From Marinobacter sp. (GTDB lineage: Bacteria > Pseudomonadota > Gammaproteobacteria > Pseudomonadales > Oleiphilaceae), in NCBI GenBank assembly GCA_018066865.1, contig JAGPVT010000155.1, forward strand, positions 1 to 61,439: a DNA stretch of 61,439 nt, written 5' to 3'. The notes below the pieces were generated by a model. That model saw only the letters and a list, made by a program, of their open reading frames with translations. It did no database searches and had not been told where the DNA came from. The position numbers and the translations under genes are program-made. Shown in pieces: positions 1-61,439 of the stretch (positions are counted from its first letter, which is position 1; every line of letters begins with the position of its first letter).

Positions 1-78
1 GTCTATCAGAACAAGCTACTCTACTTCCGTGTGTTTTCTGACTACACGGATATAGGCCTCTGGGGTGAGGTGAGTATC

Positions 79-1866
79 ATGGATCACTCAGAGCTCGTTC
101 TCTATATTCTCGAAAACTCTCTCAAGGCTCTGCTCGTTGCCGCTTTTTCGCTTCTGGTGGCGGTGCTTGCGCTCATATTCTCGCTGCTTCAAGGTGGCAG
201 AAAGACCTTTTCCAGTATTGGCCTGTTTGCATTGGCCTCATCCGTCATGCTGGTGGCTGAGAGCCAGGCCAGCCTGCTGATTGCTCCCTACGCCTTGTTG
301 TGGGATTACCTGGCGGCCGGAAGCTACTTCCTACTACCTGTCGCGCTGGGGCTTATGCTGGATCAATGGCTGGAAGACCGTCCATCCAGGGCCTATAGCC
401 TGATCTGGAAACTGCACCTGTGCTATGTGATTGGTGCCTTGGGCCTGGCTTTGCTGGGTGTTGTGGACCTCTCGTCTACCTTTCCTCCTTTTGATGCTCT
501 GCTCCTGCTTTCTCTGTCTGTAATGGGCGTGTTGACGTTACCCCGATTGCGTTCACTCACTGGTGAACAGCAGGTTCTTGTGCTGGCATGCGGTATTTTC
601 AGCGCTCTGCTCATCGCCGATATGGCGGTGGCTCACGGTATTCTGCCCTGGAGCCAGGTTCCAGTCAGTATGGGGTTGCTTTTCTTTGTTCTCGCAGTCG
701 TCATTATTTCATTGAGACACTATGCGTTAACCCAGAAAGCCCTGCAGGACTTGACGGTGACCCTTGAGCAACAGGTGGCCGATCGCACGGAAAAAGCGGA
801 AACCCTTTTGCAGCGTGAGCAGGCCAGGGCAGGTTTGTTGGCGTTTGAAAACGAGAAAAGCCAGATATTTGCAGATGTGATTGCCGAACTGCAGGCGTGT
901 GTAAGTCTGGGCCAGGCGTTTCAGTTGCTCGTTGAGGCCATGCCAAGGCTCTGTAGTCCCCTCAAGGGCATGATATACCGGCAAACGGCCAGTGGTGCCT
1001 ACGGTCGCCTTGTGCATTGGGGCTACGGCGATGCGCATCCGGAGTTGGCGCCGGTTGTTACGGATCTCAATAGTCTGCCTGCTCCAATTCGTCTGATTGC
1101 GGGGTCTATGGAGGATGCTGAGGCTGCAGGCAAAGGCTGGCAGCAGGGGCTGGTTTGTTTTCCCATCAACATTGAATTTGCACGCCATGACGCGGCCCTT
1201 GAAGGCCTGTTACTGCTTGATGGTGACAGCATCAGCAACTCCGGGTATACCGCCTACGGCGCAGCGAGGCTTATGTCATCCATCAATCTGGTCGCTGAGC
1301 GCATTGGGGTTACGTTTTCAGGTATCTCGTTAAGGGAGGATCTGCAGCGATTCTCATATGAAGACGCGCTTACCGGCCTGAAAAACCGCCGGTATTTTGA
1401 CCAGCTCTTTGCGCATGAAACAGCCGTGGCTTTACGCAAAGGTACGCCACTCTCACTTTTGCTACTGGATATCGATCATTTCAAGCGCTTTAACGACACT
1501 CACGGGCATGAGGCGGGTGATACGGCTTTGCAGACGTTTGCTTCGATATTGAAGCCCCGGTTCCGTGGCAGCGATATCGTGTGTCGGTATGGGGGAGAGG
1601 AGTTTGTTGTTATTCTGCCTGGCTCCGATATCTCAGGCGCCAGAGAGCGCGCAGAGGAGATGCGCGAGGCGACACGGAGAGAGCTGATAATGTTTGAGGG
1701 CAACAACCTGGGTTGTCTGACGGTGTCTATTGGTGTGGCCAACTGGCCGGACAGTACAGACAAGCCTGACCAGTTGTTGAAGCTTGCAGATGAAACGCTG
1801 TATCGGGCTAAAACCAGAGGCCGCGATAACGTTGAGGTTTATTTAAAACCCGGGACTGCCAGCTAG
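79..1866 (+). CDS. membrane diguanylate cyclase (7TM - GAF-like - GGDEF)
   Basis: Predicted c-di-GMP synthase of 595 residues in the inner membrane. Residues 1-225 hold about seven hydrophobic segments, 225-260 a probable coiled coil, about 265-425 a GAF-like region that I recognise only weakly, and 435-590 a GGDEF domain. The active-site loop is GGEEF (505-509), an accepted active form. RGSD at 496-499 lies five residues before it and fits the inhibitory RxxD site, so product inhibition is expected. An in-frame ATG 48 bases further upstream exists, but ATG 79 is preceded by GAGGTGAG and was chosen. The stop codon overlaps that of the convergent teaD by two bases. The sensed signal is unknown. 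Confidence 0.85.
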   Translation: MDHSELVLYILENSLKALLVAAFSLLVAVLALIFSLLQGGRKTFSSIGLFALASSVMLVAESQASLLIAPYALLWDYLAAGSYFLLPVALGLMLDQWLEDRPSRAYSLIWKLHLCYVIGALGLALLGVVDLSSTFPPFDALLLLSLSVMGVLTLPRLRSLTGEQQVLVLACGIFSALLIADMAVAHGILPWSQVPVSMGLLFFVLAVVIISLRHYALTQKALQDLTVTLEQQVADRTEKAETLLQREQARAGLLAFENEKSQIFADVIAELQACVSLGQAFQLLVEAMPRLCSPLKGMIYRQTASGAYGRLVHWGYGDAHPELAPVVTDLNSLPAPIRLIAGSMEDAEAAGKGWQQGLVCFPINIEFARHDAALEGLLLLDGDSISNSGYTAYGAARLMSSINLVAERIGVTFSGISLREDLQRFSYEDALTGLKNRRYFDQLFAHETAVALRKGTPLSLLLLDIDHFKRFNDTHGHEAGDTALQTFASILKPRFRGSDIVCRYGGEEFVVILPGSDISGARERAEEMREATRRELIMFEGNNLGCLTVSIGVANWPDSTDKPDQLLKLADETLYRAKTRGRDNVEVYLKPGTAS

Positions 1867-2306
1867 ACCACCAGAACCGGGCACTTGGCGTGCGCGGCCA
1901 CACGGTGTGAAACACTGCCGAGAAACATCCCGTCCTTGTCGCTGTGAGTACCTCGGGTTCCCACCACGATCAGATCCGCTTCCTTGTCCTGAGCAAATTT
2001 TATAATAACCTTTGAGGGGCGTCCGGCTTTTACAAAGCCGCGAACCTTGGTCGCTCCATGCTCCTTTGCCATAATCTTGGCGTGGTTAACCACCTCTTTG
2101 GCGTATTCAGAAAGCACCTTGTCCGGAATGTCCATGTCGGAGGGCCTTCCTATGGAAAGAGACGCCTCAAACAGACTGTGATGCTTATACACACAGAGAA
2201 TGAAGATCTCCGCCCCCGGTAGGAGTTTTTGCAGCCCGATGGCTTTATCCAGCGCCCCGAGAGAGGTTTTGGAACCGTCCACGGCCACGAGTATCCGTTT
2301 GAACAT
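1863..2306 (-). CDS. teaD: universal stress protein, TeaD-like
   Basis: Cytoplasmic UspA-family protein of 147 residues. It opens with a typical Usp beta strand (MFKRILVAVDGS) and ends with the ATP-binding pattern GTRGTHSDKDGMFLGSVSH, so nucleotide binding is expected. It is the last gene of the TRAP operon, 34 bases after teaC. In Halomonas elongata TeaD is the ATP-binding Usp that negatively modulates the TeaABC ectoine transporter; the same gene order supports that role here. A longer frame runs 29 codons upstream into the teaC tail, but GGAG just before ATG 2306 fixes the start. Confidence 0.85.
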   Translation of the reverse strand: MFKRILVAVDGSKTSLGALDKAIGLQKLLPGAEIFILCVYKHHSLFEASLSIGRPSDMDIPDKVLSEYAKEVVNHAKIMAKEHGATKVRGFVKAGRPSKVIIKFAQDKEADLIVVGTRGTHSDKDGMFLGSVSHRVAAHAKCPVLVV

Positions 2307-2340
2307 TGTTTTCTCCTTAAAATCCAGAACCGGGCGCTCG

Positions 2341-3627
2341 TTATTCTGCAAAGGCAAGATCACGCAGGAACAGGGCAATCTGCGGAAAAGCAATAATCAG
2401 AGCGGCAGCTCCGACCAACATGATGATAAACGGCGGTGTGCCGCGGATAACTTCCAGATAAGGCCGCTTGAATATGGCAATCGCCGTAAAAATATCGCAG
2501 CCAAACGGCGGTGTTGCCGAGCCGATTGCAACCTGTAAGGTAATGAGCACGCCCACCAGAACCGGGTCCAGGCCTGTTGCCTGAATGGCAGGCGCAAAGA
2601 TAGGCGTCAGTACCAGAATGACGACGATGGGGTCGACAAACATACAGGCGATAAAGAACGACACGCAGATGGCGATAAGCACGCCTACCGGGCCGGCTTC
2701 ATTAACGCCTACTGACTCCAGTATTGCCTGCGGAATCTGGGCAAAGGAAATTATCCAGGAGAACCCGTTCCCCACCGCCACCAGAATGAACACGACTGCG
2801 GTGATCAGGCCAGTGGATTTGGCGATCTTGTAAATCTCGCGGAGTTTCAGAGAGCGAAAAACAATGAATTCCAGGAAGAACGCATAGAGTACGCACACGG
2901 CTGCCGCTTCGGTTGGGCTGAAGATGCCGCCGTAGATACCACCAACGATAATAACCGGAAAAAACAATGGCCAGCTGGCGTCGCGGACGGAGAAAGCACG
3001 CTGGCGCCAGGTCGCTTTGGGTTCGGTAGGCACGTTGTTTTTGTAGGCGTAGAACAGGCAGTAAAGCGAGAAAATGAACAGGATCAGGAGGCCCGGGCCA
3101 ATGCCTGCGATGAACAGCTCCGCGATGGATGTCTGGGAGATAACCCCGTAAATGATCATGCCGATACTGGGGGGGATCAGGAAGGCAATGTCACTGGCAT
3201 TGATGATCAGTGCCAAAGTAAACGAATCGGAGTAGCCGGCCTTGAGCATTTTCGGGCGCAGAGGGGAACCAACGGCGACAACGGTTGCCTGGGTGGAGCC
3301 GGAAACTGCGCCAAAGAGCGTGCAAGAGGTCGCGGTACTGATCGCCAGTCCGCCTTTGATGTGGCCAATAAAGGCCATAACCATATTGATCAGTCTGTCT
3401 GCAGACTGACCGCGTGTCATGATGTCCGCAGCGAGAATAAACATGGGCACGGCAATGAGCGAAGCTGGTCGGATGCCCCCCATCATCTGCTGAATGAATG
3501 TGCCCATCTGGCTGAAGCCGTCGAACATCATCACAAAGCCAACGACGGCGGCGGTCGTCAGTGGAATCATCATGGGGAAGCCGAGGAGCAGCAGCCCGAT
3601 CATGATGATCATTAGAATTGTTGCCAT
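2341..3627 (-). CDS. teaC: TRAP transporter large permease, ectoine type
   Basis: DctM-family membrane subunit of 428 residues, normal length, with about 12 hydrophobic segments. It forms the sodium-coupled transport channel of a tripartite ATP-independent periplasmic transporter together with the small permease. The N-terminus (MATILMIIMIGLLLLGFPMM) and the internal GAVSGSTQATVVAVG and PPSIGMIIYG stretches are typical of the family. It lies 39 bases after teaB and before teaD. The substrate is inferred from the strong TeaA resemblance of the binding protein in the same operon. Confidence 0.88.
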   Translation of the reverse strand: MATILMIIMIGLLLLGFPMMIPLTTAAVVGFVMMFDGFSQMGTFIQQMMGGIRPASLIAVPMFILAADIMTRGQSADRLINMVMAFIGHIKGGLAISTATSCTLFGAVSGSTQATVVAVGSPLRPKMLKAGYSDSFTLALIINASDIAFLIPPSIGMIIYGVISQTSIAELFIAGIGPGLLILFIFSLYCLFYAYKNNVPTEPKATWRQRAFSVRDASWPLFFPVIIVGGIYGGIFSPTEAAAVCVLYAFFLEFIVFRSLKLREIYKIAKSTGLITAVVFILVAVGNGFSWIISFAQIPQAILESVGVNEAGPVGVLIAICVSFFIACMFVDPIVVILVLTPIFAPAIQATGLDPVLVGVLITLQVAIGSATPPFGCDIFTAIAIFKRPYLEVIRGTPPFIIMLVGAAALIIAFPQIALFLRDLAFAE

Positions 3628-3666
3628 AGGTGTGCCCCTTTTTATCGTGCCCGGTATGAAACCGGA

Positions 3667-4260
3667 TCAGACTTCCGATTCAGAATCAGCGTATCCGTCA
3701 ATCACCCCGGTGGAGAGGTAAACGTCTTCACTGGTGAAATTCTTGATGGCGGTGAGGAGATACTGAATGCCGGTAACGGCAAAGCCCACAGGCGCCCAGA
3801 TATAAATCCACCAGATTTCAAAGCCCAGCGCAGGCAAAATGCGACCACGGCTATACAAAGTCTCGATGTAGCCGTAGGAGTGATAGCACAGGAAGAACAT
3901 TACCGCGGAGGTGAACAGAGCGATGATGATCATCAGTATCTTACGACCTTTGGGCGGGAGCGCGTCGTAAATAGCAGACATCCGGATGTGTCGGCCGTAG
4001 CGCGCCGCGTAGCCGATGCCGGCAAAGGTTACGAGAATAATCAGGATGCGGTTTATTTCGCCGGAGAAAAAGAAGCCCTCTCCAAATACAAATCGCGCAA
4101 CAACGTTAACGCAGGTGTTGATGGCCATGAAGATGATACCTGCGGCCAGAATGACTGCCTCAGCATTGGCTATCCAGCCGTCTATGACCCCCAGAAACCC
4201 GGGTAAGCCAGACTCGAAAGTACCGGTATCGTCGTCTATCTCCGGGGAATTCTCGGACAT
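3667..4260 (-). CDS. teaB: TRAP transporter small permease, ectoine type
   Basis: DctQ-family subunit of 197 residues with four transmembrane segments between about residues 33 and 170 and an unusually acidic N-terminal tail (SPEIDDDTGTFESG). It pairs with the large permease in the inner membrane. The motif pattern around GEINRILIILVTFAGIGYAARYGRHIRM matches small TRAP permeases. The gap of 112 bases to teaA contains a strong hairpin, which would lower expression of the membrane subunits relative to the binding protein. Confidence 0.85.
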   Translation of the reverse strand: MSENSPEIDDDTGTFESGLPGFLGVIDGWIANAEAVILAAGIIFMAINTCVNVVARFVFGEGFFFSGEINRILIILVTFAGIGYAARYGRHIRMSAIYDALPPKGRKILMIIIALFTSAVMFFLCYHSYGYIETLYSRGRILPALGFEIWWIYIWAPVGFAVTGIQYLLTAIKNFTSEDVYLSTGVIDGYADSESEV

Positions 4261-4326
4261 GTGGTCGGCTCCAGATCATATCGCTCCCGACCGGACATTA
4301 ATGTTTGGCGGGGCGGGTTGGTTCAT

Positions 4327-4357
4327 CAAAATGTCCGCCGGCGGGCGCCGGCGGACA
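4327..4357 (-). terminator. hairpin/attenuator between teaA and teaB
   Basis: A perfect 11-bp inverted repeat (TGTCCGCCGGC and its complement, arms 4332-4342 and 4347-4357) with a 4-base loop, followed on the minus strand by TTTT. It sits just after the teaA stop codon. It looks like a partial intrinsic terminator or mRNA-end stabiliser that lets the binding protein be made in excess over the permeases. Confidence 0.7.
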
Positions 4358-4372
4358 GGAAGAAGTACAGAG

Positions 4373-5401
4373 TCAGTCGTTCTGCACTTCTTCCAGGTCT
4401 TTCTTGAACTGGTTCAGCAGATCCTTGCCACCTTGGCCAGCCATTTCAATGAATTTTTTCTCAACCTGCGGCGCTCTCTCCTTGAAGGCTTTGATTTGCT
4501 CTTCATTCAGGCGAGTGACGGTAACCTTGTCGCTGCTCTTCTGGATTTTTGCGAGCGCCTCGTCCGCCAGGCCGTCGATGTGATTGATGATTTCTTCGAA
4601 GGCATAATCAGCCGCATCCTGGATCAGCTTCTTGTCCTTATCTGGCAGACCGTCGTAGAAGTTCTTGTTAGCCATTGCTGCAGTAGTAAACCAGCCGTGA
4701 CCCGTGAAGATCAGGTTGGGCGATACTTCATACAGTCCGCCAGACTCGATCCAGAAAATCGGGTTTTCCTGCCCGTTAATCATGTTGGTCTGCAGAGCGC
4801 CGTATACTTCGCCCCAGGGCAGTGGTGTTGGAGTCGCGCCAAACGCAGAGTAAGTTTCCGACAGCAGGGGATTGGTCATAACCCGGATTTTTTTGTTCTG
4901 CAGTTCTTCGGGAGTCGTTATTGGCTCATCCAGAGTGATAACAAATTCGCCTTCCGGATACATTTGCAGAAGTTCCAGACCTTTCTCTGCGTAGAGCTTC
5001 GGGAAGTCTTCGTTGATGGCCTTACTCTCACGGAAAAACTCGATGACCGTGTCCATGTCAGTGGGCATCAGATAAGGGATGAAGAAAATCTGGGCTTCGG
5101 GAATCAGGGAACCAGTGAAACCGGGAGACTGGTTCACAAAGTTCAGAATGCCTGCCTGGGTCTGTTCCATGATGTCGTCGGATTCACCGAGCTCACCAAA
5201 ACGATACACCTGAAGGGTGTGATCGGAATTATCCTCGATATATTCCTTGAATTTGTATGCGTATACATCCTGTACGTCGCCTTCGTACTCTTCGTGTGCA
5301 TAACGCCAGTTGGCGGCATTCACGGAGTTTGCTGCTGTCATTGCCGCGAAAGCGAACGCTGAAATTCCGGCCAGTTTCTTGAATTTACTCATGCTACTCA
5401 T
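4373..5401 (-). CDS. teaA: ectoine/hydroxyectoine-binding TRAP periplasmic protein
   Basis: Periplasmic DctP-family binding protein of 342 residues, first gene of the tea operon. A signal peptide covers about residues 1-29, with cleavage after the VNA motif. The mature start NWRYAHEEYEGDVQDV, the stretch RFGELGESDDIMEQTQ, and GQENPIFWIESGGLYEVSPN agree closely with Halomonas elongata TeaA as I remember it, including residues around the ectoine pocket; KIRVMTNPLL carries the arginine that TRAP proteins use to bind the substrate carboxylate. GGAG eight bases before ATG 5401 supports that start over the ATG three codons later. Role: osmolyte uptake, probably also carbon supply. Confidence 0.88.
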   Translation of the reverse strand: MSSMSKFKKLAGISAFAFAAMTAANSVNAANWRYAHEEYEGDVQDVYAYKFKEYIEDNSDHTLQVYRFGELGESDDIMEQTQAGILNFVNQSPGFTGSLIPEAQIFFIPYLMPTDMDTVIEFFRESKAINEDFPKLYAEKGLELLQMYPEGEFVITLDEPITTPEELQNKKIRVMTNPLLSETYSAFGATPTPLPWGEVYGALQTNMINGQENPIFWIESGGLYEVSPNLIFTGHGWFTTAAMANKNFYDGLPDKDKKLIQDAADYAFEEIINHIDGLADEALAKIQKSSDKVTVTRLNEEQIKAFKERAPQVEKKFIEMAGQGGKDLLNQFKKDLEEVQND

Positions 5402-5489
5402 CGGGTTTTCTCCGTTCGTTTATGTATAGATATTTATTGTTACATTGCTAAAGACTGGCAAAACTTCGCGACTTACGCAAGAAATTGGC

Positions 5490-6050
5490 CTATTTGCTTT
5501 GCTTCTGATCAGCGCCTGTTTTTTGGATGCCAGCCCTCGAGAGAAACATCCCGAACTCCTCTGTAACCCGGTCAAGGCTGTTCCCGAGGCGGTGACCGTC
5601 GGGCAGCATCAGTGCTGGTAGCGCTTGCTGCCGGGCCAGCTCCATAACCGGCAGTGGCGGCACAACGTCATCATCCCAGCCGTGGATAATTTGCACATGT
5701 TGGGCCCGGATGTGCGGCCTGGATTGCGGGTAGGCCGGCATCGCCAGTGCTGGCGCCAGCAGGAAACAGCCGAGAACGGGCGTCTGGGCGCTGGTTTGTG
5801 CGCATACCCAGCCACCCATGCTGGAGCCGGCGAGAATGATGTTGTCCGCGTCTGCGCCGCTGGCGGCAATAGCATCCTGCATCTGGGCAAGGCGGACCGC
5901 CGGGTCTTTACTGCTCCGGTGGTCAATGGCATGCGCCTGAACGTTATCGAAGGTCTCCGCCAGCATTTTCAGGGCCTGGATTTTGGTACTGCCAGGACCG
6001 CTTTCCAGTCCATGTGAGAGAAAAATATGAGTGATGGTCTGTTTTACCAT
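5490..6050 (-). CDS. small alpha/beta hydrolase
   Basis: Predicted serine hydrolase of 186 residues. The nucleophile elbow is GSSMGG (about residue 76), the acid is in HGWDDDVVP, and the histidine is in DGHRLGN, so the triad looks complete. HGLESGPGSTK near the N-terminus resembles the oxyanion region of YqiA/UPF0227-like esterases, a short family of this size. No signal peptide is visible, so it should be cytoplasmic. It is followed on the same strand by no close partner and preceded 78 bases upstream by the flavin oxidoreductase gene. The natural substrate is unknown. Confidence 0.75.
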   Translation of the reverse strand: MVKQTITHIFLSHGLESGPGSTKIQALKMLAETFDNVQAHAIDHRSSKDPAVRLAQMQDAIAASGADADNIILAGSSMGGWVCAQTSAQTPVLGCFLLAPALAMPAYPQSRPHIRAQHVQIIHGWDDDVVPPLPVMELARQQALPALMLPDGHRLGNSLDRVTEEFGMFLSRAGIQKTGADQKQSK

Positions 6051-6128
6051 GGGTCAGTTTTTCCAAAATCCTGTTTTTCAGCCTGATGGGCAGGCGTTTT
6101 CCATCGATCCAGTTTCGGGCTTGAGCCA

Positions 6129-7127
6129 TTAAGCTGCTCTGCCCCGTGTCTCCCAAAGGATATCTAATGCATGACGGCGCTTTTCCGGGTCATGGATATC
6201 CACAGTAAACATCACCTCGTCCACCGTTACGCTGGCCAGCAATTCATCAAGTCGTTTCCGGATGGCTTTGGCATCGCCAATTAGCTGAAGCGCCAGAAAA
6301 TCCTGTACTCCGGCCCGCTCACCAGCATTCCATAAACCATCCATGGACTCGACGGGCGCCTTCATCCAAAGAGGTTGCCCCCTGAAAAGTGCGAGGATGC
6401 GCTGGTAACTGGTGGTTGCCAGGTATTTTGCTTCTTCCGTGGTATCTGCGGGCACGGCGGGAACCGCAAGAATAGTGTAAGGCTGCTGCAGCTGTTCTGA
6501 AGGCTGGAAGTTGTCCCGATACACTTTCAGCGCTTCCCGATACAGGCGCGGGGCGAAGTGCCCGGCAAAGGCATAGGGTAAGCCCCGCATGGCGGCGAGC
6601 TGGGCGCTGTAGAGGCTGGAGCCGAGGAGCCAGACGGGCACATTGGTGCCGGCGCCCGGAATGGCCTTCACCGCCTGGCCAGGCTTCAGAGGCCCAAGCA
6701 TGGACTGCAGCCGTGCCACGTCTTCCGGGAACTGCTCTGCGCCCAAGCCATCCCGACGCAAGGCGCGAGCGGTTATCGGGTCTGTGCCCGGCGCACGGCC
6801 AAGGCCCAGATCAATGCGGCCCGGGTAAAGGCTTTCCAGAGTGCCGAATTGCTCGGCGATGACCAGCGGCGGGTGGTTGGGCAGCATCACGCCTCCGGAA
6901 CCAACCCGGATGGTTTGGGTCTTACCGGCAATATGGCCGATCAACACTGAAGTGGCGGAGCTGCTGATGCCCTCCATGTTGTGGTGCTCTGCCAGCCAGA
7001 ATCGCTTGAAACCGAGCTTTTCGGCATGCTGGGCATAAGCCACGCTGTTTTTAAGGGTGGTACCTACGGAATCACCTTCGCGAACCGAAGCGAGTTCCAG
7101 CAGTGAGTAGTCAGGATAGTTGCTCAT
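6129..7127 (-). CDS. LLM-class flavin-dependent oxidoreductase
   Basis: Luciferase-like monooxygenase family protein of 332 residues, the usual length for the single-subunit YhbW/MsnO8-like branch. Typical segments are [33 protein letters not shown] and [12 protein letters not shown]. It would use reduced flavin (FMNH2) and O2 on an unidentified substrate. It is transcribed towards the small hydrolase and away from the methyltransferase gene. No functional context narrows the substrate. Confidence 0.82.
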
Positions 7128-7230
7128 GGTGCTAGGATAACATCTGAAGCCCGCGCTACCTCAAGCTGTTTCAGAATGCGCGGGGCGTCTTGACAACAAT
7201 GTAACGCCAATTACCACGAAGGAAACCATT

Positions 7231-7986
7231 GTGCAGCAAAGCGCCTATTATGAAGATGACACCACGCTGGCCCAGTATCTGGAGTTTCACTTTGGTGAAC
7301 AGTGGCACGGCGAAGCGAACTTTCCCCGTGGCCTGGCCAGGGTGGCGATTGATGCGATGGACGGCCGAACACCAGGGCGCGCTCTGGATATTGGCTGTGC
7401 CTGTGGGCGCACCAGCTTTGAACTGGCACGGGTTTTTGCACACGTGGACGGCATCGATTTTTCCAGCAAGTTCGTAGAGCAATGCCAGGTGATGGCCCGG
7501 GATAAGTTGGTTCGCTACGCCCGCCCTGAAGAGGGGGCACTGGTAAGCTATCAGGAACGTTCTCTGGCGTCTCTGGATCTGGAAGCTACCGCTGAGCGGG
7601 TGGCATTTCATCAAGGGGACGCCTGCGACCTCAAGCCTGAATTCACCGGCTATGATCTGGTGCTTGCTGGCAACCTCATCGACCGGCTTTACGACCCTGC
7701 ACTCTTCCTGACCCGTATTCATGACCGATTAAATGACGACGGGCTTTTGTTGATTGCTTCCCCTTACACCTGGCTGGAAGACTACACGCCGAGGGACAAA
7801 TGGGTGGGCGGCTTTCAGAAAGATGGAGAAGACTACACCACCCTCGACGGGCTGCACGATATGCTGGCACCTCACTTCACGTTGCTACTGGGATCCAGAA
7901 GCCTGCCTTTTGTGATCCGGGAAACACGTAACAAGTTTCAGTACAGTTTTTCCGAGCTGACAGTGTGGCAGAAAATCAGCTCTTGA
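7231..7986 (+). CDS. free-standing OvoA C-terminal-type methyltransferase
   Basis: Class I SAM-dependent methyltransferase of 251 residues. LDIGCACGRTSFELAR is the SAM-binding motif I. The pattern of YYEDDTTLAQYLEFHFG, NFPRG, DGIDFSSKF, QGDACDLKPEFTGYDLV, NLIDRLYDP, SPYTWLEDYTP and PFVIRETRNKFQYSFSELTVW matches the C-terminal domain of ovothiol synthase OvoA, the putative 4-mercaptohistidine N1-methyltransferase. In OvoA this domain is fused to a sulfoxide synthase; here it stands alone. The start is GTG 7231 with GAAGGAAA upstream. No sulfoxide synthase is encoded in the window, so the partner must be elsewhere or the substrate differs. Confidence 0.8.
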   Translation: MQQSAYYEDDTTLAQYLEFHFGEQWHGEANFPRGLARVAIDAMDGRTPGRALDIGCACGRTSFELARVFAHVDGIDFSSKFVEQCQVMARDKLVRYARPEEGALVSYQERSLASLDLEATAERVAFHQGDACDLKPEFTGYDLVLAGNLIDRLYDPALFLTRIHDRLNDDGLLLIASPYTWLEDYTPRDKWVGGFQKDGEDYTTLDGLHDMLAPHFTLLLGSRSLPFVIRETRNKFQYSFSELTVWQKISS

Positions 7987-7996
7987 TCTGAGCTGT

Positions 7997-8734
7997 TCAC
8001 CGCATTTTGAAGCCTTTCTCCCCCAGAAAGTCTTTCATGTGCGGACGCAGTTTGCTGGTGAACAGGGGCTTCAGTTGCTCTGACCAGTTTGTGTCCTTGT
8101 TGCCGCCAGTGCGCTCCAGGTAGTACTTTTTCATAGTCTCGTCGAAGCCCGCTACCTGAGCCTCATCCTGTTCGTCTTGGTAATAGTCTTCCTTGAGAAT
8201 GGCCTCTGCTGGCAGCCGGGGTTTTACCTCCGGGTCCTGGTCAGCGTATCCAAGGCACATGCCGAAAACCGGGTACACGTGCTCAGGTAGACGGAGAATC
8301 TCGCTGATTTCAGCAGGATTATTCCGTATGCCACCGATGTAGCAAAGCCCCAGGCCTTCGGATTCAGCGGCAATGGCAACATTTTGAGCCATCAGCGCGG
8401 TGTCGACACTGGCAATCACTAATTGCTCGGTCATACCGTGAACCACCTCTGCACCAGCCCTTTGTGCCGCTTCCGTGGGCCGCTTCATATCGGCACAGAA
8501 CACCAGGAAATCCGAGCATTCGGCAATGTAGTTCTGTCCGCCGGCCAACTCTGCGATTTTCTTTCTGTTTTCCGAATTAACCACGTGAATCACGGAATAG
8601 GCCTGAACGTGACTGGACGTGGCCGCACTCTGGCCGGCACGGATGAGTTCCCTGAATAGCTCGCGGGGAATCTTCTGCTCTGTGAATTTCCGGATTGAGC
8701 GGTGGGAGTTCAGTAGTTCGATGGTTGGATTCAT
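7997..8734 (-). CDS. nfsA: oxygen-insensitive NADPH nitroreductase
   Basis: FMN-dependent nitroreductase of 245 residues, close in length and sequence to E. coli NfsA (240). The N-terminus MNPTIELLNSHRSIRKFT, the segment MAQNVAIAAESEGLGLCYIGGIRNN and the tail with RPHMKDFLGEKGF follow NfsA/Frp. It reduces nitroaromatics and quinones by two electrons using NADPH. It converges on the methyltransferase gene with a 10-base gap. Nothing unusual in length or motifs. Confidence 0.88.
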   Translation of the reverse strand: MNPTIELLNSHRSIRKFTEQKIPRELFRELIRAGQSAATSSHVQAYSVIHVVNSENRKKIAELAGGQNYIAECSDFLVFCADMKRPTEAAQRAGAEVVHGMTEQLVIASVDTALMAQNVAIAAESEGLGLCYIGGIRNNPAEISEILRLPEHVYPVFGMCLGYADQDPEVKPRLPAEAILKEDYYQDEQDEAQVAGFDETMKKYYLERTGGNKDTNWSEQLKPLFTSKLRPHMKDFLGEKGFKMR

Positions 8735-8852
8735 GGTTCCTCGTAATCGGTGAGCGCGCAGATAGCATGCGAACGTTGTAAAAAATGGAGGATAGGGTGT
8801 TTGCGGGCAAGCTGCAAAGTCAGAAATCGTGCCGAGACGTCGTTCCCCGGCG

Positions 8853-9647
8853 TTACTGGCCGGAAAAGGCGGCTGGTCGCTTGGCGAGAAACGCTGATAC
8901 GCCTTCTGCGAAATCGGCGGTTTCGCTGGCCGTCAGAAACGCCTGTCGCTCCGCTTCCAGGTGGATCTCGAGGGATCGCCCACTGGCATCATCCACCAGT
9001 CGGCGGAATGCGCCAAAAGCCCGAGTCGGTCCGTTGGAGACCTGATTGACGGTGGCTGCCAGAACCTCATCAAATGTTTCTTCCGGTGATACCTCGGTCA
9101 CCAAACCTAATTGTTCTGCTTCAGTTGCTGTGAGTTGGCGGCCAAGCAGCATCATTTCCGTTGCGCGTGCCGTGCCTATCTTGTGCGGCAGAAACCAGGT
9201 TCCGCCGCAGTCTGGCACCGTGCCTATTCCGTTATAGCCTATAAGAAATCGCGCGTTTTCCTCGGCTATGATTATGTCTGCCATCAGAGCCAGGCTCAGT
9301 CCGGCGCCGGCCGCCGCACCCTTTACGCCGGCAATGATCGGAGCGTCCATGCTTCTCAAAAGGAGGATCGCTTCATTGAGTGGCACGAGCAAGCTGTTAA
9401 TAACTGCCTGAGTGTGTTCCTGAGTGCCAGCCATGCTGGCGACATCGCCACCTGCCATGAAGGCCCTGCCGGCGCCGGTCATTACGATACAGCGCAATCC
9501 TGGTTGCTCTTTCAAATCCTTGACCGCTTCCAGAAACGCTTCGGCCATGGCTGTGTCGATGGCATTGAGGACGTCGGGGCGGTTGAATGTCAGGGTGGCT
9601 ACGCCGGCTTGTTCATCAAACGTCGAGATTAGAGGGCTTTCCATCAT
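8853..9647 (-). CDS. enoyl-CoA hydratase/isomerase family protein
   Basis: Crotonase-fold enzyme of 264 residues. The acyl-CoA oxyanion-hole regions are FMAGGDVASM and KGAAAGAGLSLAL. The segment GTVPDCGGTWFLP resembles PaaG-type isomerases, with Asp where true hydratases such as PaaF carry the second glutamate environment, so isomerase or another crotonase reaction is more likely than simple hydration. It is a single gene, divergent from the ABC operon that follows. It could supply a step missing from the paa cluster, but the motif argues against a PaaF role. Confidence 0.8.
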   Translation of the reverse strand: MMESPLISTFDEQAGVATLTFNRPDVLNAIDTAMAEAFLEAVKDLKEQPGLRCIVMTGAGRAFMAGGDVASMAGTQEHTQAVINSLLVPLNEAILLLRSMDAPIIAGVKGAAAGAGLSLALMADIIIAEENARFLIGYNGIGTVPDCGGTWFLPHKIGTARATEMMLLGRQLTATEAEQLGLVTEVSPEETFDEVLAATVNQVSNGPTRAFGAFRRLVDDASGRSLEIHLEAERQAFLTASETADFAEGVSAFLAKRPAAFSGQ

Positions 9648-9763
9648 GGTTGTGAATTCCGTCGCTGAGAGTATTCGGGTACCTGTTTAGCTAACTATAG
9701 AACAGAGTGTCTTGGTTTTTACGATGGGAATAGGCTACTTTAAATCGTGCTCAGGAAGCTAAC

Positions 9764-9795
9764 CTGACGTATACGTAAACAACAATAACCATAAT
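9764..9795 (+). promoter_or_regulatory. candidate long-spacer promoter with ACGTATACGT palindrome
   Basis: Upstream of the first ABC operon, CTGACG (9764-9769) and CATAAT (9790-9795) are separated by 20 bases. A perfect 10-base palindrome, ACGTATACGT (9767-9776), lies at the upstream edge of that spacer. MerR-family activators work on promoters with 19-20 base spacers, and ACGT-containing palindromes recur upstream of acyl-CoA catabolic operons in related bacteria. The regulator is not in the window; this is a candidate only. Confidence 0.35.
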
Positions 9796-9815
9796 CTGCG
9801 GATATGCGGGGAATA

Positions 9816-10631
9816 ATGTCCAGTATCCTCGAAATTAATAATCTTTCGCTCTCGTTCGGTGGCGTGAAGGCGCTCCAGGATGTGAGCTTCCGTGTGCCGG
9901 AAAATACCGTCACAACAGTGATTGGCCCGAACGGCGCCGGCAAGACATCACTTTTTAACTGCATCTCCGGTTTTTACAAACCTCAGCAAGGCACCATCAG
10001 CTATCAGGGTAAGGCGCTCACGGGAATAAAACCGCCCACCCGCGCGGCCTTGGGCCTTGCGCGAACCTTTCAGAATATAGCCCTGTTCCGTGGCATGACG
10101 GTGCTCGACAACATCAAACTGGGCGCTCATGTGCACATGAAAAGCGGTCTGCTGGGTTCCCTCGCGTATTTTGGTGCGGCGCGCCGCGAGGAAATGGCGG
10201 TGCGCCAGGAAGTAGAGCGCCACATCATCGATTTTCTGGAGATTGACCATATACGACGCCAGCCGGTAGCCAGCTTGTCTTACGGACTGCAGAAACGGGT
10301 GGAGCTGGCCCGTGCTCTGGCCATGCGGCCAAAGGTGCTGATGCTGGATGAGCCTGTTGCCGGGATGAACCGTGAAGAAAAGGAAGATATGGCCCGGTTT
10401 ATTCTGGATATCCGGGAAGAGTGGGGCATAACGGTGCTGATGGTGGAGCATGATATGGGCATGGTCATGGATATTTCCGACCATATTGCCGTGCTCAACT
10501 TCGGCCAGGTGATAGCGGAGGGGCTGCCTGCAGAGGTGCAGAACAACCCACAGGTTATCGAAGCGTATCTTGGCACCAGTGACATGGACAGCCTGCGCAA
10601 GAAGCTCAACCCAGAACGCGAGGTGGCCTGA
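9816..10631 (+). CDS. Liv-type ABC transporter ATPase (LivG-like), system 1
   Basis: Cytoplasmic nucleotide-binding subunit of about 271 residues. Walker A is GPNGAGKTS, the signature is SYGLQKRVELARAL, Walker B is VLMLDEPVAGM, followed by MVEHDMGMVM, all typical of LivG. First gene of a six-gene operon that ends in an acyl-CoA ligase. ATG 9816 has CGGGGA upstream; an in-frame ATG four codons earlier has no such site. Adjacent ligase suggests that the imported substrate is a carboxylic acid (aromatic or fatty) activated to its CoA ester rather than a branched-chain amino acid. Confidence 0.87.
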   Translation: MSSILEINNLSLSFGGVKALQDVSFRVPENTVTTVIGPNGAGKTSLFNCISGFYKPQQGTISYQGKALTGIKPPTRAALGLARTFQNIALFRGMTVLDNIKLGAHVHMKSGLLGSLAYFGAARREEMAVRQEVERHIIDFLEIDHIRRQPVASLSYGLQKRVELARALAMRPKVLMLDEPVAGMNREEKEDMARFILDIREEWGITVLMVEHDMGMVMDISDHIAVLNFGQVIAEGLPAEVQNNPQVIEAYLGTSDMDSLRKKLNPEREVA

Positions 10632-11510
10632 GTGGACTGGTTATTTTTTGGAGAAATCAGCCTGGCAGGCCTGGCCATGGGTGGTCTTTATGCCCTGATC
10701 GGGTTGGGCTTTGTGATCATTTACAAAGCCACCCGGGTCATCAACTTCGCCATCGGCGAGATCATGATGTTCGCGGCTTACCTGTTTCTGGCTTTCGCCG
10801 GGGGCATGGAAATGTCGCCTTGGGTAGCTCTACCGCTGGCGGTGCTTGGTGGAAGCCTGCTCGGCGGCGTGATTGAAAAGGTCATGATTCGCCCGATGCT
10901 GGGGGAGTCATCCATTTCCGTGGTCATGGTCACTATCGGCATCGCCAGCATTCTGGTGGGAGTGGTAGAGATGATATGGGGCGCTGATCCGCAGCTTTTG
11001 CCGAGCTTCCTGCCCCGCAAGCCGGTGTTTATTGGCGAGATGTACCTGGCGCCCAAGATTGCCTATGGCTTCCTGATCGGTGCTGCACTGCTCATCATTT
11101 ACCTGCTGTATTTTCGCTTTTCCCGTGGTGGCGTTGCGCTGCGGGCTACCGCCTCGGATCAGGCGGCCGCCTATTCGATGGGCATTAACGTGCGCCGGGT
11201 ATTCAATCTGGCCTGGGTGTTTGGTTCGCTTGCCGCCTCGTTGGCGGGTGTTCTGGTGGCGGCAACCGGTGGGCTTAGCCCGCAGTTTGGTGCTATCGGC
11301 CTGAGTGTTCTGGTGGTGGTGATTGTCGGGGGGCTCGACAGCATCGTTGGCGCTCTGATTGCCGGGGTATTTATTGGCTGGCTGGAAACCGTTGCAGGCG
11401 CATATCTGGGTGGAGAGTACCGTATGCCAGCTACGTTCGCGGTGCTTGCAGTCATTCTGATTTTCCGCCCTTACGGCCTTTTCGGCACCCACGACATAGA
11501 GCGAGTATAA
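10632..11510 (+). CDS. Liv-type ABC transporter permease (LivH-like), system 1
   Basis: Inner-membrane permease of 292 residues with about eight to nine hydrophobic segments. GLALGGLYALIGLGFVIIYKATRVINFAIGE-like N-terminal organisation is diagnostic of LivH. The GTG start directly follows the stop codon of the ATPase gene, so translation is probably coupled. The next permease starts one base after its stop. Confidence 0.87.
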   Translation: MDWLFFGEISLAGLAMGGLYALIGLGFVIIYKATRVINFAIGEIMMFAAYLFLAFAGGMEMSPWVALPLAVLGGSLLGGVIEKVMIRPMLGESSISVVMVTIGIASILVGVVEMIWGADPQLLPSFLPRKPVFIGEMYLAPKIAYGFLIGAALLIIYLLYFRFSRGGVALRATASDQAAAYSMGINVRRVFNLAWVFGSLAASLAGVLVAATGGLSPQFGAIGLSVLVVVIVGGLDSIVGALIAGVFIGWLETVAGAYLGGEYRMPATFAVLAVILIFRPYGLFGTHDIERV

Positions 11511-11511
11511 G

Positions 11512-12555
11512 ATGCGCATTGGTGACGCAAAACAGAGCTACGAGGCCGACGAGGCCATCCTGACCAGTTCCACACAGAAAATCTGGTTCGCGCTGTTCCT
11601 GTTTGCGCTTCTGTTGTTTCCATTTTTGGCCGACGCCTACCTGTTGTACCTGGGCTGTTTGGTCGGCATTGCGGTTATCAGCACCACGGGGCTTAACATT
11701 CTCACCGGTTTTACCGGCCTGATTTCCCTCGGGCAGGCGGGCTTTATGGGGGTGGGCGGCTTTACCGTTGCCTGGTTATCTGCAAACACAGCACTGCCTT
11801 TCCCTGTGACGCTTCTGTTTGCCGGGTTGCTGGCTGCTGCGGTTGGCATTCTGGTGGGGCTTCCATCCCTCAGAGTAAAAGGGCTGTATCTGGCGATTGC
11901 TACCCTGGCCGCAAGTGTATTTCTGCACTTTATCTTCGCTGAGTGGGAGTCTGTCACCGGTGGTATGGGTGGCTTGAGCCTTGAGCCGGCGCACTTGTTC
12001 GGGCTGACGTTCCAGAGCGATTTCGGGATGTACTTCATCATTGTGCCGCTGGCGGTACTGATGGTGCTTGCCGCCAGAAATGTGTTCCGCACCCGCATCG
12101 GCCGGGCGTTTATCGCGATCCGGGACAGGGATATTTCGGCTGAAATTCTTGGCATCAATTTACTGCATTACAAATTGATGTCTTTCGCGCTCAGCTCATT
12201 TTATGCCGGCGTTGCCGGTGGCCTGTTTGCTTATTTCTTCCGGGTCGTCACGCCGGAAAGTTTCCCGCTCTCCATGTCCATTTTCTATCTGGCAGCCGTT
12301 ATTGTTGGCGGCATGGGTAACCTGCTGGGCGGTATCCTCGGTGCGGCTTTCATGACGCTGATCCCGGAAGCGCTCAAACTGCTCACTGCCGCTCTCACAC
12401 CGTTTTATCCGAACGCACCGATATTCATGTCGCCGATGCTCGAAATCATTTTCGGCGCGCTGATTGTCGGTTTCCTTATTTTTGAACCGCATGGGCTGGC
12501 GGAGATCTGGCACCGTATACGGCGCTTTTTCAGTTTATGGCCCTTCAAGAACTAG
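11512..12555 (+). CDS. Liv-type ABC transporter permease (LivM-like), system 1
   Basis: Inner-membrane permease of 347 residues. NILTGFTGLISLGQAGFMGV and GLPSLRVKGLYLAIATLA are hallmark LivM segments. It forms a heterodimer with the LivH-like subunit. The start ATG lies one base after the previous stop. A 36-base gap with AAGGAGAAG leads into the binding-protein gene. Confidence 0.87.
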   Translation: MRIGDAKQSYEADEAILTSSTQKIWFALFLFALLLFPFLADAYLLYLGCLVGIAVISTTGLNILTGFTGLISLGQAGFMGVGGFTVAWLSANTALPFPVTLLFAGLLAAAVGILVGLPSLRVKGLYLAIATLAASVFLHFIFAEWESVTGGMGGLSLEPAHLFGLTFQSDFGMYFIIVPLAVLMVLAARNVFRTRIGRAFIAIRDRDISAEILGINLLHYKLMSFALSSFYAGVAGGLFAYFFRVVTPESFPLSMSIFYLAAVIVGGMGNLLGGILGAAFMTLIPEALKLLTAALTPFYPNAPIFMSPMLEIIFGALIVGFLIFEPHGLAEIWHRIRRFFSLWPFKN

Positions 12556-12591
12556 TGGATTTAACAACAAGAAGCCGTAAGGAGAAGACAC

Positions 12592-13800
12592 ATGTTCAAA
12601 CGCATCTTAAGTAAAGGTCGCAGGTTTGCAGGCATCGGCACGATTGCCGCTTCCCTGGTAGCAGCAGCGCCCGCAATGGCACAGGATAAAGACCCCATCG
12701 TATTTGGTGGCTCCATACCTCTTTCCGGCGTGTTCGCCTTTGCCGGCGTGCACATCCACGCTGGCCTGACCGACTACACCAACTGGATCAACAGCGAGGG
12801 CGGCATCAACGGCCATCCGGTGAAGTATGTCATGGAAGACACCGGCTACGAAGTCGACCGTTCGGTGGCAGCGTTCAAGAAAATCACCGGCAGTAACACG
12901 GTTCCGGTTTATTACGGTGACAGCACCGGGTTCATGAAAACCATTGCCTCGGAACTGAACAGCAGAGGCACCACACTGATGAGCGGCGCGTCTTTCGCGA
13001 CTGCGCTGACGGACAATGAACAGTACCCGTACCAGTTCATTCCCGGCCCCAGCTACAGCCAGATGTTCGGGATTATTCTTGAGTACATTGCGACCCAGGG
13101 CAAAGATGGCGATATGCCTACCGTTGCCTTTGTCTACAGCGATACCGAGTTTGGCAAAGACCCTGTTGAAAACGGCAAGGCCAAGGCCGCCGAGATGGGA
13201 ATCAAAGTTGTTGAGGAAATTGTCACCAAGCCCGGCAGTGTGGATGTGTCTGCAGAGATACTGAAGCTGCGCCGGGTGCGCCCTGACTTCGTAGTGTTCC
13301 ACGGTTATGTGTTGTCGCCCATAAACGAGTTCATGGTGCAGATGCGGCAGATGGGTCTGGACACCCAGTTTATGGGTACCTTCTGGTCCAGCGACAAGCT
13401 CATCATCAACAAGATGGGCGCAGACGCTGATGGTTATATGGGTGTTATGCCTTACAACTACTATGACAGTGCCGAAGGCGGACCCATGCTCGACACACTG
13501 CGCGCCGAGGCTGAAAAGAGCGATCCGGATGCCGGCTACCGTCCGACCGGTTACATGCAGGGCTGGTTTAACGCGATGGTATGGACCGAAGTGATCAAGC
13601 GCACCATGGATGCAGGCAAGGAGCTGACTGCCGAAAACATGGCCGAGTCTCTGGCTTCTATCAAGGACTGGGATACCGGCGGCATTATCGGTATTCCGGT
13701 TACGGTGCAGGACATGTCGTTCCCGGTTGGTCGAATCTGGCGTGTGAACGCTAAAGAAGCTCGCTATGAGCCGGTATCTGACTGGATTCACCTCGACTGA
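12592..13800 (+). CDS. ABC transporter periplasmic substrate-binding protein, system 1
   Basis: Periplasmic LivJ/LivK-like (peripla_BP_6) protein of 402 residues with a signal peptide covering about residues 1-30 (APAMA/QDKD). Recognisable features are FGGSIPLSGVFAFAG, INSEGGINGHPVKYVMED and the hinge region around LKLRRVRPDFVVFHGYV. GGAGAAGACAC precedes ATG. Members of this branch often bind aromatic or aliphatic carboxylates and lie beside acyl-CoA ligases. The ligand cannot be read from sequence. Confidence 0.85.
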   Translation: MFKRILSKGRRFAGIGTIAASLVAAAPAMAQDKDPIVFGGSIPLSGVFAFAGVHIHAGLTDYTNWINSEGGINGHPVKYVMEDTGYEVDRSVAAFKKITGSNTVPVYYGDSTGFMKTIASELNSRGTTLMSGASFATALTDNEQYPYQFIPGPSYSQMFGIILEYIATQGKDGDMPTVAFVYSDTEFGKDPVENGKAKAAEMGIKVVEEIVTKPGSVDVSAEILKLRRVRPDFVVFHGYVLSPINEFMVQMRQMGLDTQFMGTFWSSDKLIINKMGADADGYMGVMPYNYYDSAEGGPMLDTLRAEAEKSDPDAGYRPTGYMQGWFNAMVWTEVIKRTMDAGKELTAENMAESLASIKDWDTGGIIGIPVTVQDMSFPVGRIWRVNAKEARYEPVSDWIHLD

Positions 13801-13808
13801 GACGCTGT

Positions 13809-14618
13809 ATGGAAGCCTTGCTGGAAATCGATAACATAGAAGTGGTTTACAACAAGGCGGTGCAGGTTCTCCGGGGCCTGTCACTGCGTGTTCCCCGTGG
13901 CGCCATTGTGGCGCTGCTGGGTTCCAACGGCGCTGGCAAGTCCACCACACTGAAAAGTGTGTCCGGGCTTCTGGCCCTGGAGGACGGCGATGTGACTGCC
14001 GGTGAAATCCGCTTCAGGGGCCGCCCTTTAAAAGGGATGGCACCGGAAAAACTGGTTCGCGATGGCCTCTTTCATGTAATGGAGGGGCGCCGCGTATTCG
14101 AAGACCTGACCGTTGAGGAAAACCTCGTTGCGGCAACCTACGCGCTCAGCGGGCGCAAGACGTCACTGAACGATTCTTACGAGTTGGTTTACGATTATTT
14201 CCCCCGGCTCCGAGAGCGCCGCAAGCAACTTGCGGGTTATCTCTCGGGCGGCGAACAACAGATGCTGGCGCTTGGTCGTGCTCTGATTGCAAAACCGGAA
14301 CTGATCATGCTGGATGAGCCGTCTCTGGGCCTGGCCCCTCAATTGGTGGAAGAGATATTTACCATTATCGCCCGTATCAATCGGGAACAAGGCACAGCAA
14401 TACTGCTGGTGGAACAGAATGCGGCTGTCTCTTTGGCGATAGCCTCATATGGCTACATCATGGAAAACGGCAAAATCGTAATTGATGGCCCGGCGGACAA
14501 GCTCGCAACCAACGAAGATGTGCAGGAATTCTATCTGGGCGTTGGTGGTAAAGAAGGCGAAGCCCGCAGTTACCGGGACATCAAACATTACAAGCGCCGC
14601 AAGCGGTGGCTGTCATGA
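13809..14618 (+). CDS. Liv-type ABC transporter ATPase (LivF-like), system 1
   Basis: Second nucleotide-binding subunit, 269 residues. Walker A GSNGAGKST, signature LSGGEQQMLALGRAL, Walker B LIMLDEPSLGLAP and LLVEQNAAVSL are typical of LivF. Compared with usual LivF (about 235) it carries about 30 extra basic C-terminal residues (SYRDIKHYKRRKRW). Its stop overlaps the start of the ligase gene (ATGA), consistent with a common mRNA. It has no hemerythrin domain, unlike the LivF of system 2. Confidence 0.86.
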   Translation: MEALLEIDNIEVVYNKAVQVLRGLSLRVPRGAIVALLGSNGAGKSTTLKSVSGLLALEDGDVTAGEIRFRGRPLKGMAPEKLVRDGLFHVMEGRRVFEDLTVEENLVAATYALSGRKTSLNDSYELVYDYFPRLRERRKQLAGYLSGGEQQMLALGRALIAKPELIMLDEPSLGLAPQLVEEIFTIIARINREQGTAILLVEQNAAVSLAIASYGYIMENGKIVIDGPADKLATNEDVQEFYLGVGGKEGEARSYRDIKHYKRRKRWLS

Positions 14619-16417
14619 CAGCATCGCAAATTCCTGATCTTACGCTTACACAAATGCTTCGGGCGCACGCGCAAGAGCGGCCCGGTCTGTTGGCACTTCG
14701 CCAGAAAGACTTTGGTATCTGGCAGGCCTATTCCTGGCAGGACTATTACCAGCGTGCGCGGCACTTTGGCCTGGGCCTGCGCGCGCTCGGCCTTTCCGAG
14801 GGTGGCCATGTCGCCATACTGTCAGAAAACCGCGTGGAGTGGGTTATCGCCCAGATGGGGATTGGCCTGGTAAAAGGTATCTGCGTGGGGGTCTATCCCA
14901 CCAGCCCCTGGAATGAGGTGGCTTACGTACTTGAGCACAGCGATGCCGAAATGGTGGTGTGTGAGGATCAGGAGCAGACCGACAAGGTTCTGGAGGCCTG
15001 GCCCGAGCTGCCGCAGCTCAAGCACAACATCGTTATAGACCCGAAAGGGCTGCGATCCTATCCGCAGCCGCCGTCCTCATTCGACGAAATCGAAACCCTG
15101 GGGCGGGAATTCGAGAACAGCCATCCTGGTTTGATTGACCGACTGCTCGACACTCAGCAAATGGATGATCTCGCCCTGATGATCTATACGTCCGGTTCTA
15201 CCGGCCGGCCCAAGGGTGCAATGATCAGTTGGGGCAACCTGCAGGCAGGTGCACCCGGGCTGATTGAATTGCTGGGCGTGGATCAGCACAGTACCAGTTT
15301 GTCGTACCTGCCGCTGTGCCATGTGGCAGAACAGGCTTTGACCAATATCGCGCCGGTTTATGTGGGGAGTGCAGTGAGCTTTGGCGAAAGCCTGCGCACG
15401 GTTCAGGAAGATCTGCGAGAGATCGCACCGACGTTTTTCCTGGGTGTTCCGCGGATCTGGGAAAAACTCCATTCTGCCATCTATATAAAGATGCAGGAGA
15501 CAGGGCGCCTTCGGCAGATGCTTTTTTATCGTGCCATGAAAGCCTGTGAGCCAATGGCGACCAAGCCAAAAGCAAAGTGGAGTCTTGGCGAACGGCTTAC
15601 TTACGGCCTTTATTACTGGCTGGTATTCCGGTCTTTGCAGAACTTTATCGGGCTGCGCCGTTGCACCATTGCGCTGACCGGAGCGGCCCCGATTTCAACG
15701 GGCATCCTGCAGTTCTTCCGCACTTTGGGTGTTCCTCTGGTTGAGGTTTTCGGTCAGACCGAGAGCACGGGTATTGCGACAGCCCAGCGTGTCGACAACG
15801 TTTGCCTTGGCACGGTCGGTACAGCGGTTGCCGGGCTTGAGGTGGTTTTGGGTGAGCAGAACGAAATCCTTATGCGGGGCGGCACGGTATTCAAAGGTTA
15901 CTACAAGAACGATGAGGCAACAGAAGCTACCCTCAAGGACGGCTGGCTGCATACCGGAGATGTAGGCGAGTGGCAGGAGGGGCAGTTGAGAATCGTTGAC
16001 CGGCTCAAGGACATCATGATTACCGCCGGGGGTAAGAACCTGTCACCCACGGAAATTGAAAACACCATCAAGGCGAGCCCTTACATCAAGGAGTGCATTG
16101 TCATTGGAGAGGCTCGCAAGTACGTCTCGGCGCTGATCCAGGTTGATTTTGAAACCGCCGCAAAATGGGCAGAGCAGGAGCGGATTGCCTATACGACGTT
16201 CCGCAGTCTGACGGAGCACGAGAAGGTGCAGGAACTGATTCAGCACGAGGTGAACAAGGGCAATGAAAGGCTGCCTCAGGTGGCGCAGATCAGACGCTTC
16301 CACCTGTTGAGCAAAGAGCTGGATCACGACGACGATGAAGTGACCGCCACCATGAAGGTGCGTCGGAGCAAAATTTATGAGAAGTACGCGGAAGTGATCG
16401 AGTCGTTGTATAGCTGA
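14615..16417 (+). CDS. AMP-forming long-chain acyl-CoA ligase
   Basis: ANL-superfamily ligase of 600 residues, FadD15/FACL-like. The P-loop is YTSGSTGRPKGAM, the A5 motif is FGQTESTG, and the C-terminal hinge region DGWLHTGDVG...DRLKDIMITAGGKNLSP is complete. It activates a carboxylic acid with ATP and CoA. ATG 14615 overlaps the LivF-like stop as ATGA; an in-frame GTG three codons upstream is less likely. Operon position suggests it traps the acid imported by system 1 as a CoA ester. Confidence 0.87.
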   Translation: MTASQIPDLTLTQMLRAHAQERPGLLALRQKDFGIWQAYSWQDYYQRARHFGLGLRALGLSEGGHVAILSENRVEWVIAQMGIGLVKGICVGVYPTSPWNEVAYVLEHSDAEMVVCEDQEQTDKVLEAWPELPQLKHNIVIDPKGLRSYPQPPSSFDEIETLGREFENSHPGLIDRLLDTQQMDDLALMIYTSGSTGRPKGAMISWGNLQAGAPGLIELLGVDQHSTSLSYLPLCHVAEQALTNIAPVYVGSAVSFGESLRTVQEDLREIAPTFFLGVPRIWEKLHSAIYIKMQETGRLRQMLFYRAMKACEPMATKPKAKWSLGERLTYGLYYWLVFRSLQNFIGLRRCTIALTGAAPISTGILQFFRTLGVPLVEVFGQTESTGIATAQRVDNVCLGTVGTAVAGLEVVLGEQNEILMRGGTVFKGYYKNDEATEATLKDGWLHTGDVGEWQEGQLRIVDRLKDIMITAGGKNLSPTEIENTIKASPYIKECIVIGEARKYVSALIQVDFETAAKWAEQERIAYTTFRSLTEHEKVQELIQHEVNKGNERLPQVAQIRRFHLLSKELDHDDDEVTATMKVRRSKIYEKYAEVIESLYS

Positions 16418-16478
16418 CAAGGTTTGAAAGTGAGAGCACGGGGAAAGATCAGACAAAATAGCTTGCGAACGATCTGGA

Positions 16479-16492
16479 TCAAGTCTACTTGA
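16479..16492. promoter_or_regulatory. palindrome TCAAGT-CT-ACTTGA upstream of nhaD
   Basis: A perfect 6+6 inverted repeat 69 bases before the first nhaD ATG, in the only substantial gap on this side. It overlaps a TTGACG that could serve as a -35 box, and GATAAT (16526-16531) lies further down, but the spacing between them is not standard. Possible operator; regulator unknown. Confidence 0.3.
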
Positions 16493-16560
16493 CGGAAGCT
16501 ATGGTTTGCGATGCTTATTTTCATTGATAATGGGCCCCCAAAACTTTCGAGCCAGGTATC

Positions 16561-18069
16561 ATGACTGAAATCAGCCGTTCCGAAAAACTACCCGCCCGGC
16601 GTGGCCACCGGCGTTCTGTTACCCATCAGGGTATCGGTATGAAAGTGGCCCTTATCTTGTCTGTGATTTTTTCTTTGGGGTTCAGCGCGTTTGCCAGCGC
16701 GGCTGAATCCGGCGTTGGGAATCTGACCCGCCACCCGGTGGGTTACCTTGCGGTTGCGATCTTTGTTATCGCTTATGCGTTCGTGATGCTTGAGGAAAAA
16801 CTGCACCTGCGCAAGTCCAAGCCGGTATTGCTGGCGGCAGGCCTGATCTGGTTCCTGGTTGCTGGTGCGGCGGCCATAAGCGGTGATACCGAGAGCGCTA
16901 ATGAAGCACTGAAACACAACCTCTTGGAATACTCCGAACTCTTACTGTTTTTGCTGGTGGCAATGACGTACATAAACGCCATGGAGGAACGCCAGCTTTT
17001 CGATGCGCTCCGTGGCTGGCTGGTGAGCAAGGGCTTCAGTTATCTCAGCCTGTTCTGGATTACCGGTCTGCTGGCATTCTTCATCTCACCCATCGCCGAC
17101 AACCTGACCACGGCCCTGCTGATGAGTGCCGTGTTGATAAAAGTTGGTGAAAACAGTCCGCGCTTTATCGGTCTTGGTTGTATAAACATTGTGATCGCGG
17201 CAAACGCCGGCGGTGCCTTTTCCCCATTTGGCGACATTACAACTCTGATGGTCTGGCAAAAGGGCGTGGTTGAGTTCACAGAGTTCTTCAGACTGTTTAT
17301 TCCAGCCGCAGTCAACTTCCTGGTCCCCGCCGTGATCATGAGTTTTGCCGTTCCGAGCGAACCGCCGAAGGATGCGACGGATCCGGTGATCATGAAGCGC
17401 GGTGCACGTCGCACGGTGGTACTATTCCTGCTCACCATCACAACAGCAGTGCTGGGCCACAACTTTCTGCACCTGCCAGCTGTGGTTGGCATGATGATGG
17501 GGCTCGCCTACCTGCAACTTCTGGGTTATTACCTGCGTATCAGCTTCAAGCGCGGTGTCGCCCGTGAGCGAGTCTGGGCTGAAAACAACCAGCATACCTA
17601 TCTGATCGAGCGACTCGATAAAGCCGTGCCTTTCGATGTGTTTAACCCAATGGCCCGCACAGAGTGGGATACGCTGCTATTTTTTTACGGTGTTGTACTG
17701 AGTGTGGGCGGGCTTGGCTACCTCGGCTACCTGTCTGAGGCATCCCAGTTTTTGTACAACGACTGGAACGCGACGGGCGCCAATATTACAGTCGGTGCTA
17801 TATCAGCGATTGTTGATAACATTCCGGTGATGTTCGCTGTGCTCTCGATGGAACCGGACATGTCCCACGGTCAGTGGCTGCTGGTCACGCTCACTGCGGG
17901 TGTCGGTGGCTCGATGCTATCAATAGGCTCAGCTGCCGGCGTTGCGCTGATGGGTCAGGCCCGTGGCTACTACACCATCATGTCGCACCTGCGCTGGACA
18001 CCGGTGATCATACTTGGTTATGCAGCCTCCATCGCAACGCACATGTGGCTGAACGCCAGCCTGTTCTGA
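16561..18069 (+). CDS. nhaD: Na+/H+ antiporter, NhaD type
   Basis: Inner-membrane antiporter of up to 502 residues with about 12 hydrophobic segments. ISPIADNLTTALLMSAV and NAGGAFSPFGDITTLMVWQKG are conserved NhaD segments, and AIVDNIPVMFAVL...SIGSAAGVALMG the repeat-related second half. It exports sodium (or lithium) in exchange for protons, a fitting function for a salt-loving organism. Two starts compete: ATG 16561, and ATG 16639, which has AGGG seven bases upstream and would begin directly with a signal-like sequence ending ASA/AES. The shorter form (476 residues) may be the real one. Confidence 0.88.
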   Translation: MTEISRSEKLPARRGHRRSVTHQGIGMKVALILSVIFSLGFSAFASAAESGVGNLTRHPVGYLAVAIFVIAYAFVMLEEKLHLRKSKPVLLAAGLIWFLVAGAAAISGDTESANEALKHNLLEYSELLLFLLVAMTYINAMEERQLFDALRGWLVSKGFSYLSLFWITGLLAFFISPIADNLTTALLMSAVLIKVGENSPRFIGLGCINIVIAANAGGAFSPFGDITTLMVWQKGVVEFTEFFRLFIPAAVNFLVPAVIMSFAVPSEPPKDATDPVIMKRGARRTVVLFLLTITTAVLGHNFLHLPAVVGMMMGLAYLQLLGYYLRISFKRGVARERVWAENNQHTYLIERLDKAVPFDVFNPMARTEWDTLLFFYGVVLSVGGLGYLGYLSEASQFLYNDWNATGANITVGAISAIVDNIPVMFAVLSMEPDMSHGQWLLVTLTAGVGGSMLSIGSAAGVALMGQARGYYTIMSHLRWTPVIILGYAASIATHMWLNASLF

Positions 18070-18080
18070 CACTCTTTGCA

Positions 18081-18101
18081 CGGAGCCCGCTCAGGGCTCC
18101 G
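18081..18101. terminator. hairpin after nhaD
   Basis: CGGAGCCC and GGGCTCCG form a perfect 8-bp stem with a 5-base loop, 12 bases after the nhaD stop. There is no T-tract, so it may be a weak terminator or an mRNA-end stabiliser. Confidence 0.5.
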
Positions 18102-18176
18102 TATTCCGAATTGTCTGAAGACAACCGGGTCAGCGTGTTGTTCTGCGCATAGCAGCCGTCGCCGGCGGTTACTTCA

Positions 18177-18404
18177 TCAGTTCAATATTTTCAGCACTAC
18201 CGCATGGCCTTCTTCGTTACCTGACCCGAGCTTGACCACACTGCCTGGCTTGGTGCCCAGCAGTGCCAGCCCATCGTTGAGGCCGTCGCCCACGAACACG
18301 GCGTTGGTTTGTTTTTCGAGGTTCTCGATAAAGCTGTGTTTCTGCTCGGGGGAGTAGCCGAAAAGCACATGCTCGGGCGGAATGCCAAGGCGCTTGCACC
18401 GCAA
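18177..18404 (-). pseudogene. fragment of a P-type ATPase / HAD domain
   Basis: An open stretch of 75 codons reads as part of the phosphorylation-domain end of a heavy-metal P-type ATPase: KRLGIPPEH, then GYSPEQK, then VFVGDGLNDGLAL, which corresponds to the family's GDGxNDxPAL hinge motif. A real ATPase has several hundred residues before this point and about 100 with two membrane helices after it; both are missing, and the proline of the motif is replaced. Only a TTG could start it, without a ribosome site. I take it as a decayed fragment. Confidence 0.5.
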
Positions 18405-18406
18405 GG

Positions 18407-18619
18407 TTCGAGACCTACAGCACGTCGAGAATAGAAGCCGGTGGGCCGATTGAAGGCAGTGTGTTCAAGTGCAGCCTGAAGCCGGTTGCAACCGCACTGA
18501 CAGACAGCACTTATGGAACGGTTTCATTCAGCGAGGCGGAGGTTACCCGGCTGAACGAGATCTTCCCTGACGGTGTTTGCGATTGCAGCCAGCCGGATCA
18601 GGGGCGTCCTGCTGGTTGA
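18407..18619 (+). pseudogene. C-terminal remnant of a DUF6351-like protein
   Basis: An uninterrupted frame of 70 codons ending in TGA, lacking any start. The translation runs FETYSTSRIEAGGPIEG, then VFKCSLKPV, then EIFPDGVCDCSQPDQG, which resembles the C-terminus of secreted DUF6351-family proteins as I remember them. The upstream gene body is absent: the P-type ATPase fragment on the other strand begins three bases before it. This marks a deletion or rearrangement junction near 18400. Confidence 0.5.
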
Positions 18620-18631
18620 GCGTTGGGCTTT

Positions 18632-18662
18632 CAGCGAAAGAGTCAGGCTGACTCTTTCGCTG
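18632..18662 (-). terminator. 15-bp perfect hairpin overlapping the paaX stop
   Basis: CAGCGAAAGAGTCAG and its exact complement, separated by one base, span the last codons and stop codon of paaX. No T-tract follows in either direction. It may end or stabilise the paaX transcript, or be a repeat that supplied the present C-terminus. Confidence 0.45.
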
Positions 18663-19614
18663 TTACTGCAACGCTACTTGTTACATTTTCTTCAGCCAGG
18701 CCGCCAAAGCGACGATAAAAGCCCGGTGTAGGGTCGGGCAGTGGGCCTGAAGCATTTTCCAGCAGGCTTGCCAGGTGCTTGTCAGAGCGGCTGTATATCG
18801 CCCGGTAGAGATTTCGACACAGCTGTTTGGCGCTGCGTCCTTCCCAGTCGCCTGGTAACAGTTCGTCCGGCAGCAAAGGATCTCGCAGCAGTATTTTGCG
18901 ATATTCGTGAATCAGCAGAATGCGCGCGGTAACACAGTCTTCCGGGGAGAGATTGTCGTTGGCGCTGAGTTCTCGCCACAGTGGCCGGAACTTCTCCAGA
19001 AAGCGTTTATAACGAAAGCCCAGTTCGTCCAGGTTCCAGCTTTCCTTGACCTGCCTGCGCAGAGCCCTCGGGCTGCGCTGCTCCAGTGGCTGGGTCTGCA
19101 TCACGATGGTGTCTTCCAGCGCGCCCCATTCCTGAAGCAGAGGCACCAGCTCGTTACGAGTGAAGCGCGGATGTTCCATTACGCCTGCTGCCATGCTGCC
19201 AAAACTCAGCCATTTCAGCTCTTCACGCACTTTGGCCCGGATTTCCGGTTCCAGCTGGTTGAGAAATACCAGGCACCAACTGCCGTTCCAATCATCGGTG
19301 CCGAGCGTGTATACGTGCTCAAATGCTTGCTGAAAGCGCCTCAGGCCGGCACCGGTAACGCTGTAATAGCTGCACCGGCCGACCTTTTCGGTTTGCAGCC
19401 AGCCTTCCTGAACCAGCCGGTAGACAGATGTACGGACAAGCCGCTCGCTCACGCCCATGGGGGTCAGAAGTTTCATCAGGCTGCCCAGCCAGACGTTTCC
19501 GCCGCGCGGGTGGAGGATATCGCCGTAGGTCGTAATGATCAGCGACCCAGCCCGTAAAGGGCGTTTTTGCTGGAAGTCCCGGATCAGACTATCGAGTTGT
19601 TGTTTGGCAGACAT
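18643..19614 (-). CDS. paaX: phenylacetate-degradation repressor PaaX
   Basis: Cytoplasmic DNA-binding repressor of 323 residues (E. coli PaaX is 316). The N-terminal winged-helix region carries RAGSLIITTYGDILHPRGGNVWLGSL and SERLVRTSVYRLVQEGWL; the rest is the PaaX central and C-terminal domain that binds phenylacetyl-CoA, the inducer in E. coli. It is divergent from the ABC operon, sharing a 469-base intergenic region with one operator copy. The C-terminus ends inside a perfect inverted repeat, so its last few residues may not be ancestral. Confidence 0.93.
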   Translation of the reverse strand: MSAKQQLDSLIRDFQQKRPLRAGSLIITTYGDILHPRGGNVWLGSLMKLLTPMGVSERLVRTSVYRLVQEGWLQTEKVGRCSYYSVTGAGLRRFQQAFEHVYTLGTDDWNGSWCLVFLNQLEPEIRAKVREELKWLSFGSMAAGVMEHPRFTRNELVPLLQEWGALEDTIVMQTQPLEQRSPRALRRQVKESWNLDELGFRYKRFLEKFRPLWRELSANDNLSPEDCVTARILLIHEYRKILLRDPLLPDELLPGDWEGRSAKQLCRNLYRAIYSRSDKHLASLLENASGPLPDPTPGFYRRFGGLAEENVTSSVAVTAKESA

Positions 19615-20083
19615 GATTCTCTTTTCCCTTCAAGGCGTTCCGGCGCTCATTATCCTCGATACAGGTTTCGGGTAAAGCTGCATGCAATCAGCGCGGGCAA
19701 TTACAGCGTTTATGCACAAGCCTGCGGCTGCCGGAATGGGTTGGGTGTTCCCAAGAAAATGTCAAAAAGGCACTTACTGTACTAATACATTGGTATGGAT
19801 TGCTGAGAAAGTTGTGTGCCTGAATGCTGCCCTCAGTTGACACTGGTTTAATGATACAATATTTTCCATTGATATCCGTCAACGGTATCGTATTATTGAA
19901 GTGGCGGATAGCCAATAATGGTTGTGGCAAGCGAATGTCTGTCACGCCAAACTGAAGACAGGGTGTTGCGAAGGTGTACGTGATACGGAAAGCGTCATTT
20001 TTGCAGGAAAAACGTTCTGTTTTCGGAAATTTGGGGGCCTATAAAACCAAAATGCCCTGACCACACTTGGGAGAACAACAAAA
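19615..20083. other. paaX - ABC operon intergenic region
   Basis: Non-coding stretch of 469 bases between divergent genes. The half nearest the ABC operon holds a PaaX-like operator on a promoter (19852-19896). Between that promoter and the first ABC gene lie about 190 bases of possible 5' leader in which I see no convincing riboswitch or hairpin. Near paaX I could not identify a clear promoter. Confidence 0.5.
19852..19896 (+). promoter_or_regulatory. PaaX-type operator on the ABC-operon promoter
   Basis: TGATAC (19852-19857) and GTATCG (19885-19890) are separated by exactly 27 bases, the same spacing as at paaA and paaG, with one mismatch in the second half. A promoter fits over it: TTGATA (19869-19874), 16-base spacer, TATTAT (19891-19896). 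The second half-site fills the end of the spacer, so a bound repressor would block RNA polymerase. Confidence 0.75.
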
Positions 20084-21244
20084 ATGTTCAAAAATATCAC
20101 GCGTCGCGCAAGCACGTTCGCGGCCATTGCAGCGGCCGGCTTGCTGGCAATAAACGTTCAGGCAGCCGAGCCTATCCGTATTGGTTCCTTTCTTTCGGTT
20201 ACTGGCCCTGCCTCGTTTCTGGGCGATCCGGAGCTGAAAACTCTTGAAATGTACGTTGAAAAAATCAACGCCGACGGTGGCGTACTGGGCCGTCAACTTG
20301 AGCTCATTCATTACGATGATGCAGGCAACGCCTCCAAAGCCCGCAACTTCGCAAGCCGGCTGATTCGTTCAGACCGCGTCGATATCATTGTCGGCGGCAG
20401 CACCACTGGCGCGACCATGGCGGCTGTACCAATGGTCGAGCAGGCGGGGGTTCCCTTCATTTCCCTGGCGGGCGCTGTTGTTATTACCAATCCGGTCAAG
20501 AAGTGGGTTTTCAAGACCCCGCAAACCGACCGTATGGCAGCAGAGCGCGTGCTGAATGATATGAAAGCGCGTGGTCTGACCAAGGTGGGTCTGATCTCGG
20601 GCACCGGTGGCTTTGGCAGCTCCGGACGTGAGCAAACGCTCGCAGCGGCCAAGGAAATGGGCGGAATCGAGATTGTTGCTGACGAGACCTACGGCGGCTC
20701 CGACACCGACATGACGGCGCAGCTCACCAACATCCGCGGCGCCGAGGGTGTGCAGACCATTCTTAACTTCGGTTTTGGCCAGGGCCCGGCCATCGTTACC
20801 CGTAACTACGCTCAGCTGGGTATTGAGCTTCCGTTCTATCAGTCCCACGGTGTTGCCTCTGATGGCTTCCTGGAACTGGCAGGTAGCAGTGCTGACGGCC
20901 TGAGATTGCCTGCGTCGCCATTGCTGGTGCCGGATTCACTGCCAGAGTCCGATCCACAAAAGCCGGTGGTTGAAGCCTACAAGAGCGAGTACGAAGCCCG
21001 CTGGAACGCCAAAGTGTCAACCTTTGGTGCTTATGCCTATGACGGCCTGATGCTGGCGGTTGAAGCCATCGAGAAAGCCGGTACCACAGACAAAGCCGCT
21101 GTACGTGATGCTCTTGAAACCATCCAGGGTCATGTGGGCGTTACCGGTACCTTCAATATGTCGGCCGATGATCACAACGGTCTGCAAGCCGATTCTTTCC
21201 GCATCCTGGAAGTTCAGGATGGCGGTTGGAACCTGATCAACTAA
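20084..21244 (+). CDS. ABC transporter periplasmic substrate-binding protein, system 2
   Basis: LivK-like (peripla_BP_6) protein of 386 residues with a signal peptide to about residue 27 (NVQAAEPIRIG). GSFLSVTGPASFLG, INADGGVLGRQLELIHYDDAGNASKA and VDIIVGGSTTGATMA are characteristic. GGGAGAACAAC precedes the start. It leads the livKHMGF-type operon under a PaaX-like operator, so phenylacetate or a related arylacetate is the inferred ligand. Sequence alone does not prove the ligand. Confidence 0.86.
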   Translation: MFKNITRRASTFAAIAAAGLLAINVQAAEPIRIGSFLSVTGPASFLGDPELKTLEMYVEKINADGGVLGRQLELIHYDDAGNASKARNFASRLIRSDRVDIIVGGSTTGATMAAVPMVEQAGVPFISLAGAVVITNPVKKWVFKTPQTDRMAAERVLNDMKARGLTKVGLISGTGGFGSSGREQTLAAAKEMGGIEIVADETYGGSDTDMTAQLTNIRGAEGVQTILNFGFGQGPAIVTRNYAQLGIELPFYQSHGVASDGFLELAGSSADGLRLPASPLLVPDSLPESDPQKPVVEAYKSEYEARWNAKVSTFGAYAYDGLMLAVEAIEKAGTTDKAAVRDALETIQGHVGVTGTFNMSADDHNGLQADSFRILEVQDGGWNLIN

Positions 21245-21320
21245 GCCATCCCCATCCGTACCACAGGTTGGAGGCGACCCTTAGGGGTTGCCGTCAACCG
21301 CTGCGCGAGCGGACCCGATT

Positions 21321-22196
21321 ATGTTCTCTGAATTCCTGCAGTACCTGTTTACCGGTATCACTATTGGTGCCACCTACGCCCTGATCGCTTTGGGCTTTAC
21401 GTTGATTTATAACGCCAGCCATGTGATCAACTTCGCCCAAGGCGAGTTCCTGATGATTGGCGGTATGGCGACAGTATCTTTGACTGCTATGGGTGTGCCC
21501 ATGCTGCTCGCGATTGTACTTGCTGTGGTCCTGGCGGGGGTACTTGGTATTGCCCTTCAGCGCTTGGCCATTGCACCCGCCAGGAATGCGGATGTGGTTA
21601 CGCTGATCATTATCACCATTGGTGCGTCCATCTTCATTCGTGGCCTGGCCCAGCTGGTGTGGGGCAAGGAATACCACGTAATGCCTAATTTCAGCAGCGA
21701 TGAGCCGATTCAGATTTTTGGTGCCGTACTGAATACACAGAGCCTTTGGGTACTGGGTGTTGGTGCGGTACTCGTAGCGGTGCTGGTGTACTTCTTTACC
21801 CGCACACTGACCGGGAAGGCGATCCTTGCTACCTCGATGAATAAAGATGCCGCTCGCCTGGTGGGTATTCGTACCCAGGTTGTGCTGATGCTGGCGTTCA
21901 TGGTGTCTGCGTTGCTGGGCTCCATAGCCGGTATTGTGGTGGCGCCGATTACCTTCACCTCCTATGACATTGGCATCATCCTCGGGCTGAAAGGCTTTGT
22001 GGCGGCGGCCATTGGTGGCCTCGGCAGCGGTGTGGGTGCCGTAGTCGGCGGCCTGGCTCTTGGTGTGGTTGAAGCCATGGCTGCGGGTTATCTGTCGTCT
22101 GACTACAAGGATGCGGTGGCCTTCTCGATGATTTTGGTGGTGCTGTTCTTCATGCCCCGGGGCCTGTTTGGCGCCAAAATTGTGGAGCGGGTGTGA
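21321..22196 (+). CDS. Liv-type ABC permease (LivH-like), system 2
   Basis: Inner-membrane permease of 291 residues with eight to nine hydrophobic segments; TGITIGATYALIALGFTLIY and NFAQGEFLMIGGM are LivH hallmarks. ATG 21321 lies after GAGCGGA and is preferred to an in-frame ATG eleven codons earlier. The following permease gene overlaps its stop codon. Confidence 0.87.
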   Translation: MFSEFLQYLFTGITIGATYALIALGFTLIYNASHVINFAQGEFLMIGGMATVSLTAMGVPMLLAIVLAVVLAGVLGIALQRLAIAPARNADVVTLIIITIGASIFIRGLAQLVWGKEYHVMPNFSSDEPIQIFGAVLNTQSLWVLGVGAVLVAVLVYFFTRTLTGKAILATSMNKDAARLVGIRTQVVLMLAFMVSALLGSIAGIVVAPITFTSYDIGIILGLKGFVAAAIGGLGSGVGAVVGGLALGVVEAMAAGYLSSDYKDAVAFSMILVVLFFMPRGLFGAKIVERV

Positions 22197-23203
22197 TGAT
22201 GGCCCGACTGTCGCAATTTCGTCTCAAGGGCCTGTTGTTTCTGGCCATCGCGGTGTTTGCCGTACCGCTGTTCATCTCCAACCCGTTTCATTATGGCCTG
22301 GCTACGCAAATCGCGTTGATTGCCGGTGCCGTTGTGGGCCTTAACCTGCTGGTGGGTTTCGCCGGCCAGATCAGCCTGGGCCATGCGGGCTTTTTCGGGC
22401 TCGGTGCTTATTTCAGCGCCATCATGACCAGCACTTACGGTTGGTCTGCCATTCCTGCGTTGATAGTCGGCGCCATTGTCGTGGCTATTATTGCCTGGGT
22501 TGTCGGTCGCCCGATTCTGCGCCTGAAAGGCCATTATCTTTCCATGGCCACCCTCGCGGTGGGCTTCATTATCGCGATTATCCTGAACAACGAGCGGGAA
22601 ATAACAGGCGGGCCGGACGGCATGCCGGTGCCCCCGTTTGATGTGTTCGGCTGGGAGCTCAGTGCCTTTGGCCAGTATTCCCTGTTTGGCATGGACATCA
22701 GCGGCGATCTCGCCTGGTATCTGTTTGCGGGTGTAGTGCTTCTGGCTGCCGTCTGGCTGGCCCAGAACCTGATTGATTCGCCTATTGGCCGAGCCTTGCG
22801 TTCCGTTCACGGCTCGGAAGTCGCGGCCAGTGTGGTGGGTGTAAACACCGCAAAATACAAGAGCCTGGTATTCGTAATCTCCGCCGTATACGCCAGTGTA
22901 ATGGGTGCGCTTTACGGACACTTTCAGGGCTTTATTACGCCCTCTGTCGCCAGTTTCGACTTTTCCATTCTGTTGATCACCATGGTGGTTCTTGGCGGCA
23001 TGGGCTCGACCATCGGTGTGATCATCGGCGCTGTGGTGCTGGAACTGTTGCCGCAACTGCTTGCCGATTTTCAGGAGATGGAAATGGTGTTATTTGGTCT
23101 GATCCTGATGCTGACCATGATTTTCATGCCCAAAGGTCTGCTGCCAACCGCTACGAACCTGCTTGCAAAACGACGCTCGAAGTCTGCCGGAGGTGACGCA
23201 TGA
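22196..23203 (+). CDS. Liv-type ABC permease (LivM-like), system 2
   Basis: Inner-membrane permease of about 335 residues. NLLVGFAGQISLGHAGFFGLGAY and RPILRLKGHYLSMATLAVGF are LivM signatures. Three consecutive start candidates (GTG, ATG, ATG) occur at 22193-22201; the ATG overlapping the TGA of the LivH-like gene is chosen. Its own stop overlaps the next start (ATGA), so the operon is tightly coupled. Confidence 0.87.
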   Translation: MMARLSQFRLKGLLFLAIAVFAVPLFISNPFHYGLATQIALIAGAVVGLNLLVGFAGQISLGHAGFFGLGAYFSAIMTSTYGWSAIPALIVGAIVVAIIAWVVGRPILRLKGHYLSMATLAVGFIIAIILNNEREITGGPDGMPVPPFDVFGWELSAFGQYSLFGMDISGDLAWYLFAGVVLLAAVWLAQNLIDSPIGRALRSVHGSEVAASVVGVNTAKYKSLVFVISAVYASVMGALYGHFQGFITPSVASFDFSILLITMVVLGGMGSTIGVIIGAVVLELLPQLLADFQEMEMVLFGLILMLTMIFMPKGLLPTATNLLAKRRSKSAGGDA

Positions 23204-23958
23204 CCGCTCTGGTGGAAGTCAATAATCTGTCCAAAGCGTTTGGCGGCGTACACGCTGTCGAAGGCGTGAGTTTTGCGGTGGATGCCGGCCAGGTGTATTC
23301 GGTTATCGGCCCAAACGGTGCCGGTAAAACCACGCTGTTCAACCTGATCACAGGCCTGTACACGCCCACCAGCGGTGAAGTGAAGCTGAACGGCGAAAGT
23401 ATCGCGAAACTACAGCCCAACCAGTTGGCAGAGCGGGGCATGTGCCGAACGTTTCAGCAGATGCAGATCTGTATGAACATGACGGCTATTGAAAACGTGA
23501 TGCTGGGCCGGCATCTGACTCTGAAAAGCAACTTGCTGACTACCCTGTTTCGTTTGCCTGCTCTTACCCGTGGTGAAAAAGCCGCGCGTCAGAAATCCGC
23601 TGAACTGATGGAGTTTGTGGGTTGTGGCGAGTACCTCGATACCGAAGCCTCGGCCATGTCCTATGGCGCGCTTAAACGGCTGGAAATTGCCCGTGCACTG
23701 GCCGCAGAGCCGAAAGTCGTCTTGCTGGATGAGCCGGCGGCTGGTCTGAACGCTGTGGAGACCGCGGCGCTGGAAGAACTGATCCGCAAGATTGCCGAGC
23801 AGGGCATTACGGTAATGCTGGTAGAGCATGACATGAAGCTGGTGATGGGTATTTCCGACCGTTTGCTGGTGCTTAACTACGGGCGCGTACTGGCGGAAGG
23901 TACGCCGGAACAGATTCGTGCAAACCCGGACGTGATTGCAGCCTACCTGGGCGGTTAA
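23200..23958 (+). CDS. Liv-type ABC ATPase (LivG-like), system 2
   Basis: Nucleotide-binding subunit of 252 residues: Walker A GPNGAGKTT, signature SYGALKRLEIARAL, Walker B VVLLDEPAAGLN, then MLVEHDMKLVMG. It should pair with the hemerythrin-LivF fusion encoded 21 bases downstream to power the LivHM-type channel. Length and motifs are normal. Confidence 0.88.
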   Translation: MTALVEVNNLSKAFGGVHAVEGVSFAVDAGQVYSVIGPNGAGKTTLFNLITGLYTPTSGEVKLNGESIAKLQPNQLAERGMCRTFQQMQICMNMTAIENVMLGRHLTLKSNLLTTLFRLPALTRGEKAARQKSAELMEFVGCGEYLDTEASAMSYGALKRLEIARALAAEPKVVLLDEPAAGLNAVETAALEELIRKIAEQGITVMLVEHDMKLVMGISDRLLVLNYGRVLAEGTPEQIRANPDVIAAYLGG

Positions 23959-23979
23959 ACGGAGCGAGGAATAACCATA

Positions 23980-25344
23980 ATGACACAGACACCGACCAAC
24001 GTCGCGCCTGAAGACAGCTACAGCCTGCAAGCCATCAGCACCATTGTTCAGGAACATCAGGCCCTGTGGCGCATACTGGATCTGCTGGATCAGCTCCAGC
24101 ACGATATGAACATCAATGAACAGAAGCCGGATGAAACGCTGTTCAGCACTATCTTCGACTACATTCAGCACTTTGCACGGCGAGTGCACAGTTCGCCCGA
24201 GGAAATTGTGCTGTACCGCCTGCTGGGAGAGAAGTCACCGGAAACCAAGCCCTTGCTCGACAAGCTTGCGCACGGCTATGTGATTGGTGATCAGAAGATC
24301 AATGAGTTGCGCCATCTTTTAATGGTGTGCATGGGGCAATGGCCGGATGGCCGGGAAGACTTCAGCCACGCACTGGCACGGTTTACCGAGGCGTTGCGCA
24401 AACACATCAAGAAAGAAGAAGGCGTGATCATTCCCCGGGCGCGCAAGCTCCTGAGTGAAGACGATTGGCGCCTGATTACCGAATCCCGGGATCAGTCCAA
24501 CGACCCGCTATTTGGCGAGCGGGTGCGGGACGAATTCCGTGAGTTGCGCCATCGAATTGTGAGTTACACGCCAGAACGCCTGGGCGGCCTGGGGCTACAC
24601 CATACGCCGCGCAGAACCGCACAGCACGCTAAAGAGGAAATGCTCTCTATCAAGGGCCTGAAGACCTCCTATGGCCAGATCGAAGCGCTCCACGGTGTTG
24701 ATATCCGTATCAACAGCGGTGAAATTGTTTCGTTGGTTGGTGCGAACGGTGCGGGCAAATCGACACTGCTGATGACGATTTCGGGCCTGCAGCCGACAGA
24801 CAGCGGCAGCATTAACTTTGAGGGTAAGGACCTGCTGAAAATGAGTACGGACCAGCGGGTCGCCAGTGGCATTGTCCAGGTACCCGAGGGTCGGCAGGTG
24901 TTCAAGGATCTGAGCGTTGAAGACAACTTGCTGTTGGGCGCCTACACCCGTGGGCGTAGCCAGGAAGTGGAAGACGACATAGAACGCATGTATGAGAAAT
25001 TTCCCATACTGCGCCAGAAGCGCCGCAACCTGGCGGGTGAACTGTCCGGCGGTCAGCAACAGATGCTGGCAATGGGCCGTGCGCTGATGGCCAAACCCAG
25101 ACTGTTGCTGCTGGACGAGCCCAGCATGGGGCTGGCACCGCTGATTATTGAAGAGATCTTCAACATCGTCAAACAGCTTAAAAACGAAGGTATGACCATC
25201 TTTCTGGTGGAGCAGAACGCCTCCCAGGCGCTTGCGCTTGCCGACCGTGGTTACGTGCTGGAGACTGGCCGAGTGGTCATAGAAGGCTCGGGTCGTGAGC
25301 TTCTGAGTAACGAGAAAGTACGTGAGGCGTATCTGGGTATGTGA
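23980..25344 (+). CDS. hemerythrin - LivF fusion ATPase, system 2
   Basis: One uninterrupted frame of 454 residues joins two domains. Residues about 15-165 form a hemerythrin (HHE) four-helix domain with all expected iron ligands: His26, His70 with Glu74, His98, and His142 with Glu146. Residues about 222-454 are a complete LivF ATPase: Walker A GANGAGKST (254-262), signature LSGGQ (355-359), Walker B LLLLDE (375-380). Ordinary LivF is about 235 residues without this extension. GAGG two bases before an internal ATG (codon 221) could allow separate LivF synthesis but is too close to be efficient. Hemerythrins bind O2 reversibly, so oxygen- or iron-dependent control of uptake is inferred. Confidence 0.88.
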   Translation: MTQTPTNVAPEDSYSLQAISTIVQEHQALWRILDLLDQLQHDMNINEQKPDETLFSTIFDYIQHFARRVHSSPEEIVLYRLLGEKSPETKPLLDKLAHGYVIGDQKINELRHLLMVCMGQWPDGREDFSHALARFTEALRKHIKKEEGVIIPRARKLLSEDDWRLITESRDQSNDPLFGERVRDEFRELRHRIVSYTPERLGGLGLHHTPRRTAQHAKEEMLSIKGLKTSYGQIEALHGVDIRINSGEIVSLVGANGAGKSTLLMTISGLQPTDSGSINFEGKDLLKMSTDQRVASGIVQVPEGRQVFKDLSVEDNLLLGAYTRGRSQEVEDDIERMYEKFPILRQKRRNLAGELSGGQQQMLAMGRALMAKPRLLLLDEPSMGLAPLIIEEIFNIVKQLKNEGMTIFLVEQNASQALALADRGYVLETGRVVIEGSGRELLSNEKVREAYLGM

Positions 25345-25356
25345 TGTAACAGGTAC

Positions 25357-25396
25357 AAAAAAACCGCCAGAGCCTGAGGCTGCTGGCGGTTTTTTT
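25357..25396. terminator. bidirectional intrinsic terminator
   Basis: ACCGCCAG and CTGGCGGT form an 8-bp stem, flanked by seven A on the left and seven T on the right, which extends the pairing. It lies between the convergent ABC operon and paaZ and would end both transcripts. Confidence 0.92.
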
Positions 25397-25409
25397 ATGG
25401 CCGGAAGAA

Positions 25410-27470
25410 TTACTCCGGCTCTTTAGCGCCTTCTTTTTTGGCGACCAACGTCAGAATATCGTAGCTGGCAACCAGCTCGTCGTTCTGATTGGTCACCTGA
25501 ACATCCCACACAACCACGCCTTGCGGATGGCCATCCGGTGATGTGCGTCCCTGATCTATCTTGCGCTTGCAGGTCAGGCGGGCGCGAATGGTATCGCCCG
25601 GCGCGACCGGCTCAATGAAGCGCAGCGTGTCCAGACCGTAGTTCGCCAGTACCGGGCCTTCGCCGGGATCAACGAACATGCCGGCGGCCGCAGACAGCAC
25701 GAAGTAGCCGTGTGCGATGCGCTTACCGAACTGGCTGTTGCGGGCGGCAATCTCATCAAAATGCATGTAGAAATGATCGCCAGACAGGCAGCCGAAGTTC
25801 ACCAGATCTGCTTCAGTAACCGTGCGCCGGTGTGTCAGCAGTGACTGGTTAATCTGCAGGTCTTCAAAGTGATAACGGAACGGGTGTATCTCGTTCTCGA
25901 TAACCTTGGCACCACGAATGTATTCGCCGGTGACCGCGGCCAGCATGGTGGGCGAGCCCTGAATAGCTGTGCGTTGCAGGTAGTGATACACGGCGCGGAT
26001 GCCACCGAGCTCTTCACCACCTCCAGCGCGCCCCGGGCCACCGTGTTTGAGCATCGGTAGGGGAGATCCGTGGCCTGTGGATTCTTTTGCAGCTTCTGCA
26101 TCCAGTAGGTGCAAACGGCCATGATAGGCAGCCAGCGCCGGAGCCAGTTTGGCAATGGTGATCGGGTCGCGGGTGGTTACCGTTGTAACCAGCGAGCCGC
26201 GGCCCTTGGCGACCAGCTCAACCGCTTCATCCAGGGTGTCGTAGGGGATAATCGTGGCCACGGGACCGAAGGCTTCAATGTCGTGAGCGCCACAGCCGTT
26301 CTCCGGGTTACGGCACAGCAGCAGGTGCGGTTCTATGAACGCGCCTTTTTCGGTGCCTTCACCCGTTGGCTTGAAGCTGCCGTCGCCGCCCAAAACCAGT
26401 TCGCTGGTCTTCAGCAGTTCCTGGATGTTGGCTTTGACATCTTCCAGTTGATCGATAGAAGCCAGGGCGCCCATGCGCACGCCTTCGACTGAGGGATCGC
26501 CTGTGGTGATTTTCGACAACCGCTCTTTGAGTTTGTCACAAACCGCCTGCACCTGTTCCTGAGGCACCATGATCCTGCGGATCGCGGTACACTTTTGACC
26601 GGCTTTTGCCACCATTTCGCGGCCGACTTCCCGCACGAACAGATCAAACTCTTCGTGTTCCGGTGTTACATCCGGAGCCAGGAGTGCACTGTTCAGTGAG
26701 TCAGCTTCGGCGTTGAACGGAATGGAGCGATTGATGATGTTGGGGTGAACACGCAACATGCGAGCGGTTTTGGCAGAACCTGTGAAGGTCACGACGTCCT
26801 GCTCTTCCAGGTGCTCGAACAGATCGCCGGTGCTGCCAATGATCAACTGCAGGCTGCCTTCCGGCAGAGCGCCGGATTCGTGCATCAGGCGCACGGCCAG
26901 TTCGGTTACGTAGCAGGTGGACGTCGCAGGCTTCACAATGGAGGGCATGCCCGCCAGGAATGTGGGCGCAAACTTTTCCAGCATGCCCCACACCGGGAAG
27001 TTGTAGGCGTCGATATGTACAGCTACACCGCCACGGGGCACCATAATGTGGGTGCCGGCAAAGTGATTGTTTTTGCCCAGTGGCGTTACCGGGCCTTCGT
27101 GTACCACGTTGCCTGACGGCAGCTCACGGCGGCCCATGCTGGCGTAGGAAAACAGCGTGCCGAAGCCACCATCGATATCAATACCGTTATCCGCTTTGCT
27201 GGAACCGGTATGCATTGAGAGGGCATAGAGCTCTTTTTTGTGCTCCTGCAGGTACATCGCCATGGTTTTGAGGGCCAGGGCGCGCTCCTGAAAATCCATG
27301 GCCAACAGGTTTTTCCCGCCGACCTTGCGGCCGTATTCAACGGCCTTTTTAAAGTCCAGGGTATCGTCATGCGTGTGCGCGACAATCTCGCCGTTGATAG
27401 CGCTGGGCAGGGCTTTGGCTTGTTGCTCACCCACCCATTCACCGGCAATAAAGCTTTTAAGAACTGACAT
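25410..27470 (-). CDS. paaZ: oxepin-CoA hydrolase / semialdehyde dehydrogenase PaaZ
   Basis: Bifunctional cytoplasmic ring-opening enzyme of 686 residues (E. coli 681). The N-terminal aldehyde dehydrogenase has the catalytic Cys294 in GQKCTA and Glu255 in FNAEADS. The C-terminal MaoC-type hydratase has [14 protein letters not shown], with its Asp/His pair, and [12 protein letters not shown]. It hydrolyses oxepin-CoA and oxidises the resulting aldehyde to 3-oxo-5,6-dehydrosuberyl-CoA with NADP+. Last gene of the paaABCDEZ operon, 20 bases after paaE. Confidence 0.95.
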
Positions 27471-27490
27471 TTACAAAAACTCCAGAATTA

Positions 27491-28567
27491 CTATTCGTCG
27501 TAGTCGAGAGTGACCTTGTCACTGACGGGGTAGCATTGGCACGACAACACGTAGCCTGCTTCCACTTCGTAGTCTTCCAGGGCAAAGTTTTGATCCATCT
27601 CCACTTCGCCTTCCACTACCTTGGCACGACAGGTGGAGCACACGCCGGCTTTGCAGGAATAAGGCAGATCGGCACCTTCGGCGTTACCGGCATCGAGGAT
27701 GCTCTTGGTGTCGCGTACAAGGTCGAAGGTCAGTGAGCGGCCATCTGCTTTAACCGTTACAACGCTGACCGCTTTCGGATCGATTCTGGTTTCAGACCGG
27801 TCTTTGCGAGCCTGAGGCACGCCGCCGGCAGGGGTAAAGAGTTCGTAGTGAACTTTTGACTTGTCGAGGCCGTGACGTTCAAGCGAGTCCTGCACGGTTT
27901 CGGTCAGCATCTGGGGGCCACAAAGGAACGCACCGGTCAGGTTTTTGGCGTCAATCCAGTGATCAAACAACTGATCACACTTATTGCCATCGATGCGACC
28001 GTTGTACAGGTCTATGTCCTGTTCTTCCCGGGTGAAGATGTACACCAGGTTGAAGCGGGTCATGTATTCGTTTTTAAGATCCTGCAGCTGATCCCGGAAC
28101 ATGGTGCTGCTGGTGCCCTTGTTGCCATAGAACAAAGTGAAATGGCTCTTGGGCTCGGTTTCCAGTGTCGTCTTTATGATGGACAGGATCGGCGTGATGC
28201 CACTGCCCGCAGCGACTGCCAAGTAGTTGCCTTCACGCTCCGGGTCCAGATCAATGGAGAAGTGGCCTTGTGGCGGCATGACGTCCAGCGTGGAACCTGG
28301 CTTCAGTTGCTCGTTGGCAAAGCTGGAGAATACGCCACCGGGTACACGCTTGATGGCAATGCGCAGCTCTTGATCATTTACGCTTGAGCAAATGGAGTAG
28401 GTGCGGCGTACTTCTTCGCCGCCCACTTTGGTCCGCACCACAAGGTGCTGACCCTGCTTGTACTTGAACTTATCCGCCATGTCATCGGGCAGATCAAAGC
28501 ACAGGGATACGGCGTTTCTTGTTTCCGGTCTGACCTCTTTGAGGGCCAGTGAGTAGAATTTATTCAT
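27491..28567 (-). CDS. paaE: phenylacetyl-CoA epoxidase reductase PaaE
   Basis: Electron-transfer subunit of 358 residues. The N-terminal ferredoxin-NADP reductase part has RTYSICSS (flavin binding) and AVAAGSGITPILSI (NADPH side); the C-terminal plant-type 2Fe-2S ferredoxin has CKAGVCSTC and a later LSCQC. It passes electrons from NADPH to the PaaA di-iron centre. The open frame extends 46 codons upstream over paaD; MNKFYSLALKEV at 28567, 13 bases after the paaD stop, is the normal PaaE start. Confidence 0.95.
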   Translation of the reverse strand: MNKFYSLALKEVRPETRNAVSLCFDLPDDMADKFKYKQGQHLVVRTKVGGEEVRRTYSICSSVNDQELRIAIKRVPGGVFSSFANEQLKPGSTLDVMPPQGHFSIDLDPEREGNYLAVAAGSGITPILSIIKTTLETEPKSHFTLFYGNKGTSSTMFRDQLQDLKNEYMTRFNLVYIFTREEQDIDLYNGRIDGNKCDQLFDHWIDAKNLTGAFLCGPQMLTETVQDSLERHGLDKSKVHYELFTPAGGVPQARKDRSETRIDPKAVSVVTVKADGRSLTFDLVRDTKSILDAGNAEGADLPYSCKAGVCSTCRAKVVEGEVEMDQNFALEDYEVEAGYVLSCQCYPVSDKVTLDYDE

Positions 28568-28580
28568 GATCGTATCGGCT

Positions 28581-29138
28581 CTATATGCATTTGAAGTAGT
28601 CGAAGGGTTCACGGCAATCAAGGCAGCGATAAAGCGCCTTGCAGGCAGTAGAGCCAAACTCGCTGATGCGCTCGCTGTTCTTGCTGCCGCACAGTGGGCA
28701 AGCAATCACTTCATCGGCGCCCAGAAGGCTCATTTTGCTGGCACTGCCCTGGGGCGGTGCTATGCCAAAAGCCCGGAGTTTTTCCTGGCCTTCCTCGGTT
28801 ATCCAGTCTGTGGTCCAGGCCGGCGTTAACACGCGATTGATCTGCGGGTCGCGAATGCCGGCTGCGCGCAGGGCTTCCTCGATCAGCTCTTCAATCAGCT
28901 CGGTTGCGGGGCAGCCGGAGTAGGTGGGTGTTACATCCACGCTCAGGTGTTTGCCATCCCAGCTCAGGCTGCGAACGATACCTAGCTCCACTACGCTGAC
29001 CGCAGGTACTTCCGGATCTTTGACATTATCCAGCAAGGCCCAGATGGCGTCTTCTGTCAGCAGTTCCGGGTGGGCGTTGGCCGGCACTCTGTCGCTGGCA
29101 ATCAGTACGTCTACAGACGATGGCTCGCGTTCATTCAC
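28581..29138 (-). CDS. paaD: phenylacetate degradation protein PaaD
   Basis: Protein of about 185 residues, MIP18/SufT-like (residues 25-115, with KDPEVPAVSVVELGIV and TPTYSGCPA) followed by a zinc-ribbon tail (CPLCGS ... CLDC). Such proteins act in iron-sulfur or metal-centre maturation; in the Paa system PaaD is needed in vivo for an active epoxidase, probably by maturing PaaE or the di-iron site. GTG 29138 with GGGAG upstream is preferred over a TTG seven codons earlier. Confidence 0.92.
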   Translation of the reverse strand: MNEREPSSVDVLIASDRVPANAHPELLTEDAIWALLDNVKDPEVPAVSVVELGIVRSLSWDGKHLSVDVTPTYSGCPATELIEELIEEALRAAGIRDPQINRVLTPAWTTDWITEEGQEKLRAFGIAPPQGSASKMSLLGADEVIACPLCGSKNSERISEFGSTACKALYRCLDCREPFDYFKCI

Positions 29139-29169
29139 CGGAAGTACTCCCTTTATCAATCAGACCGGC

Positions 29170-29934
29170 TTACCAGGTCGTCGCATCCGGGTAGGCGCGA
29201 GGCAGGAACTGCATCACGGCCAGGATGTGCCCCAGGTGCTCGGTGTGCTCGCCGCGCTTGCCGCCCATGTACATCCAGGCGTCTTCCTCGCCGGTTGTCA
29301 GGGTGGCTTGTGCTGCGACTTCGCGCACCATGCCGAACCAGTCCTGCTTCAGTTGCTCAGGATCAGGGCCAATGCCCGCCTCGAACATGGCCTGGTCGAT
29401 TTCATCCGGAGTTACCAGCTCACCGGTGAAGCGCCATAGCAGGTTGAAGGCATCCTGAATGCGGCGGTGGCTTTCTTCGGTGCCGTCGCCCATGCGCTTT
29501 ACCCACTCAGACGAGCGGCGCAGGTGATAGGTAGCTTCTTTGACGGCCTTGGCTGCAATGTTGGCAACACGCTCATCGCTGGCGTTCACCAGGCTTTTCA
29601 TTGTGAAGTAATGCCACACATCGAAGAAAAACTGGCGAGCTATGGTGACGGCGTAGTCGTCATTCGGCTGCTCCACCATCAGCAGGTTGCGATAGTCGTG
29701 GGCATCCCGCAGAAAGACCAGTTTGTCGGCGTCGCGGCCGTCGTCGATCAGTTCAGCGGCGTACTCGTACCAGTTGCGGGCCTGGCCCACCAGGTCGAGC
29801 GCCACATTCATCACTGCCAGTTCTTCTTCAACCGCCGGGGCCTTGCCCGTCAATTCGCTGAGACGCTGGCCCAGAATCATGTCGGAGTCCGCCAGGCGGA
29901 GCAGGTATTCCTGTAAAACTTGTTGCTGTGTCAT
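29170..29934 (-). CDS. paaC: phenylacetyl-CoA epoxidase structural subunit PaaC
   Basis: Ferritin-like helical protein of 254 residues (E. coli 248). It pairs with PaaA in the epoxidase core and lacks an active di-iron site. Typical segments are LRLADSDMILGQRLSELTGKAP and YMGGKRGEHTEHLGHILAVMQFLPRAYP near the C-terminus. It lies between paaB and paaD with short gaps. Confidence 0.94.
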   Translation of the reverse strand: MTQQQVLQEYLLRLADSDMILGQRLSELTGKAPAVEEELAVMNVALDLVGQARNWYEYAAELIDDGRDADKLVFLRDAHDYRNLLMVEQPNDDYAVTIARQFFFDVWHYFTMKSLVNASDERVANIAAKAVKEATYHLRRSSEWVKRMGDGTEESHRRIQDAFNLLWRFTGELVTPDEIDQAMFEAGIGPDPEQLKQDWFGMVREVAAQATLTTGEEDAWMYMGGKRGEHTEHLGHILAVMQFLPRAYPDATTW

Positions 29935-29944
29935 GGGTCGCTCC

Positions 29945-30226
29945 TTACATGTGCCCGACTTCGTCAGGCAGCTTGTAGAAGGAAGCGTGCCGGTAAACCT
30001 TGTCTTCAGATGGATCGAACAAAATTTCTTTCTCGTCCGATGCGGAAGCTGTGATGGTTTCAGACGGAACCACCCAGATGCTTACCCCTTCGTTACGACG
30101 GGTGTACAGCTCGCGGGCGTTTTCCATGGCCATCTCATTGTCGGCAGCGTGTACGCTACCCACGTGCTTGTGGTTAAGGCCGTGCTTGCTGCGTACGAAA
30201 ACTTCGTAAAGGCGCCATTCAGACAT
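29945..30226 (-). CDS. paaB: phenylacetyl-CoA epoxidase subunit PaaB
   Basis: Small subunit of 93 residues that bridges PaaAC dimers. WRLYEVFVRSKHGLNHKHVGSVHA is the family hallmark. The second of two nearby ATGs (30226) is chosen because AGGAG lies seven to eight bases upstream of it, whereas the first ATG is only two bases away from that site. Confidence 0.93.
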   Translation of the reverse strand: MSEWRLYEVFVRSKHGLNHKHVGSVHAADNEMAMENARELYTRRNEGVSIWVVPSETITASASDEKEILFDPSEDKVYRHASFYKLPDEVGHM

Positions 30227-30241
30227 TGTCATTTCTCCTGT

Positions 30242-31237
30242 TTACGCGGCTTTGGCTGCGCGCTGTTTTTGTTTTGCGGCGTAGGCAACGGCGGCTTCCC
30301 GTACCCAAGCACCCTCATCAATTGCTTTGCGGCGAGTGGAAATCCGTTCATGGTTGCAGGGACCATCGCCCTTGAGCACGTCGTAGAACTCTTTCCAGTC
30401 GATGTCGCCGAAATCGTAGTGACCCCGCTCTTCGTTCCATTTCAAATCCGGGTCAGGCACCGTGCAGCCGAGGAATTCGAGCTGTGGAATGGTTTGGTCA
30501 ATAAACATCTGGCGCAGTTCGTCGTTACTCTTGCGCTTGATCTTCCAGACCATCGATTGCTGGGAGTTGGGGGATTCGTCGTCGTGCGGGCCAAACATCA
30601 TCAGTGCCGGCCACCACAGACGGTTGATGGAGTCCTGCACCATGTCCTTCTGCTCTTGCGTGCCTTCACGCATCATATCCAGCAGAATCTGGTAACCCTG
30701 ACGTTGGTGGAAGCTCTCTTCCTTACAGATGCGCACCATGGCACGGGAATAGGGGCCATAAGACGTACGCTGCAACACCACCTGGTTTACGATGGCCGCG
30801 CCATCAACCAGCCAGCCCACTGCGCCCATGTCGGACCAGTTCAAAGTCGGGTAGTTAAAGATGCTTGAGTACTTGGCTTTGCCATCATGCAGCTTCTGGA
30901 TTTCTTCATCGCGATCAGCGCCCAGAGTTTCCATGGCGCTGTACAGGTACAGGCCGTGGCCGGCTTCGTCCTGAATCTTGGCCATCAGCTGCAGCTTGCG
31001 CTTGAGCGTAGGTGCGCGGGTTACCCAGTTGCCTTCCGGCAGCATGCCGACGATTTCCGAGTGGGCGTGCTGGGAGATCTGGCGGATCAACGTTTTACGA
31101 TAGCCGTCGGGCATCCAGTTCTTGGCTTCAATCTTGGTTTCAGCGTCTACCTTTTCCTGGAAGTCCCTTTCCTCGGGAGACATCTCTTCCAGGGTCTTGA
31201 GGCGCTTTGTACCGGTATCAACCATCTGTGCGTACAT
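30242..31237 (-). CDS. paaA: phenylacetyl-CoA 1,2-epoxidase catalytic subunit PaaA
   Basis: Di-iron oxygenase subunit of 331 residues, first gene of paaABCDEZ. It epoxidises the ring of phenylacetyl-CoA with O2. Iron-ligand motifs DEAGH (ExxH type) and EESFHQRQG are present. The open frame begins 18 codons earlier, but MYAQMVDTG after GGAGAG is the usual start. Its promoter, 80-110 bases upstream, carries the best-matching PaaX-type operator. Confidence 0.96.
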
Positions 31238-31317
31238 AACTCTCTCCGAATCTGACTTGTTGTTGTCTGCGTTCCGTGAACGGCAGTGCACCGTGACGAA
31301 TCACGAGCTATGACTTC

Positions 31318-31364
31318 ATACTATATGATACTGAATAAATATCAAGGAGAAGTATTCTGTATCA
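31318..31364 (-). promoter_or_regulatory. PaaX-type operator on the paaA promoter
   Basis: TGATAC (31326-31331) and GTATCA (31359-31364) with exactly 27 bases between, inside a longer imperfect palindrome (ATGATACTGAATA at 31325-31337 against TATTCTGTATCAT at 31353-31365, 12 of 13 pairs). On the minus strand TTGATA (31340-31345) and TAGTAT (31318-31323) are 16 bases apart and place one half-site in the spacer. A single extra GTATCA lies at 31386-31391. Confidence 0.8.
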
Positions 31365-31512
31365 TGTTTGTCTTGTAAGACTTTTGTATCATCTTTAACT
31401 GATTGAAAATAAACAACTAAAAATTTTCTATTAATGATTGCTTTTGATTTTCATAAACGTGAAGAAAAAATAAATGACCGGGCGTTGTGGTTGTTTGCCC
31501 GGGCTACAGGAA

Positions 31513-32820
31513 TCAATCCTTGCGACGGTCAAATACCCGCTTGGCCTTGCCCTCAGACCGGCTCATGGTTCCCGCATCCTGCACCTGTATTTTGGTGCTG
31601 ATGCCGATGTAGGACTTGATGTGGTGTGCCAGCTCTTTGGCAGTGTTTTCTTTGATGTCCGCTCCTTTTGCGTCCGCTTTCAGCTCAACCCGGACATCCA
31701 CGCAATCCAGGTTGCCTTTCTTGTACACCTCGATTTCGTAGTGAGGTGCGAGGGCGCGACACTTGAGCACCTGTTCTTCAATCTGTGTAGGGAATACGTT
31801 TACCCCACGGATAATGAGCATGTCGTCGCTGCGACCGGTGATTTTATCGATACGGCGCATCGGGCGGGCCGTGCCTGGCAGCAGGCGGGTAAGGTCGCGT
31901 GTGCGGTAACGCAGTACCGGCATGGCGACTTTTGTGAGTGAGGTGAACACCAGTTCGCCGTATTCGCCGTCGGGAAGCACTTCACCGGTTTCCGGGTTGA
32001 TGATTTCCGGATAAAAGTGGTCTTCCCAGATGGTCGGGCCATCTTTGGTTTCCAGGCACTCCATGCCAACGCCCGGACCCATCACCTCGGAGAGGCCGTA
32101 GATGTCCAGCGCCTGGATGTCGAGACGATCTTCCAGTTCTGTGCGCATTTCGTTGGTCCAGGGCTCGGCTCCGAAAATGCCCAGACGCAGCGGCAGCTTC
32201 TTGGGGTCAATGCCCTGGCGGTCTATTTCATCCGCAATGTTCAGCATATAGGAGGGCGTGACCATGATGATGTCGGGCTCAAAATCCTTGATCAGCTGAA
32301 CCTGTTTCTCGGTCTGGCCGCCCGACATGGGAATAACAGTACAGCCGAGGCGCTCGGCACCGTAGTGGGCACCAAGGCCGCCGGTGAACAGGCCATAACC
32401 ATAGGCAATATGAATCTTGTCCCCGGCGCTACCACCGCCGGCACGGATGGAGCGGGCGACTATGTCAGCCCAGGTTTCAATGTCACTTTGGGTGTAGCCC
32501 ACGACGGTGGGTTTGCCGGTGGTGCCGCTGGAGGCGTGTACCCGGACGACTTTTTTCATGGGGACTGCGAACATGTTAAACGGGTAGTTTTCCCGCAGGT
32601 CGTCTTTTCCGGTAAACGGAATCCTGGCGATGTCTTCCAGGCTGTTGATGTCCATCGGCTTCAGGCCAATGGCGTCAAACGCTTTGCGGTAATGCGGCAC
32701 ATTGGTATAGGCATGCCAAACGCTCCAGCGCAGGCGTTGCAGCTGCTCATGGCGCAGTTCGTCCACGCTGGCCGTTTCCATCCGGTCCAGTTTTCCGAGT
32801 TTATGCATGGGTAGATTCAT
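31513..32820 (-). CDS. paaK: phenylacetate-CoA ligase PaaK
   Basis: Cytoplasmic ligase of 435 residues, normal PaaK length. The ATP-binding loop is ASSGTTGKPTVVGYT; the C-terminal domain has DDMLIIRGVNVFP. It converts phenylacetate to phenylacetyl-CoA, the first step of the pathway and the source of the PaaX inducer. AGGA lies before ATG. It is separated from paaJ by 114 bases holding a GC-rich hairpin, so it may be partly uncoupled from paaGHIJ. Confidence 0.95.
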   Translation of the reverse strand: MNLPMHKLGKLDRMETASVDELRHEQLQRLRWSVWHAYTNVPHYRKAFDAIGLKPMDINSLEDIARIPFTGKDDLRENYPFNMFAVPMKKVVRVHASSGTTGKPTVVGYTQSDIETWADIVARSIRAGGGSAGDKIHIAYGYGLFTGGLGAHYGAERLGCTVIPMSGGQTEKQVQLIKDFEPDIIMVTPSYMLNIADEIDRQGIDPKKLPLRLGIFGAEPWTNEMRTELEDRLDIQALDIYGLSEVMGPGVGMECLETKDGPTIWEDHFYPEIINPETGEVLPDGEYGELVFTSLTKVAMPVLRYRTRDLTRLLPGTARPMRRIDKITGRSDDMLIIRGVNVFPTQIEEQVLKCRALAPHYEIEVYKKGNLDCVDVRVELKADAKGADIKENTAKELAHHIKSYIGISTKIQVQDAGTMSRSEGKAKRVFDRRKD

Positions 32821-32883
32821 GATCGCTTCCTGTCTTGTTCTTGTTGCTCCGGTTTGCAGCCAGGCAAGTTTTTGTTCGTGTTA

Positions 32884-32907
32884 CCGGCCCGGGATTGCCC
32901 GGGCCGG
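32884..32907. terminator. GC-rich hairpin between paaJ and paaK
   Basis: Perfect 10-bp stem CCGGCCCGGG with a 4-base loop (ATTG). No T-tract on the minus strand. Next to it, 32911-32940 holds three copies of an 11-base repeat (AATCACTC...), the last including the paaJ stop codon. It may attenuate transcription into paaK or protect the paaGHIJ message end. Confidence 0.5.
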
Positions 32908-32934
32908 TTCAATCACTCTCTAATCACTCTCCAA

Positions 32935-34182
32935 TCACTCGGCGCTGTCGACGCGCTCGATAATCAGCGCAATGCCCTGGCCTACGCCGATGCACATGGT
33001 GCACAGGGCATAACGGGCACTTTGGCCCTGCTGATGACGGCGCTCCAGTTCATTCAAAGCCGTGGTCACAAGGCGTGCTCCGCTCATGCCCAAGGGGTGG
33101 CCCAAAGCAATAGCGCCACCGTTAGGGTTTACGTGTTCGGCATCATCCGGCAGGCCCAGATCACGCAGCACGGCCAATGCCTGAGCGGCGAAGGCTTCGT
33201 TAAGCTCGATCACGTCCATATCGGCCAGCTCAAGACCCGCGGTCTTGAGTACCTTGCGGGTAGCTGGCGCGGGGCCCATGCCCATAATGCGTGGTTCAAC
33301 ACCGGTTGTGGCCATGGCGACAACCCGGGCGCGGGGTTTGAGGTTGTGTTGCTTCAGGGCATCGCCGCTGGCCAGCAACAGAGCGCAGGCGCCGTCGTTT
33401 ACGCCGGACGCGTTGCCTGCGGTCACGCTGCCGTTTTCACGGAAGGGTGTTCCCAAGCTCGCAAGCTTTTCCAGGCTGGTTTCCCGGGGGTGTTCATCGG
33501 TATCAATAACGAGCGGATCCTGCTTGCGGCGGGGCACGCTTACCGGCACGATTTCATTATCAAAGCGGCCTGCTTTCTGGGCTGCAGCGGTGCGCTGCTG
33601 GCTGCGCAAGGCGAAAGCATCCTGATCTTCACGGGAAATACCGAAGTCAGCGGCGACGTTCTCGGCTGTCTCGGGCATTGAATCAATGCCGTACTGCTTT
33701 TTCAGCAACGGATTAACGAAGCGCCAGCCGATGGTGGTGTCGAACATTTCGGCTTTACGACTGAAAGCGGAATCGGCCTTGCCCATCACGAAAGGTGCGC
33801 GTGACATGGATTCCACTCCACCCGCCAGCATCAGTCCGGCTTCACCCGTACGCAATGCGCGGGCAGCGCTGCCGATGGCGTCCATACCGGAACCGCACAG
33901 GCGGTTGATGGTGGCGCCCGGTACATCAATCGGCAAACCTGCCAGCAGCAATGACATACGAGCTACGTCGCGGTTGTCTTCGCCGGCCTGGTTGGCGCAG
34001 CCGTACAGCACGTCGTCGATAGCAGACCAGTCCAGTTCGCTGTGGCGTTCTTTCAGTGCCTTCATGGGAATGGCACCCAGGTCGTCAGCGCGCACGGTTG
34101 CAAGGGCGCCGCCGTAACGGCCAACCGGTGTACGTACAGCATCTACTATGTAGGCATCTTGTAGGCGTTTTTCGTTACTCAT
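32935..34182 (-). CDS. paaJ: 3-oxoadipyl-CoA/3-oxo-5,6-dehydrosuberyl-CoA thiolase PaaJ
   Basis: Thiolase of 415 residues. The nucleophile is in [10 protein letters not shown], the histidine in [20 protein letters not shown], and the second cysteine in [10 protein letters not shown]. It performs the two beta-oxidation thiolyses of the pathway, ending in succinyl-CoA and acetyl-CoA. It is about 15 residues longer than typical at the N-terminus ([11 protein letters not shown]). Its start overlaps the paaI stop by four bases. Confidence 0.94.
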
Positions 34183-34637
34183 TGATCATTCTCCGACTGG
34201 ATGACTTCGCCGCGTACCTGGTAGGATTTGCCGCGAAACAGGGCTATTACATGGCCGTTCTGGTTGGTGACAGTAATGTCGTATACACCGGTGCGGTTGC
34301 CACGGGACTGCTCAACCGCGTTGGCTGTGAGTAGATCGCCTTCACGGGCTCCAAGCATGTACTCAATGGAGCAACCGGATGCCACCGTCGCTTTATTGTA
34401 ACTGTTGCAGGCAAAGGCAAAGGCCGAATCAGCCAGGGTAAACAGATAGCCACCATGGCAGGAGCCGTGGCCCTGAATCATGGTGCTGGTGACCGGCATT
34501 GTAACCGTGGCTTTGCCCGGGGCTACGTGGGTAATCTTCATGCCAAGGTCGCGACTGGCCAGGTCCCGGTCGTACATGGATTCGGCGCAGTCCTGTGCCA
34601 GTTTTTGCGCATCGGGTGCGTGGTGTTCGTTGCTCAT
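34179..34637 (-). CDS. paaI: hydroxyphenylacetyl-CoA thioesterase PaaI
   Basis: Hot-dog thioesterase of 152 residues. [24 protein letters not shown] carries the catalytic Asp of the PaaI family. It rescues CoA from dead-end ring-hydroxylated phenylacetyl-CoA thioesters. Four-base overlaps with both paaH and paaJ show a tightly coupled operon. Confidence 0.94.
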
Positions 34638-36154
34638 GAGTAGAATCCCTTTTCAGCGAATCGGTTTTTTCGCAGCAGCAAGGCTGGCCGGTAGCGGTCT
34701 TCGCCGTAACTTTGCTGAATGTGTGTCAGTACCCTGTGCACCAGGCTGCAACCGAGGTTATCGCTCCAGCGCAGCGGGCCTTCGGGATAATTGAGGCCGG
34801 CTTTCATGGCGAGGTCGATATCGCTGACAGACGCTACGCCGTGCAAAAATGCGTCTGCGGCCTCATTAACAAGCGTAGCCACAGTGCGCATGATCACCAG
34901 CCCCGGGCGGTCTGCGACTTGACTTACAGCAATGCCGGCTTTCTGCAACAGGGCGCAGGCGTCATTAATAGCCTGTGATGACGCCTGATCGGCTGCGGCG
35001 ATTGCGAGGCGGCTGGCTTTGGCATAATCGAACGCCAGATCCAGCAGAACCAGATTGTTGCAGGCTTCTGCAGCGGCGCGTTCAGTCGCCATGCGGCCAT
35101 CGGTCAGCGCCAGTGCAGCTTCACCAAATTGCAGGCGGCCCGGGCCGTCCCGCTCGATGATCTTGAGACCGCTTTCGCTCAGGCGCGCGACCAGTGCGGC
35201 TAGTGGGCCGGGGTTACCTTCGACAATGAGAGTGTCTGCATCGCTGCTGGCCGATACGGCTGTTGCAGGTTCCGGTTTTTGCGCACCTTCAGCGTAGCTG
35301 TAAAAGCCCTGTCCGCTCTTGCGACCCAAACGGCCAGCTTCAACCAGCTCTTTCTGCACCAGGGAGGGCAGAAAACGAGTGTCCTGATAGTAGGAATTGA
35401 AAACCGAGGAAGTAACCGCGTAGTTCACGTCGTGGCCGATAAGGTCCGTCAGTTCGAAAGGCCCCATACGAAAGCCCCCGGCTTCGCGCACGATGGCGTC
35501 CAGTGTTGCGCTATCTGCTGCTTGTTCCTGTAGCAGGCGCAGGCTTTCGGCATAAAAAGGTCGGGCTACCCGGTTAACGATGAACCCCGGTGTAGAGGTT
35601 GCCGTTACGGGTTTTTTGCCCCATTGCGCGGCAGTGGCATAGACGCATTGAGCAACCTCATCGCTGGTGGCTAAACCCTTGATCACCTCAACCAGAGCCA
35701 TCAGTGGCGCCGGGTTAAAGAAGTGCATGCCGACCAGGCGCGCCGGGTGCTTCATGTTTGCGCCCAATGCCGTCACGGATATGGACGAAGTGTTTGTGGC
35801 CAGAATGGCTTTTTCACCACACATGTCTTCAAGGTTGGTCAGTAAGCTACGCTTGATGTCGAGGTCTTCAACGATGGCTTCGATCACCAGGCCGGCTTCC
35901 GCAAGCTCACTGAGCTCTTTGATCGGCTTGATGCGATCCAGAAGGGCGTCCAGCGCAGACTGCTCCATCTTTCCTTTATCAACCCGGCGTTGCAGCTGTT
36001 TTGCGATACCTTCGCGGCCTGCCTCGGCAGCACCCTCGCGCTGGTCGTGCAGAAATACCCGGTGGCCTGCTTGTGCCGCGACCTGAGCAATGCCGGAACC
36101 CATGGCGCCAGCACCGATGACGGCAACGGGTGTATCGGTGGCAAGTGCTTGCAT
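34634..36154 (-). CDS. paaH: 3-hydroxyadipyl-CoA dehydrogenase PaaH
   Basis: NAD-dependent 3-hydroxyacyl-CoA dehydrogenase of 506 residues (E. coli 475). The Rossmann motif is GAGAMGSGIAQVAAQAGH; HFFNPAPLMALVEVI holds the catalytic histidine region. A second C-terminal 3HCDH domain (about residues 410-500) is present as in other PaaH proteins. It oxidises 3-hydroxyadipyl-CoA. It begins two bases after paaG. Confidence 0.94.
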   Translation of the reverse strand: MQALATDTPVAVIGAGAMGSGIAQVAAQAGHRVFLHDQREGAAEAGREGIAKQLQRRVDKGKMEQSALDALLDRIKPIKELSELAEAGLVIEAIVEDLDIKRSLLTNLEDMCGEKAILATNTSSISVTALGANMKHPARLVGMHFFNPAPLMALVEVIKGLATSDEVAQCVYATAAQWGKKPVTATSTPGFIVNRVARPFYAESLRLLQEQAADSATLDAIVREAGGFRMGPFELTDLIGHDVNYAVTSSVFNSYYQDTRFLPSLVQKELVEAGRLGRKSGQGFYSYAEGAQKPEPATAVSASSDADTLIVEGNPGPLAALVARLSESGLKIIERDGPGRLQFGEAALALTDGRMATERAAAEACNNLVLLDLAFDYAKASRLAIAAADQASSQAINDACALLQKAGIAVSQVADRPGLVIMRTVATLVNEAADAFLHGVASVSDIDLAMKAGLNYPEGPLRWSDNLGCSLVHRVLTHIQQSYGEDRYRPALLLRKNRFAEKGFYS

Positions 36155-36156
36155 GC

Positions 36157-36948
36157 TCAGTTCCCCTTGAATTCGGGTGCGCGCTTCTCCATGAAAGCGG
36201 CAACGCCTTCACGGTAGTCGTCAGTGCGGCCAGCCTGCCGCTGAAGATCCCGCTCTACCAACACCTGCTCTTCAAAACTGTTGTCGGCGCTGGCGTGCAG
36301 AGCCCGCTTGATCATCGCCAGGCCTTTGGTGGGCTGGGTAGCGAAATGGCGGGCCAGTTTCATCGCTTCATCCTCCAGTGCGTCGTCCTCTACGCACTGC
36401 CAGATCATGCCCCACTGTTCCGCTTTTTCAGCACTGAGCTTGTCACCCAGCATAGCCAGGCCTTTGGCCCGGGCCATTCCGACTGAGCGCGGCAGGGTCC
36501 AGGTGCCACCCGAGTCCGGGATAAGGCCGATTTTACAAAAAGCCTGTACAAAGTTTGCTGAGCGAGCTGCCAACGTGATGTCGCAGGCGAGCGCAATGTT
36601 CGCGCCGGCGCCGGCGGCAACGCCATTAACGGCGCAGATAACCGGCATGGGAAGATCCCGAATCGCCTGCAGCATCGGGTTGTAGTATGTCTCAATAGAG
36701 TACCCAAGATCCGGAGCCTCGGCGCCCGGATTTACGTTGCGATCCGAGAGATCCTGGCCCGCACAGAAACCGCGGCCATTACCGGTAAGCAGCATGACCC
36801 GTACGGTGTGATCGTTGCGGATGGTCTTCAGTGCGGCGCGCATCTGCTCATGCATCTCAACGTTAAAGCTGTTGAGGCTCTTGGGGCGGTTCAGGGTGAC
36901 TTTGGCAATTCCCTGGTCGATATCGAGAAGCACACTCTGCTCGGTCAT
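36157..36948 (-). CDS. paaG: ring-1,2-epoxyphenylacetyl-CoA isomerase PaaG
   Basis: Crotonase-family isomerase of 263 residues that turns the epoxide into oxepin-CoA. GRGFCAGQDLSDR and IGLIPDSGGTWTLPR are PaaG hallmarks, and the tail FMEKRAPEFKGN is typical. Although the open frame starts 42 codons earlier, MTEQSVLLDI at 36948 with AAGGA seven bases upstream is the accepted start. It leads paaGHIJK. No paaF gene follows, unlike E. coli. Confidence 0.94.
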   Translation of the reverse strand: MTEQSVLLDIDQGIAKVTLNRPKSLNSFNVEMHEQMRAALKTIRNDHTVRVMLLTGNGRGFCAGQDLSDRNVNPGAEAPDLGYSIETYYNPMLQAIRDLPMPVICAVNGVAAGAGANIALACDITLAARSANFVQAFCKIGLIPDSGGTWTLPRSVGMARAKGLAMLGDKLSAEKAEQWGMIWQCVEDDALEDEAMKLARHFATQPTKGLAMIKRALHASADNSFEEQVLVERDLQRQAGRTDDYREGVAAFMEKRAPEFKGN

Positions 36949-37414
36949 GGAAAAATCCTTGTTATCGCAGTGAAACCCGGTCTGGTCGCATCGGGTGGGT
37001 GTTTTAATCAGACAGACAACCGCCCTGATCCGACCCTTCCGGGAGCAGTATTTGTGGCATGGCGGTTCCGGCATTGCGTTGTTCTAAGGGTTTGGCGGTA
37101 AGGCCTGATGGTTATCAAGGCGACTTCCACAGGGTGGTGTTCCACCTTATTGGTTTCTGGAAAGAGTATAGGTTCGAATTGATACCGGTCAAGAATCTCA
37201 AGCCAGGTTTTTGTATCACGTTATGATGAGGGCAATTGGTACATCTGTAGACTTATGATTTTCATGGTTATTTTTTTCCTTAGCCTTTAGTCTTAGATGG
37301 AGGTGAAAGACGCTATAACGGGCCCCGTCACTTTGTAAGCCGTGTACTATCTGTTCTGATACAGAAAAAGTAGCCTAAAATACAAAAAAACAAACATGTT
37401 ATGAGGAGCACTTT
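36949..37414. other. paaG - paaY intergenic region
   Basis: 466 bases between divergent genes. About 220 bases upstream of paaG lies a promoter with a PaaX-type operator (37165-37218); the 5' leader towards paaG is unusually long. On the paaY side a lone TGATAC half-site (37357-37362) lies just upstream of TAAAAT (37376-37381), a possible -10 box. No small gene or stable RNA structure was recognised. Confidence 0.5.
37165..37218 (-). promoter_or_regulatory. PaaX-type operator on the paaG promoter
   Basis: TGATAC (37180-37185) and GTATCA (37213-37218), again with exactly 27 bases between. On the minus strand TTGACC (37187-37192) and TATACT (37165-37170), 16 bases apart, form a good sigma70 promoter whose spacer contains one half-site. 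Expected to control paaGHIJK. Confidence 0.8.
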
Positions 37415-38005
37415 ATGCCCTGTTACCGGATTGATGGTGTAACGCCAGTTGTACACCCATCGGCTTACGTGCACCCCACCGCCGTGCTTATTGGCGATGT
37501 GCATGTTGGGCCGGATTGTTATATCGGGCCTTGCGCGTCTTTACGCGGTGATTTTGGCCGTATTGTGATGGAACAGGGTGCAAACCTGCAGGACACCTGC
37601 GTGGTGCATGCCTTCCCTGGCCGGGACGCGATTATCCGGCGCAACGGCCACATAGGGCACGGCGCTGTGTTACACGGTTGCGTAATAGAGGAGGACGCCA
37701 TGGTGGGAATGAATGCCGTGGTGATGGATGAGGCTGTTATTGCTGCTCGTTCTATCGTGGGTGCCGCGGCCTTCGTAAAAAGCGGCTTCAGCTGCGAGCA
37801 GGCGTCACTGATTGTCGGTTCGCCAGCAAAAGTGCTGCGCGAGCTGAGCGACAAAGAAGTTAGTTGGAAGCAGCGTGGCACCCAGGAATATCAGACACTG
37901 ACGCGCCGGTGCCTGGAAAACATGCGGGAGTGCGCGCCGCTGGCCGAGGTGGATGCTGATCGGCCGAAGCTGCAGATTGATGGGCATGATCTGAAGGACC
38001 GGTAG
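37415..38005 (+). CDS. paaY: phenylacetate degradation thioesterase PaaY
   Basis: Left-handed beta-helix (hexapeptide repeat, gamma-carbonic-anhydrase fold) protein of 196 residues, the length of E. coli PaaY. HPSAYVHPTAVLIGDVHVGPDCYIGP and HIGHGAVLHGCVIEEDAMVGMNAVV show the repeats and the metal-binding histidines. PaaY is reported to hydrolyse ring-hydroxylated CoA thioesters arising from oxepin-CoA. GAGGAG precedes ATG. It is divergent from paaG. Confidence 0.93.
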   Translation: MPCYRIDGVTPVVHPSAYVHPTAVLIGDVHVGPDCYIGPCASLRGDFGRIVMEQGANLQDTCVVHAFPGRDAIIRRNGHIGHGAVLHGCVIEEDAMVGMNAVVMDEAVIAARSIVGAAAFVKSGFSCEQASLIVGSPAKVLRELSDKEVSWKQRGTQEYQTLTRRCLENMRECAPLAEVDADRPKLQIDGHDLKDR

Positions 38006-38059
38006 TCGCCCGCTCCCATGGACCCTGTGCCGAACGAAAACGGCAGCAGGGTTGCCAGC

Positions 38060-38079
38060 AAGCCCCTCTGACGGGCTTT
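38060..38079 (+). terminator. intrinsic terminator after paaY
   Basis: AAGCCC and GGGCTT form a 6-bp stem with a 7-base loop, followed by TTCTTC. It lies between the convergent paaY and EAL-protein genes. Confidence 0.6.
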
Positions 38080-38081
38080 CT

Positions 38082-40277
38082 TCATTCCGGAAAGACGTTT
38101 ACGTCCGGGGCCTCCAGAAAAACGTCAATTGGCTGTGGAACTCCGAAAAAATAGCCTTGCAGGTATACATGAGGGTGGCGGGAAGCCAGAAAGTCTGCAT
38201 GGACATGGGTTTCCACGCCCTCCGCAACAACCCGAACTCCCATGGTTTCGCCGATCCGTACGACCATCTCAACAATGTTGGCAGCCATAGGCTCATCTGG
38301 CGCTGACAGCACAAAGCTCCGGTCGATCTTGACCTCAGATATGGGCAGGCGCTGCAGCCGCGACAGTGAGGAGTAGCCCGTTCCAAAATCGTCCAGCGAG
38401 AAGGAGCAGCCCAGGCTGCGGATGTCCTTCATTTTTTGCACAACTTTGTCCAGGTTGTCAGCCGATACGCTTTCTGTCAGTTCTAATATAAGCAGCTCCG
38501 CGGGGAACCCGGAGTTGGTTAATGCGCGCTCTACCGCTTCCACAAAATCATCTTCCGCGAAGTGCTTTATGGAAATGTTGACGGCACACTGGATAGTGGG
38601 GTTGATGCAATGCAACGCACTCATTTTCTCCAGCGTTTTGCGCAGAACCCAGCGTTCGATTTTTACAATTTGTCGGGAATTTTCCGCGTGTGGAATGAAC
38701 TCACCCGGGCCCAGAAGGCCGCGTTCGGGATGATCCCAGCGGATCAGGATTTCCAGCGCGCAGAGAACCCGGTCAGGTGAAAATTGGGGCTGTGCGAACA
38801 GCACCAGTTGGTCCTGTTCAAGCGCCCGGTTTAGTTCCGATTCAATTTTCAGCTGGTGACGTATTTGATCGCTCATTGAATCTTCAAAAATGGCGATCGG
38901 CCGGTTAGCCGTTTTGGCACTGCGGTGCGCCGTTTCGGCGTGTTGGAGTGCGGAAGACGGCGAGTTTGAGCTTTCAGTGGGGTATAAGGCCGCGCCAACG
39001 GTTACCTCAAGACGCAGGTCAGGACTGTACTCATTCTGGATGGGCTCAGCCAGGCTGTTCTGGATACGACCGTAGAGCGCTAGAACAACCCGATATGCGT
39101 CATCTATAGTCCACCGTTTAGGGGCCAGAACTATGCTGAAATCGTCACCGGAGAGCCTGGCTATGGAGTCGTCTACGAAAATAGCATTGCTCAGGCGCTT
39201 GGCGAACTCCCTGATTACTTGGTCACCGCATTTGAAACCGTAGGTGTCATTGATATAGCGAAAGTTGTTGATATCGATAACGAGGACTGCGGTAGATACT
39301 TTGCCACGATTACAGAACTTCAGCACGGTACCCAACTGGTTTAGAAAAAGAGCACGGTTCGACAGGCCAGTAACCGGGTCGCGCCACTTCAGCTCTTCTA
39401 ACCGCTGTTCTGTTTCTTTTACGCTGGAAATGTCATTAAAAACGATAACGTAGTGTGTGATTTCATTATTATGTGAGCGAATGGTGCTGATTGTCCGAAG
39501 CTCAGGATAGAGTTCTCCGGATTTTCGGCGACTATGGAGCTCTCCAGACCAGTGGTCATGATCAGCCAAATACGCGCGGATGCTATCCAGGCTCAAGGGA
39601 GTATCAGTGTCTTTGCTCAGGTGTGCGTAACTGGCATTGAGTACATCTTTTTCGGAGTACCCCGTAATGCGGGAAAACGCTGCGTTAACCGCTATTATCG
39701 TATTGTTTGCATCCAGAAGGATGATGCCTTCCGAGGTTGCCATGAAGACTCTCTCGAACAGATTTCTGTTGTACTGATCGGAGTTGTTGAGCTGTTCAAG
39801 CTGTTCATTGAGCGCCTGATTGAGTGCTGTGATGTGATCAAGCATTCCGTTGAGGGAGATGTGCGTGCGCACCCGGGCCCTGACCGCAGGCAAACGGATT
39901 GGCTTATGGATATAGTCAACGGCACCGGCTTCAAATCCCTTCTCTTCTGATTCCGAGTCGCTCAGGGCAGTGATAAAAATGATCGGTATATGTTGTAAGT
40001 CGCGCCTGGCTTTCAGGTTGCGGCACATTTGAAGCCCGTCCGTTCCGGGCATCATTATATCCAGCAGGATGAGGTGGGGCTTGTCGCCTTGCTCAAGAAT
40101 GTTCATGGCCTCGGGGGCACTGGACGCAACAATCAGGTCGTAGTCCTGACTGAGTGCGTCTGTCAGGACGCGAACATTCGTGGGTTCATCGTCAACGACC
40201 AGGATCCTCGGGCTGCCGCCCGGTCTGAAACTATCTGACCCATTTTCCCTGGGTAACTCAAAGTAGGGGTCTGACAC
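38082..40277 (-). CDS. REC-PAS-GGDEF-EAL response regulator
   Basis: Protein of 731 residues, third gene of a signalling operon. An N-terminal receiver domain (ILVVDDEPTN; phospho-acceptor in LILLDIMMPGTDG) is followed by a coiled coil, a PAS domain (SEGIILLDANNTIIAVN), a GGDEF domain with the altered loop SGDDF, probably not a cyclase, and an EAL domain with EILIR, DDFGTGYSS and AEGVET, which looks active as a c-di-GMP phosphodiesterase. The start GTG 40277 has GGAGGG seven bases upstream and overlaps the previous gene by 20 bases; an ATG 18 codons earlier is less likely. Confidence 0.87.
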   Translation of the reverse strand: MSDPYFELPRENGSDSFRPGGSPRILVVDDEPTNVRVLTDALSQDYDLIVASSAPEAMNILEQGDKPHLILLDIMMPGTDGLQMCRNLKARRDLQHIPIIFITALSDSESEEKGFEAGAVDYIHKPIRLPAVRARVRTHISLNGMLDHITALNQALNEQLEQLNNSDQYNRNLFERVFMATSEGIILLDANNTIIAVNAAFSRITGYSEKDVLNASYAHLSKDTDTPLSLDSIRAYLADHDHWSGELHSRRKSGELYPELRTISTIRSHNNEITHYVIVFNDISSVKETEQRLEELKWRDPVTGLSNRALFLNQLGTVLKFCNRGKVSTAVLVIDINNFRYINDTYGFKCGDQVIREFAKRLSNAIFVDDSIARLSGDDFSIVLAPKRWTIDDAYRVVLALYGRIQNSLAEPIQNEYSPDLRLEVTVGAALYPTESSNSPSSALQHAETAHRSAKTANRPIAIFEDSMSDQIRHQLKIESELNRALEQDQLVLFAQPQFSPDRVLCALEILIRWDHPERGLLGPGEFIPHAENSRQIVKIERWVLRKTLEKMSALHCINPTIQCAVNISIKHFAEDDFVEAVERALTNSGFPAELLILELTESVSADNLDKVVQKMKDIRSLGCSFSLDDFGTGYSSLSRLQRLPISEVKIDRSFVLSAPDEPMAANIVEMVVRIGETMGVRVVAEGVETHVHADFLASRHPHVYLQGYFFGVPQPIDVFLEAPDVNVFPE

Positions 40278-41169
40278 AATTGCGCCCTCCATCTTCCTTG
40301 GCTTCGTAAAGGCTTTTGTCTGCGGCTTCAATTAATTCGGCCGTACTTGATAAAGACGACGGGTGAGTCGCTGTGCAACCTATGGACAAAGTGAAGGGTG
40401 TACAGGGTTTCGCGAACTGCAGGCAGTTGTGGAGTTCTGTGTGCACGGCCTTGGCAAAATTGTTTGCTGCCGTTATCGTGCTGTGCAAATTCGCCCCGGG
40501 TATGAGTGCGACAAACTCGTCACCACCGAAGCGTGCAACGATTTCTCCGGCTCTCGCAAAGCTGGAGTTCATGACGGTTGCGAGCTGTTGCAGGCATAAG
40601 TCGCCTTGGGCGTGACCATACCGGTCGTTGATCTGTTTGAAATGATCCAGATCAACCAGTATCAGCCCAACGGAGCTGTCCTGGCGCCAGGCTCGTCGCC
40701 ACTCCAGGTCAAGCTGTTGATTGAACATGCGCCGATTGCCAATACCCGTTAACGGATCAGTCAGTGCTGCTTCTGCCAGCATGTCTGTTTTTCGTTTCAG
40801 GTCAATAAACGTAGATACTTTGGCGCTTAGTATGGTTTTGTTGAACGGCTTCAGTACATAGTCTGTTGCGCCGTGCCGGAAGGCCTCTTCAATATCCTGT
40901 ATTTGGTCAGAAGCAGAAATGCAGACTACGGGCACGTATGCATACAGTTCCGAAGCTCTCAGTTCGTTCAGAAAATCAAGCCCGGAACCATCCGGCAGGT
41001 ACAGATCGAGAAGCACGATATCTATTTCATCAGACAGGAGCAGCCTTGCTTCAGCAAGGCTCTGGCTGATGATCAATTCGCAGGCGCCCCCCAGAATGCC
41101 AGCGAGGCTGGCAATGCCGACGGGTTCATCTTCTACGATTAGCACCGTGGGTGCGCTATTTATGTCCAT
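40258..41169 (-). CDS. REC-GGDEF diguanylate cyclase response regulator
   Basis: PleD/WspR-like protein of 303 residues: receiver domain (VLIVEDEP; acceptor Asp in IVLLDLYLPDGSG) and a GGDEF domain with the intact loop FGGDEF. The position of the inhibitory site reads RAGE instead of RxxD, so product inhibition may be absent. MDINSAPTVLIVEDEP at 41169 is chosen; the open frame runs 25 codons further into the kinase gene. It starts four bases after the kinase stop and is probably phosphorylated by that kinase. Confidence 0.88.
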   Translation of the reverse strand: MDINSAPTVLIVEDEPVGIASLAGILGGACELIISQSLAEARLLLSDEIDIVLLDLYLPDGSGLDFLNELRASELYAYVPVVCISASDQIQDIEEAFRHGATDYVLKPFNKTILSAKVSTFIDLKRKTDMLAEAALTDPLTGIGNRRMFNQQLDLEWRRAWRQDSSVGLILVDLDHFKQINDRYGHAQGDLCLQQLATVMNSSFARAGEIVARFGGDEFVALIPGANLHSTITAANNFAKAVHTELHNCLQFAKPCTPFTLSIGCTATHPSSLSSTAELIEAADKSLYEAKEDGGRNCVRPLL

Positions 41170-41173
41170 CGGG

Positions 41174-44100
41174 CTAGCTGTCCTGGCTTTCAGGTTCGAT
41201 CTTTGACAGCAGATCGGTTGCTTCTTTAAATTTGTAGGTTTCAAGTGCCCGGCTTAGCCGGGATGCAAGGATGGTTTCGTTGTTCTCGCGCAGAAACTCC
41301 AGCACCCGATCAATATCACTGTCGCTCGCAATACGGTTGTTACCCAGCCGCTGCGCCATTCGCGTAATGGTGTGGTTGATCGGCTCTCTTCGAATATTAT
41401 CGGCCAACGCTGGGGTTTCTGTAGTCCAGGCCATTTCAGATAGCAGTTGAACATGCTCCCGAAGCGTTGTCAGAAGTGTCTCCGGGCCAGGTATTGATTG
41501 GTCTGATTCAGCGGCTTTTTCAACCCGCTCTGCTACGCTCACCAGTTCCGTATTGGCGATGTTCGCCGCAGCCCCTTTTATTTTGTGAGCAATGGCCTTG
41601 GTTTCTCTCGGGTCATTGAGCTGTAAACAGCGTTCGATGTCAGCGGTCATTTCCGTGGAACTGGCCAAAAAACTGCGCATGCACCGGTTGAAAAGGGCCG
41701 GGTCGGCTCCGAACATAGTCTGGTAAAGGGGTTGGGAAATGAACCCGGGCAATCCCGTCTTGGCAGTGTGTTCCGGTTGGCTTGTCGACTTGGCAGAGGC
41801 TGGTATTGGGCGGGTAGTAGCATGTTCTTTGAAAAAAGCCTGCAGCAGCCTCTGAATATCTCCGGGAAGAACGGGCTTGGTGAGGTAGTCGTCCATACCA
41901 GCGGCGTAAGAGCTGCTGCGATCATGCTCGGAGATCGATGCGGAGAGGGCTGCTATAACCGGCTGCTTGATGTTCTCATGGCTTCGAATCTGACTGACAA
42001 TATCCTGTCCGGTTTCACCATCCAGGTGCAGATCCATAAGAACAAGATCAAACGAGTGGGTTTCAAGCTGGTGCATGGCCTGAGCTCCGTTATGGACAGA
42101 CGTCGAGTCCACCCCTAAAGAGCTTAGATAGCTTGCAACGATTTCGCAATTCAACTGTACGTCATCGACGATCAACGCTTTCAGATTTTGGTATAAAAGG
42201 TGGGGGGCAGATATAACCGTGTGTTCCTCCAGCTGCTGTGGTGCCAGCTGTTCAAAAAGCTTGGAGGGTGTCAAAGGTTCGAATGCAAGCCGCCCGCCAG
42301 CGTCCTGAAATTCGATCATCCAGTCACGTTTGAAACCAGCGGGGACAACCAGAAGAAGTCCCTTCAAAAAATATTGCTCCGAAGCCCCCAATAGTTCCTG
42401 CACGAATGCTTTGATGAGGTCTGTTTCGATACTTTCCATGTCGACAATAACCATCGAAGGTTTAGTGTCCATATTACTGGTTGCGTTTGCCAATACCGAC
42501 TTGATCTCCTGTAGAGTTTTAGCCGGTATCAGTTCCAGAGACCAGTGTTCCCGGTAGGTTTCCAGGAGGCAAAGGTTATGCTTCATACCATAGTGATAGA
42601 CCTGGATAGGGCTGGAAACATGGCGAGTACCGATGCTTCGTTCGTTCTCGGCCAGATCAACAGGAATCATGAGTGTAAACTTGGATCCCCGGTTTTCAGC
42701 ACTTTCCAGCGTGAGCGTCGCGCCCATCAGCTGGGCAAGATGGCTGCTGATTGCAAGGCCAAGGCCTGACCCACCGAAAACGCGGCTGGTGGATTCGTCG
42801 GCCTGGCGAAAATTCTCGAAAACCCGCTGTTGGTCCTCTTCCCTGATTCCGATACCAGTATCCTTCACCGTGATTTTGAGCGTTCCATGAGTGTTGTCAC
42901 TGCCGCTAAACCCGATGCTCACGCTCACGCTGCCTTCGTGGGTAAACTTGATGGCGTTCCCGACCAGGTTGGTGCATATCTGCGAGATTCGCATGAGGTC
43001 GCCTGTTACACGCCTGGGTGTGGACGGCGCAATGTTCACGCGCAGTTTCAGCCCTTTCTCTTCGGCAACGATGGCAAATAGCTCAACGCTGCGTTGGACA
43101 AGAGCCTCAATTTCAAACGGCTTATAATCCAGCTCTATGTGATCTGCCTCGATTCTCGACAGGTCCAGAATGTCGTTTAAAAGCTGCAGCAATACCTCTG
43201 ATGCTGAAAACGCTTTGCTCACCAAACGCCGTGAGTAGTCGTTGAGTGGTGCTTCTTTTAACAACACCAGCATGCCGATAACGGCGTTCATGGGCGTACG
43301 GATTTCGTGGCTCATGTTTGCGAGAAATGCCGTTTTCACCTTGACGGCAGACTCTGCCTCCAGCTTCTGCATGTTGAGCTCAGCGGTTTTCTCTATGACT
43401 TCCTGTTCTACCCGCCGCTTTGCGTTTGATAGCAACATGAATGCGGCCAGTATCAACCCGTTTATAGTCAGGCCGCTTAAAAGAATAGCGGTGGGTAGCC
43501 TGCTTACGTTGTACTTTTCGAAAAGCTGCGTTGTCTGGACGTCAAACTTCCATTCCCGGCCGTATATACCCAGAGGGTAAGAAGCTTGGAACATAGGGGA
43601 GGTGTCGTAGTTGTTCTCTGTTGTTTCACTGAACTCGCTATATAGCTGGTGTTCGCCATCGCTGATTTGAAAATGCAGTAGTCGGTTAGTATTTGCCAGG
43701 GTGCCTTCCATTAGCCGGGAGACAATAAACGGTGCGTACACAAGGCCCAGGAAATCCGCTTCTTTGTTTTCTTGTTGCCGTGCTTCCGGAGTGCGGTAGA
43801 AAGGACGAAAAAACAAAAAGCCCGGCTTCTTTTCGTCATCCTGCACCAGCGCTATCGGGCCGGTAATCTGGGTCTCGCCTGTGCGCATGGCTTTCAGGGC
43901 AGCCGTGAAGCGGTTTGACTCATGGGCCATGTCAAGGCCGATGGCAGCTTCGTTTCCGGCTAACGGCTCAAGATAGGTGATGGGCCAAAAGTCGGTTCCT
44001 GGATGAGGCGGGTGAACGCGAAAACCCGGGCGTTCTTGTCGCTCTTCCGCAAGATAGGATTCAAGATTGCTTTTCGGCACCCTTTCAATAACGCCGATCC

Positions 44101-44410
44101 CGCTCACCCCTGGTAAACGGTCTTGTACCGCAAGTGACTCTGCGAAGCGCTGCCATTGAGAGCGCGAAATGTCGCCGTCGTTTGCACGGATGGTGCCGAC
44201 CCCGGAAAGCAGAGCAAGCTCGTATTTTTGCATCCGGTCCATCAACAACCCATTGAGTTGCTGAACCCTCTGGTCAAACTGGTCTTCAGCCCTGGCATCG
44301 GCAATTTGTGCAGAAAATTGCCAGGCTGTGATGGTCAGCAGCAAGGAAAGGCCGACCACTACCCAGTGCAGATTTTTTATTTGAGCGGCAGCGCCCCGGA
44401 GCTTTACCAT
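41174..44410 (-). CDS. CHASE-domain hybrid histidine kinase with Hpt
   Basis: Inner-membrane sensor of 1078 residues. Order: transmembrane helix (about 13-32), periplasmic CHASE domain (about 40-300), second helix (about 308-328), HisKA with the phospho-acceptor in NMSHEIRTPMNAVIGM, HATPase (NAIKFTHEG, DTGIGI, GSGLGLAI), a degenerate receiver-like region, a receiver (LIVDDVQLN; LVLMDLHLDGETG), and Hpt with AHKIKGAAANI. It can run a full phosphorelay, presumably onto the two response regulators encoded directly downstream. CHASE domains bind small extracellular ligands; the ligand is unknown. Confidence 0.9.
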   Translation of the reverse strand: MVKLRGAAAQIKNLHWVVVGLSLLLTITAWQFSAQIADARAEDQFDQRVQQLNGLLMDRMQKYELALLSGVGTIRANDGDISRSQWQRFAESLAVQDRLPGVSGIGVIERVPKSNLESYLAEERQERPGFRVHPPHPGTDFWPITYLEPLAGNEAAIGLDMAHESNRFTAALKAMRTGETQITGPIALVQDDEKKPGFLFFRPFYRTPEARQQENKEADFLGLVYAPFIVSRLMEGTLANTNRLLHFQISDGEHQLYSEFSETTENNYDTSPMFQASYPLGIYGREWKFDVQTTQLFEKYNVSRLPTAILLSGLTINGLILAAFMLLSNAKRRVEQEVIEKTAELNMQKLEAESAVKVKTAFLANMSHEIRTPMNAVIGMLVLLKEAPLNDYSRRLVSKAFSASEVLLQLLNDILDLSRIEADHIELDYKPFEIEALVQRSVELFAIVAEEKGLKLRVNIAPSTPRRVTGDLMRISQICTNLVGNAIKFTHEGSVSVSIGFSGSDNTHGTLKITVKDTGIGIREEDQQRVFENFRQADESTSRVFGGSGLGLAISSHLAQLMGATLTLESAENRGSKFTLMIPVDLAENERSIGTRHVSSPIQVYHYGMKHNLCLLETYREHWSLELIPAKTLQEIKSVLANATSNMDTKPSMVIVDMESIETDLIKAFVQELLGASEQYFLKGLLLVVPAGFKRDWMIEFQDAGGRLAFEPLTPSKLFEQLAPQQLEEHTVISAPHLLYQNLKALIVDDVQLNCEIVASYLSSLGVDSTSVHNGAQAMHQLETHSFDLVLMDLHLDGETGQDIVSQIRSHENIKQPVIAALSASISEHDRSSSYAAGMDDYLTKPVLPGDIQRLLQAFFKEHATTRPIPASAKSTSQPEHTAKTGLPGFISQPLYQTMFGADPALFNRCMRSFLASSTEMTADIERCLQLNDPRETKAIAHKIKGAAANIANTELVSVAERVEKAAESDQSIPGPETLLTTLREHVQLLSEMAWTTETPALADNIRREPINHTITRMAQRLGNNRIASDSDIDRVLEFLRENNETILASRLSRALETYKFKEATDLLSKIEPESQDS

Positions 44411-44605
44411 ATACTGGTCTTGCCTGAGTGATGGGTTTATGTACGATAAGCCACACTAGCCGAGATTACGCAAAAGTTATAGCTCGACAGTAACTGACCG
44501 CGAACTGAGAGGGTTTGTGGAGCGGTCGTTTTCAGCCAGTACGTTGATCAGGCCAGGTGCAATCATGGCGCTTCATATACAGCGGTGTGGAATAAAAAGG
44601 TGATT

Positions 44606-44842
44606 ATGGATCCCGAACAATGGCAAAGCGTTCTGGACGTTATTCCGGATGTGCGTGACGGCCTGACTCGCACAGAGAGGCTTATTCTGTATCTGATACA
44701 TGAAACCCAGAAGGAGCGGGGCGGGCGTAATGTCCCCACTGTTATGCTTTATGGGAGGGTGCTGGAGTACGTGGATATGAGTGAGGCCGAGCTGCATGTG
44801 TATCTTGACCGGCTCGGCGTTCGGGGTGATGGCACGCAATAG
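44606..44842 (+). CDS. small uncharacterised protein
   Basis: Seventy-eight residues, no recognised family. The segment GLTRTERLILYLIHETQKERGG, then VMLYGRVLEYVDMSEAELHVYLDRLGV, suggests a compact helical, winged-helix-like fold, perhaps a small DNA- or protein-binding module. ATG 44606 has AAGGTG upstream and is preferred over an ATG seven codons earlier. It is divergent from the kinase operon and converges on the MFS gene; a short hairpin (AGCTGC ... GCAGCT, 44841-44859) overlaps its stop. Coding is supported by the ribosome site and the reading frame, not by homology. Confidence 0.6.
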   Translation: MDPEQWQSVLDVIPDVRDGLTRTERLILYLIHETQKERGGRNVPTVMLYGRVLEYVDMSEAELHVYLDRLGVRGDGTQ

Positions 44843-44863
44843 CTGCGGCGCCTGCAGCTCGGC

Positions 44864-46051
44864 TTACTGATCCAGCACGTAACGTCTGCGACCGGCGCCT
44901 AGCCCGGCAACTATGGCGCCAATCGCGATCAGGCCAAGGAAGCCGCCTGCGACATTCCAGCTGTCGAATTTTTCGTGCAGAATGCCGACAAACAATGGGC
45001 CCAGGGCCGCCATGGTGTAGCCTACGCTTTGCGCCATGCCCGATAAGCGCGCGGCGGTCTCTGCATCCCTTGCTCTTATGGCAAGCAGTGTGAGCGCTAT
45101 GCTGAATGCCCCACCCTGGCCCAACCCCAGCAAAACCACCCACAACCACACCCCTTCGATAGGCGCATAAATGCTGCCGCCAATTCCGATGAGTATTGCC
45201 AGCATGACCAGGACGACCATGGCTCGCTGATCGCGCATATGGCTGGCAATCCAGGGTGCTGCGATAGCGGATGGCACCTGCATAAGAATCGATACCGACA
45301 GGGCCAACCCGGCGTTAACTGCGTCAATGCCCCGGTCCTGCAGGATCGTCGGTAACCAGCCGAAAATCGTATACGCGAGGGATGACTGCAGGCCCATATA
45401 AAAAGCGATCTGCCAGGCCAGTGTGTCCTTGAAAAGGGATTTTTTTGGCGCGCGGGGTGCCTTGGGAACCTGTTTGCCATCAAGCTGAAGCCACCAGACG
45501 ACCGCCGCAATTACCACGGGTATTGCCCAGAATGCCAGAGCGGGGTGCCAGGCATTGCCAAAAGCTAGACGCAGCGGCTCAGTCGCGCCGGCTGCGACGG
45601 CCGCACCGGTGCACAGTGCAGCCGTATAAATACCGGTCATCAGACTTGCTGATTCAGGAAAGTCGCGTTTGACGATTCCCGGTAGCAGAACGCTCATTAC
45701 GCCAATGCATCCGCCGGCGACCGCTGTGCCCAGGAACAAACCACTGACGCCGAGGTAAGGACGTGCGGCCAGAGCTACACCGAGGATTATGAGGGCGGCC
45801 AGCACCGCCCGCTCCATACCGAGCTTACGTGCTGCACGTGGAGCAATCGGCGCTGCGAGGCCCAGAAGCAGCACGGGCAGTGTTGTAAGCACGCCTTGGC
45901 CGACGGATGACAACGAAAGGCTATCACCGATGGTTTTGAGTACCGGCCCGACACTGGTCAGTGCCGGGCGCAGGTTGAGGGCGACCAGCATCATGCCCAA
46001 GAACATCATTATGGCGTTGCGGGATTGTTGGCGGCTGGTTTTTCCGGTCAT
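44864..46051 (-). CDS. CynX/NimT-type MFS transporter
   Basis: Twelve-helix major-facilitator permease of 395 residues. The N-terminal NLRPALTSVGPVLKTI is the hallmark of the cyanate/nitroimidazole (CynX, NimT) branch. Substrates of this branch are varied; no cyanase or resistance gene lies nearby. ATG 46051 is taken; a TTG three codons earlier is possible. Single-gene unit next to a TRAP operon on the same strand. Confidence 0.82.
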   Translation of the reverse strand: MTGKTSRQQSRNAIMMFLGMMLVALNLRPALTSVGPVLKTIGDSLSLSSVGQGVLTTLPVLLLGLAAPIAPRAARKLGMERAVLAALIILGVALAARPYLGVSGLFLGTAVAGGCIGVMSVLLPGIVKRDFPESASLMTGIYTAALCTGAAVAAGATEPLRLAFGNAWHPALAFWAIPVVIAAVVWWLQLDGKQVPKAPRAPKKSLFKDTLAWQIAFYMGLQSSLAYTIFGWLPTILQDRGIDAVNAGLALSVSILMQVPSAIAAPWIASHMRDQRAMVVLVMLAILIGIGGSIYAPIEGVWLWVVLLGLGQGGAFSIALTLLAIRARDAETAARLSGMAQSVGYTMAALGPLFVGILHEKFDSWNVAGGFLGLIAIGAIVAGLGAGRRRYVLDQ

Positions 46052-46116
46052 TAGCGTCAACTTGGTTTAGCGAGGGTTGATTATCAACACCCATTTTGGT
46101 GCACCTCACTGATCGG

Positions 46117-47427
46117 TCAGAAGAACACTCCCGGCAGCCAGGTGGCGATTTCCGGAAAGACCATAATGATGCCAATAGCCAGTATCTCGATGATCACGAA
46201 CGGAATCACGGAAGTATAGATATCTTTCATGGTGATTTCCGGCGGTACCACACCTTTCAGGTAGAACAGGTTGAATCCGAAGGGTGGCGTCTTGTAGCCG
46301 ATCTCCATGTTGATCACGAACAGGATGCCGAACCAGATCGGATCGAAGCCAAGGGATTTTACGATCGGCATAAACACCGGCAGAGTGATCAGCATGATGC
46401 CAACCGGGTCGAGCACCATGGCCAGGAAGAAGATGATCACCATCATTGCAATGATGATGCCCCAGGGGCCACCAGGGATGTGCTGCATCATGCCTTCGAT
46501 AAGCTCCTGTGCACCCATGCTTTGGTATGCCGCGCTGAATGCGTGAGCTGCAAACAGAATCCACATGATCATGCCGGTGAGCTTGAAGGTGCGAATAGCA
46601 GCTTCCTGCAGGATGCTCCACTTGAGTTGGCGATAAACGGCTGCCGAAATCAGCGAGCCGAGAACACCCATGGCGGCGGCTTCTGTTGGCGTGGTAATGC
46701 CGCCGATAATGGAGCCCAACACCATGAAAACAACGCCAATGGGCAGCAGTACAGCCCTCAGGGCGCGGAGTTTTTCGGGCCAGGTGCCACGTTCCTCTGG
46801 CGGCAGCGCGGGTGCCAGGTGCGGCTGCAGGGTAGAGCGTACAAGGATGTAAAGAACAGTCATAACCATCAGCAGCACACCCGGCATGATGCCGGCAGCA
46901 AACATCTGGCCTACGGATACACCGGTAATCAGTGCGTAGAGAATCATCAGTATGCTGGGTGGTATCAGAATGCCCCAGCCGCCACCTGTATTGATTACCC
47001 CCAACGCCATCTTGCGATCATAGCCCCGCTCCAGCATGGAGGGGAGTGCGATGGTTCCCATGGCAACCACTGCTGCGCCGCTGATGCCAACCATGGCCGC
47101 AAATACCGCGCAGATAACCAGGGTTCCTATTGCCAGACCGCCGCGAAGGCCGCCAAACCACAGGTGCATCATCCGGTACAGGTCCCTTGCGACACCGGTT
47201 CGTTCCAGCACCATGGCCATGAAAACAAACAGGGGTATGGCAACCAGGGTAAAGCTGCCCATGGTGCCCCAGATCTGCGAGGCCACCATATAGAAGGAAT
47301 CAAATCCCCAGGTGAAATAGAGAAAGATCACCGAAACGCCACCGAGAACAAAGGCCAGCGGCAAGCCCAGTAGCAGGAAAAACAGCAGCGAGCCGAAAAA
47401 CAGCAGGGTCAGGATTTCAATACTCAC
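46117..47427 (-). CDS. TRAP transporter large permease, FcbT3/TakP-associated type
   Basis: DctM-like subunit of 436 residues with about 12 hydrophobic segments. The N-terminus (LLFFGSLLFFLLLGLPLAFVLGG) and the sequence GVINTGGGWGILIPPSILMILY are those of the mannitol/chloroaromatic (FcbT3) branch rather than the DctM branch of teaC. It starts inside the small-permease stop (4-base overlap). Confidence 0.86.
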   Translation of the reverse strand: MSIEILTLLFFGSLLFFLLLGLPLAFVLGGVSVIFLYFTWGFDSFYMVASQIWGTMGSFTLVAIPLFVFMAMVLERTGVARDLYRMMHLWFGGLRGGLAIGTLVICAVFAAMVGISGAAVVAMGTIALPSMLERGYDRKMALGVINTGGGWGILIPPSILMILYALITGVSVGQMFAAGIMPGVLLMVMTVLYILVRSTLQPHLAPALPPEERGTWPEKLRALRAVLLPIGVVFMVLGSIIGGITTPTEAAAMGVLGSLISAAVYRQLKWSILQEAAIRTFKLTGMIMWILFAAHAFSAAYQSMGAQELIEGMMQHIPGGPWGIIIAMMVIIFFLAMVLDPVGIMLITLPVFMPIVKSLGFDPIWFGILFVINMEIGYKTPPFGFNLFYLKGVVPPEITMKDIYTSVIPFVIIEILAIGIIMVFPEIATWLPGVFF

Positions 47428-47969
47428 GACTGCTCTCCTTCGGAAATGCTCTGATCCGGGCGGTAATAATCCAGATTGAAGGCAATGGCAATGTCTTCAA
47501 GGAGCTTGGCCAGACCCTGCAATACCAGCAGTCCGGTGCCGACGGGAATGGCCAACTTGACTGGCCAGATTGGCGGGTTCCAGGCTGAGTAGGTGGTTTC
47601 CCAGCTCGATATGGATTCGCTTGCCATATCAATGCCGAACCACAACAGGGCAAGGGTAAAAATGAAAAATATCAGAGAGGTGAAAATGTCCATTACTGCC
47701 CGCTTGCGTGGGGGCAGCTGTGAGTGCAGAAGGTCGACATTGACATGGCCCCGGTGAGCCATGATGTAGCCTCCGGACATGACCGCATAAACGCCGAACA
47801 GCATCTGGGTAAGCTCGTTGGTCCAGACTGTGGGTGCGTTCAGCAGATAGCGGAAGCCCACCTCCAGCAGCAGGAACGCGAACATGGCGAAAATGAGCAA
47901 GGCTATCCAGCGCCCGACAAAGTCATTAAGGCGGGTAACCCCACTAATGAATGCGGTCAGCACACTCAT
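47424..47969 (-). CDS. TRAP transporter small permease, FcbT2 type
   Basis: DctQ-like subunit of 181 residues with four membrane segments; LLNAPTVWTNELTQMLFGVYAVMSGGYIMAHRGHVNVDLL-like organisation is typical of small TRAP permeases. It lies 91 bases downstream of the binding-protein gene, behind a hairpin with T-tract. Confidence 0.85.
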   Translation of the reverse strand: MSVLTAFISGVTRLNDFVGRWIALLIFAMFAFLLLEVGFRYLLNAPTVWTNELTQMLFGVYAVMSGGYIMAHRGHVNVDLLHSQLPPRKRAVMDIFTSLIFFIFTLALLWFGIDMASESISSWETTYSAWNPPIWPVKLAIPVGTGLLVLQGLAKLLEDIAIAFNLDYYRPDQSISEGEQS

Positions 47970-48004
47970 GGCACTCTCCAGGAGGATGTTGGGTTGCTTC
48001 AGGG

Positions 48005-48038
48005 ATAAAAAGGCCGGACGTCAAAGACGCCGGCCTTT
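48005..48038 (-). terminator. intrinsic terminator/attenuator between TRAP binding protein and permeases
   Basis: AAAGGCCGG (48009-48017) pairs with CCGGCCTTT (48030-48038), and CGTC/GACG continue the stem inside. On the minus strand a run of five T follows. As in the tea operon it lies right after the binding-protein gene. Confidence 0.8.
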
Positions 48039-48060
48039 ATCAATTATCTGATTTCTTTGC

Positions 48061-49107
48061 TCAGAGGTAGCCGAGCTCGGCCAGGTAGCCTTTCAGCATG
48101 TCCAGCGCCTTCTTGGCGTTTTCGCTGCGCTCACCTTCCTCGTCCCACATTGCCTGTGCGGCCTTTACCAGCTTGTTCTGAACGTCATCCGGCAGAACGT
48201 TTACCTGCACGCCCTGTTCGGCGATGACCTTGGCCAGGGTAAGGCGCTCCTTGTAGAGGTATTCGTTGGTACGAATCCAGAATTGCTCATCAAGTGCGTC
48301 TTTGACGATCTGCTGCATGTCTTCCGGCAACTTGTTCAGCGCCTTCATGCTGACAATGATGACGTCTGTGCCCGCAATGTTCAGGGCTGGTTGAACGTGG
48401 TACTTGGCCACTTCATACAGAGCCATGCTGGCGGCGCCCTGAGCGGCGCCCCAATGGGCACCGTCAACAATGCCCGAGTCCAGTGCCGAGTATAGCTCGC
48501 TGCCAGGAATATAAGATGCTGCAGCACCCGCTTCGGTCAGGAACTTTTGCAGAACACCCGAGGAGCGAATCTTCAGGCTGGTGAAATCGTCCCAGTTATT
48601 GATAGGCTTTTTGATCACCATCTCGGTGGGGTACACCTTGTCGGTCGCCCAGTAAACGTTGTGCTCAGCCGCTTCGTCCCGGAGCATCTGCTCAAAGCCC
48701 ATGCCCTGATGAAAGTACTCAGCCTCCCAGACGTTACGGAACGCAAAGGGCAGGCCAGAGGCAATGCCGGCAAGGGAAATCTTATCCTGAGCGTAAGAGG
48801 GTGAAATTGTGCCCATTTCAAGAATACCGCGGCTCACGGCGTTGAATGTTTCCTGAGCCTTGAAAAGCGCGCCGGCTTCATAAAGCTTGAGCTTGAGGCG
48901 CCCTTCTGTGCGCTCGTCCAGAACTCGTTGCAGCCTTACCAGGCTATCTGTGTAGGAGCTGCTGGCACCCGGCCAGTGGGACTGTACTTTCCAGGTGAAG
49001 GTTTCCTGGGCTGTTGCGGGTGCAGCGGCCAGGGCAGCGGAAACCCCAAGCGTAAGGGCTGACGCGTAAACGGTCAGGGTCTTGCGTGCGTTGGCGAAGA
49101 GATTCAT
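48061..49107 (-). CDS. TRAP periplasmic binding protein, FcbT1/TakP type
   Basis: Periplasmic protein of 348 residues with a signal peptide to about residue 33 (APATAQETF). WKVQSHWPGASSSYTDSLVRL, MGTISPSYA and SGIVDGAHWGAAQGAA follow the branch that includes 2-oxo acid-binding TakP and the chlorobenzoate FcbT1. LKIRSSGVLQKFL carries the carboxylate-binding arginine. An organic acid ligand, possibly a 2-oxo or aromatic acid feeding the neighbouring acyl-CoA genes, is inferred. Confidence 0.85.
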   Translation of the reverse strand: MNLFANARKTLTVYASALTLGVSAALAAAPATAQETFTWKVQSHWPGASSSYTDSLVRLQRVLDERTEGRLKLKLYEAGALFKAQETFNAVSRGILEMGTISPSYAQDKISLAGIASGLPFAFRNVWEAEYFHQGMGFEQMLRDEAAEHNVYWATDKVYPTEMVIKKPINNWDDFTSLKIRSSGVLQKFLTEAGAAASYIPGSELYSALDSGIVDGAHWGAAQGAASMALYEVAKYHVQPALNIAGTDVIIVSMKALNKLPEDMQQIVKDALDEQFWIRTNEYLYKERLTLAKVIAEQGVQVNVLPDDVQNKLVKAAQAMWDEEGERSENAKKALDMLKGYLAELGYL

Positions 49108-49271
49108 GACTGTGCCTCGTTCGTTGTTGTAATGATGGTTCTTGTTGTTTCACTGTGCAGAACTGACGACTGCAGGGTGAACTATTGTTTGGTGAATCTA
49201 TCACAAGATCGGGCTTTTGCAATAGGATGTTTTAGGCTTGGACAACAGAATATATCTAAAAGGATAGCTCA

Positions 49272-50012
49272 ATGATCGACAGTCAGCAGTCTTATGGTGT
49301 GCTTCAGCTTGTTATCAATCGTCCTGAGAAGAAAAATGCCCTGACCCGGGATATGTATCAGCAGTTGAGTCGTGCTTTAAACCGTGCCAATGGAGACGAG
49401 ACCGTAAATGCCATTGTTATCTCCGGCGCCGGCGGTGTGTTCACTGCCGGCAACGACCTGGATGATTTTCGGGCTCGCGCTACGGATGAACACCCGAAGC
49501 CGTCCGCCGGGCTGGCTTTTATTAAAGCTCTGATGGATTGCGATACACCGGTTATAGCGGCCGTTGAAGGCTTGGCAATCGGGATTGGCACCACTTTGTT
49601 GTTGCATGTGGATGTCGTGGTGGCGGCAGAAAGTGCGAAATTCAAAACAGCGTTCGTGGATCTTGGGCTGGTGCCTGAGGCCGCCTCGACAGTCACTATG
49701 CCTTTGCATCTGGGGGCCCGTAAAGCCACCGATCTCTTATTGCTGGGTGACGTGATCAGTGGCAGCGATGCCAGGGATTGCGGGCTGGCAAGCCGACTTG
49801 TGGGTAATGGGCAGGCTTTGTCTGAAGCGTTGGTAATTGCCGGAAACCTGGCAAGTAAGCCCCGAGAGGCACTGCGGGCCAGTAAGCGATTGATCCGGGC
49901 GCCTTGGCGGGAGCAGGTAGAGCGAGCGCTGGAACGGGAGAGGAAGGTGTTTACTGAGCGGCTTCGTTCCGAAGATTGCCGGGCCGCACTGGATAAGCTG
50001 GCCCGGCGCTGA
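49272..50012 (+). CDS. enoyl-CoA isomerase/hydratase family protein
   Basis: Crotonase-fold enzyme of 246 residues. FTAGNDLDDFRA and EGLAIGIGTTLLLHVDVVVA are the acyl-CoA-binding parts. LVPEAASTVTMPLHLG matches peroxisomal-type delta3,delta2-enoyl-CoA isomerases (PEAAS pattern) better than hydratases. AAGGATAGCTC precedes ATG. It converges on the acyl-CoA ligase gene. Confidence 0.82.
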   Translation: MIDSQQSYGVLQLVINRPEKKNALTRDMYQQLSRALNRANGDETVNAIVISGAGGVFTAGNDLDDFRARATDEHPKPSAGLAFIKALMDCDTPVIAAVEGLAIGIGTTLLLHVDVVVAAESAKFKTAFVDLGLVPEAASTVTMPLHLGARKATDLLLLGDVISGSDARDCGLASRLVGNGQALSEALVIAGNLASKPREALRASKRLIRAPWREQVERALERERKVFTERLRSEDCRAALDKLARR

Positions 50013-50028
50013 GTGGAATTAGCGTGGG

Positions 50029-51630
50029 CTAGTGTGGGGTAGCTTGCCAGTAGGGCTCGCGCAGCTCCCGTTTGAGGATTTTGCCGATGGTGGAGCGGGG
50101 CAGCTCATCCCGGAATTCGATGGCAGAGATGCGCTGGCTTTTGCCCAGTTTTTCGTTGGCCCATTCGAGTATCGCCGGCCCGGACTCTTTGTGTCCGGGC
50201 TTGAGAACGATCAGGCCTAGCGGTGTTTCACCCCACTGTTCGCTTGGAACACCGATAACCGCTACATCATCTACCGCTGGATGCGCCAGCAGCGCCTTTT
50301 CAAGGTCCACTGCGTATATGTTGAATCCACCGGAAATGATCATGTCCTTGCGACGATCGAGAATATGGATAAAGCCCTCCTCATCGATTCGCCCCATGTC
50401 TCCGCTGCGATAAAATACATCACCTTCGGGGCTTTCCCACACTATTTCCCGGGTCTGCTCTGGCCGATTCACATAGCCACGCATCATTGAAATAGCCCGG
50501 CCAACAAGCTCGCCGATTTCGCCTTTCGGCAGTTCGTGGCCATCTTCGTTGATTACGCGCACCTCCGCGCCTTCCGTCGGAACGCCCACGGAACTCCACT
50601 TATCCGGGTGCGTGGCGCAATCGAGGCTGGTTGAAATGCCGCCCTCTGTGAGGCCGTAAAGTTCCCGTATATTGCCGGGCCAACGCGCCATGGCGTCGGC
50701 TATTACGTCGGGTCTCAGAGGTGCACTGGTGCAGAGTTTCAGCTTGAAGCTGGAGAGATCGAATCGTTCAAACTCCGTGTCGGCCAGGATCCTCTGGTAT
50801 TGCACCGGCACCAGCATGGCGTGGGTCACACGGTGTGCTTCGGCCAGTTCCAGAAACCGCCGGGCGTCGAACTTCGCCATGATCACCAGGGTGCCGCCAT
50901 GGAACAGCGTGGGTAACACTGAAACCAGTGTGGTGTTGGAGTACAACGGTGTTGAGACCAGGTTAACGGCATCGCCATCCAACCCGAAGCGGCTCATGCG
51001 CACCATCTGTCTCTGCCGGAAACGGTAATCATGAAGGATGCCTTTCGGGGTGCCGGTCGTGCCGGAGCTATAGATGATGTTGAAGGCATCATCCATTGTT
51101 ACATCTGCGGGCGCGGCTTCTGTAGAGGCATTGCCAAGCCAGTCGCTCAGTGTTTCGCCAATCCCTTCACCATCGTCATCCAGGGCAATAATGCGGTCGG
51201 CTGACAATCCCTTCAGCCCGGGTTGGAAGCTATGAAAGAGGTCCCGGTTTTTTTGCGACACAAACAAAAATTGGGCGCTGCAATCGGACAGCATCAGGTT
51301 CAGGGCTTCGGCACTGGCCATGCCTGAAAGCGGCACCATGCAACCGCCTGCAGTCAGTACGCCAAGATACAGCGCAACATAATCGGCACTGTTCTCCGAC
51401 AACGCAGCAACTGAGTCGCCGATCTGCAGGCCTTCGTCTCTCAGGCGGTTGGCGATCTGGTTGGTCCGATCCAGAAGGGCTCGCCAGCTCAAAGTGCCTT
51501 GTTCACTGATCAATGCCGGATGGTTTGCGCGGGTAGCGGCAAACGCCTGTATCCGGTGGCCGATGGCCTCCATGGGTTCATTTTGGGTTATGGGTGCATA
51601 CACCGGCATTTTACTCAGGTTACTTTTCAT
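50029..51630 (-). CDS. AMP-dependent acyl-CoA synthetase
   Basis: ANL-superfamily ligase of 533 residues. The P-loop is YSSGTTGTPKGIL; DRRKDMIISGGFNIYAVDLE and the terminal STIGKILKRELR complete the C-terminal domain with its catalytic lysine. Medium-chain or aromatic acid specificity is possible. AAGGCAC lies before ATG. It is divergent from the SDR operon; TATAAT on the minus strand at 51681-51686 may be its -10 box. Confidence 0.86.
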   Translation of the reverse strand: MKSNLSKMPVYAPITQNEPMEAIGHRIQAFAATRANHPALISEQGTLSWRALLDRTNQIANRLRDEGLQIGDSVAALSENSADYVALYLGVLTAGGCMVPLSGMASAEALNLMLSDCSAQFLFVSQKNRDLFHSFQPGLKGLSADRIIALDDDGEGIGETLSDWLGNASTEAAPADVTMDDAFNIIYSSGTTGTPKGILHDYRFRQRQMVRMSRFGLDGDAVNLVSTPLYSNTTLVSVLPTLFHGGTLVIMAKFDARRFLELAEAHRVTHAMLVPVQYQRILADTEFERFDLSSFKLKLCTSAPLRPDVIADAMARWPGNIRELYGLTEGGISTSLDCATHPDKWSSVGVPTEGAEVRVINEDGHELPKGEIGELVGRAISMMRGYVNRPEQTREIVWESPEGDVFYRSGDMGRIDEEGFIHILDRRKDMIISGGFNIYAVDLEKALLAHPAVDDVAVIGVPSEQWGETPLGLIVLKPGHKESGPAILEWANEKLGKSQRISAIEFRDELPRSTIGKILKRELREPYWQATPH

Positions 51631-51674
51631 TTTTGTGCCTTATGCTGCTATTGTGTTTTGACTAGTGAAATTTA

Positions 51675-51704
51675 CTTCCGATTATATTGACTCAAAAGCG
51701 GAAG
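51675..51704. promoter_or_regulatory. inverted repeat CTTCCG-N18-CGGAAG in divergent promoter region
   Basis: Two perfect 6-base arms (51675-51680, 51699-51704) frame a minus-strand TATAAT and a plus-strand TTGACT between the divergent ligase and SDR genes. Position and symmetry suit a repressor site acting on both; no regulator gene is nearby. Confidence 0.35.
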
Positions 51705-51789
51705 GCATGACAAATTAATGCGAAAGCAAAACCGCCGGCGCAATAATAAGACCCACAATAATATAGCCAGAGATACAAGGAGCAGCGGT

Positions 51790-52584
51790 ATGGGGCGTTT
51801 TGAGAATCGGGTGGCACTTGTTACCGGGGCGGGCAGCGGTATAGGCCGGGCAACCGCTTTGCGGCTGGCCCGCGAGGGTGCTCGAGTGGTCATGGCGGAC
51901 ACGTCCGAGTCGGGCCTGATTGAAACCGGGAACCTGATGCCCGCAGACGCTGAACACCGCCGGCGCATCGTCAACGTTGCCGATGAGGCTCAGGTAAAAG
52001 ATCTGGTCAGCGAGGCTATCAAAGCTTTCGGGAAGATCGACATCCTGTGCAATATCGCGGGCATTGCGAGCACAGGCAAAGGCCATCCGCCGGTAACTGA
52101 AAACGAACGGGACGAGTGGGACAGTGTGTTGTCGGTTAACCTCGTTGGCACTATGTTGCTCATCAAGCACGTTGCGCCCCACATGCAGGCTCGCAAACTC
52201 GGTTCTATTATCAATACAGCTTCGGTTGCCGGTATCCGGTCTGGCGCAGGGGGCAACGCTTACAGCGCCTCCAAGGCTGGAGTGATTAACCTTACCATGA
52301 CTGCTGCGTGTGATCTTGGCGCCGACAATGTTCGTGTGAACGCCGTGTGCCCGGGCTTGATAGAGACAGGCATGACTAAACCGATATTTGATTACGCCCG
52401 CGCCCATGAAAAAGCCCACAAGCTGGGCGCTCGCTGCGAACTCCGCCGTTATGGCAACCCGGAAGAAATCGCGGCGGCCATTCTGTTTTTTGCCAGTGAC
52501 GATGCCAGCTATATCACCGGGCAAGCGCTGCCGGTAGATGGCGGCAATACGGCCTCTCTGAATCTGCCAGGAATGAAAGTGTAA
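51790..52584 (+). CDS. short-chain dehydrogenase/reductase
   Basis: SDR of 264 residues. The cofactor motif is TGAGSGIGRAT, NIAGIAS corresponds to NNAG, and the active-site YSASK is intact. It probably oxidises a hydroxyacyl-CoA or alcohol with NAD(P)+. The open frame begins 24 codons earlier, but AAGGAG before ATG 51790 decides the start. It opens the eight-gene plus-strand operon; its last base is shared with the next start. Confidence 0.87.
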   Translation: MGRFENRVALVTGAGSGIGRATALRLAREGARVVMADTSESGLIETGNLMPADAEHRRRIVNVADEAQVKDLVSEAIKAFGKIDILCNIAGIASTGKGHPPVTENERDEWDSVLSVNLVGTMLLIKHVAPHMQARKLGSIINTASVAGIRSGAGGNAYSASKAGVINLTMTAACDLGADNVRVNAVCPGLIETGMTKPIFDYARAHEKAHKLGARCELRRYGNPEEIAAAILFFASDDASYITGQALPVDGGNTASLNLPGMKV

Positions 52585-53039
52585 TGAGCAAGCAAAAATT
52601 GTCTTCTGTTGATGGTGCTTATGTAGATGGCACAGAGTTGCCGGGCTTTCATAACCTGCTCGGATACCGCCAGGCCTCCTGGGAGGAAAATGAAGCGGTT
52701 ATTGCATTGGAACTGCAACCGAGGCATCTGAATCTGGGCGGGGTTATCCACGGCGGCGTGCTTACCTCACTGCTTGATATTGCCATGGCGCAAGCCGGCA
52801 CACACTGCCCCTACCCGGGGCGGATGCGCAAAGCCATCACCCTGTCTTTAACCACGACGTTTACCGGTCAATGCTCCAGCGGCACCATTCGTGTGACTGG
52901 GCGCAAGCGGGCTGGTGGTACGCGGATTTTCAACAGCACCGGCGAGGTCCATGACGACAAGGGCAACCTGCTTGCCATCGCCGAGGGCACGTTCCGGATC
53001 CGGTCTGGCAGTGACAAGCCGGAAGGCGTTCCTATCTGA
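52584..53039 (+). CDS. PaaI-family hot-dog thioesterase
   Basis: Acyl-CoA thioesterase of 151 residues. LNLGGVIHGGVLTSLLDIAMAQAG is the HGG...D active-site pattern of PaaI-like enzymes. It would hydrolyse a pathway CoA ester or recycle CoA. The start overlaps the SDR stop by one base. It is clearly different from the paaI gene product elsewhere in the window. Confidence 0.84.
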   Translation: MSKQKLSSVDGAYVDGTELPGFHNLLGYRQASWEENEAVIALELQPRHLNLGGVIHGGVLTSLLDIAMAQAGTHCPYPGRMRKAITLSLTTTFTGQCSSGTIRVTGRKRAGGTRIFNSTGEVHDDKGNLLAIAEGTFRIRSGSDKPEGVPI

Positions 53040-53113
53040 TTGTCAGTACATCAAACAAAAGCCTGATCGGCGATGAAGTCCGGTCAACGAATCATTATTA
53101 AAGAGGAAGCGAC

Positions 53114-54316
53114 ATGTTCGAGTTATCTGACAGAGTAAAAAAGCTGCAGGCGCAGCTGAACGAGTTCATGGATGCACACATTTATCCCAACGAGCACACG
53201 CACCACGAGCATATTGAAACGGCAGAGAATCGCTGGGCGCCGGTTCCGATTATCGAAGAGCTGAAAGTGAAGGCGAAGGCCGAAGGCCTCTGGAATCTGT
53301 TTCTACCGGAGAGTGATTTGGGAGCCGGTCTCACCAACTTTGAATACGCCCATCTGTGCGAAATCATGGGCCGTTCTGAAATGGCACCGGAGGTGTTCAA
53401 CTGCTCCGCGCCGGATACCGGCAACATGGAAACCATCGCCCGGTACGGCAATAACGAACAGCAGGAGCAGTGGCTGAAGCCGTTGCTCGCAGGTGAAATC
53501 CGTTCCTGTTTCTCCATGACCGAGCCGGATGTGGCTTCCTCTGATGCCACCAATATTGCCTGTGAAATTCGTCGCGAAGGCGATGAGTATGTGATCAACG
53601 GAAAAAAATGGTGGTCTTCAGGTGCCATGACAACCTCGGCAAAAATTGCCATCGTAATGGGCAAGACCGACCCGACAGCGCCCAAGCATCAGCAGCAGTC
53701 CATGATTCTGGTGCCATTGGATGCGCCCGGCGTGAAGCTGGTCCGCCCGCTGACCGTGTTTGGTTACGATCACGCACCTCACGGTCATGCAGAGGTCCAT
53801 TACGAAAATGTGCGGGTTCCTGTCACTAACATGCTGCTGGGTGAGGGGCGTGGTTTTGAAATCGCTCAAGGCCGCCTTGGGCCAGGCCGCATTCACCACT
53901 GCATGCGTACCATTGGTGTTGCTGAGCGTGCGCTGGAGTTGATGTGCAAGCGTGCCAACGAGCGCGAGGCGTTCGGCAAGCCGCTGTCCAGCTTTGATTC
54001 TATCCGCAAGGACATCGCCCGCAGCCGCATTGAGATCGAGCAGGCGCGGCTGTTGACTCTGAAGGCTGCGCACATGATGGATACCGTGGGTAACAAGGTA
54101 GCTCGTCAGGAAATCGCCATGATCAAGGTGATTGCTCCGAGCATGGCTTTGAAAGTGCTCGACCGTGCCATTCAGGTGCACGGTGGTGCCGGCGTGAGCC
54201 AGGACACCTTCCTTGCGTCAGCCTGGGCCAAGGTTCGGACATTGCGGTTGGCAGATGGCCCGGATGAAGTGCATCTGGATTCTGTTGCCAAAATTGAACT
54301 GCGCCAGTACCGCTAA
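53114..54316 (+). CDS. ACAD10/11-type acyl-CoA dehydrogenase
   Basis: Acyl-CoA dehydrogenase-fold flavoprotein of 400 residues. [17 protein letters not shown] and KWWSSGAM bind FAD and substrate; the C-terminal [17 protein letters not shown], in place of the common YEGTxxI, is diagnostic of the ACAD10/ACAD11 group. In mammals this domain is fused to an APH-type kinase; here the kinase is a separate gene two positions downstream. ACAD11-like enzymes remove phosphate from 4-phosphoacyl-CoA to give enoyl-CoA. GAGGAAG lies before ATG. Confidence 0.88.
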
Positions 54317-54331
54317 CCGAATCGCACTTTT

Positions 54332-54443
54332 GGGGAAGAGCCGACGGGAAGAGCGCTCAGGGGCACGCTGTGAATACGTCCCTGTAGGCTTGTCAAAAAC
54401 ATCCGTGTTTTTGACATCCCCTGAGCGCTCTTCCCGCCGGCTC
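54332..54443. repeat. nested inverted repeat between ACAD and SDR genes
   Basis: The outer arms of at least 18 perfect pairs (54346-54363 and 54418-54435, GGGAAGAGCGCTCAGGGG type) extend with mismatches to about 54338 and 54443. Inside, TGTCAAAAACA (54391-54401) pairs with 54406-54416 around a TCCG loop. It fills the whole intergenic gap. It resembles a dispersed palindromic element rather than a simple terminator, and may still reduce read-through. Confidence 0.7.
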
Positions 54444-54471
54444 CCGCAGCTTTGAGTATGAGGATCACGAT

Positions 54472-55239
54472 ATGAACAATCCACTTTTTGACATGACCGG
54501 CAAGGTAGCCCTGATCACGGGTTCCACCAAAGGTATTGGCCGTTCAATTGCCGAAGAAATGGCCCGGCTGGGCGCTAAAGTTGTTATCTCCAGCCGCAAA
54601 GCCGATGCTTGTGAGCAGGTTGCGAATGAGCTGAAATCGCAAGGTTACGAGGCCATGGCCATACCCTGTCACGTCGGTAAAAAAGACGACCTGCAGAACC
54701 TGGTGAACAAGACAAACGAAGCCTGGGGCACTATCGACGTGCTCGTATGCAACGCCGCCACCAACCCCGTTTATGGCCCAACCTCCGAAATGACCGACGA
54801 GGCCTGGGACAAGATCATGGACACCAACGTTAAAGGTTCCTTCTGGCTCACCAACATGGTGCTGCCGCAGATGGCAGAGAAAGGCGAGGGCGCCGTTGTG
54901 ATGCTGTCCAGCATCGCCGGAATTCGTGGTAACACCACTATCGGTACCTACGGTGTATCCAAGGCCGCAGAAGCCGCACTGGCGAGAAACCTGGCCGTGG
55001 AATGGGGCCCGAAAGGCATCCGCATCAACAGCATCGCCCCGGGCCTGATCAAAACCGACTTCGCCAAAGCACTCTGGGAAGACCCCGTTCGTGTTAAACG
55101 TGCCGAAGATAAGACCCCACTAAGAAGAATCGGCGACCCCGTAGACATCGCCGGCCTGGCCGTATTCCTGTCAACCAAAGCCAGCGCCTACATAACCGGC
55201 CAAACCATAGTAGCCGACGGCGGCGAAACTATTTGTTGA
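54472..55239 (+). CDS. short-chain dehydrogenase/reductase
   Basis: SDR of 255 residues: TGSTKGIGRS cofactor motif, CNAATNP for NNAG, active-site YGVSK intact, ADGGETIC tail. The family includes DHRS4-like and 3-hydroxybutyrate-type dehydrogenases; an SDR accompanies the kinase/dehydrogenase pair in levulinate catabolism as well. GAGGATCACG precedes ATG. Confidence 0.86.
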   Translation: MNNPLFDMTGKVALITGSTKGIGRSIAEEMARLGAKVVISSRKADACEQVANELKSQGYEAMAIPCHVGKKDDLQNLVNKTNEAWGTIDVLVCNAATNPVYGPTSEMTDEAWDKIMDTNVKGSFWLTNMVLPQMAEKGEGAVVMLSSIAGIRGNTTIGTYGVSKAAEAALARNLAVEWGPKGIRINSIAPGLIKTDFAKALWEDPVRVKRAEDKTPLRRIGDPVDIAGLAVFLSTKASAYITGQTIVADGGETIC

Positions 55240-55266
55240 GACAGGGCCTCGCGATTGGTGGTTAGG

Positions 55267-55355
55267 CCGGCGGGAGGGGTACCTTTCTTCCGGGAAAAAG
55301 AACTCGCTGCGCTCAGACACCTTTGTTCCCTACAGAAAGGCACACCACCCACCGT
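55267..55355. repeat. imperfect inverted repeat between SDR and kinase genes
   Basis: GGGAGGGGTACCTTTCT (55272-55288) pairs with 55334-55350 at 14 of 17 positions, and weaker pairing extends about five bases on both sides. The loop contains GAACTCGCTGCGCTC. Different sequence from the repeat one gene upstream. Possibly another dispersed intergenic element. Confidence 0.5.
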
Positions 55356-55411
55356 CCGCTGATCTTTTGCGGGCTGCGGCACTTAAAGATTAAAGAAGGC
55401 TAAGACGAATC

Positions 55412-56476
55412 ATGAGTATGAAGCCGGAATTGGTGGAGGTTCTGCCAGCACACAAATTTGACGAAGCCAAGCTCCTGTCCTGGCTTCAGAAAACCCTGCC
55501 GAATTTTGGCAACCGCCTCGAGATAAAACAGTTTCAGGGCGGTCAGTCCAACCCCACGTATCTGTTAGACACCGACAGCGGCCGATATGTCCTGCGCAAA
55601 AAACCACCCGGAAGAACACTGCCCTCTGCCCACATGGTCGAGCGAGAGTACAAGGTAATCCAGGCACTCTCAGACAACACCAATTTTCCGGTGCCCAAGG
55701 CCAGAGTCCTGTGTGAAGACAGCGAGATCATTGGTACGCCCTTCTACGTGATGGACTTTCTGGAGGGCCGCATTGTCAGCCATTCCGCCTTGCGAGAGCT
55801 GGATCGTCAGGAAAGGCTGCCAGCCCACCACTCCGCCATCGACACACTCGCAGAACTGCACTCCGTTGATGTGAATGCCGTTGGCCTTGGCGATTACGGT
55901 CGCCCGGAAGGCTATGTGGCACGCCAGGTTTCGCGCTGGAGCAAACAGTATCTGGCGGCCAAAACCGACGACATGCCCGCCATGGACAAACTAATGGCCT
56001 GGCTGCCCGAAAACCTGCCCTCGACCGATGAGTGCGCGATTGCCCACGGCGACTATCGCTTCGGCAACCTTATGTTGGCGGCGGACAAACCCGAGGTAAT
56101 CGCTGTACTGGATTGGGAACTTTCTACCCTGGGGCACCCGCTGGCGGACCTGGCCTACTACTGCCTGCCATATCACCTACCTTCGGATATGCCCGGTATG
56201 CGTGGACTGCTGGGAGAAGATCTGGAAGCACTAGGCATCCCGGATGAGCAGGCAACCATCGCTCGCTATTGCGCTAAAACCGGCCGTGAGAGCATTGCAG
56301 ACTGGCACGTGTATCTCGCGTTTTCACTGTTCCGCCTAGCCTCTATCGTTCAGGGTGTCTACAAGCGGGCGCTCGACGGTAACGCCGCCAACGCCAATGC
56401 CCTGGAAGTAGGTAAGCGGGCCAGCATGCTGGCCGAAACCGGCTGGGCAATTGCAAGTGCAGGAGAGCGGATATGA
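55412..56476 (+). CDS. APH-family acyl-CoA-linked kinase (ACAD10/11 kinase type)
   Basis: Aminoglycoside-phosphotransferase-fold kinase of 354 residues. The catalytic loop is HGDYRFGNLM and the metal-binding loop is VLDWELSTLGHPLADLAYY, nearly as in the N-terminal kinase domain of human ACAD11; QGGQSNPTYLL is the nucleotide loop. Homologues phosphorylate the hydroxyl of 4-hydroxyacyl-CoA (LvaA in Pseudomonas putida). Location in the ACAD operon supports this. Antibiotic resistance is unlikely. Its stop overlaps the next start. Confidence 0.86.
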   Translation: MSMKPELVEVLPAHKFDEAKLLSWLQKTLPNFGNRLEIKQFQGGQSNPTYLLDTDSGRYVLRKKPPGRTLPSAHMVEREYKVIQALSDNTNFPVPKARVLCEDSEIIGTPFYVMDFLEGRIVSHSALRELDRQERLPAHHSAIDTLAELHSVDVNAVGLGDYGRPEGYVARQVSRWSKQYLAAKTDDMPAMDKLMAWLPENLPSTDECAIAHGDYRFGNLMLAADKPEVIAVLDWELSTLGHPLADLAYYCLPYHLPSDMPGMRGLLGEDLEALGIPDEQATIARYCAKTGRESIADWHVYLAFSLFRLASIVQGVYKRALDGNAANANALEVGKRASMLAETGWAIASAGERI

Positions 56477-57252
56477 CCGCCCCCATGGTTCGGCGCATCC
56501 TTATCACCAACGACGACGGCATTAACGCTCCAGGGTTGGCGAGGCTGGAAAAAATTGCCCGTAATCTGGCGGAAGAGGTTTGGGTCGTTGCCCCAGAGCA
56601 CGATCGCAGCGGCGCAGGCCAGAGCATCTCGATACATCACCCTTTGCGGGTTTACGAAACCGGAGAGAAGCGCTACGCGATTTCCGGCACTCCGGCGGAT
56701 TGTGTTCACTATTCGCTTGGCCAGTGGTTTAGTGAAACACCTCCGGATCTGGTGTTGTCTGGCGTTAATTGCGGTGCCAACATCAGTGACTCAGTACAGT
56801 ATTCGGGAACAGTTGGTGCTGTGCTCAGCGCTCACCATATGAGCATTCCCGCCATTGCTCTGAGTCAGGCTTTTTTGTCTCGAGACGGTATCGACTGGGC
56901 ACCCGTCGAGCGCTTTGGTGAAACGATCATCCGTAAGCTATGGCAGCCGGGCGAAACGCGTGCATGGAACGTGAATTTTCCCGCCTGCGAGGCAGGAGAA
57001 ATTGTCTCCGCTCGTTGGTGCCAGCAGTCAAGCGGTTCCATTCAGAAAGCCCGCCTGCAAGCCGGCCAGGATTCTCGCAGCCTGCCATACTGGTGGCTTG
57101 GGTTTGATCGCAGTTCGCGGCATATCGTAGCGCCGGATTCCGATGTAGCTGTGCTGAGAGACAGGGCGATTGCTATTACGCCGTTACGGCACGAAGCCCC
57201 CCTGCCCGGGGAAACCAAAGAATTTGATCTGTCCGCAATGCTGGCAGACTGA
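56473..57252 (+). CDS. surE: SurE-like phosphatase (5'-nucleotidase family)
   Basis: SurE-family metal-dependent phosphatase of 259 residues. NDDGINAPGL carries the Asp-Asp metal site; APEHDRSGAGQSIS and LSGVNCGANISDSVQYSGTVGA complete the active site. Usual SurE acts on nucleoside monophosphates and lies in the pcm-nlpD-rpoS region; here it overlaps a catabolic kinase gene by four bases. It is probably a paralogue with a specialised substrate, perhaps a phosphorylated CoA intermediate or a CoA breakdown product. That role is inference. Confidence 0.85.
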   Translation: MTAPMVRRILITNDDGINAPGLARLEKIARNLAEEVWVVAPEHDRSGAGQSISIHHPLRVYETGEKRYAISGTPADCVHYSLGQWFSETPPDLVLSGVNCGANISDSVQYSGTVGAVLSAHHMSIPAIALSQAFLSRDGIDWAPVERFGETIIRKLWQPGETRAWNVNFPACEAGEIVSARWCQQSSGSIQKARLQAGQDSRSLPYWWLGFDRSSRHIVAPDSDVAVLRDRAIAITPLRHEAPLPGETKEFDLSAMLAD

Positions 57253-57277
57253 TTTAAACCTGAAGAGAACAACAATC

Positions 57278-58948
57278 ATGTTCACACGCCACTACGCGGT
57301 CTGGCCTAAAGAGTTGCCCAAGACCATGACGCTGCCGAAAACCAGTGTTTTTACCAACCTGGAAATCTCGGCCCTGCGTTACCCCGAACACACAGCCATT
57401 ATTTTTTATGATGCGTTCATCACATACCGTCGGTTGCTGGCGGAAGTGGAGGCCATGGCAGGTTATCTGCAGGCACAGGGTGTAAAAAAGGGTGATCGGG
57501 TACTGCTGTACATGCAGAACTCTCCGCAGTATGTGATTTCTTACTATGCGATTCTGCGAGCGGATGCTGTGGTGATTCCGGTCAACCCCATGAACCGGGC
57601 CGCAGAACTCGAACACTTCATTGCTGATACTCGTTCGGCCGTCTGTCTGGCGGGCCAGGAGCTGGCTAAATATATTGCGCCGCTGTTGGAAAAAACCGAC
57701 CTGGAGCAGGTCGTGGTGGCTTCATATAACACCTACATCAAGCCTGGCACCGACCTGGACCTGCCTGCGGAAGTGGCAAGCCCCGTCTGGTCGGGCGATG
57801 TTCCAGGCCTGGTGAGCTGGGAAAGTGCCATGGCGGCGGGCCATAGCCCCCGAAAACATACGGCTGGCCCGGAAGACCTGGCGGTAATCCCCTATAGCTC
57901 GGGTACAACCGGTGCACCAAAAGGCTGTGTGCACACGCATCGCTCGGTGATGGCAACGGCGGTCCACCGCGTGTTCTGGAACCTTAGCACCTCCGATAGC
58001 GTGCAGTTGGCCACCTTGCCTTTTTTCCATGTAACCGGCATGACCGGTTCCATGAATGGGCCGATTTTCGCCGGATCCACTTCGGTGATCATGACCCGCT
58101 GGGATCGCACCACAGCATCAAGGCTCATTGAGCGCTACAAGGTCACCGGCTGGACCAACATCGTCACCATGGCCGTGGACTTTCTGTCCAATCCGGATAT
58201 TGGTAAATACGATCTGTCCAGCCTCAACATGATTGGTGGCGGAGGCGCCGCCATGCCGGTCGCCGTTGCGGAGAAGCTGAAAAAGCTGACGGGCCTGAAC
58301 TACATCGAGGGCTATGGCCTGTCGGAAACCATGGCCGCAACCCACATCAACCCCAACGCAAAGCCCAAAGCTCAATGCCTGGGTATCCCGGTGTTTGATG
58401 TGGACAGCCGGATTATCGATGTGGATACCCTGGAAGAGAAAGGCCCTGGTGAAACCGGTGAGATTGTTTCCTGTGGCCCGCAGGTAACCATCGGCTACTG
58501 GAATCGGCCGGCCGAAACCGATGCGGCGTTTATCGAAATTGAGGGCAAGCGCTTTTTCCGCACCGGCGATCTCGCGTACTACGACGAAGAGGGTTACTTC
58601 TTCATGGTCGATCGCCTTAAGCGAATGATCAACGCATCCGGATTCAAAGTGTGGCCATCGGAAGTGGAGGGCCTCATGTACCGACACCCTGCCGTTCATG
58701 AGGTGTGCATTATCTCGGCGCCGGATCCCAAACGGGGTGAAACGGTGAAGGCCTGTATCGTGCTCACACCTGAGGCGGAAGGCAGCACCAGCGTTGAAGA
58801 CATTACAGGTTGGTGCAAGGAACAGATGGCAGTCTATAAAGTACCTACCATTGTTGAATTTGTGAGTACCCTGCCCAAGTCCCCCACAGGCAAGTTGATG
58901 TGGCGAGCGCTTCAGGACGAAGAATGGAAGGGAAGGGACAAATCATGA
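57278..58948 (+). CDS. long-chain-type acyl-CoA ligase
   Basis: ANL ligase of 556 residues. The P-loop is YSSGTTGAPKGCV, A5 is YGLSETMA, then RTGDLAYYDEEGYFFMVDRLKRMINASGFKVWPSEVE, and the C-terminal SPTGKLMWRAL with the catalytic lysine. Within this operon it is the likely entry enzyme making the acyl-CoA acted on by kinase and dehydrogenase. MFTRHYAVWPKELP at 57278 is chosen; the open frame reaches back over surE. Its stop overlaps the next start. Confidence 0.87.
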   Translation: MFTRHYAVWPKELPKTMTLPKTSVFTNLEISALRYPEHTAIIFYDAFITYRRLLAEVEAMAGYLQAQGVKKGDRVLLYMQNSPQYVISYYAILRADAVVIPVNPMNRAAELEHFIADTRSAVCLAGQELAKYIAPLLEKTDLEQVVVASYNTYIKPGTDLDLPAEVASPVWSGDVPGLVSWESAMAAGHSPRKHTAGPEDLAVIPYSSGTTGAPKGCVHTHRSVMATAVHRVFWNLSTSDSVQLATLPFFHVTGMTGSMNGPIFAGSTSVIMTRWDRTTASRLIERYKVTGWTNIVTMAVDFLSNPDIGKYDLSSLNMIGGGGAAMPVAVAEKLKKLTGLNYIEGYGLSETMAATHINPNAKPKAQCLGIPVFDVDSRIIDVDTLEEKGPGETGEIVSCGPQVTIGYWNRPAETDAAFIEIEGKRFFRTGDLAYYDEEGYFFMVDRLKRMINASGFKVWPSEVEGLMYRHPAVHEVCIISAPDPKRGETVKACIVLTPEAEGSTSVEDITGWCKEQMAVYKVPTIVEFVSTLPKSPTGKLMWRALQDEEWKGRDKS

Positions 58949-59880
58949 ACGATAAACCCAGTATTCTGATTGTTGGCGCCGGCGCTATAGGCAGCTTCTA
59001 CGGCGCCATTCTGAAGAAGGCCGGTTGCTCGGTGAGCACCGTTTTGCGTTCAGACTACGAAGCGGTCAGGGCCCAGGGTATTCGGATCACGAGCACGCTT
59101 GGAGATCTGTCCTACGAACCTGATCATGTATACCGGGATGGTGATTTGCCTGATGAAGCGCCTGACTTTCTCATTCTGTGCGTGAAGGTTTTGCCCGGTG
59201 TGGACCGGGTTGCACTGGTCGCGCCCTGGATGGGCGAGAAAACCCGTCTGGTGCTGATCGAAAACGGGCTTGATATCGAGAGAGAGCTGGCCGATGCTTA
59301 CCCCGACAACCCTCTTATAAGTTGCTTGGCTTTCATTGCCGTGAGCCGGACAGAATCTGGCATCGTGGAGCATAAATCCTACGGCAAGCTAGTGATGGGG
59401 CGTTACCCGGAAGGCGTTGATGAGAACTGCCGGGTTTTGTCTCAGCTATTTACCGAGGGCGGGATTAATATCGACCTGACCGAACGCGTTGTGGGTGAGC
59501 GCTGGCGCAAGTGCCTCTGGAATACCCCGTTTAACCCCCTGTCGGTTGTTGCTAACGGTGCAGATACCCGAACCATTCTGGACACCGAGGGCGGCGAAGA
59601 GCTGATCCGGGCGATGATGCGTGAAGTGATGGTTGTGGCTGCCGCTGAAGGCTATCCAATGGATGAGGCACTGATCGATAAGAATATTGAGGGCACCCGC
59701 AAAATGCCCGCCTACAAGAACAGTATGGCACTGGATTACCTGAACGGCCGCCCGATTGAACGGGAGGCGGTTCTGGGTAATGTGGTGACCTTGGCCGGGT
59801 GTCATGGCATTGCAGTGCCTCACCTGAATACAGTGTTGGTGACTCTGAAGATGCGTGCAGCGCTGGAGGGGCGGGAATAG
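58945..59880 (+). CDS. ketopantoate reductase (PanE/ApbA)-like protein
   Basis: NAD(P)-dependent reductase of 311 residues. The Rossmann motif is GAGAIGSFYGAIL; the catalytic Lys and Asn are in RWRKCLWNTPFNPLSVVANG. True PanE makes pantoate for CoA, but paralogues in catabolic operons reduce other 2-oxo acids. The location as last gene after an acyl-CoA ligase argues for the latter. ATGA overlap with the ligase gene; GGAAGGG upstream. Confidence 0.83.
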   Translation: MNDKPSILIVGAGAIGSFYGAILKKAGCSVSTVLRSDYEAVRAQGIRITSTLGDLSYEPDHVYRDGDLPDEAPDFLILCVKVLPGVDRVALVAPWMGEKTRLVLIENGLDIERELADAYPDNPLISCLAFIAVSRTESGIVEHKSYGKLVMGRYPEGVDENCRVLSQLFTEGGINIDLTERVVGERWRKCLWNTPFNPLSVVANGADTRTILDTEGGEELIRAMMREVMVVAAAEGYPMDEALIDKNIEGTRKMPAYKNSMALDYLNGRPIEREAVLGNVVTLAGCHGIAVPHLNTVLVTLKMRAALEGRE

Positions 59881-59897
59881 TATTCAGACAGTACTCA

Positions 59898-59916
59898 GAG
59901 CCCGCTTGCCGGGCTC
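59898..59916. terminator. hairpin ending the plus-strand catabolic operon
   Basis: GAGCCCG and CGGGCTC form a 7-bp stem with a 5-base loop, 17 bases after the last stop. No T-tract. The sequence is close to the hairpin after nhaD (18081-18101), so both may belong to one terminator type used in this genome. Confidence 0.55.
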
Positions 59917-59947
59917 CGAATAACGTAGTTTTGTTCAGAAGTCTCGC

Positions 59948-60403
59948 TCAGACTACATACATAGCGAGGTTTTCTGCTACGCAGGCCGGCTTGTCCTGGT
60001 GGTTTATTTCCACGGTGGTTTTGTAAGTCGCCAAGGTTCTTTTGTTATCCACCGGTACAACGTCTACCAGCTCGACTTTAGTGCGGATCTCCGAACCCAC
60101 TGGCACTGCCGCTGGAAATCGCAGCTTATTCAGCCCGTAATTAATCGTGGCCTTCGTGCCCGTTACCCGCAAAGCCTGAGGGTTGAGCCGGGACATCAGC
60201 GATACCGTCAGATATCCGTGGGCTACGGGGCTTTTCCAGGGCGACTCCCGCTTTGCCCGTTCCACATCCACGTGAATCCACTGGTGGTCACCCGTGGCAT
60301 CGGCAAAGGCTCCGATCATCTCCTGAGTGATCGTGAGCCAGGGGCTGTAGCAACACAGACTTCCTTTGTGGCTGGAGAGCTCGTCGAGCTGTATTTCCAT
60401 CAT
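59948..60403 (-). CDS. MaoC-family enoyl-CoA hydratase
   Basis: Hot-dog (R)-specific hydratase of 151 residues. The catalytic pair is in DATGDHQWIHVDVERA, the usual TGDxxxxH pattern, and PVAHGYLTVSL follows. It hydrates enoyl-CoA, or dehydrates 3-hydroxyacyl-CoA with R configuration. It is 12 bases downstream of the class II aldolase gene. Confidence 0.86.
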   Translation of the reverse strand: MMEIQLDELSSHKGSLCCYSPWLTITQEMIGAFADATGDHQWIHVDVERAKRESPWKSPVAHGYLTVSLMSRLNPQALRVTGTKATINYGLNKLRFPAAVPVGSEIRTKVELVDVVPVDNKRTLATYKTTVEINHQDKPACVAENLAMYVV

Positions 60404-60415
60404 GTTGTGCCCCTT

Positions 60416-61177
60416 TTAAACTGCGTAACCAGGGTTTTTGCTGTCGAGAAGTCGAATCAGTGCCGGCCAGGTGAGCGCTGCTGCGCTGCCCAGAGCTTGT
60501 GACTGATCCGCAGTCGTCTTGACCGCCTGCTCTGAGGGCATCCACACCGGGCCACAACTCTGTGCTTTAACTTGTATCTCACAGGCCTTCATCAGGAAAT
60601 ACAGGTACGTAAAGGTTTCCGGAACGTCTTTACCTGCGGTGAGAACGCCATGATTGCGCAGCATCATCATGGACTTGTCGCCGAGATCCCGTATCAGGCG
60701 CTCACGCTCATCCAGGTTGAGAGCCACGCCTTCATAGTCGTGGTAACTCAGGTGCGCCAGGCATAGCATGGCGGTCTGGCTCAGGGGTAGCAGGCCGTCT
60801 CTGTGGGCTGAAACTGCCACGCCATCTGGTGCATGAAGATGCATAACGGCACCTGCATCGTCACGCCCCATGTGTACGGCGCTGTGGATAGTGAAGCCGG
60901 CAGGATTCACCCGGCCAAGACCGCCGGATTCCACCACTTGCCCGTCCCTGTCCACCTTCACCAGAGAGGAAGCGGTAATCTCGTGGAACAACAGGCCATA
61001 AGGGTTAATAAGGAAGTGATGTTCAGGGCCAGGTACCCGAGCAGATAGGTGGGTAAAAACCAGGTCATCCCACCCGAACAGGGCAACAAGACGATAGGCC
61101 GCAGCCAGCTGGCTACGAACCTGCCATTCCGCCTCTCTCAGGGCATTTGCTTCGGTGCTTGAGGTGTTTGTTGTCAT
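60416..61177 (-). CDS. class II aldolase/adducin family protein
   Basis: Zinc-dependent aldolase-fold protein of 253 residues. Metal ligands lie in VMHLHAPDG and LRNHGVLTAG; DDLVFTHLSARVPG is the typical N-terminal motif. The adducin-like branch often occurs in catabolic operons with acyl-CoA genes and its reactions are poorly known; aldol cleavage or decarboxylation of a hydroxy or oxo acid is possible. A strong terminator separates it from the dehydrogenase gene upstream. Confidence 0.83.
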   Translation of the reverse strand: MTTNTSSTEANALREAEWQVRSQLAAAYRLVALFGWDDLVFTHLSARVPGPEHHFLINPYGLLFHEITASSLVKVDRDGQVVESGGLGRVNPAGFTIHSAVHMGRDDAGAVMHLHAPDGVAVSAHRDGLLPLSQTAMLCLAHLSYHDYEGVALNLDERERLIRDLGDKSMMMLRNHGVLTAGKDVPETFTYLYFLMKACEIQVKAQSCGPVWMPSEQAVKTTADQSQALGSAAALTWPALIRLLDSKNPGYAV

Positions 61178-61207
61178 GCGTTGTTCACCTTGTTATTCGC
61201 TGTGCAT

Positions 61208-61233
61208 AAAAAAGGGGGTGGCAAGCCACCCCC
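61208..61233 (-). terminator. intrinsic terminator after the partial ACAD gene
   Basis: Perfect 9-bp stem GGGGGTGGC with a 2-base loop, followed on the minus strand by six T. It should end the upstream acyl-CoA dehydrogenase transcript before the aldolase gene. Confidence 0.9.
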
Positions 61234-61287
61234 GAAAAAGACCTCTGACTGATAAGAAGGAGGTCTCAGGCTCACTGATCAGGGAGT

Positions 61288-61439
61288 TTAGCTTGCTCGC
61301 AAAAGGGATGCGTAGCGCTCCAGGTGGAAGTCATCGTCGCCCAGCTGGTGGTTGATCATGATCAGGCGCTTGGCGTAATGGGCAAAGTTGTATTCCCATG
61401 TCATGCCAATGCCGCCGTGGGACTGTATACCCTGTTCTG
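61288..61439 (-). CDS. acyl-CoA dehydrogenase, C-terminal part (cut by window end)
   Basis: The last 49 codons of a gene entering from the right. The translation contains QSHGGIGMTWEYNFAHYAKRL, of the kind found near the end of acyl-CoA dehydrogenases, then GDDDFHLERYASLLRAS and TAA. HGGIGMTWE marks the branch used for substrates such as short or cyclic acyl-CoAs, distinct from the ACAD10/11 type at 53114. Confidence 0.82.
   Translation of the reverse strand, partial: EQGIQSHGGIGMTWEYNFAHYAKRLIMINHQLGDDDFHLERYASLLRAS

Follow-up and report, generated by a model that had tools for sequence, protein, structure and literature searches.

Within the HHE superfamily the O2-binding hemerythrins form a separate, monophyletic subgroup; the iron site of FBXL5 does not bind oxygen (PMC4919030). 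The ligand motif of the oxygen-binding proteins is given in PMC9388753 as H-HxxxE-HxxxH-HxxxxD; the same paper describes the P1B-5-ATPases of A. cellulolyticus and S. meliloti (Nia), which carry a hemerythrin-like domain with the motif H-HxxxE-HxE-HxxxxD. In the HLP protein of M. kansasii a Tyr serves as iron ligand, the site consisting of four His, two Glu and one Tyr (excerpts of PMC8913304).

Here we analyse a window of 61,439 nt of Marinobacter DNA (the whole stretch; all positions refer to it unless another locus is named) in which an HHE domain and a LivF-type ATPase share one open frame. The O2-binding motif is found in neither of the two types of this fusion: relatives with an intact site show H-HxxxE-H-HxxxE, and the window protein shows H26, H70xxxE74, Y100 and H142xxxE146, with no HxxxH on helix 3 and no HxxxxD on helix 4.

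The fusion gene and its product

The fusion frame (23980-25344, + strand) has 454 codons, from an ATG at 23980, preceded by a purine-rich stretch, to a stop codon at 25342-25344. Its N-terminal part belongs to the HHE/hemerythrin superfamily: residues 18-154 match Pfam Hemerythrin (PF01814) with 44.5 bits against a cut-off of 25.3, and the same model matches 16 of 16 genus members of the fusion alignment A2 (E ≤0.01). The domain as a whole (23980..24483, + strand; residues ∼14-168) is marked out by this match, by the AlphaFold2 model and by its dN/dS value. It is followed by a tail and linker defined from alignments (24484..24639, + strand; residues 169-220; the NDPLFG...FRELRH...GGLGL stretch), whose DPLFG core also occurs in most free-standing HHE proteins. 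The nucleotide-binding domain (NBD; 24640..25341, + strand; residues 221-453) is complete, with Walker A (GANGAGKST), signature (LSGGQQQ) and Walker B (LLLLDEPS) all present. Residues 237-382 match Pfam ABC_tran with 112.4 bits. The best NCBIfam match, LivF PRK11614 (residues 219-453), scores 289 bits, below the equivalog cut-off of 441; judged by these scores, the ATPase is LivF-like but lies outside that equivalog.

Two AlphaFold2 models, of the window protein and of its Arhodomonas relative, had pLDDT of 82.7 and 82.1 and pTM of 0.57 and 0.55, respectively. Both have four long N-terminal helices, with helix 2 broken near its motif, and a standard ATPase fold. Since the helix-2 break is present in both models, it does not discriminate the window type from the canonical type. 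The helices predicted for the HHE part of the window protein span residues 14-45, 52-69 with 77-85, 87-119 and 125-157; block pLDDT is 69-95 over residues 11-170 and falls below 50 at 172-181 and 209-217. In the fold comparison (VIA-align) the aligned rows covered only the ATPase part; in the viral fold library the top entries were mainly ABC ATPases, with nothing telling for the HHE part. A PDB sequence search with the window HHE part alone gave no match, and one with profile A3 of the HHE part gave 20 weak or spurious matches, among them 2p0n and FBXL5.

The importer operon and its neighbourhood

The fusion is the last gene of an operon on the + strand that encodes, in order, a substrate-binding protein (20084..21244; Pfam Peripla_BP_6), a LivH-type permease (open frame 21288..22196, with its start probably at the in-frame ATG 21321; relatives are mostly 291 aa), a LivM-type permease (22193..23203; Pfam and NCBIfam profile matches) and a LivG-type ATPase (23200..23958; profile matches), the partner NBD, which has no HHE domain. 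The earlier assignment of a Liv-type importer is borne out. The solved chains nearest to the substrate-binding protein are 3sg0, 4dqd and 7ylt, some of which we take to bind aromatic acids. The substrate of the importer is probably an aromatic acid.

Divergent from the operon lies a gene for the PaaX regulator (18643..19614, − strand; TIGR02277, above cut-off). Convergent with the operon is a paa set (25410..37074, − strand) that comprises paaZ, E, C, A, K, thiolase, H and G with intervening genes; the genes named all score above cut-off (TIGR02278, TIGR02160, TIGR02158, TIGR02156, TIGR02155, TIGR02430, TIGR02279 and TIGR02280). A consensus for the PaaX operator matched 21 times where 18.3 matches were expected, and so gave no signal. 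Among the 65 fused loci described below, all four Liv partners (substrate-binding protein, LivH, LivM and LivG) are present in 60, some loci being cut by contig ends; PaaX is present in 53, and PaaA, PaaE or PaaZ in 47, with none of these three in the remaining 18.

The window holds a second Liv-type operon (9804-16417; LivG, LivH, LivM, substrate-binding protein and LivF, assigned by similarity and position), whose LivF is free of any HHE domain; its last gene encodes a FadD11-like AMP-binding ligase, and an NhaD antiporter gene comes next. Past the paa set and on its strand, genes for a CHASE-domain hybrid histidine kinase and a PAS-GGDEF-EAL response regulator occupy 38082-44410. In Marinospirillum minutulum (locus L118, 2646-4586) a NIT-HAMP chemoreceptor gene adjoins PaaX and the importer; three further loci (L109, L114 and L122) have genes of similar length at this place, which suggests that taxis is linked to the same regulon.

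Distribution and origin of the fusion

The genus sample comprised 58 genomes, 37 from Marinobacter and 21 others. The HHE segment was matched at ≥67% identity, in frames of 461-535 codons, in 23 of the 37; the 21 others yielded four weak HHE matches only (19-30% identity, frames of 199-303 codons). The fusion was read directly in the window; of the other 22 matched genomes, 20 were read too and carry it, and two (G002 and G017) are assigned by match and frame length. Nineteen same-genus rows (the window and 18 of the 20 regions) aligned collinearly at 452-456 aa.

A wider scan of 84,980 species genomes with the HHE alignment and two tail peptide patterns matched 154 stretches, from which 68 relatives were obtained. 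The fusion is encoded at 65 of these 68 loci, in Marinobacter, Mangrovitalea, Marinospirillum, Vreelandella, a Halomonas MAG, Arhodomonas, Ectothiorhodospira, Halorhodospira, Thiorhodospira and other MAGs. Two of the 65 frames are odd: L111 ends early (387 aa) and L155 starts late (421 aa). With 65 of 68 related loci fused and 19 same-genus rows collinear, the fusion is neither a chance nor an assembly join; these counts, the single open frame and the Pfam matches confirm the in-frame union of an HHE domain with a complete LivF that a sequence-only reading had described.

Genomes outside the 65 loci add further fusions of the canonical type. One of them, with an intact ligand set, is on plasmid AZO_p1 of Azospirillum lipoferum 4B (tblastn; one of two plasmid records at E ≤1e-80); it was left out of the site-residue counts. 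A sample of the phylum (398 genomes) gave 39 genomes that match profile A3 at E ≤1e-15; among the listed places, a frame of fusion length was present in the four from the genus and in no other. Another class of the phylum, probably Alphaproteobacteria, was sampled with 385 genomes: 29 matched, and no LivF fusion was seen at the loci examined (L224-L252). Unfused operons of the same order were found in five of nine genomes at E ≤1e-82, with LivF 57-62% identical; no paa epoxidase gene was seen in the four unfused-operon regions read.

Fusions with the window type of site, which have Tyr in place of the helix-3 His (see below), make one clade in both the LivF tree (39 rows; support 98/95) and the HHE tree (51 rows; 100/100); the stem of this clade in the HHE tree is long, with 1.01 changes per column. 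Canonical-type fusions are unresolved among unfused LivF in the LivF tree. In the HHE tree one split (100/100) sets 21 fused rows and two free ones apart from the 28 remaining free rows. A single change to the fused state occurs in just 6% of bootstrap trees; the bootstrap had not settled, and long branches, including that of the fused group, meet in this tree. A single origin of the canonical and Tyr fusions is supported by neither tree. In two distant genomes stand-alone HHE genes lie a few genes behind unfused Liv-type genes: L218 has a LivF-like gene and a 583-aa gene weakly like PaaG, then a stand-alone HHE gene (9345-9932), and L253 has LivF-like, AMP-ligase-like and thiolase-like genes, then an HHE frame from 9040. 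HHE genes and Liv operons may thus associate repeatedly.

An altered metal site

Three groups were aligned for the site table: window-type rows (66), fusions of the canonical type (six) and free-standing HHE proteins (30). The window-type rows are not independent, being mostly from Marinobacter, with two of them (L080 and L150) identical; the free-standing proteins were picked by their match to the fusion profile and so represent the nearest kin of the fusion rather than a sample of the superfamily.

Two of the four helices keep their ligands. His26 on helix 1 (24055..24057, + strand) is present in 65 of 66 window-type rows (L155 has a gap), in all six other fusions and in all 30 free HHE proteins. 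On helix 4 (24403..24417, + strand) both His142 and Glu146 are invariant in the 66 rows; His142 is found in all relatives, and Glu146 in 6/6 other fusions and 29/30 free proteins. Helix 2 is less well kept. In the alignment its site reads His70-S-S-P-Glu74-Glu75 in the window (24187..24204, + strand), the HHPKED of canonical-type fusions being lost. Position 70 is His in 55 of 66 window-type rows, Gln in 10 and Arg in one. At position 74 no more than 11 rows have Glu, the rest having Thr (38), Asn (7), Asp (5) or another residue (5); the relatives have His70 and Glu74 throughout (6/6 and 30/30 for each). Position 75 is Glu or Asp in all 66 rows.

A further change is on helix 3, where the alignment places the ligand column at residue 100 and not at 98. 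Residue 100 (24277..24279, + strand) is Tyr in 66 of 66 window-type rows and His in all 36 canonical rows (six other fusions and 30 free proteins). His98, two residues before it, is His in 17 of 66 window-type rows and in none of the six other fusions or the 30 free proteins. As these columns hold the canonical ligands in 6/6 other fusions and, depending on the column, in 29 or 30 of the 30 free HHE proteins, the site is altered and not merely misaligned. Among 22 non-redundant window-type rows (<90% identity, L155 excluded), Tyr100, His26, His142 and Glu146 are each kept in 22/22, His70 in 17/22 and Glu74 in 2/22; 36 of the 155 domain columns are invariant in this set, those of His26, Tyr100, His142 and Glu146 among them.

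The full canonical set H-HxxxE-H-HxxxE is therefore lacking in the window protein, which has Tyr100 at the helix-3 column, and so are the conserved iron ligands of bacterial hemerythrin-domain sensors. What had been called a complete HHE di-iron domain keeps four of its proposed ligands (His26, His70, His142 and Glu146); His98 is no ligand, Glu74 is poorly kept and the helix-3 place is taken by Tyr. On the plain reading of the aligned columns, an intact HHE site was rebuilt in the lineage of the window, and the protein would not be a complete di-iron hemerythrin.

A site rebuilt in this manner might hold no metal, the HHE fold serving as a scaffold or as a binding site for a ligand or protein, for example in acyl-CoA feedback or in docking of a partner subunit. 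Such a module would account for the loss of both the helix-2 HHPKED and the helix-3 His across the window type, on its long stem, and for Gln or Arg at position 70 in 11 of 66 rows, and it agrees with the strong selection that the domain still experiences in the Marinobacter type. However, His26, Tyr100, His142, Glu146 and Glu147 are invariant, among the 36 fixed columns, and we see no obvious need for them without a metal, although conserved polar residues of the HHE domain could be kept for reasons of fold. We regard a metal-free module as a serious but rather doubtful explanation. A remodelled iron site in turn has to contend with the Ectothiorhodospira-type rows, which also lack His70 and are left with few ligands.

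In Marinobacter sp. X15-166B (locus L117, 9950-11314) the helix-2 motif is RGSAEE, with Arg for His70, and paa genes adjoin the fusion; His70 is thus not needed for the link to paa genes.

Selection and the internal start

Codon 221 is ATG in 52 of 66 window-type rows and GTG or TTG in four; in the other 10 it is CTG, ATC, TTA, CTA or ATA. The thought that the protein might always be made from an internal start at this codon, raised in the sequence-only reading as an outcome that would speak against its proposal, fails, because these 10 rows have no common start codon there. As a sole product the codon-221 form is ruled out by the same rows; in the window, translation from its internal ATG (AAAGAGGAA-ATG) may still yield a second product in minor amounts.

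Rates of substitution were compared for pairs with dS of 0.1-1.2. Over the 56 rows of the Marinobacter type the median dN/dS was 0.081 for the HHE domain (293 of 1540 pairs), 0.087 for the tail (250 of 1540) and 0.067 for the ATPase (420 of 1540). The HHE domain is hence under strong purifying selection in this type. In the Ectothiorhodospira type (eight rows) the values were 0.31, 0.20 and 0.18 (16, 20 and 14 of 28 pairs, respectively); here the HHE domain evolves faster than the NBD, as far as these few pairs go. From the selection and the codon-221 results it follows that the HHE domain is a maintained part of the protein, at least in the Marinobacter type.

These values also bear on the idea that the fusion has little effect, the NBD being an ordinary LivF and the N-terminal domain a tolerated relic. 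The transporter is otherwise ordinary, and the same operon exists without HHE, with the LivF identity given above; but a relic would hardly show a dN/dS of ∼0.08 in the Marinobacter type, and the His26-bearing N-terminal part is lacking in only one of 65 fused frames, so that a mere passenger appears highly improbable. That one frame, L155 of Thiorhodospira sibirica (10052-11317), also has no recognised Liv partners in 20 kb; this copy of the fusion is possibly decaying.

Association with the phenylacetate pathway

Within the genus sample the link between fusion and PaaA is exact: PaaA scored over the family cut-off in the same 23 of 37 genus genomes that carry the fusion, and in two of the 21 others. 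Of the 20 genus regions read, 15 have paaZ directly behind the fusion, with PaaX beside it as well; in four, inserted genes intervene, and in one (G004, where paaA is ∼50 kb away) paaZ lies outside the stretch.

Beyond the genus, PaaA was sought in the genomes of 24 of the 65 fused loci (all 20 not labelled Marinobacter and four Marinobacter). It was over cut-off in 14 of them; the same model scored over cut-off in 3 of 14 control genomes. Of the ten fused genomes without it, six belong to Ectothiorhodospira and one each to Halorhodospira and Thiorhodospira; the other two are MAGs and may be incomplete. Ectothiorhodospira, Halorhodospira and Thiorhodospira are anoxygenic phototrophs. In another set of seven genomes four had PaaA over cut-off, and G444 (the Halorhodospira already counted), G445 and G141 were without. 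PaaA is present but distant from the fusion in Marinospirillum and Mangrovitalea. Canonical-type fusions in Arhodomonas, G476 and G436 adjoin paaA, C and E genes; that of Azospirillum lipoferum is part of a Liv operon, and the 19 kb read there contain one 23% PaaE-like match but nothing like paaA. All ten entries of the PaaA-less genera, as well as G445, have a PaaK-like ligase of 565-588 bits (curated cut-off 646); since weaker matches to the PaaK model are common (10 of 14 controls score), this only leaves open an aromatic acid as substrate in these genera too.

The proposed tie to the aerobic phenylacetate pathway is accordingly upheld within the genus and breaks down elsewhere, in eight named genomes. 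The expectation that homologues occur only together with the aerobic aromatic pathway fails with these Ectothiorhodospira, Halorhodospira and Thiorhodospira genomes, which have the fusion without PaaA; this is one of the outcomes that the sequence-only reading had itself named as refuting its proposal.

The sequence-only reading had suggested that an O2-binding di-iron hemerythrin gates the uptake of phenylacetate by oxygen. Several of the above observations agree with it, namely the coincidence of fusion and PaaA in exactly 23 of 37 genus genomes, the paaA, C and E genes adjoining the canonical-type fusions of Arhodomonas, G476 and G436, and PaaA in 14 of the 24 tested genomes of fused loci. 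The site itself does not: the O2-binding motif is absent, the helix-3 His has become Tyr and Glu74 is variable. The eight phototroph genomes with the fusion and without PaaA, and the Azospirillum lipoferum fusion with no paaA-like gene in 19 kb, also stand against it. Oxygen binding and oxygen-gated uptake were thus not sustained, and we now consider them improbable.

DISCUSSION

The interpretation that we tentatively prefer, with somewhat less than even confidence, is that the HHE domain is a regulatory domain whose rebuilt iron site tunes the LivF ATPase. LivF, which shares the ATPase role with LivG in a HAAT importer linked in the genus to the PaaX-controlled phenylacetate pathway, carries a predicted four-helix HHE domain at its N-terminus; the domain would be kept there as a regulatory module. 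In the lineage of the window the helix-3 His has given way to an invariant Tyr and the helix-2 Glu has become dispensable, with His26, His142 and Glu146 fixed. The resulting iron centre, possibly tyrosinate-ligated and mono- or di-nuclear, might sense redox, reactive oxygen or NO, or iron state, and the signal would change LivF ATPase activity or LivF-LivG pairing and thereby aromatic-acid uptake. With Tyr at the place of a key His, such a regulatory role is probably to be preferred over a simple oxygen gate.

A narrower version holds that the fusions are a class of metal-sensing importer ATPases not described before. In one clade the iron site would have gained a tyrosinate; by responding to redox, NO or iron state it would directly throttle the import of an aromatic acid that is degraded with the help of a di-iron oxygenase, the intact-site form being ancestral. 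So specific a history we consider unlikely.

Should the domain prove to regulate the ATPase, it would provide a direct post-translational link from the redox or iron state of the cell to substrate uptake. Canonical-site fusions, Tyr-site fusions and close unfused operons are natural controls; because nature supplies all three forms, the role of the rebuilt site is directly testable.

We know of no such sensor domain on branched-chain-type importers. Among the papers listed in searches of the open-licence PMC literature, no title or abstract describes an ABC importer that carries a hemerythrin or HHE domain, and the word ‘ABC’ is absent from the main texts of two surveys (PMC2556348 and PMC4919030), the 56 architectures of the latter being given in a figure. 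The fusion joins a known set, that of hemerythrin-superfamily domains fused to effector or transport proteins; as far as the listed titles and abstracts go, HHE-LivF is an unreported form of it. Closest in this set are the P1B-5-ATPases, in which, as here, a cytoplasmic hemerythrin-superfamily domain is fused to the energising part of a transporter (parts of PMC9388753); unlike the window protein they are P-type metal pumps with the domain at the C-terminus, whereas the window has an N-terminal domain, with Tyr on helix 3, on the ATPase of an ABC importer. DcrH, Bhr-DGC and Bhr-HD-GYP likewise join a sensor domain and a functional domain in one chain, but they keep the H-HxxxE-HxxxH-HxxxxD ligands (same parts of PMC9388753), which the window protein lacks.

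Like M. kansasii HLP, the window protein has a Tyr at its putative iron site; HLP is a stand-alone protein, the likeness is drawn at the level of the superfamily, and the canonical columns of the window offer three His, two Glu (Glu74 being unconserved) and one Tyr instead of the HLP set. RIC/YtfE and FBXL5 are of the HHE superfamily too, and differ from the window type in that the latter has Tyr for the helix-3 His; the ligand pattern of YtfE and FBXL5 is presumably H-HxxxE-H-HxxxE, shared with the canonical-type fusions, and to our knowledge neither RIC/YtfE nor FBXL5 is fused to an ABC ATPase. As a model of how the fusion may work, a comparison can be made with MalK, MetN, ModC and the CBS domains of OpuA, where an extra domain on the NBD tunes transport; those regulatory domains are C-terminal and sense other ligands.
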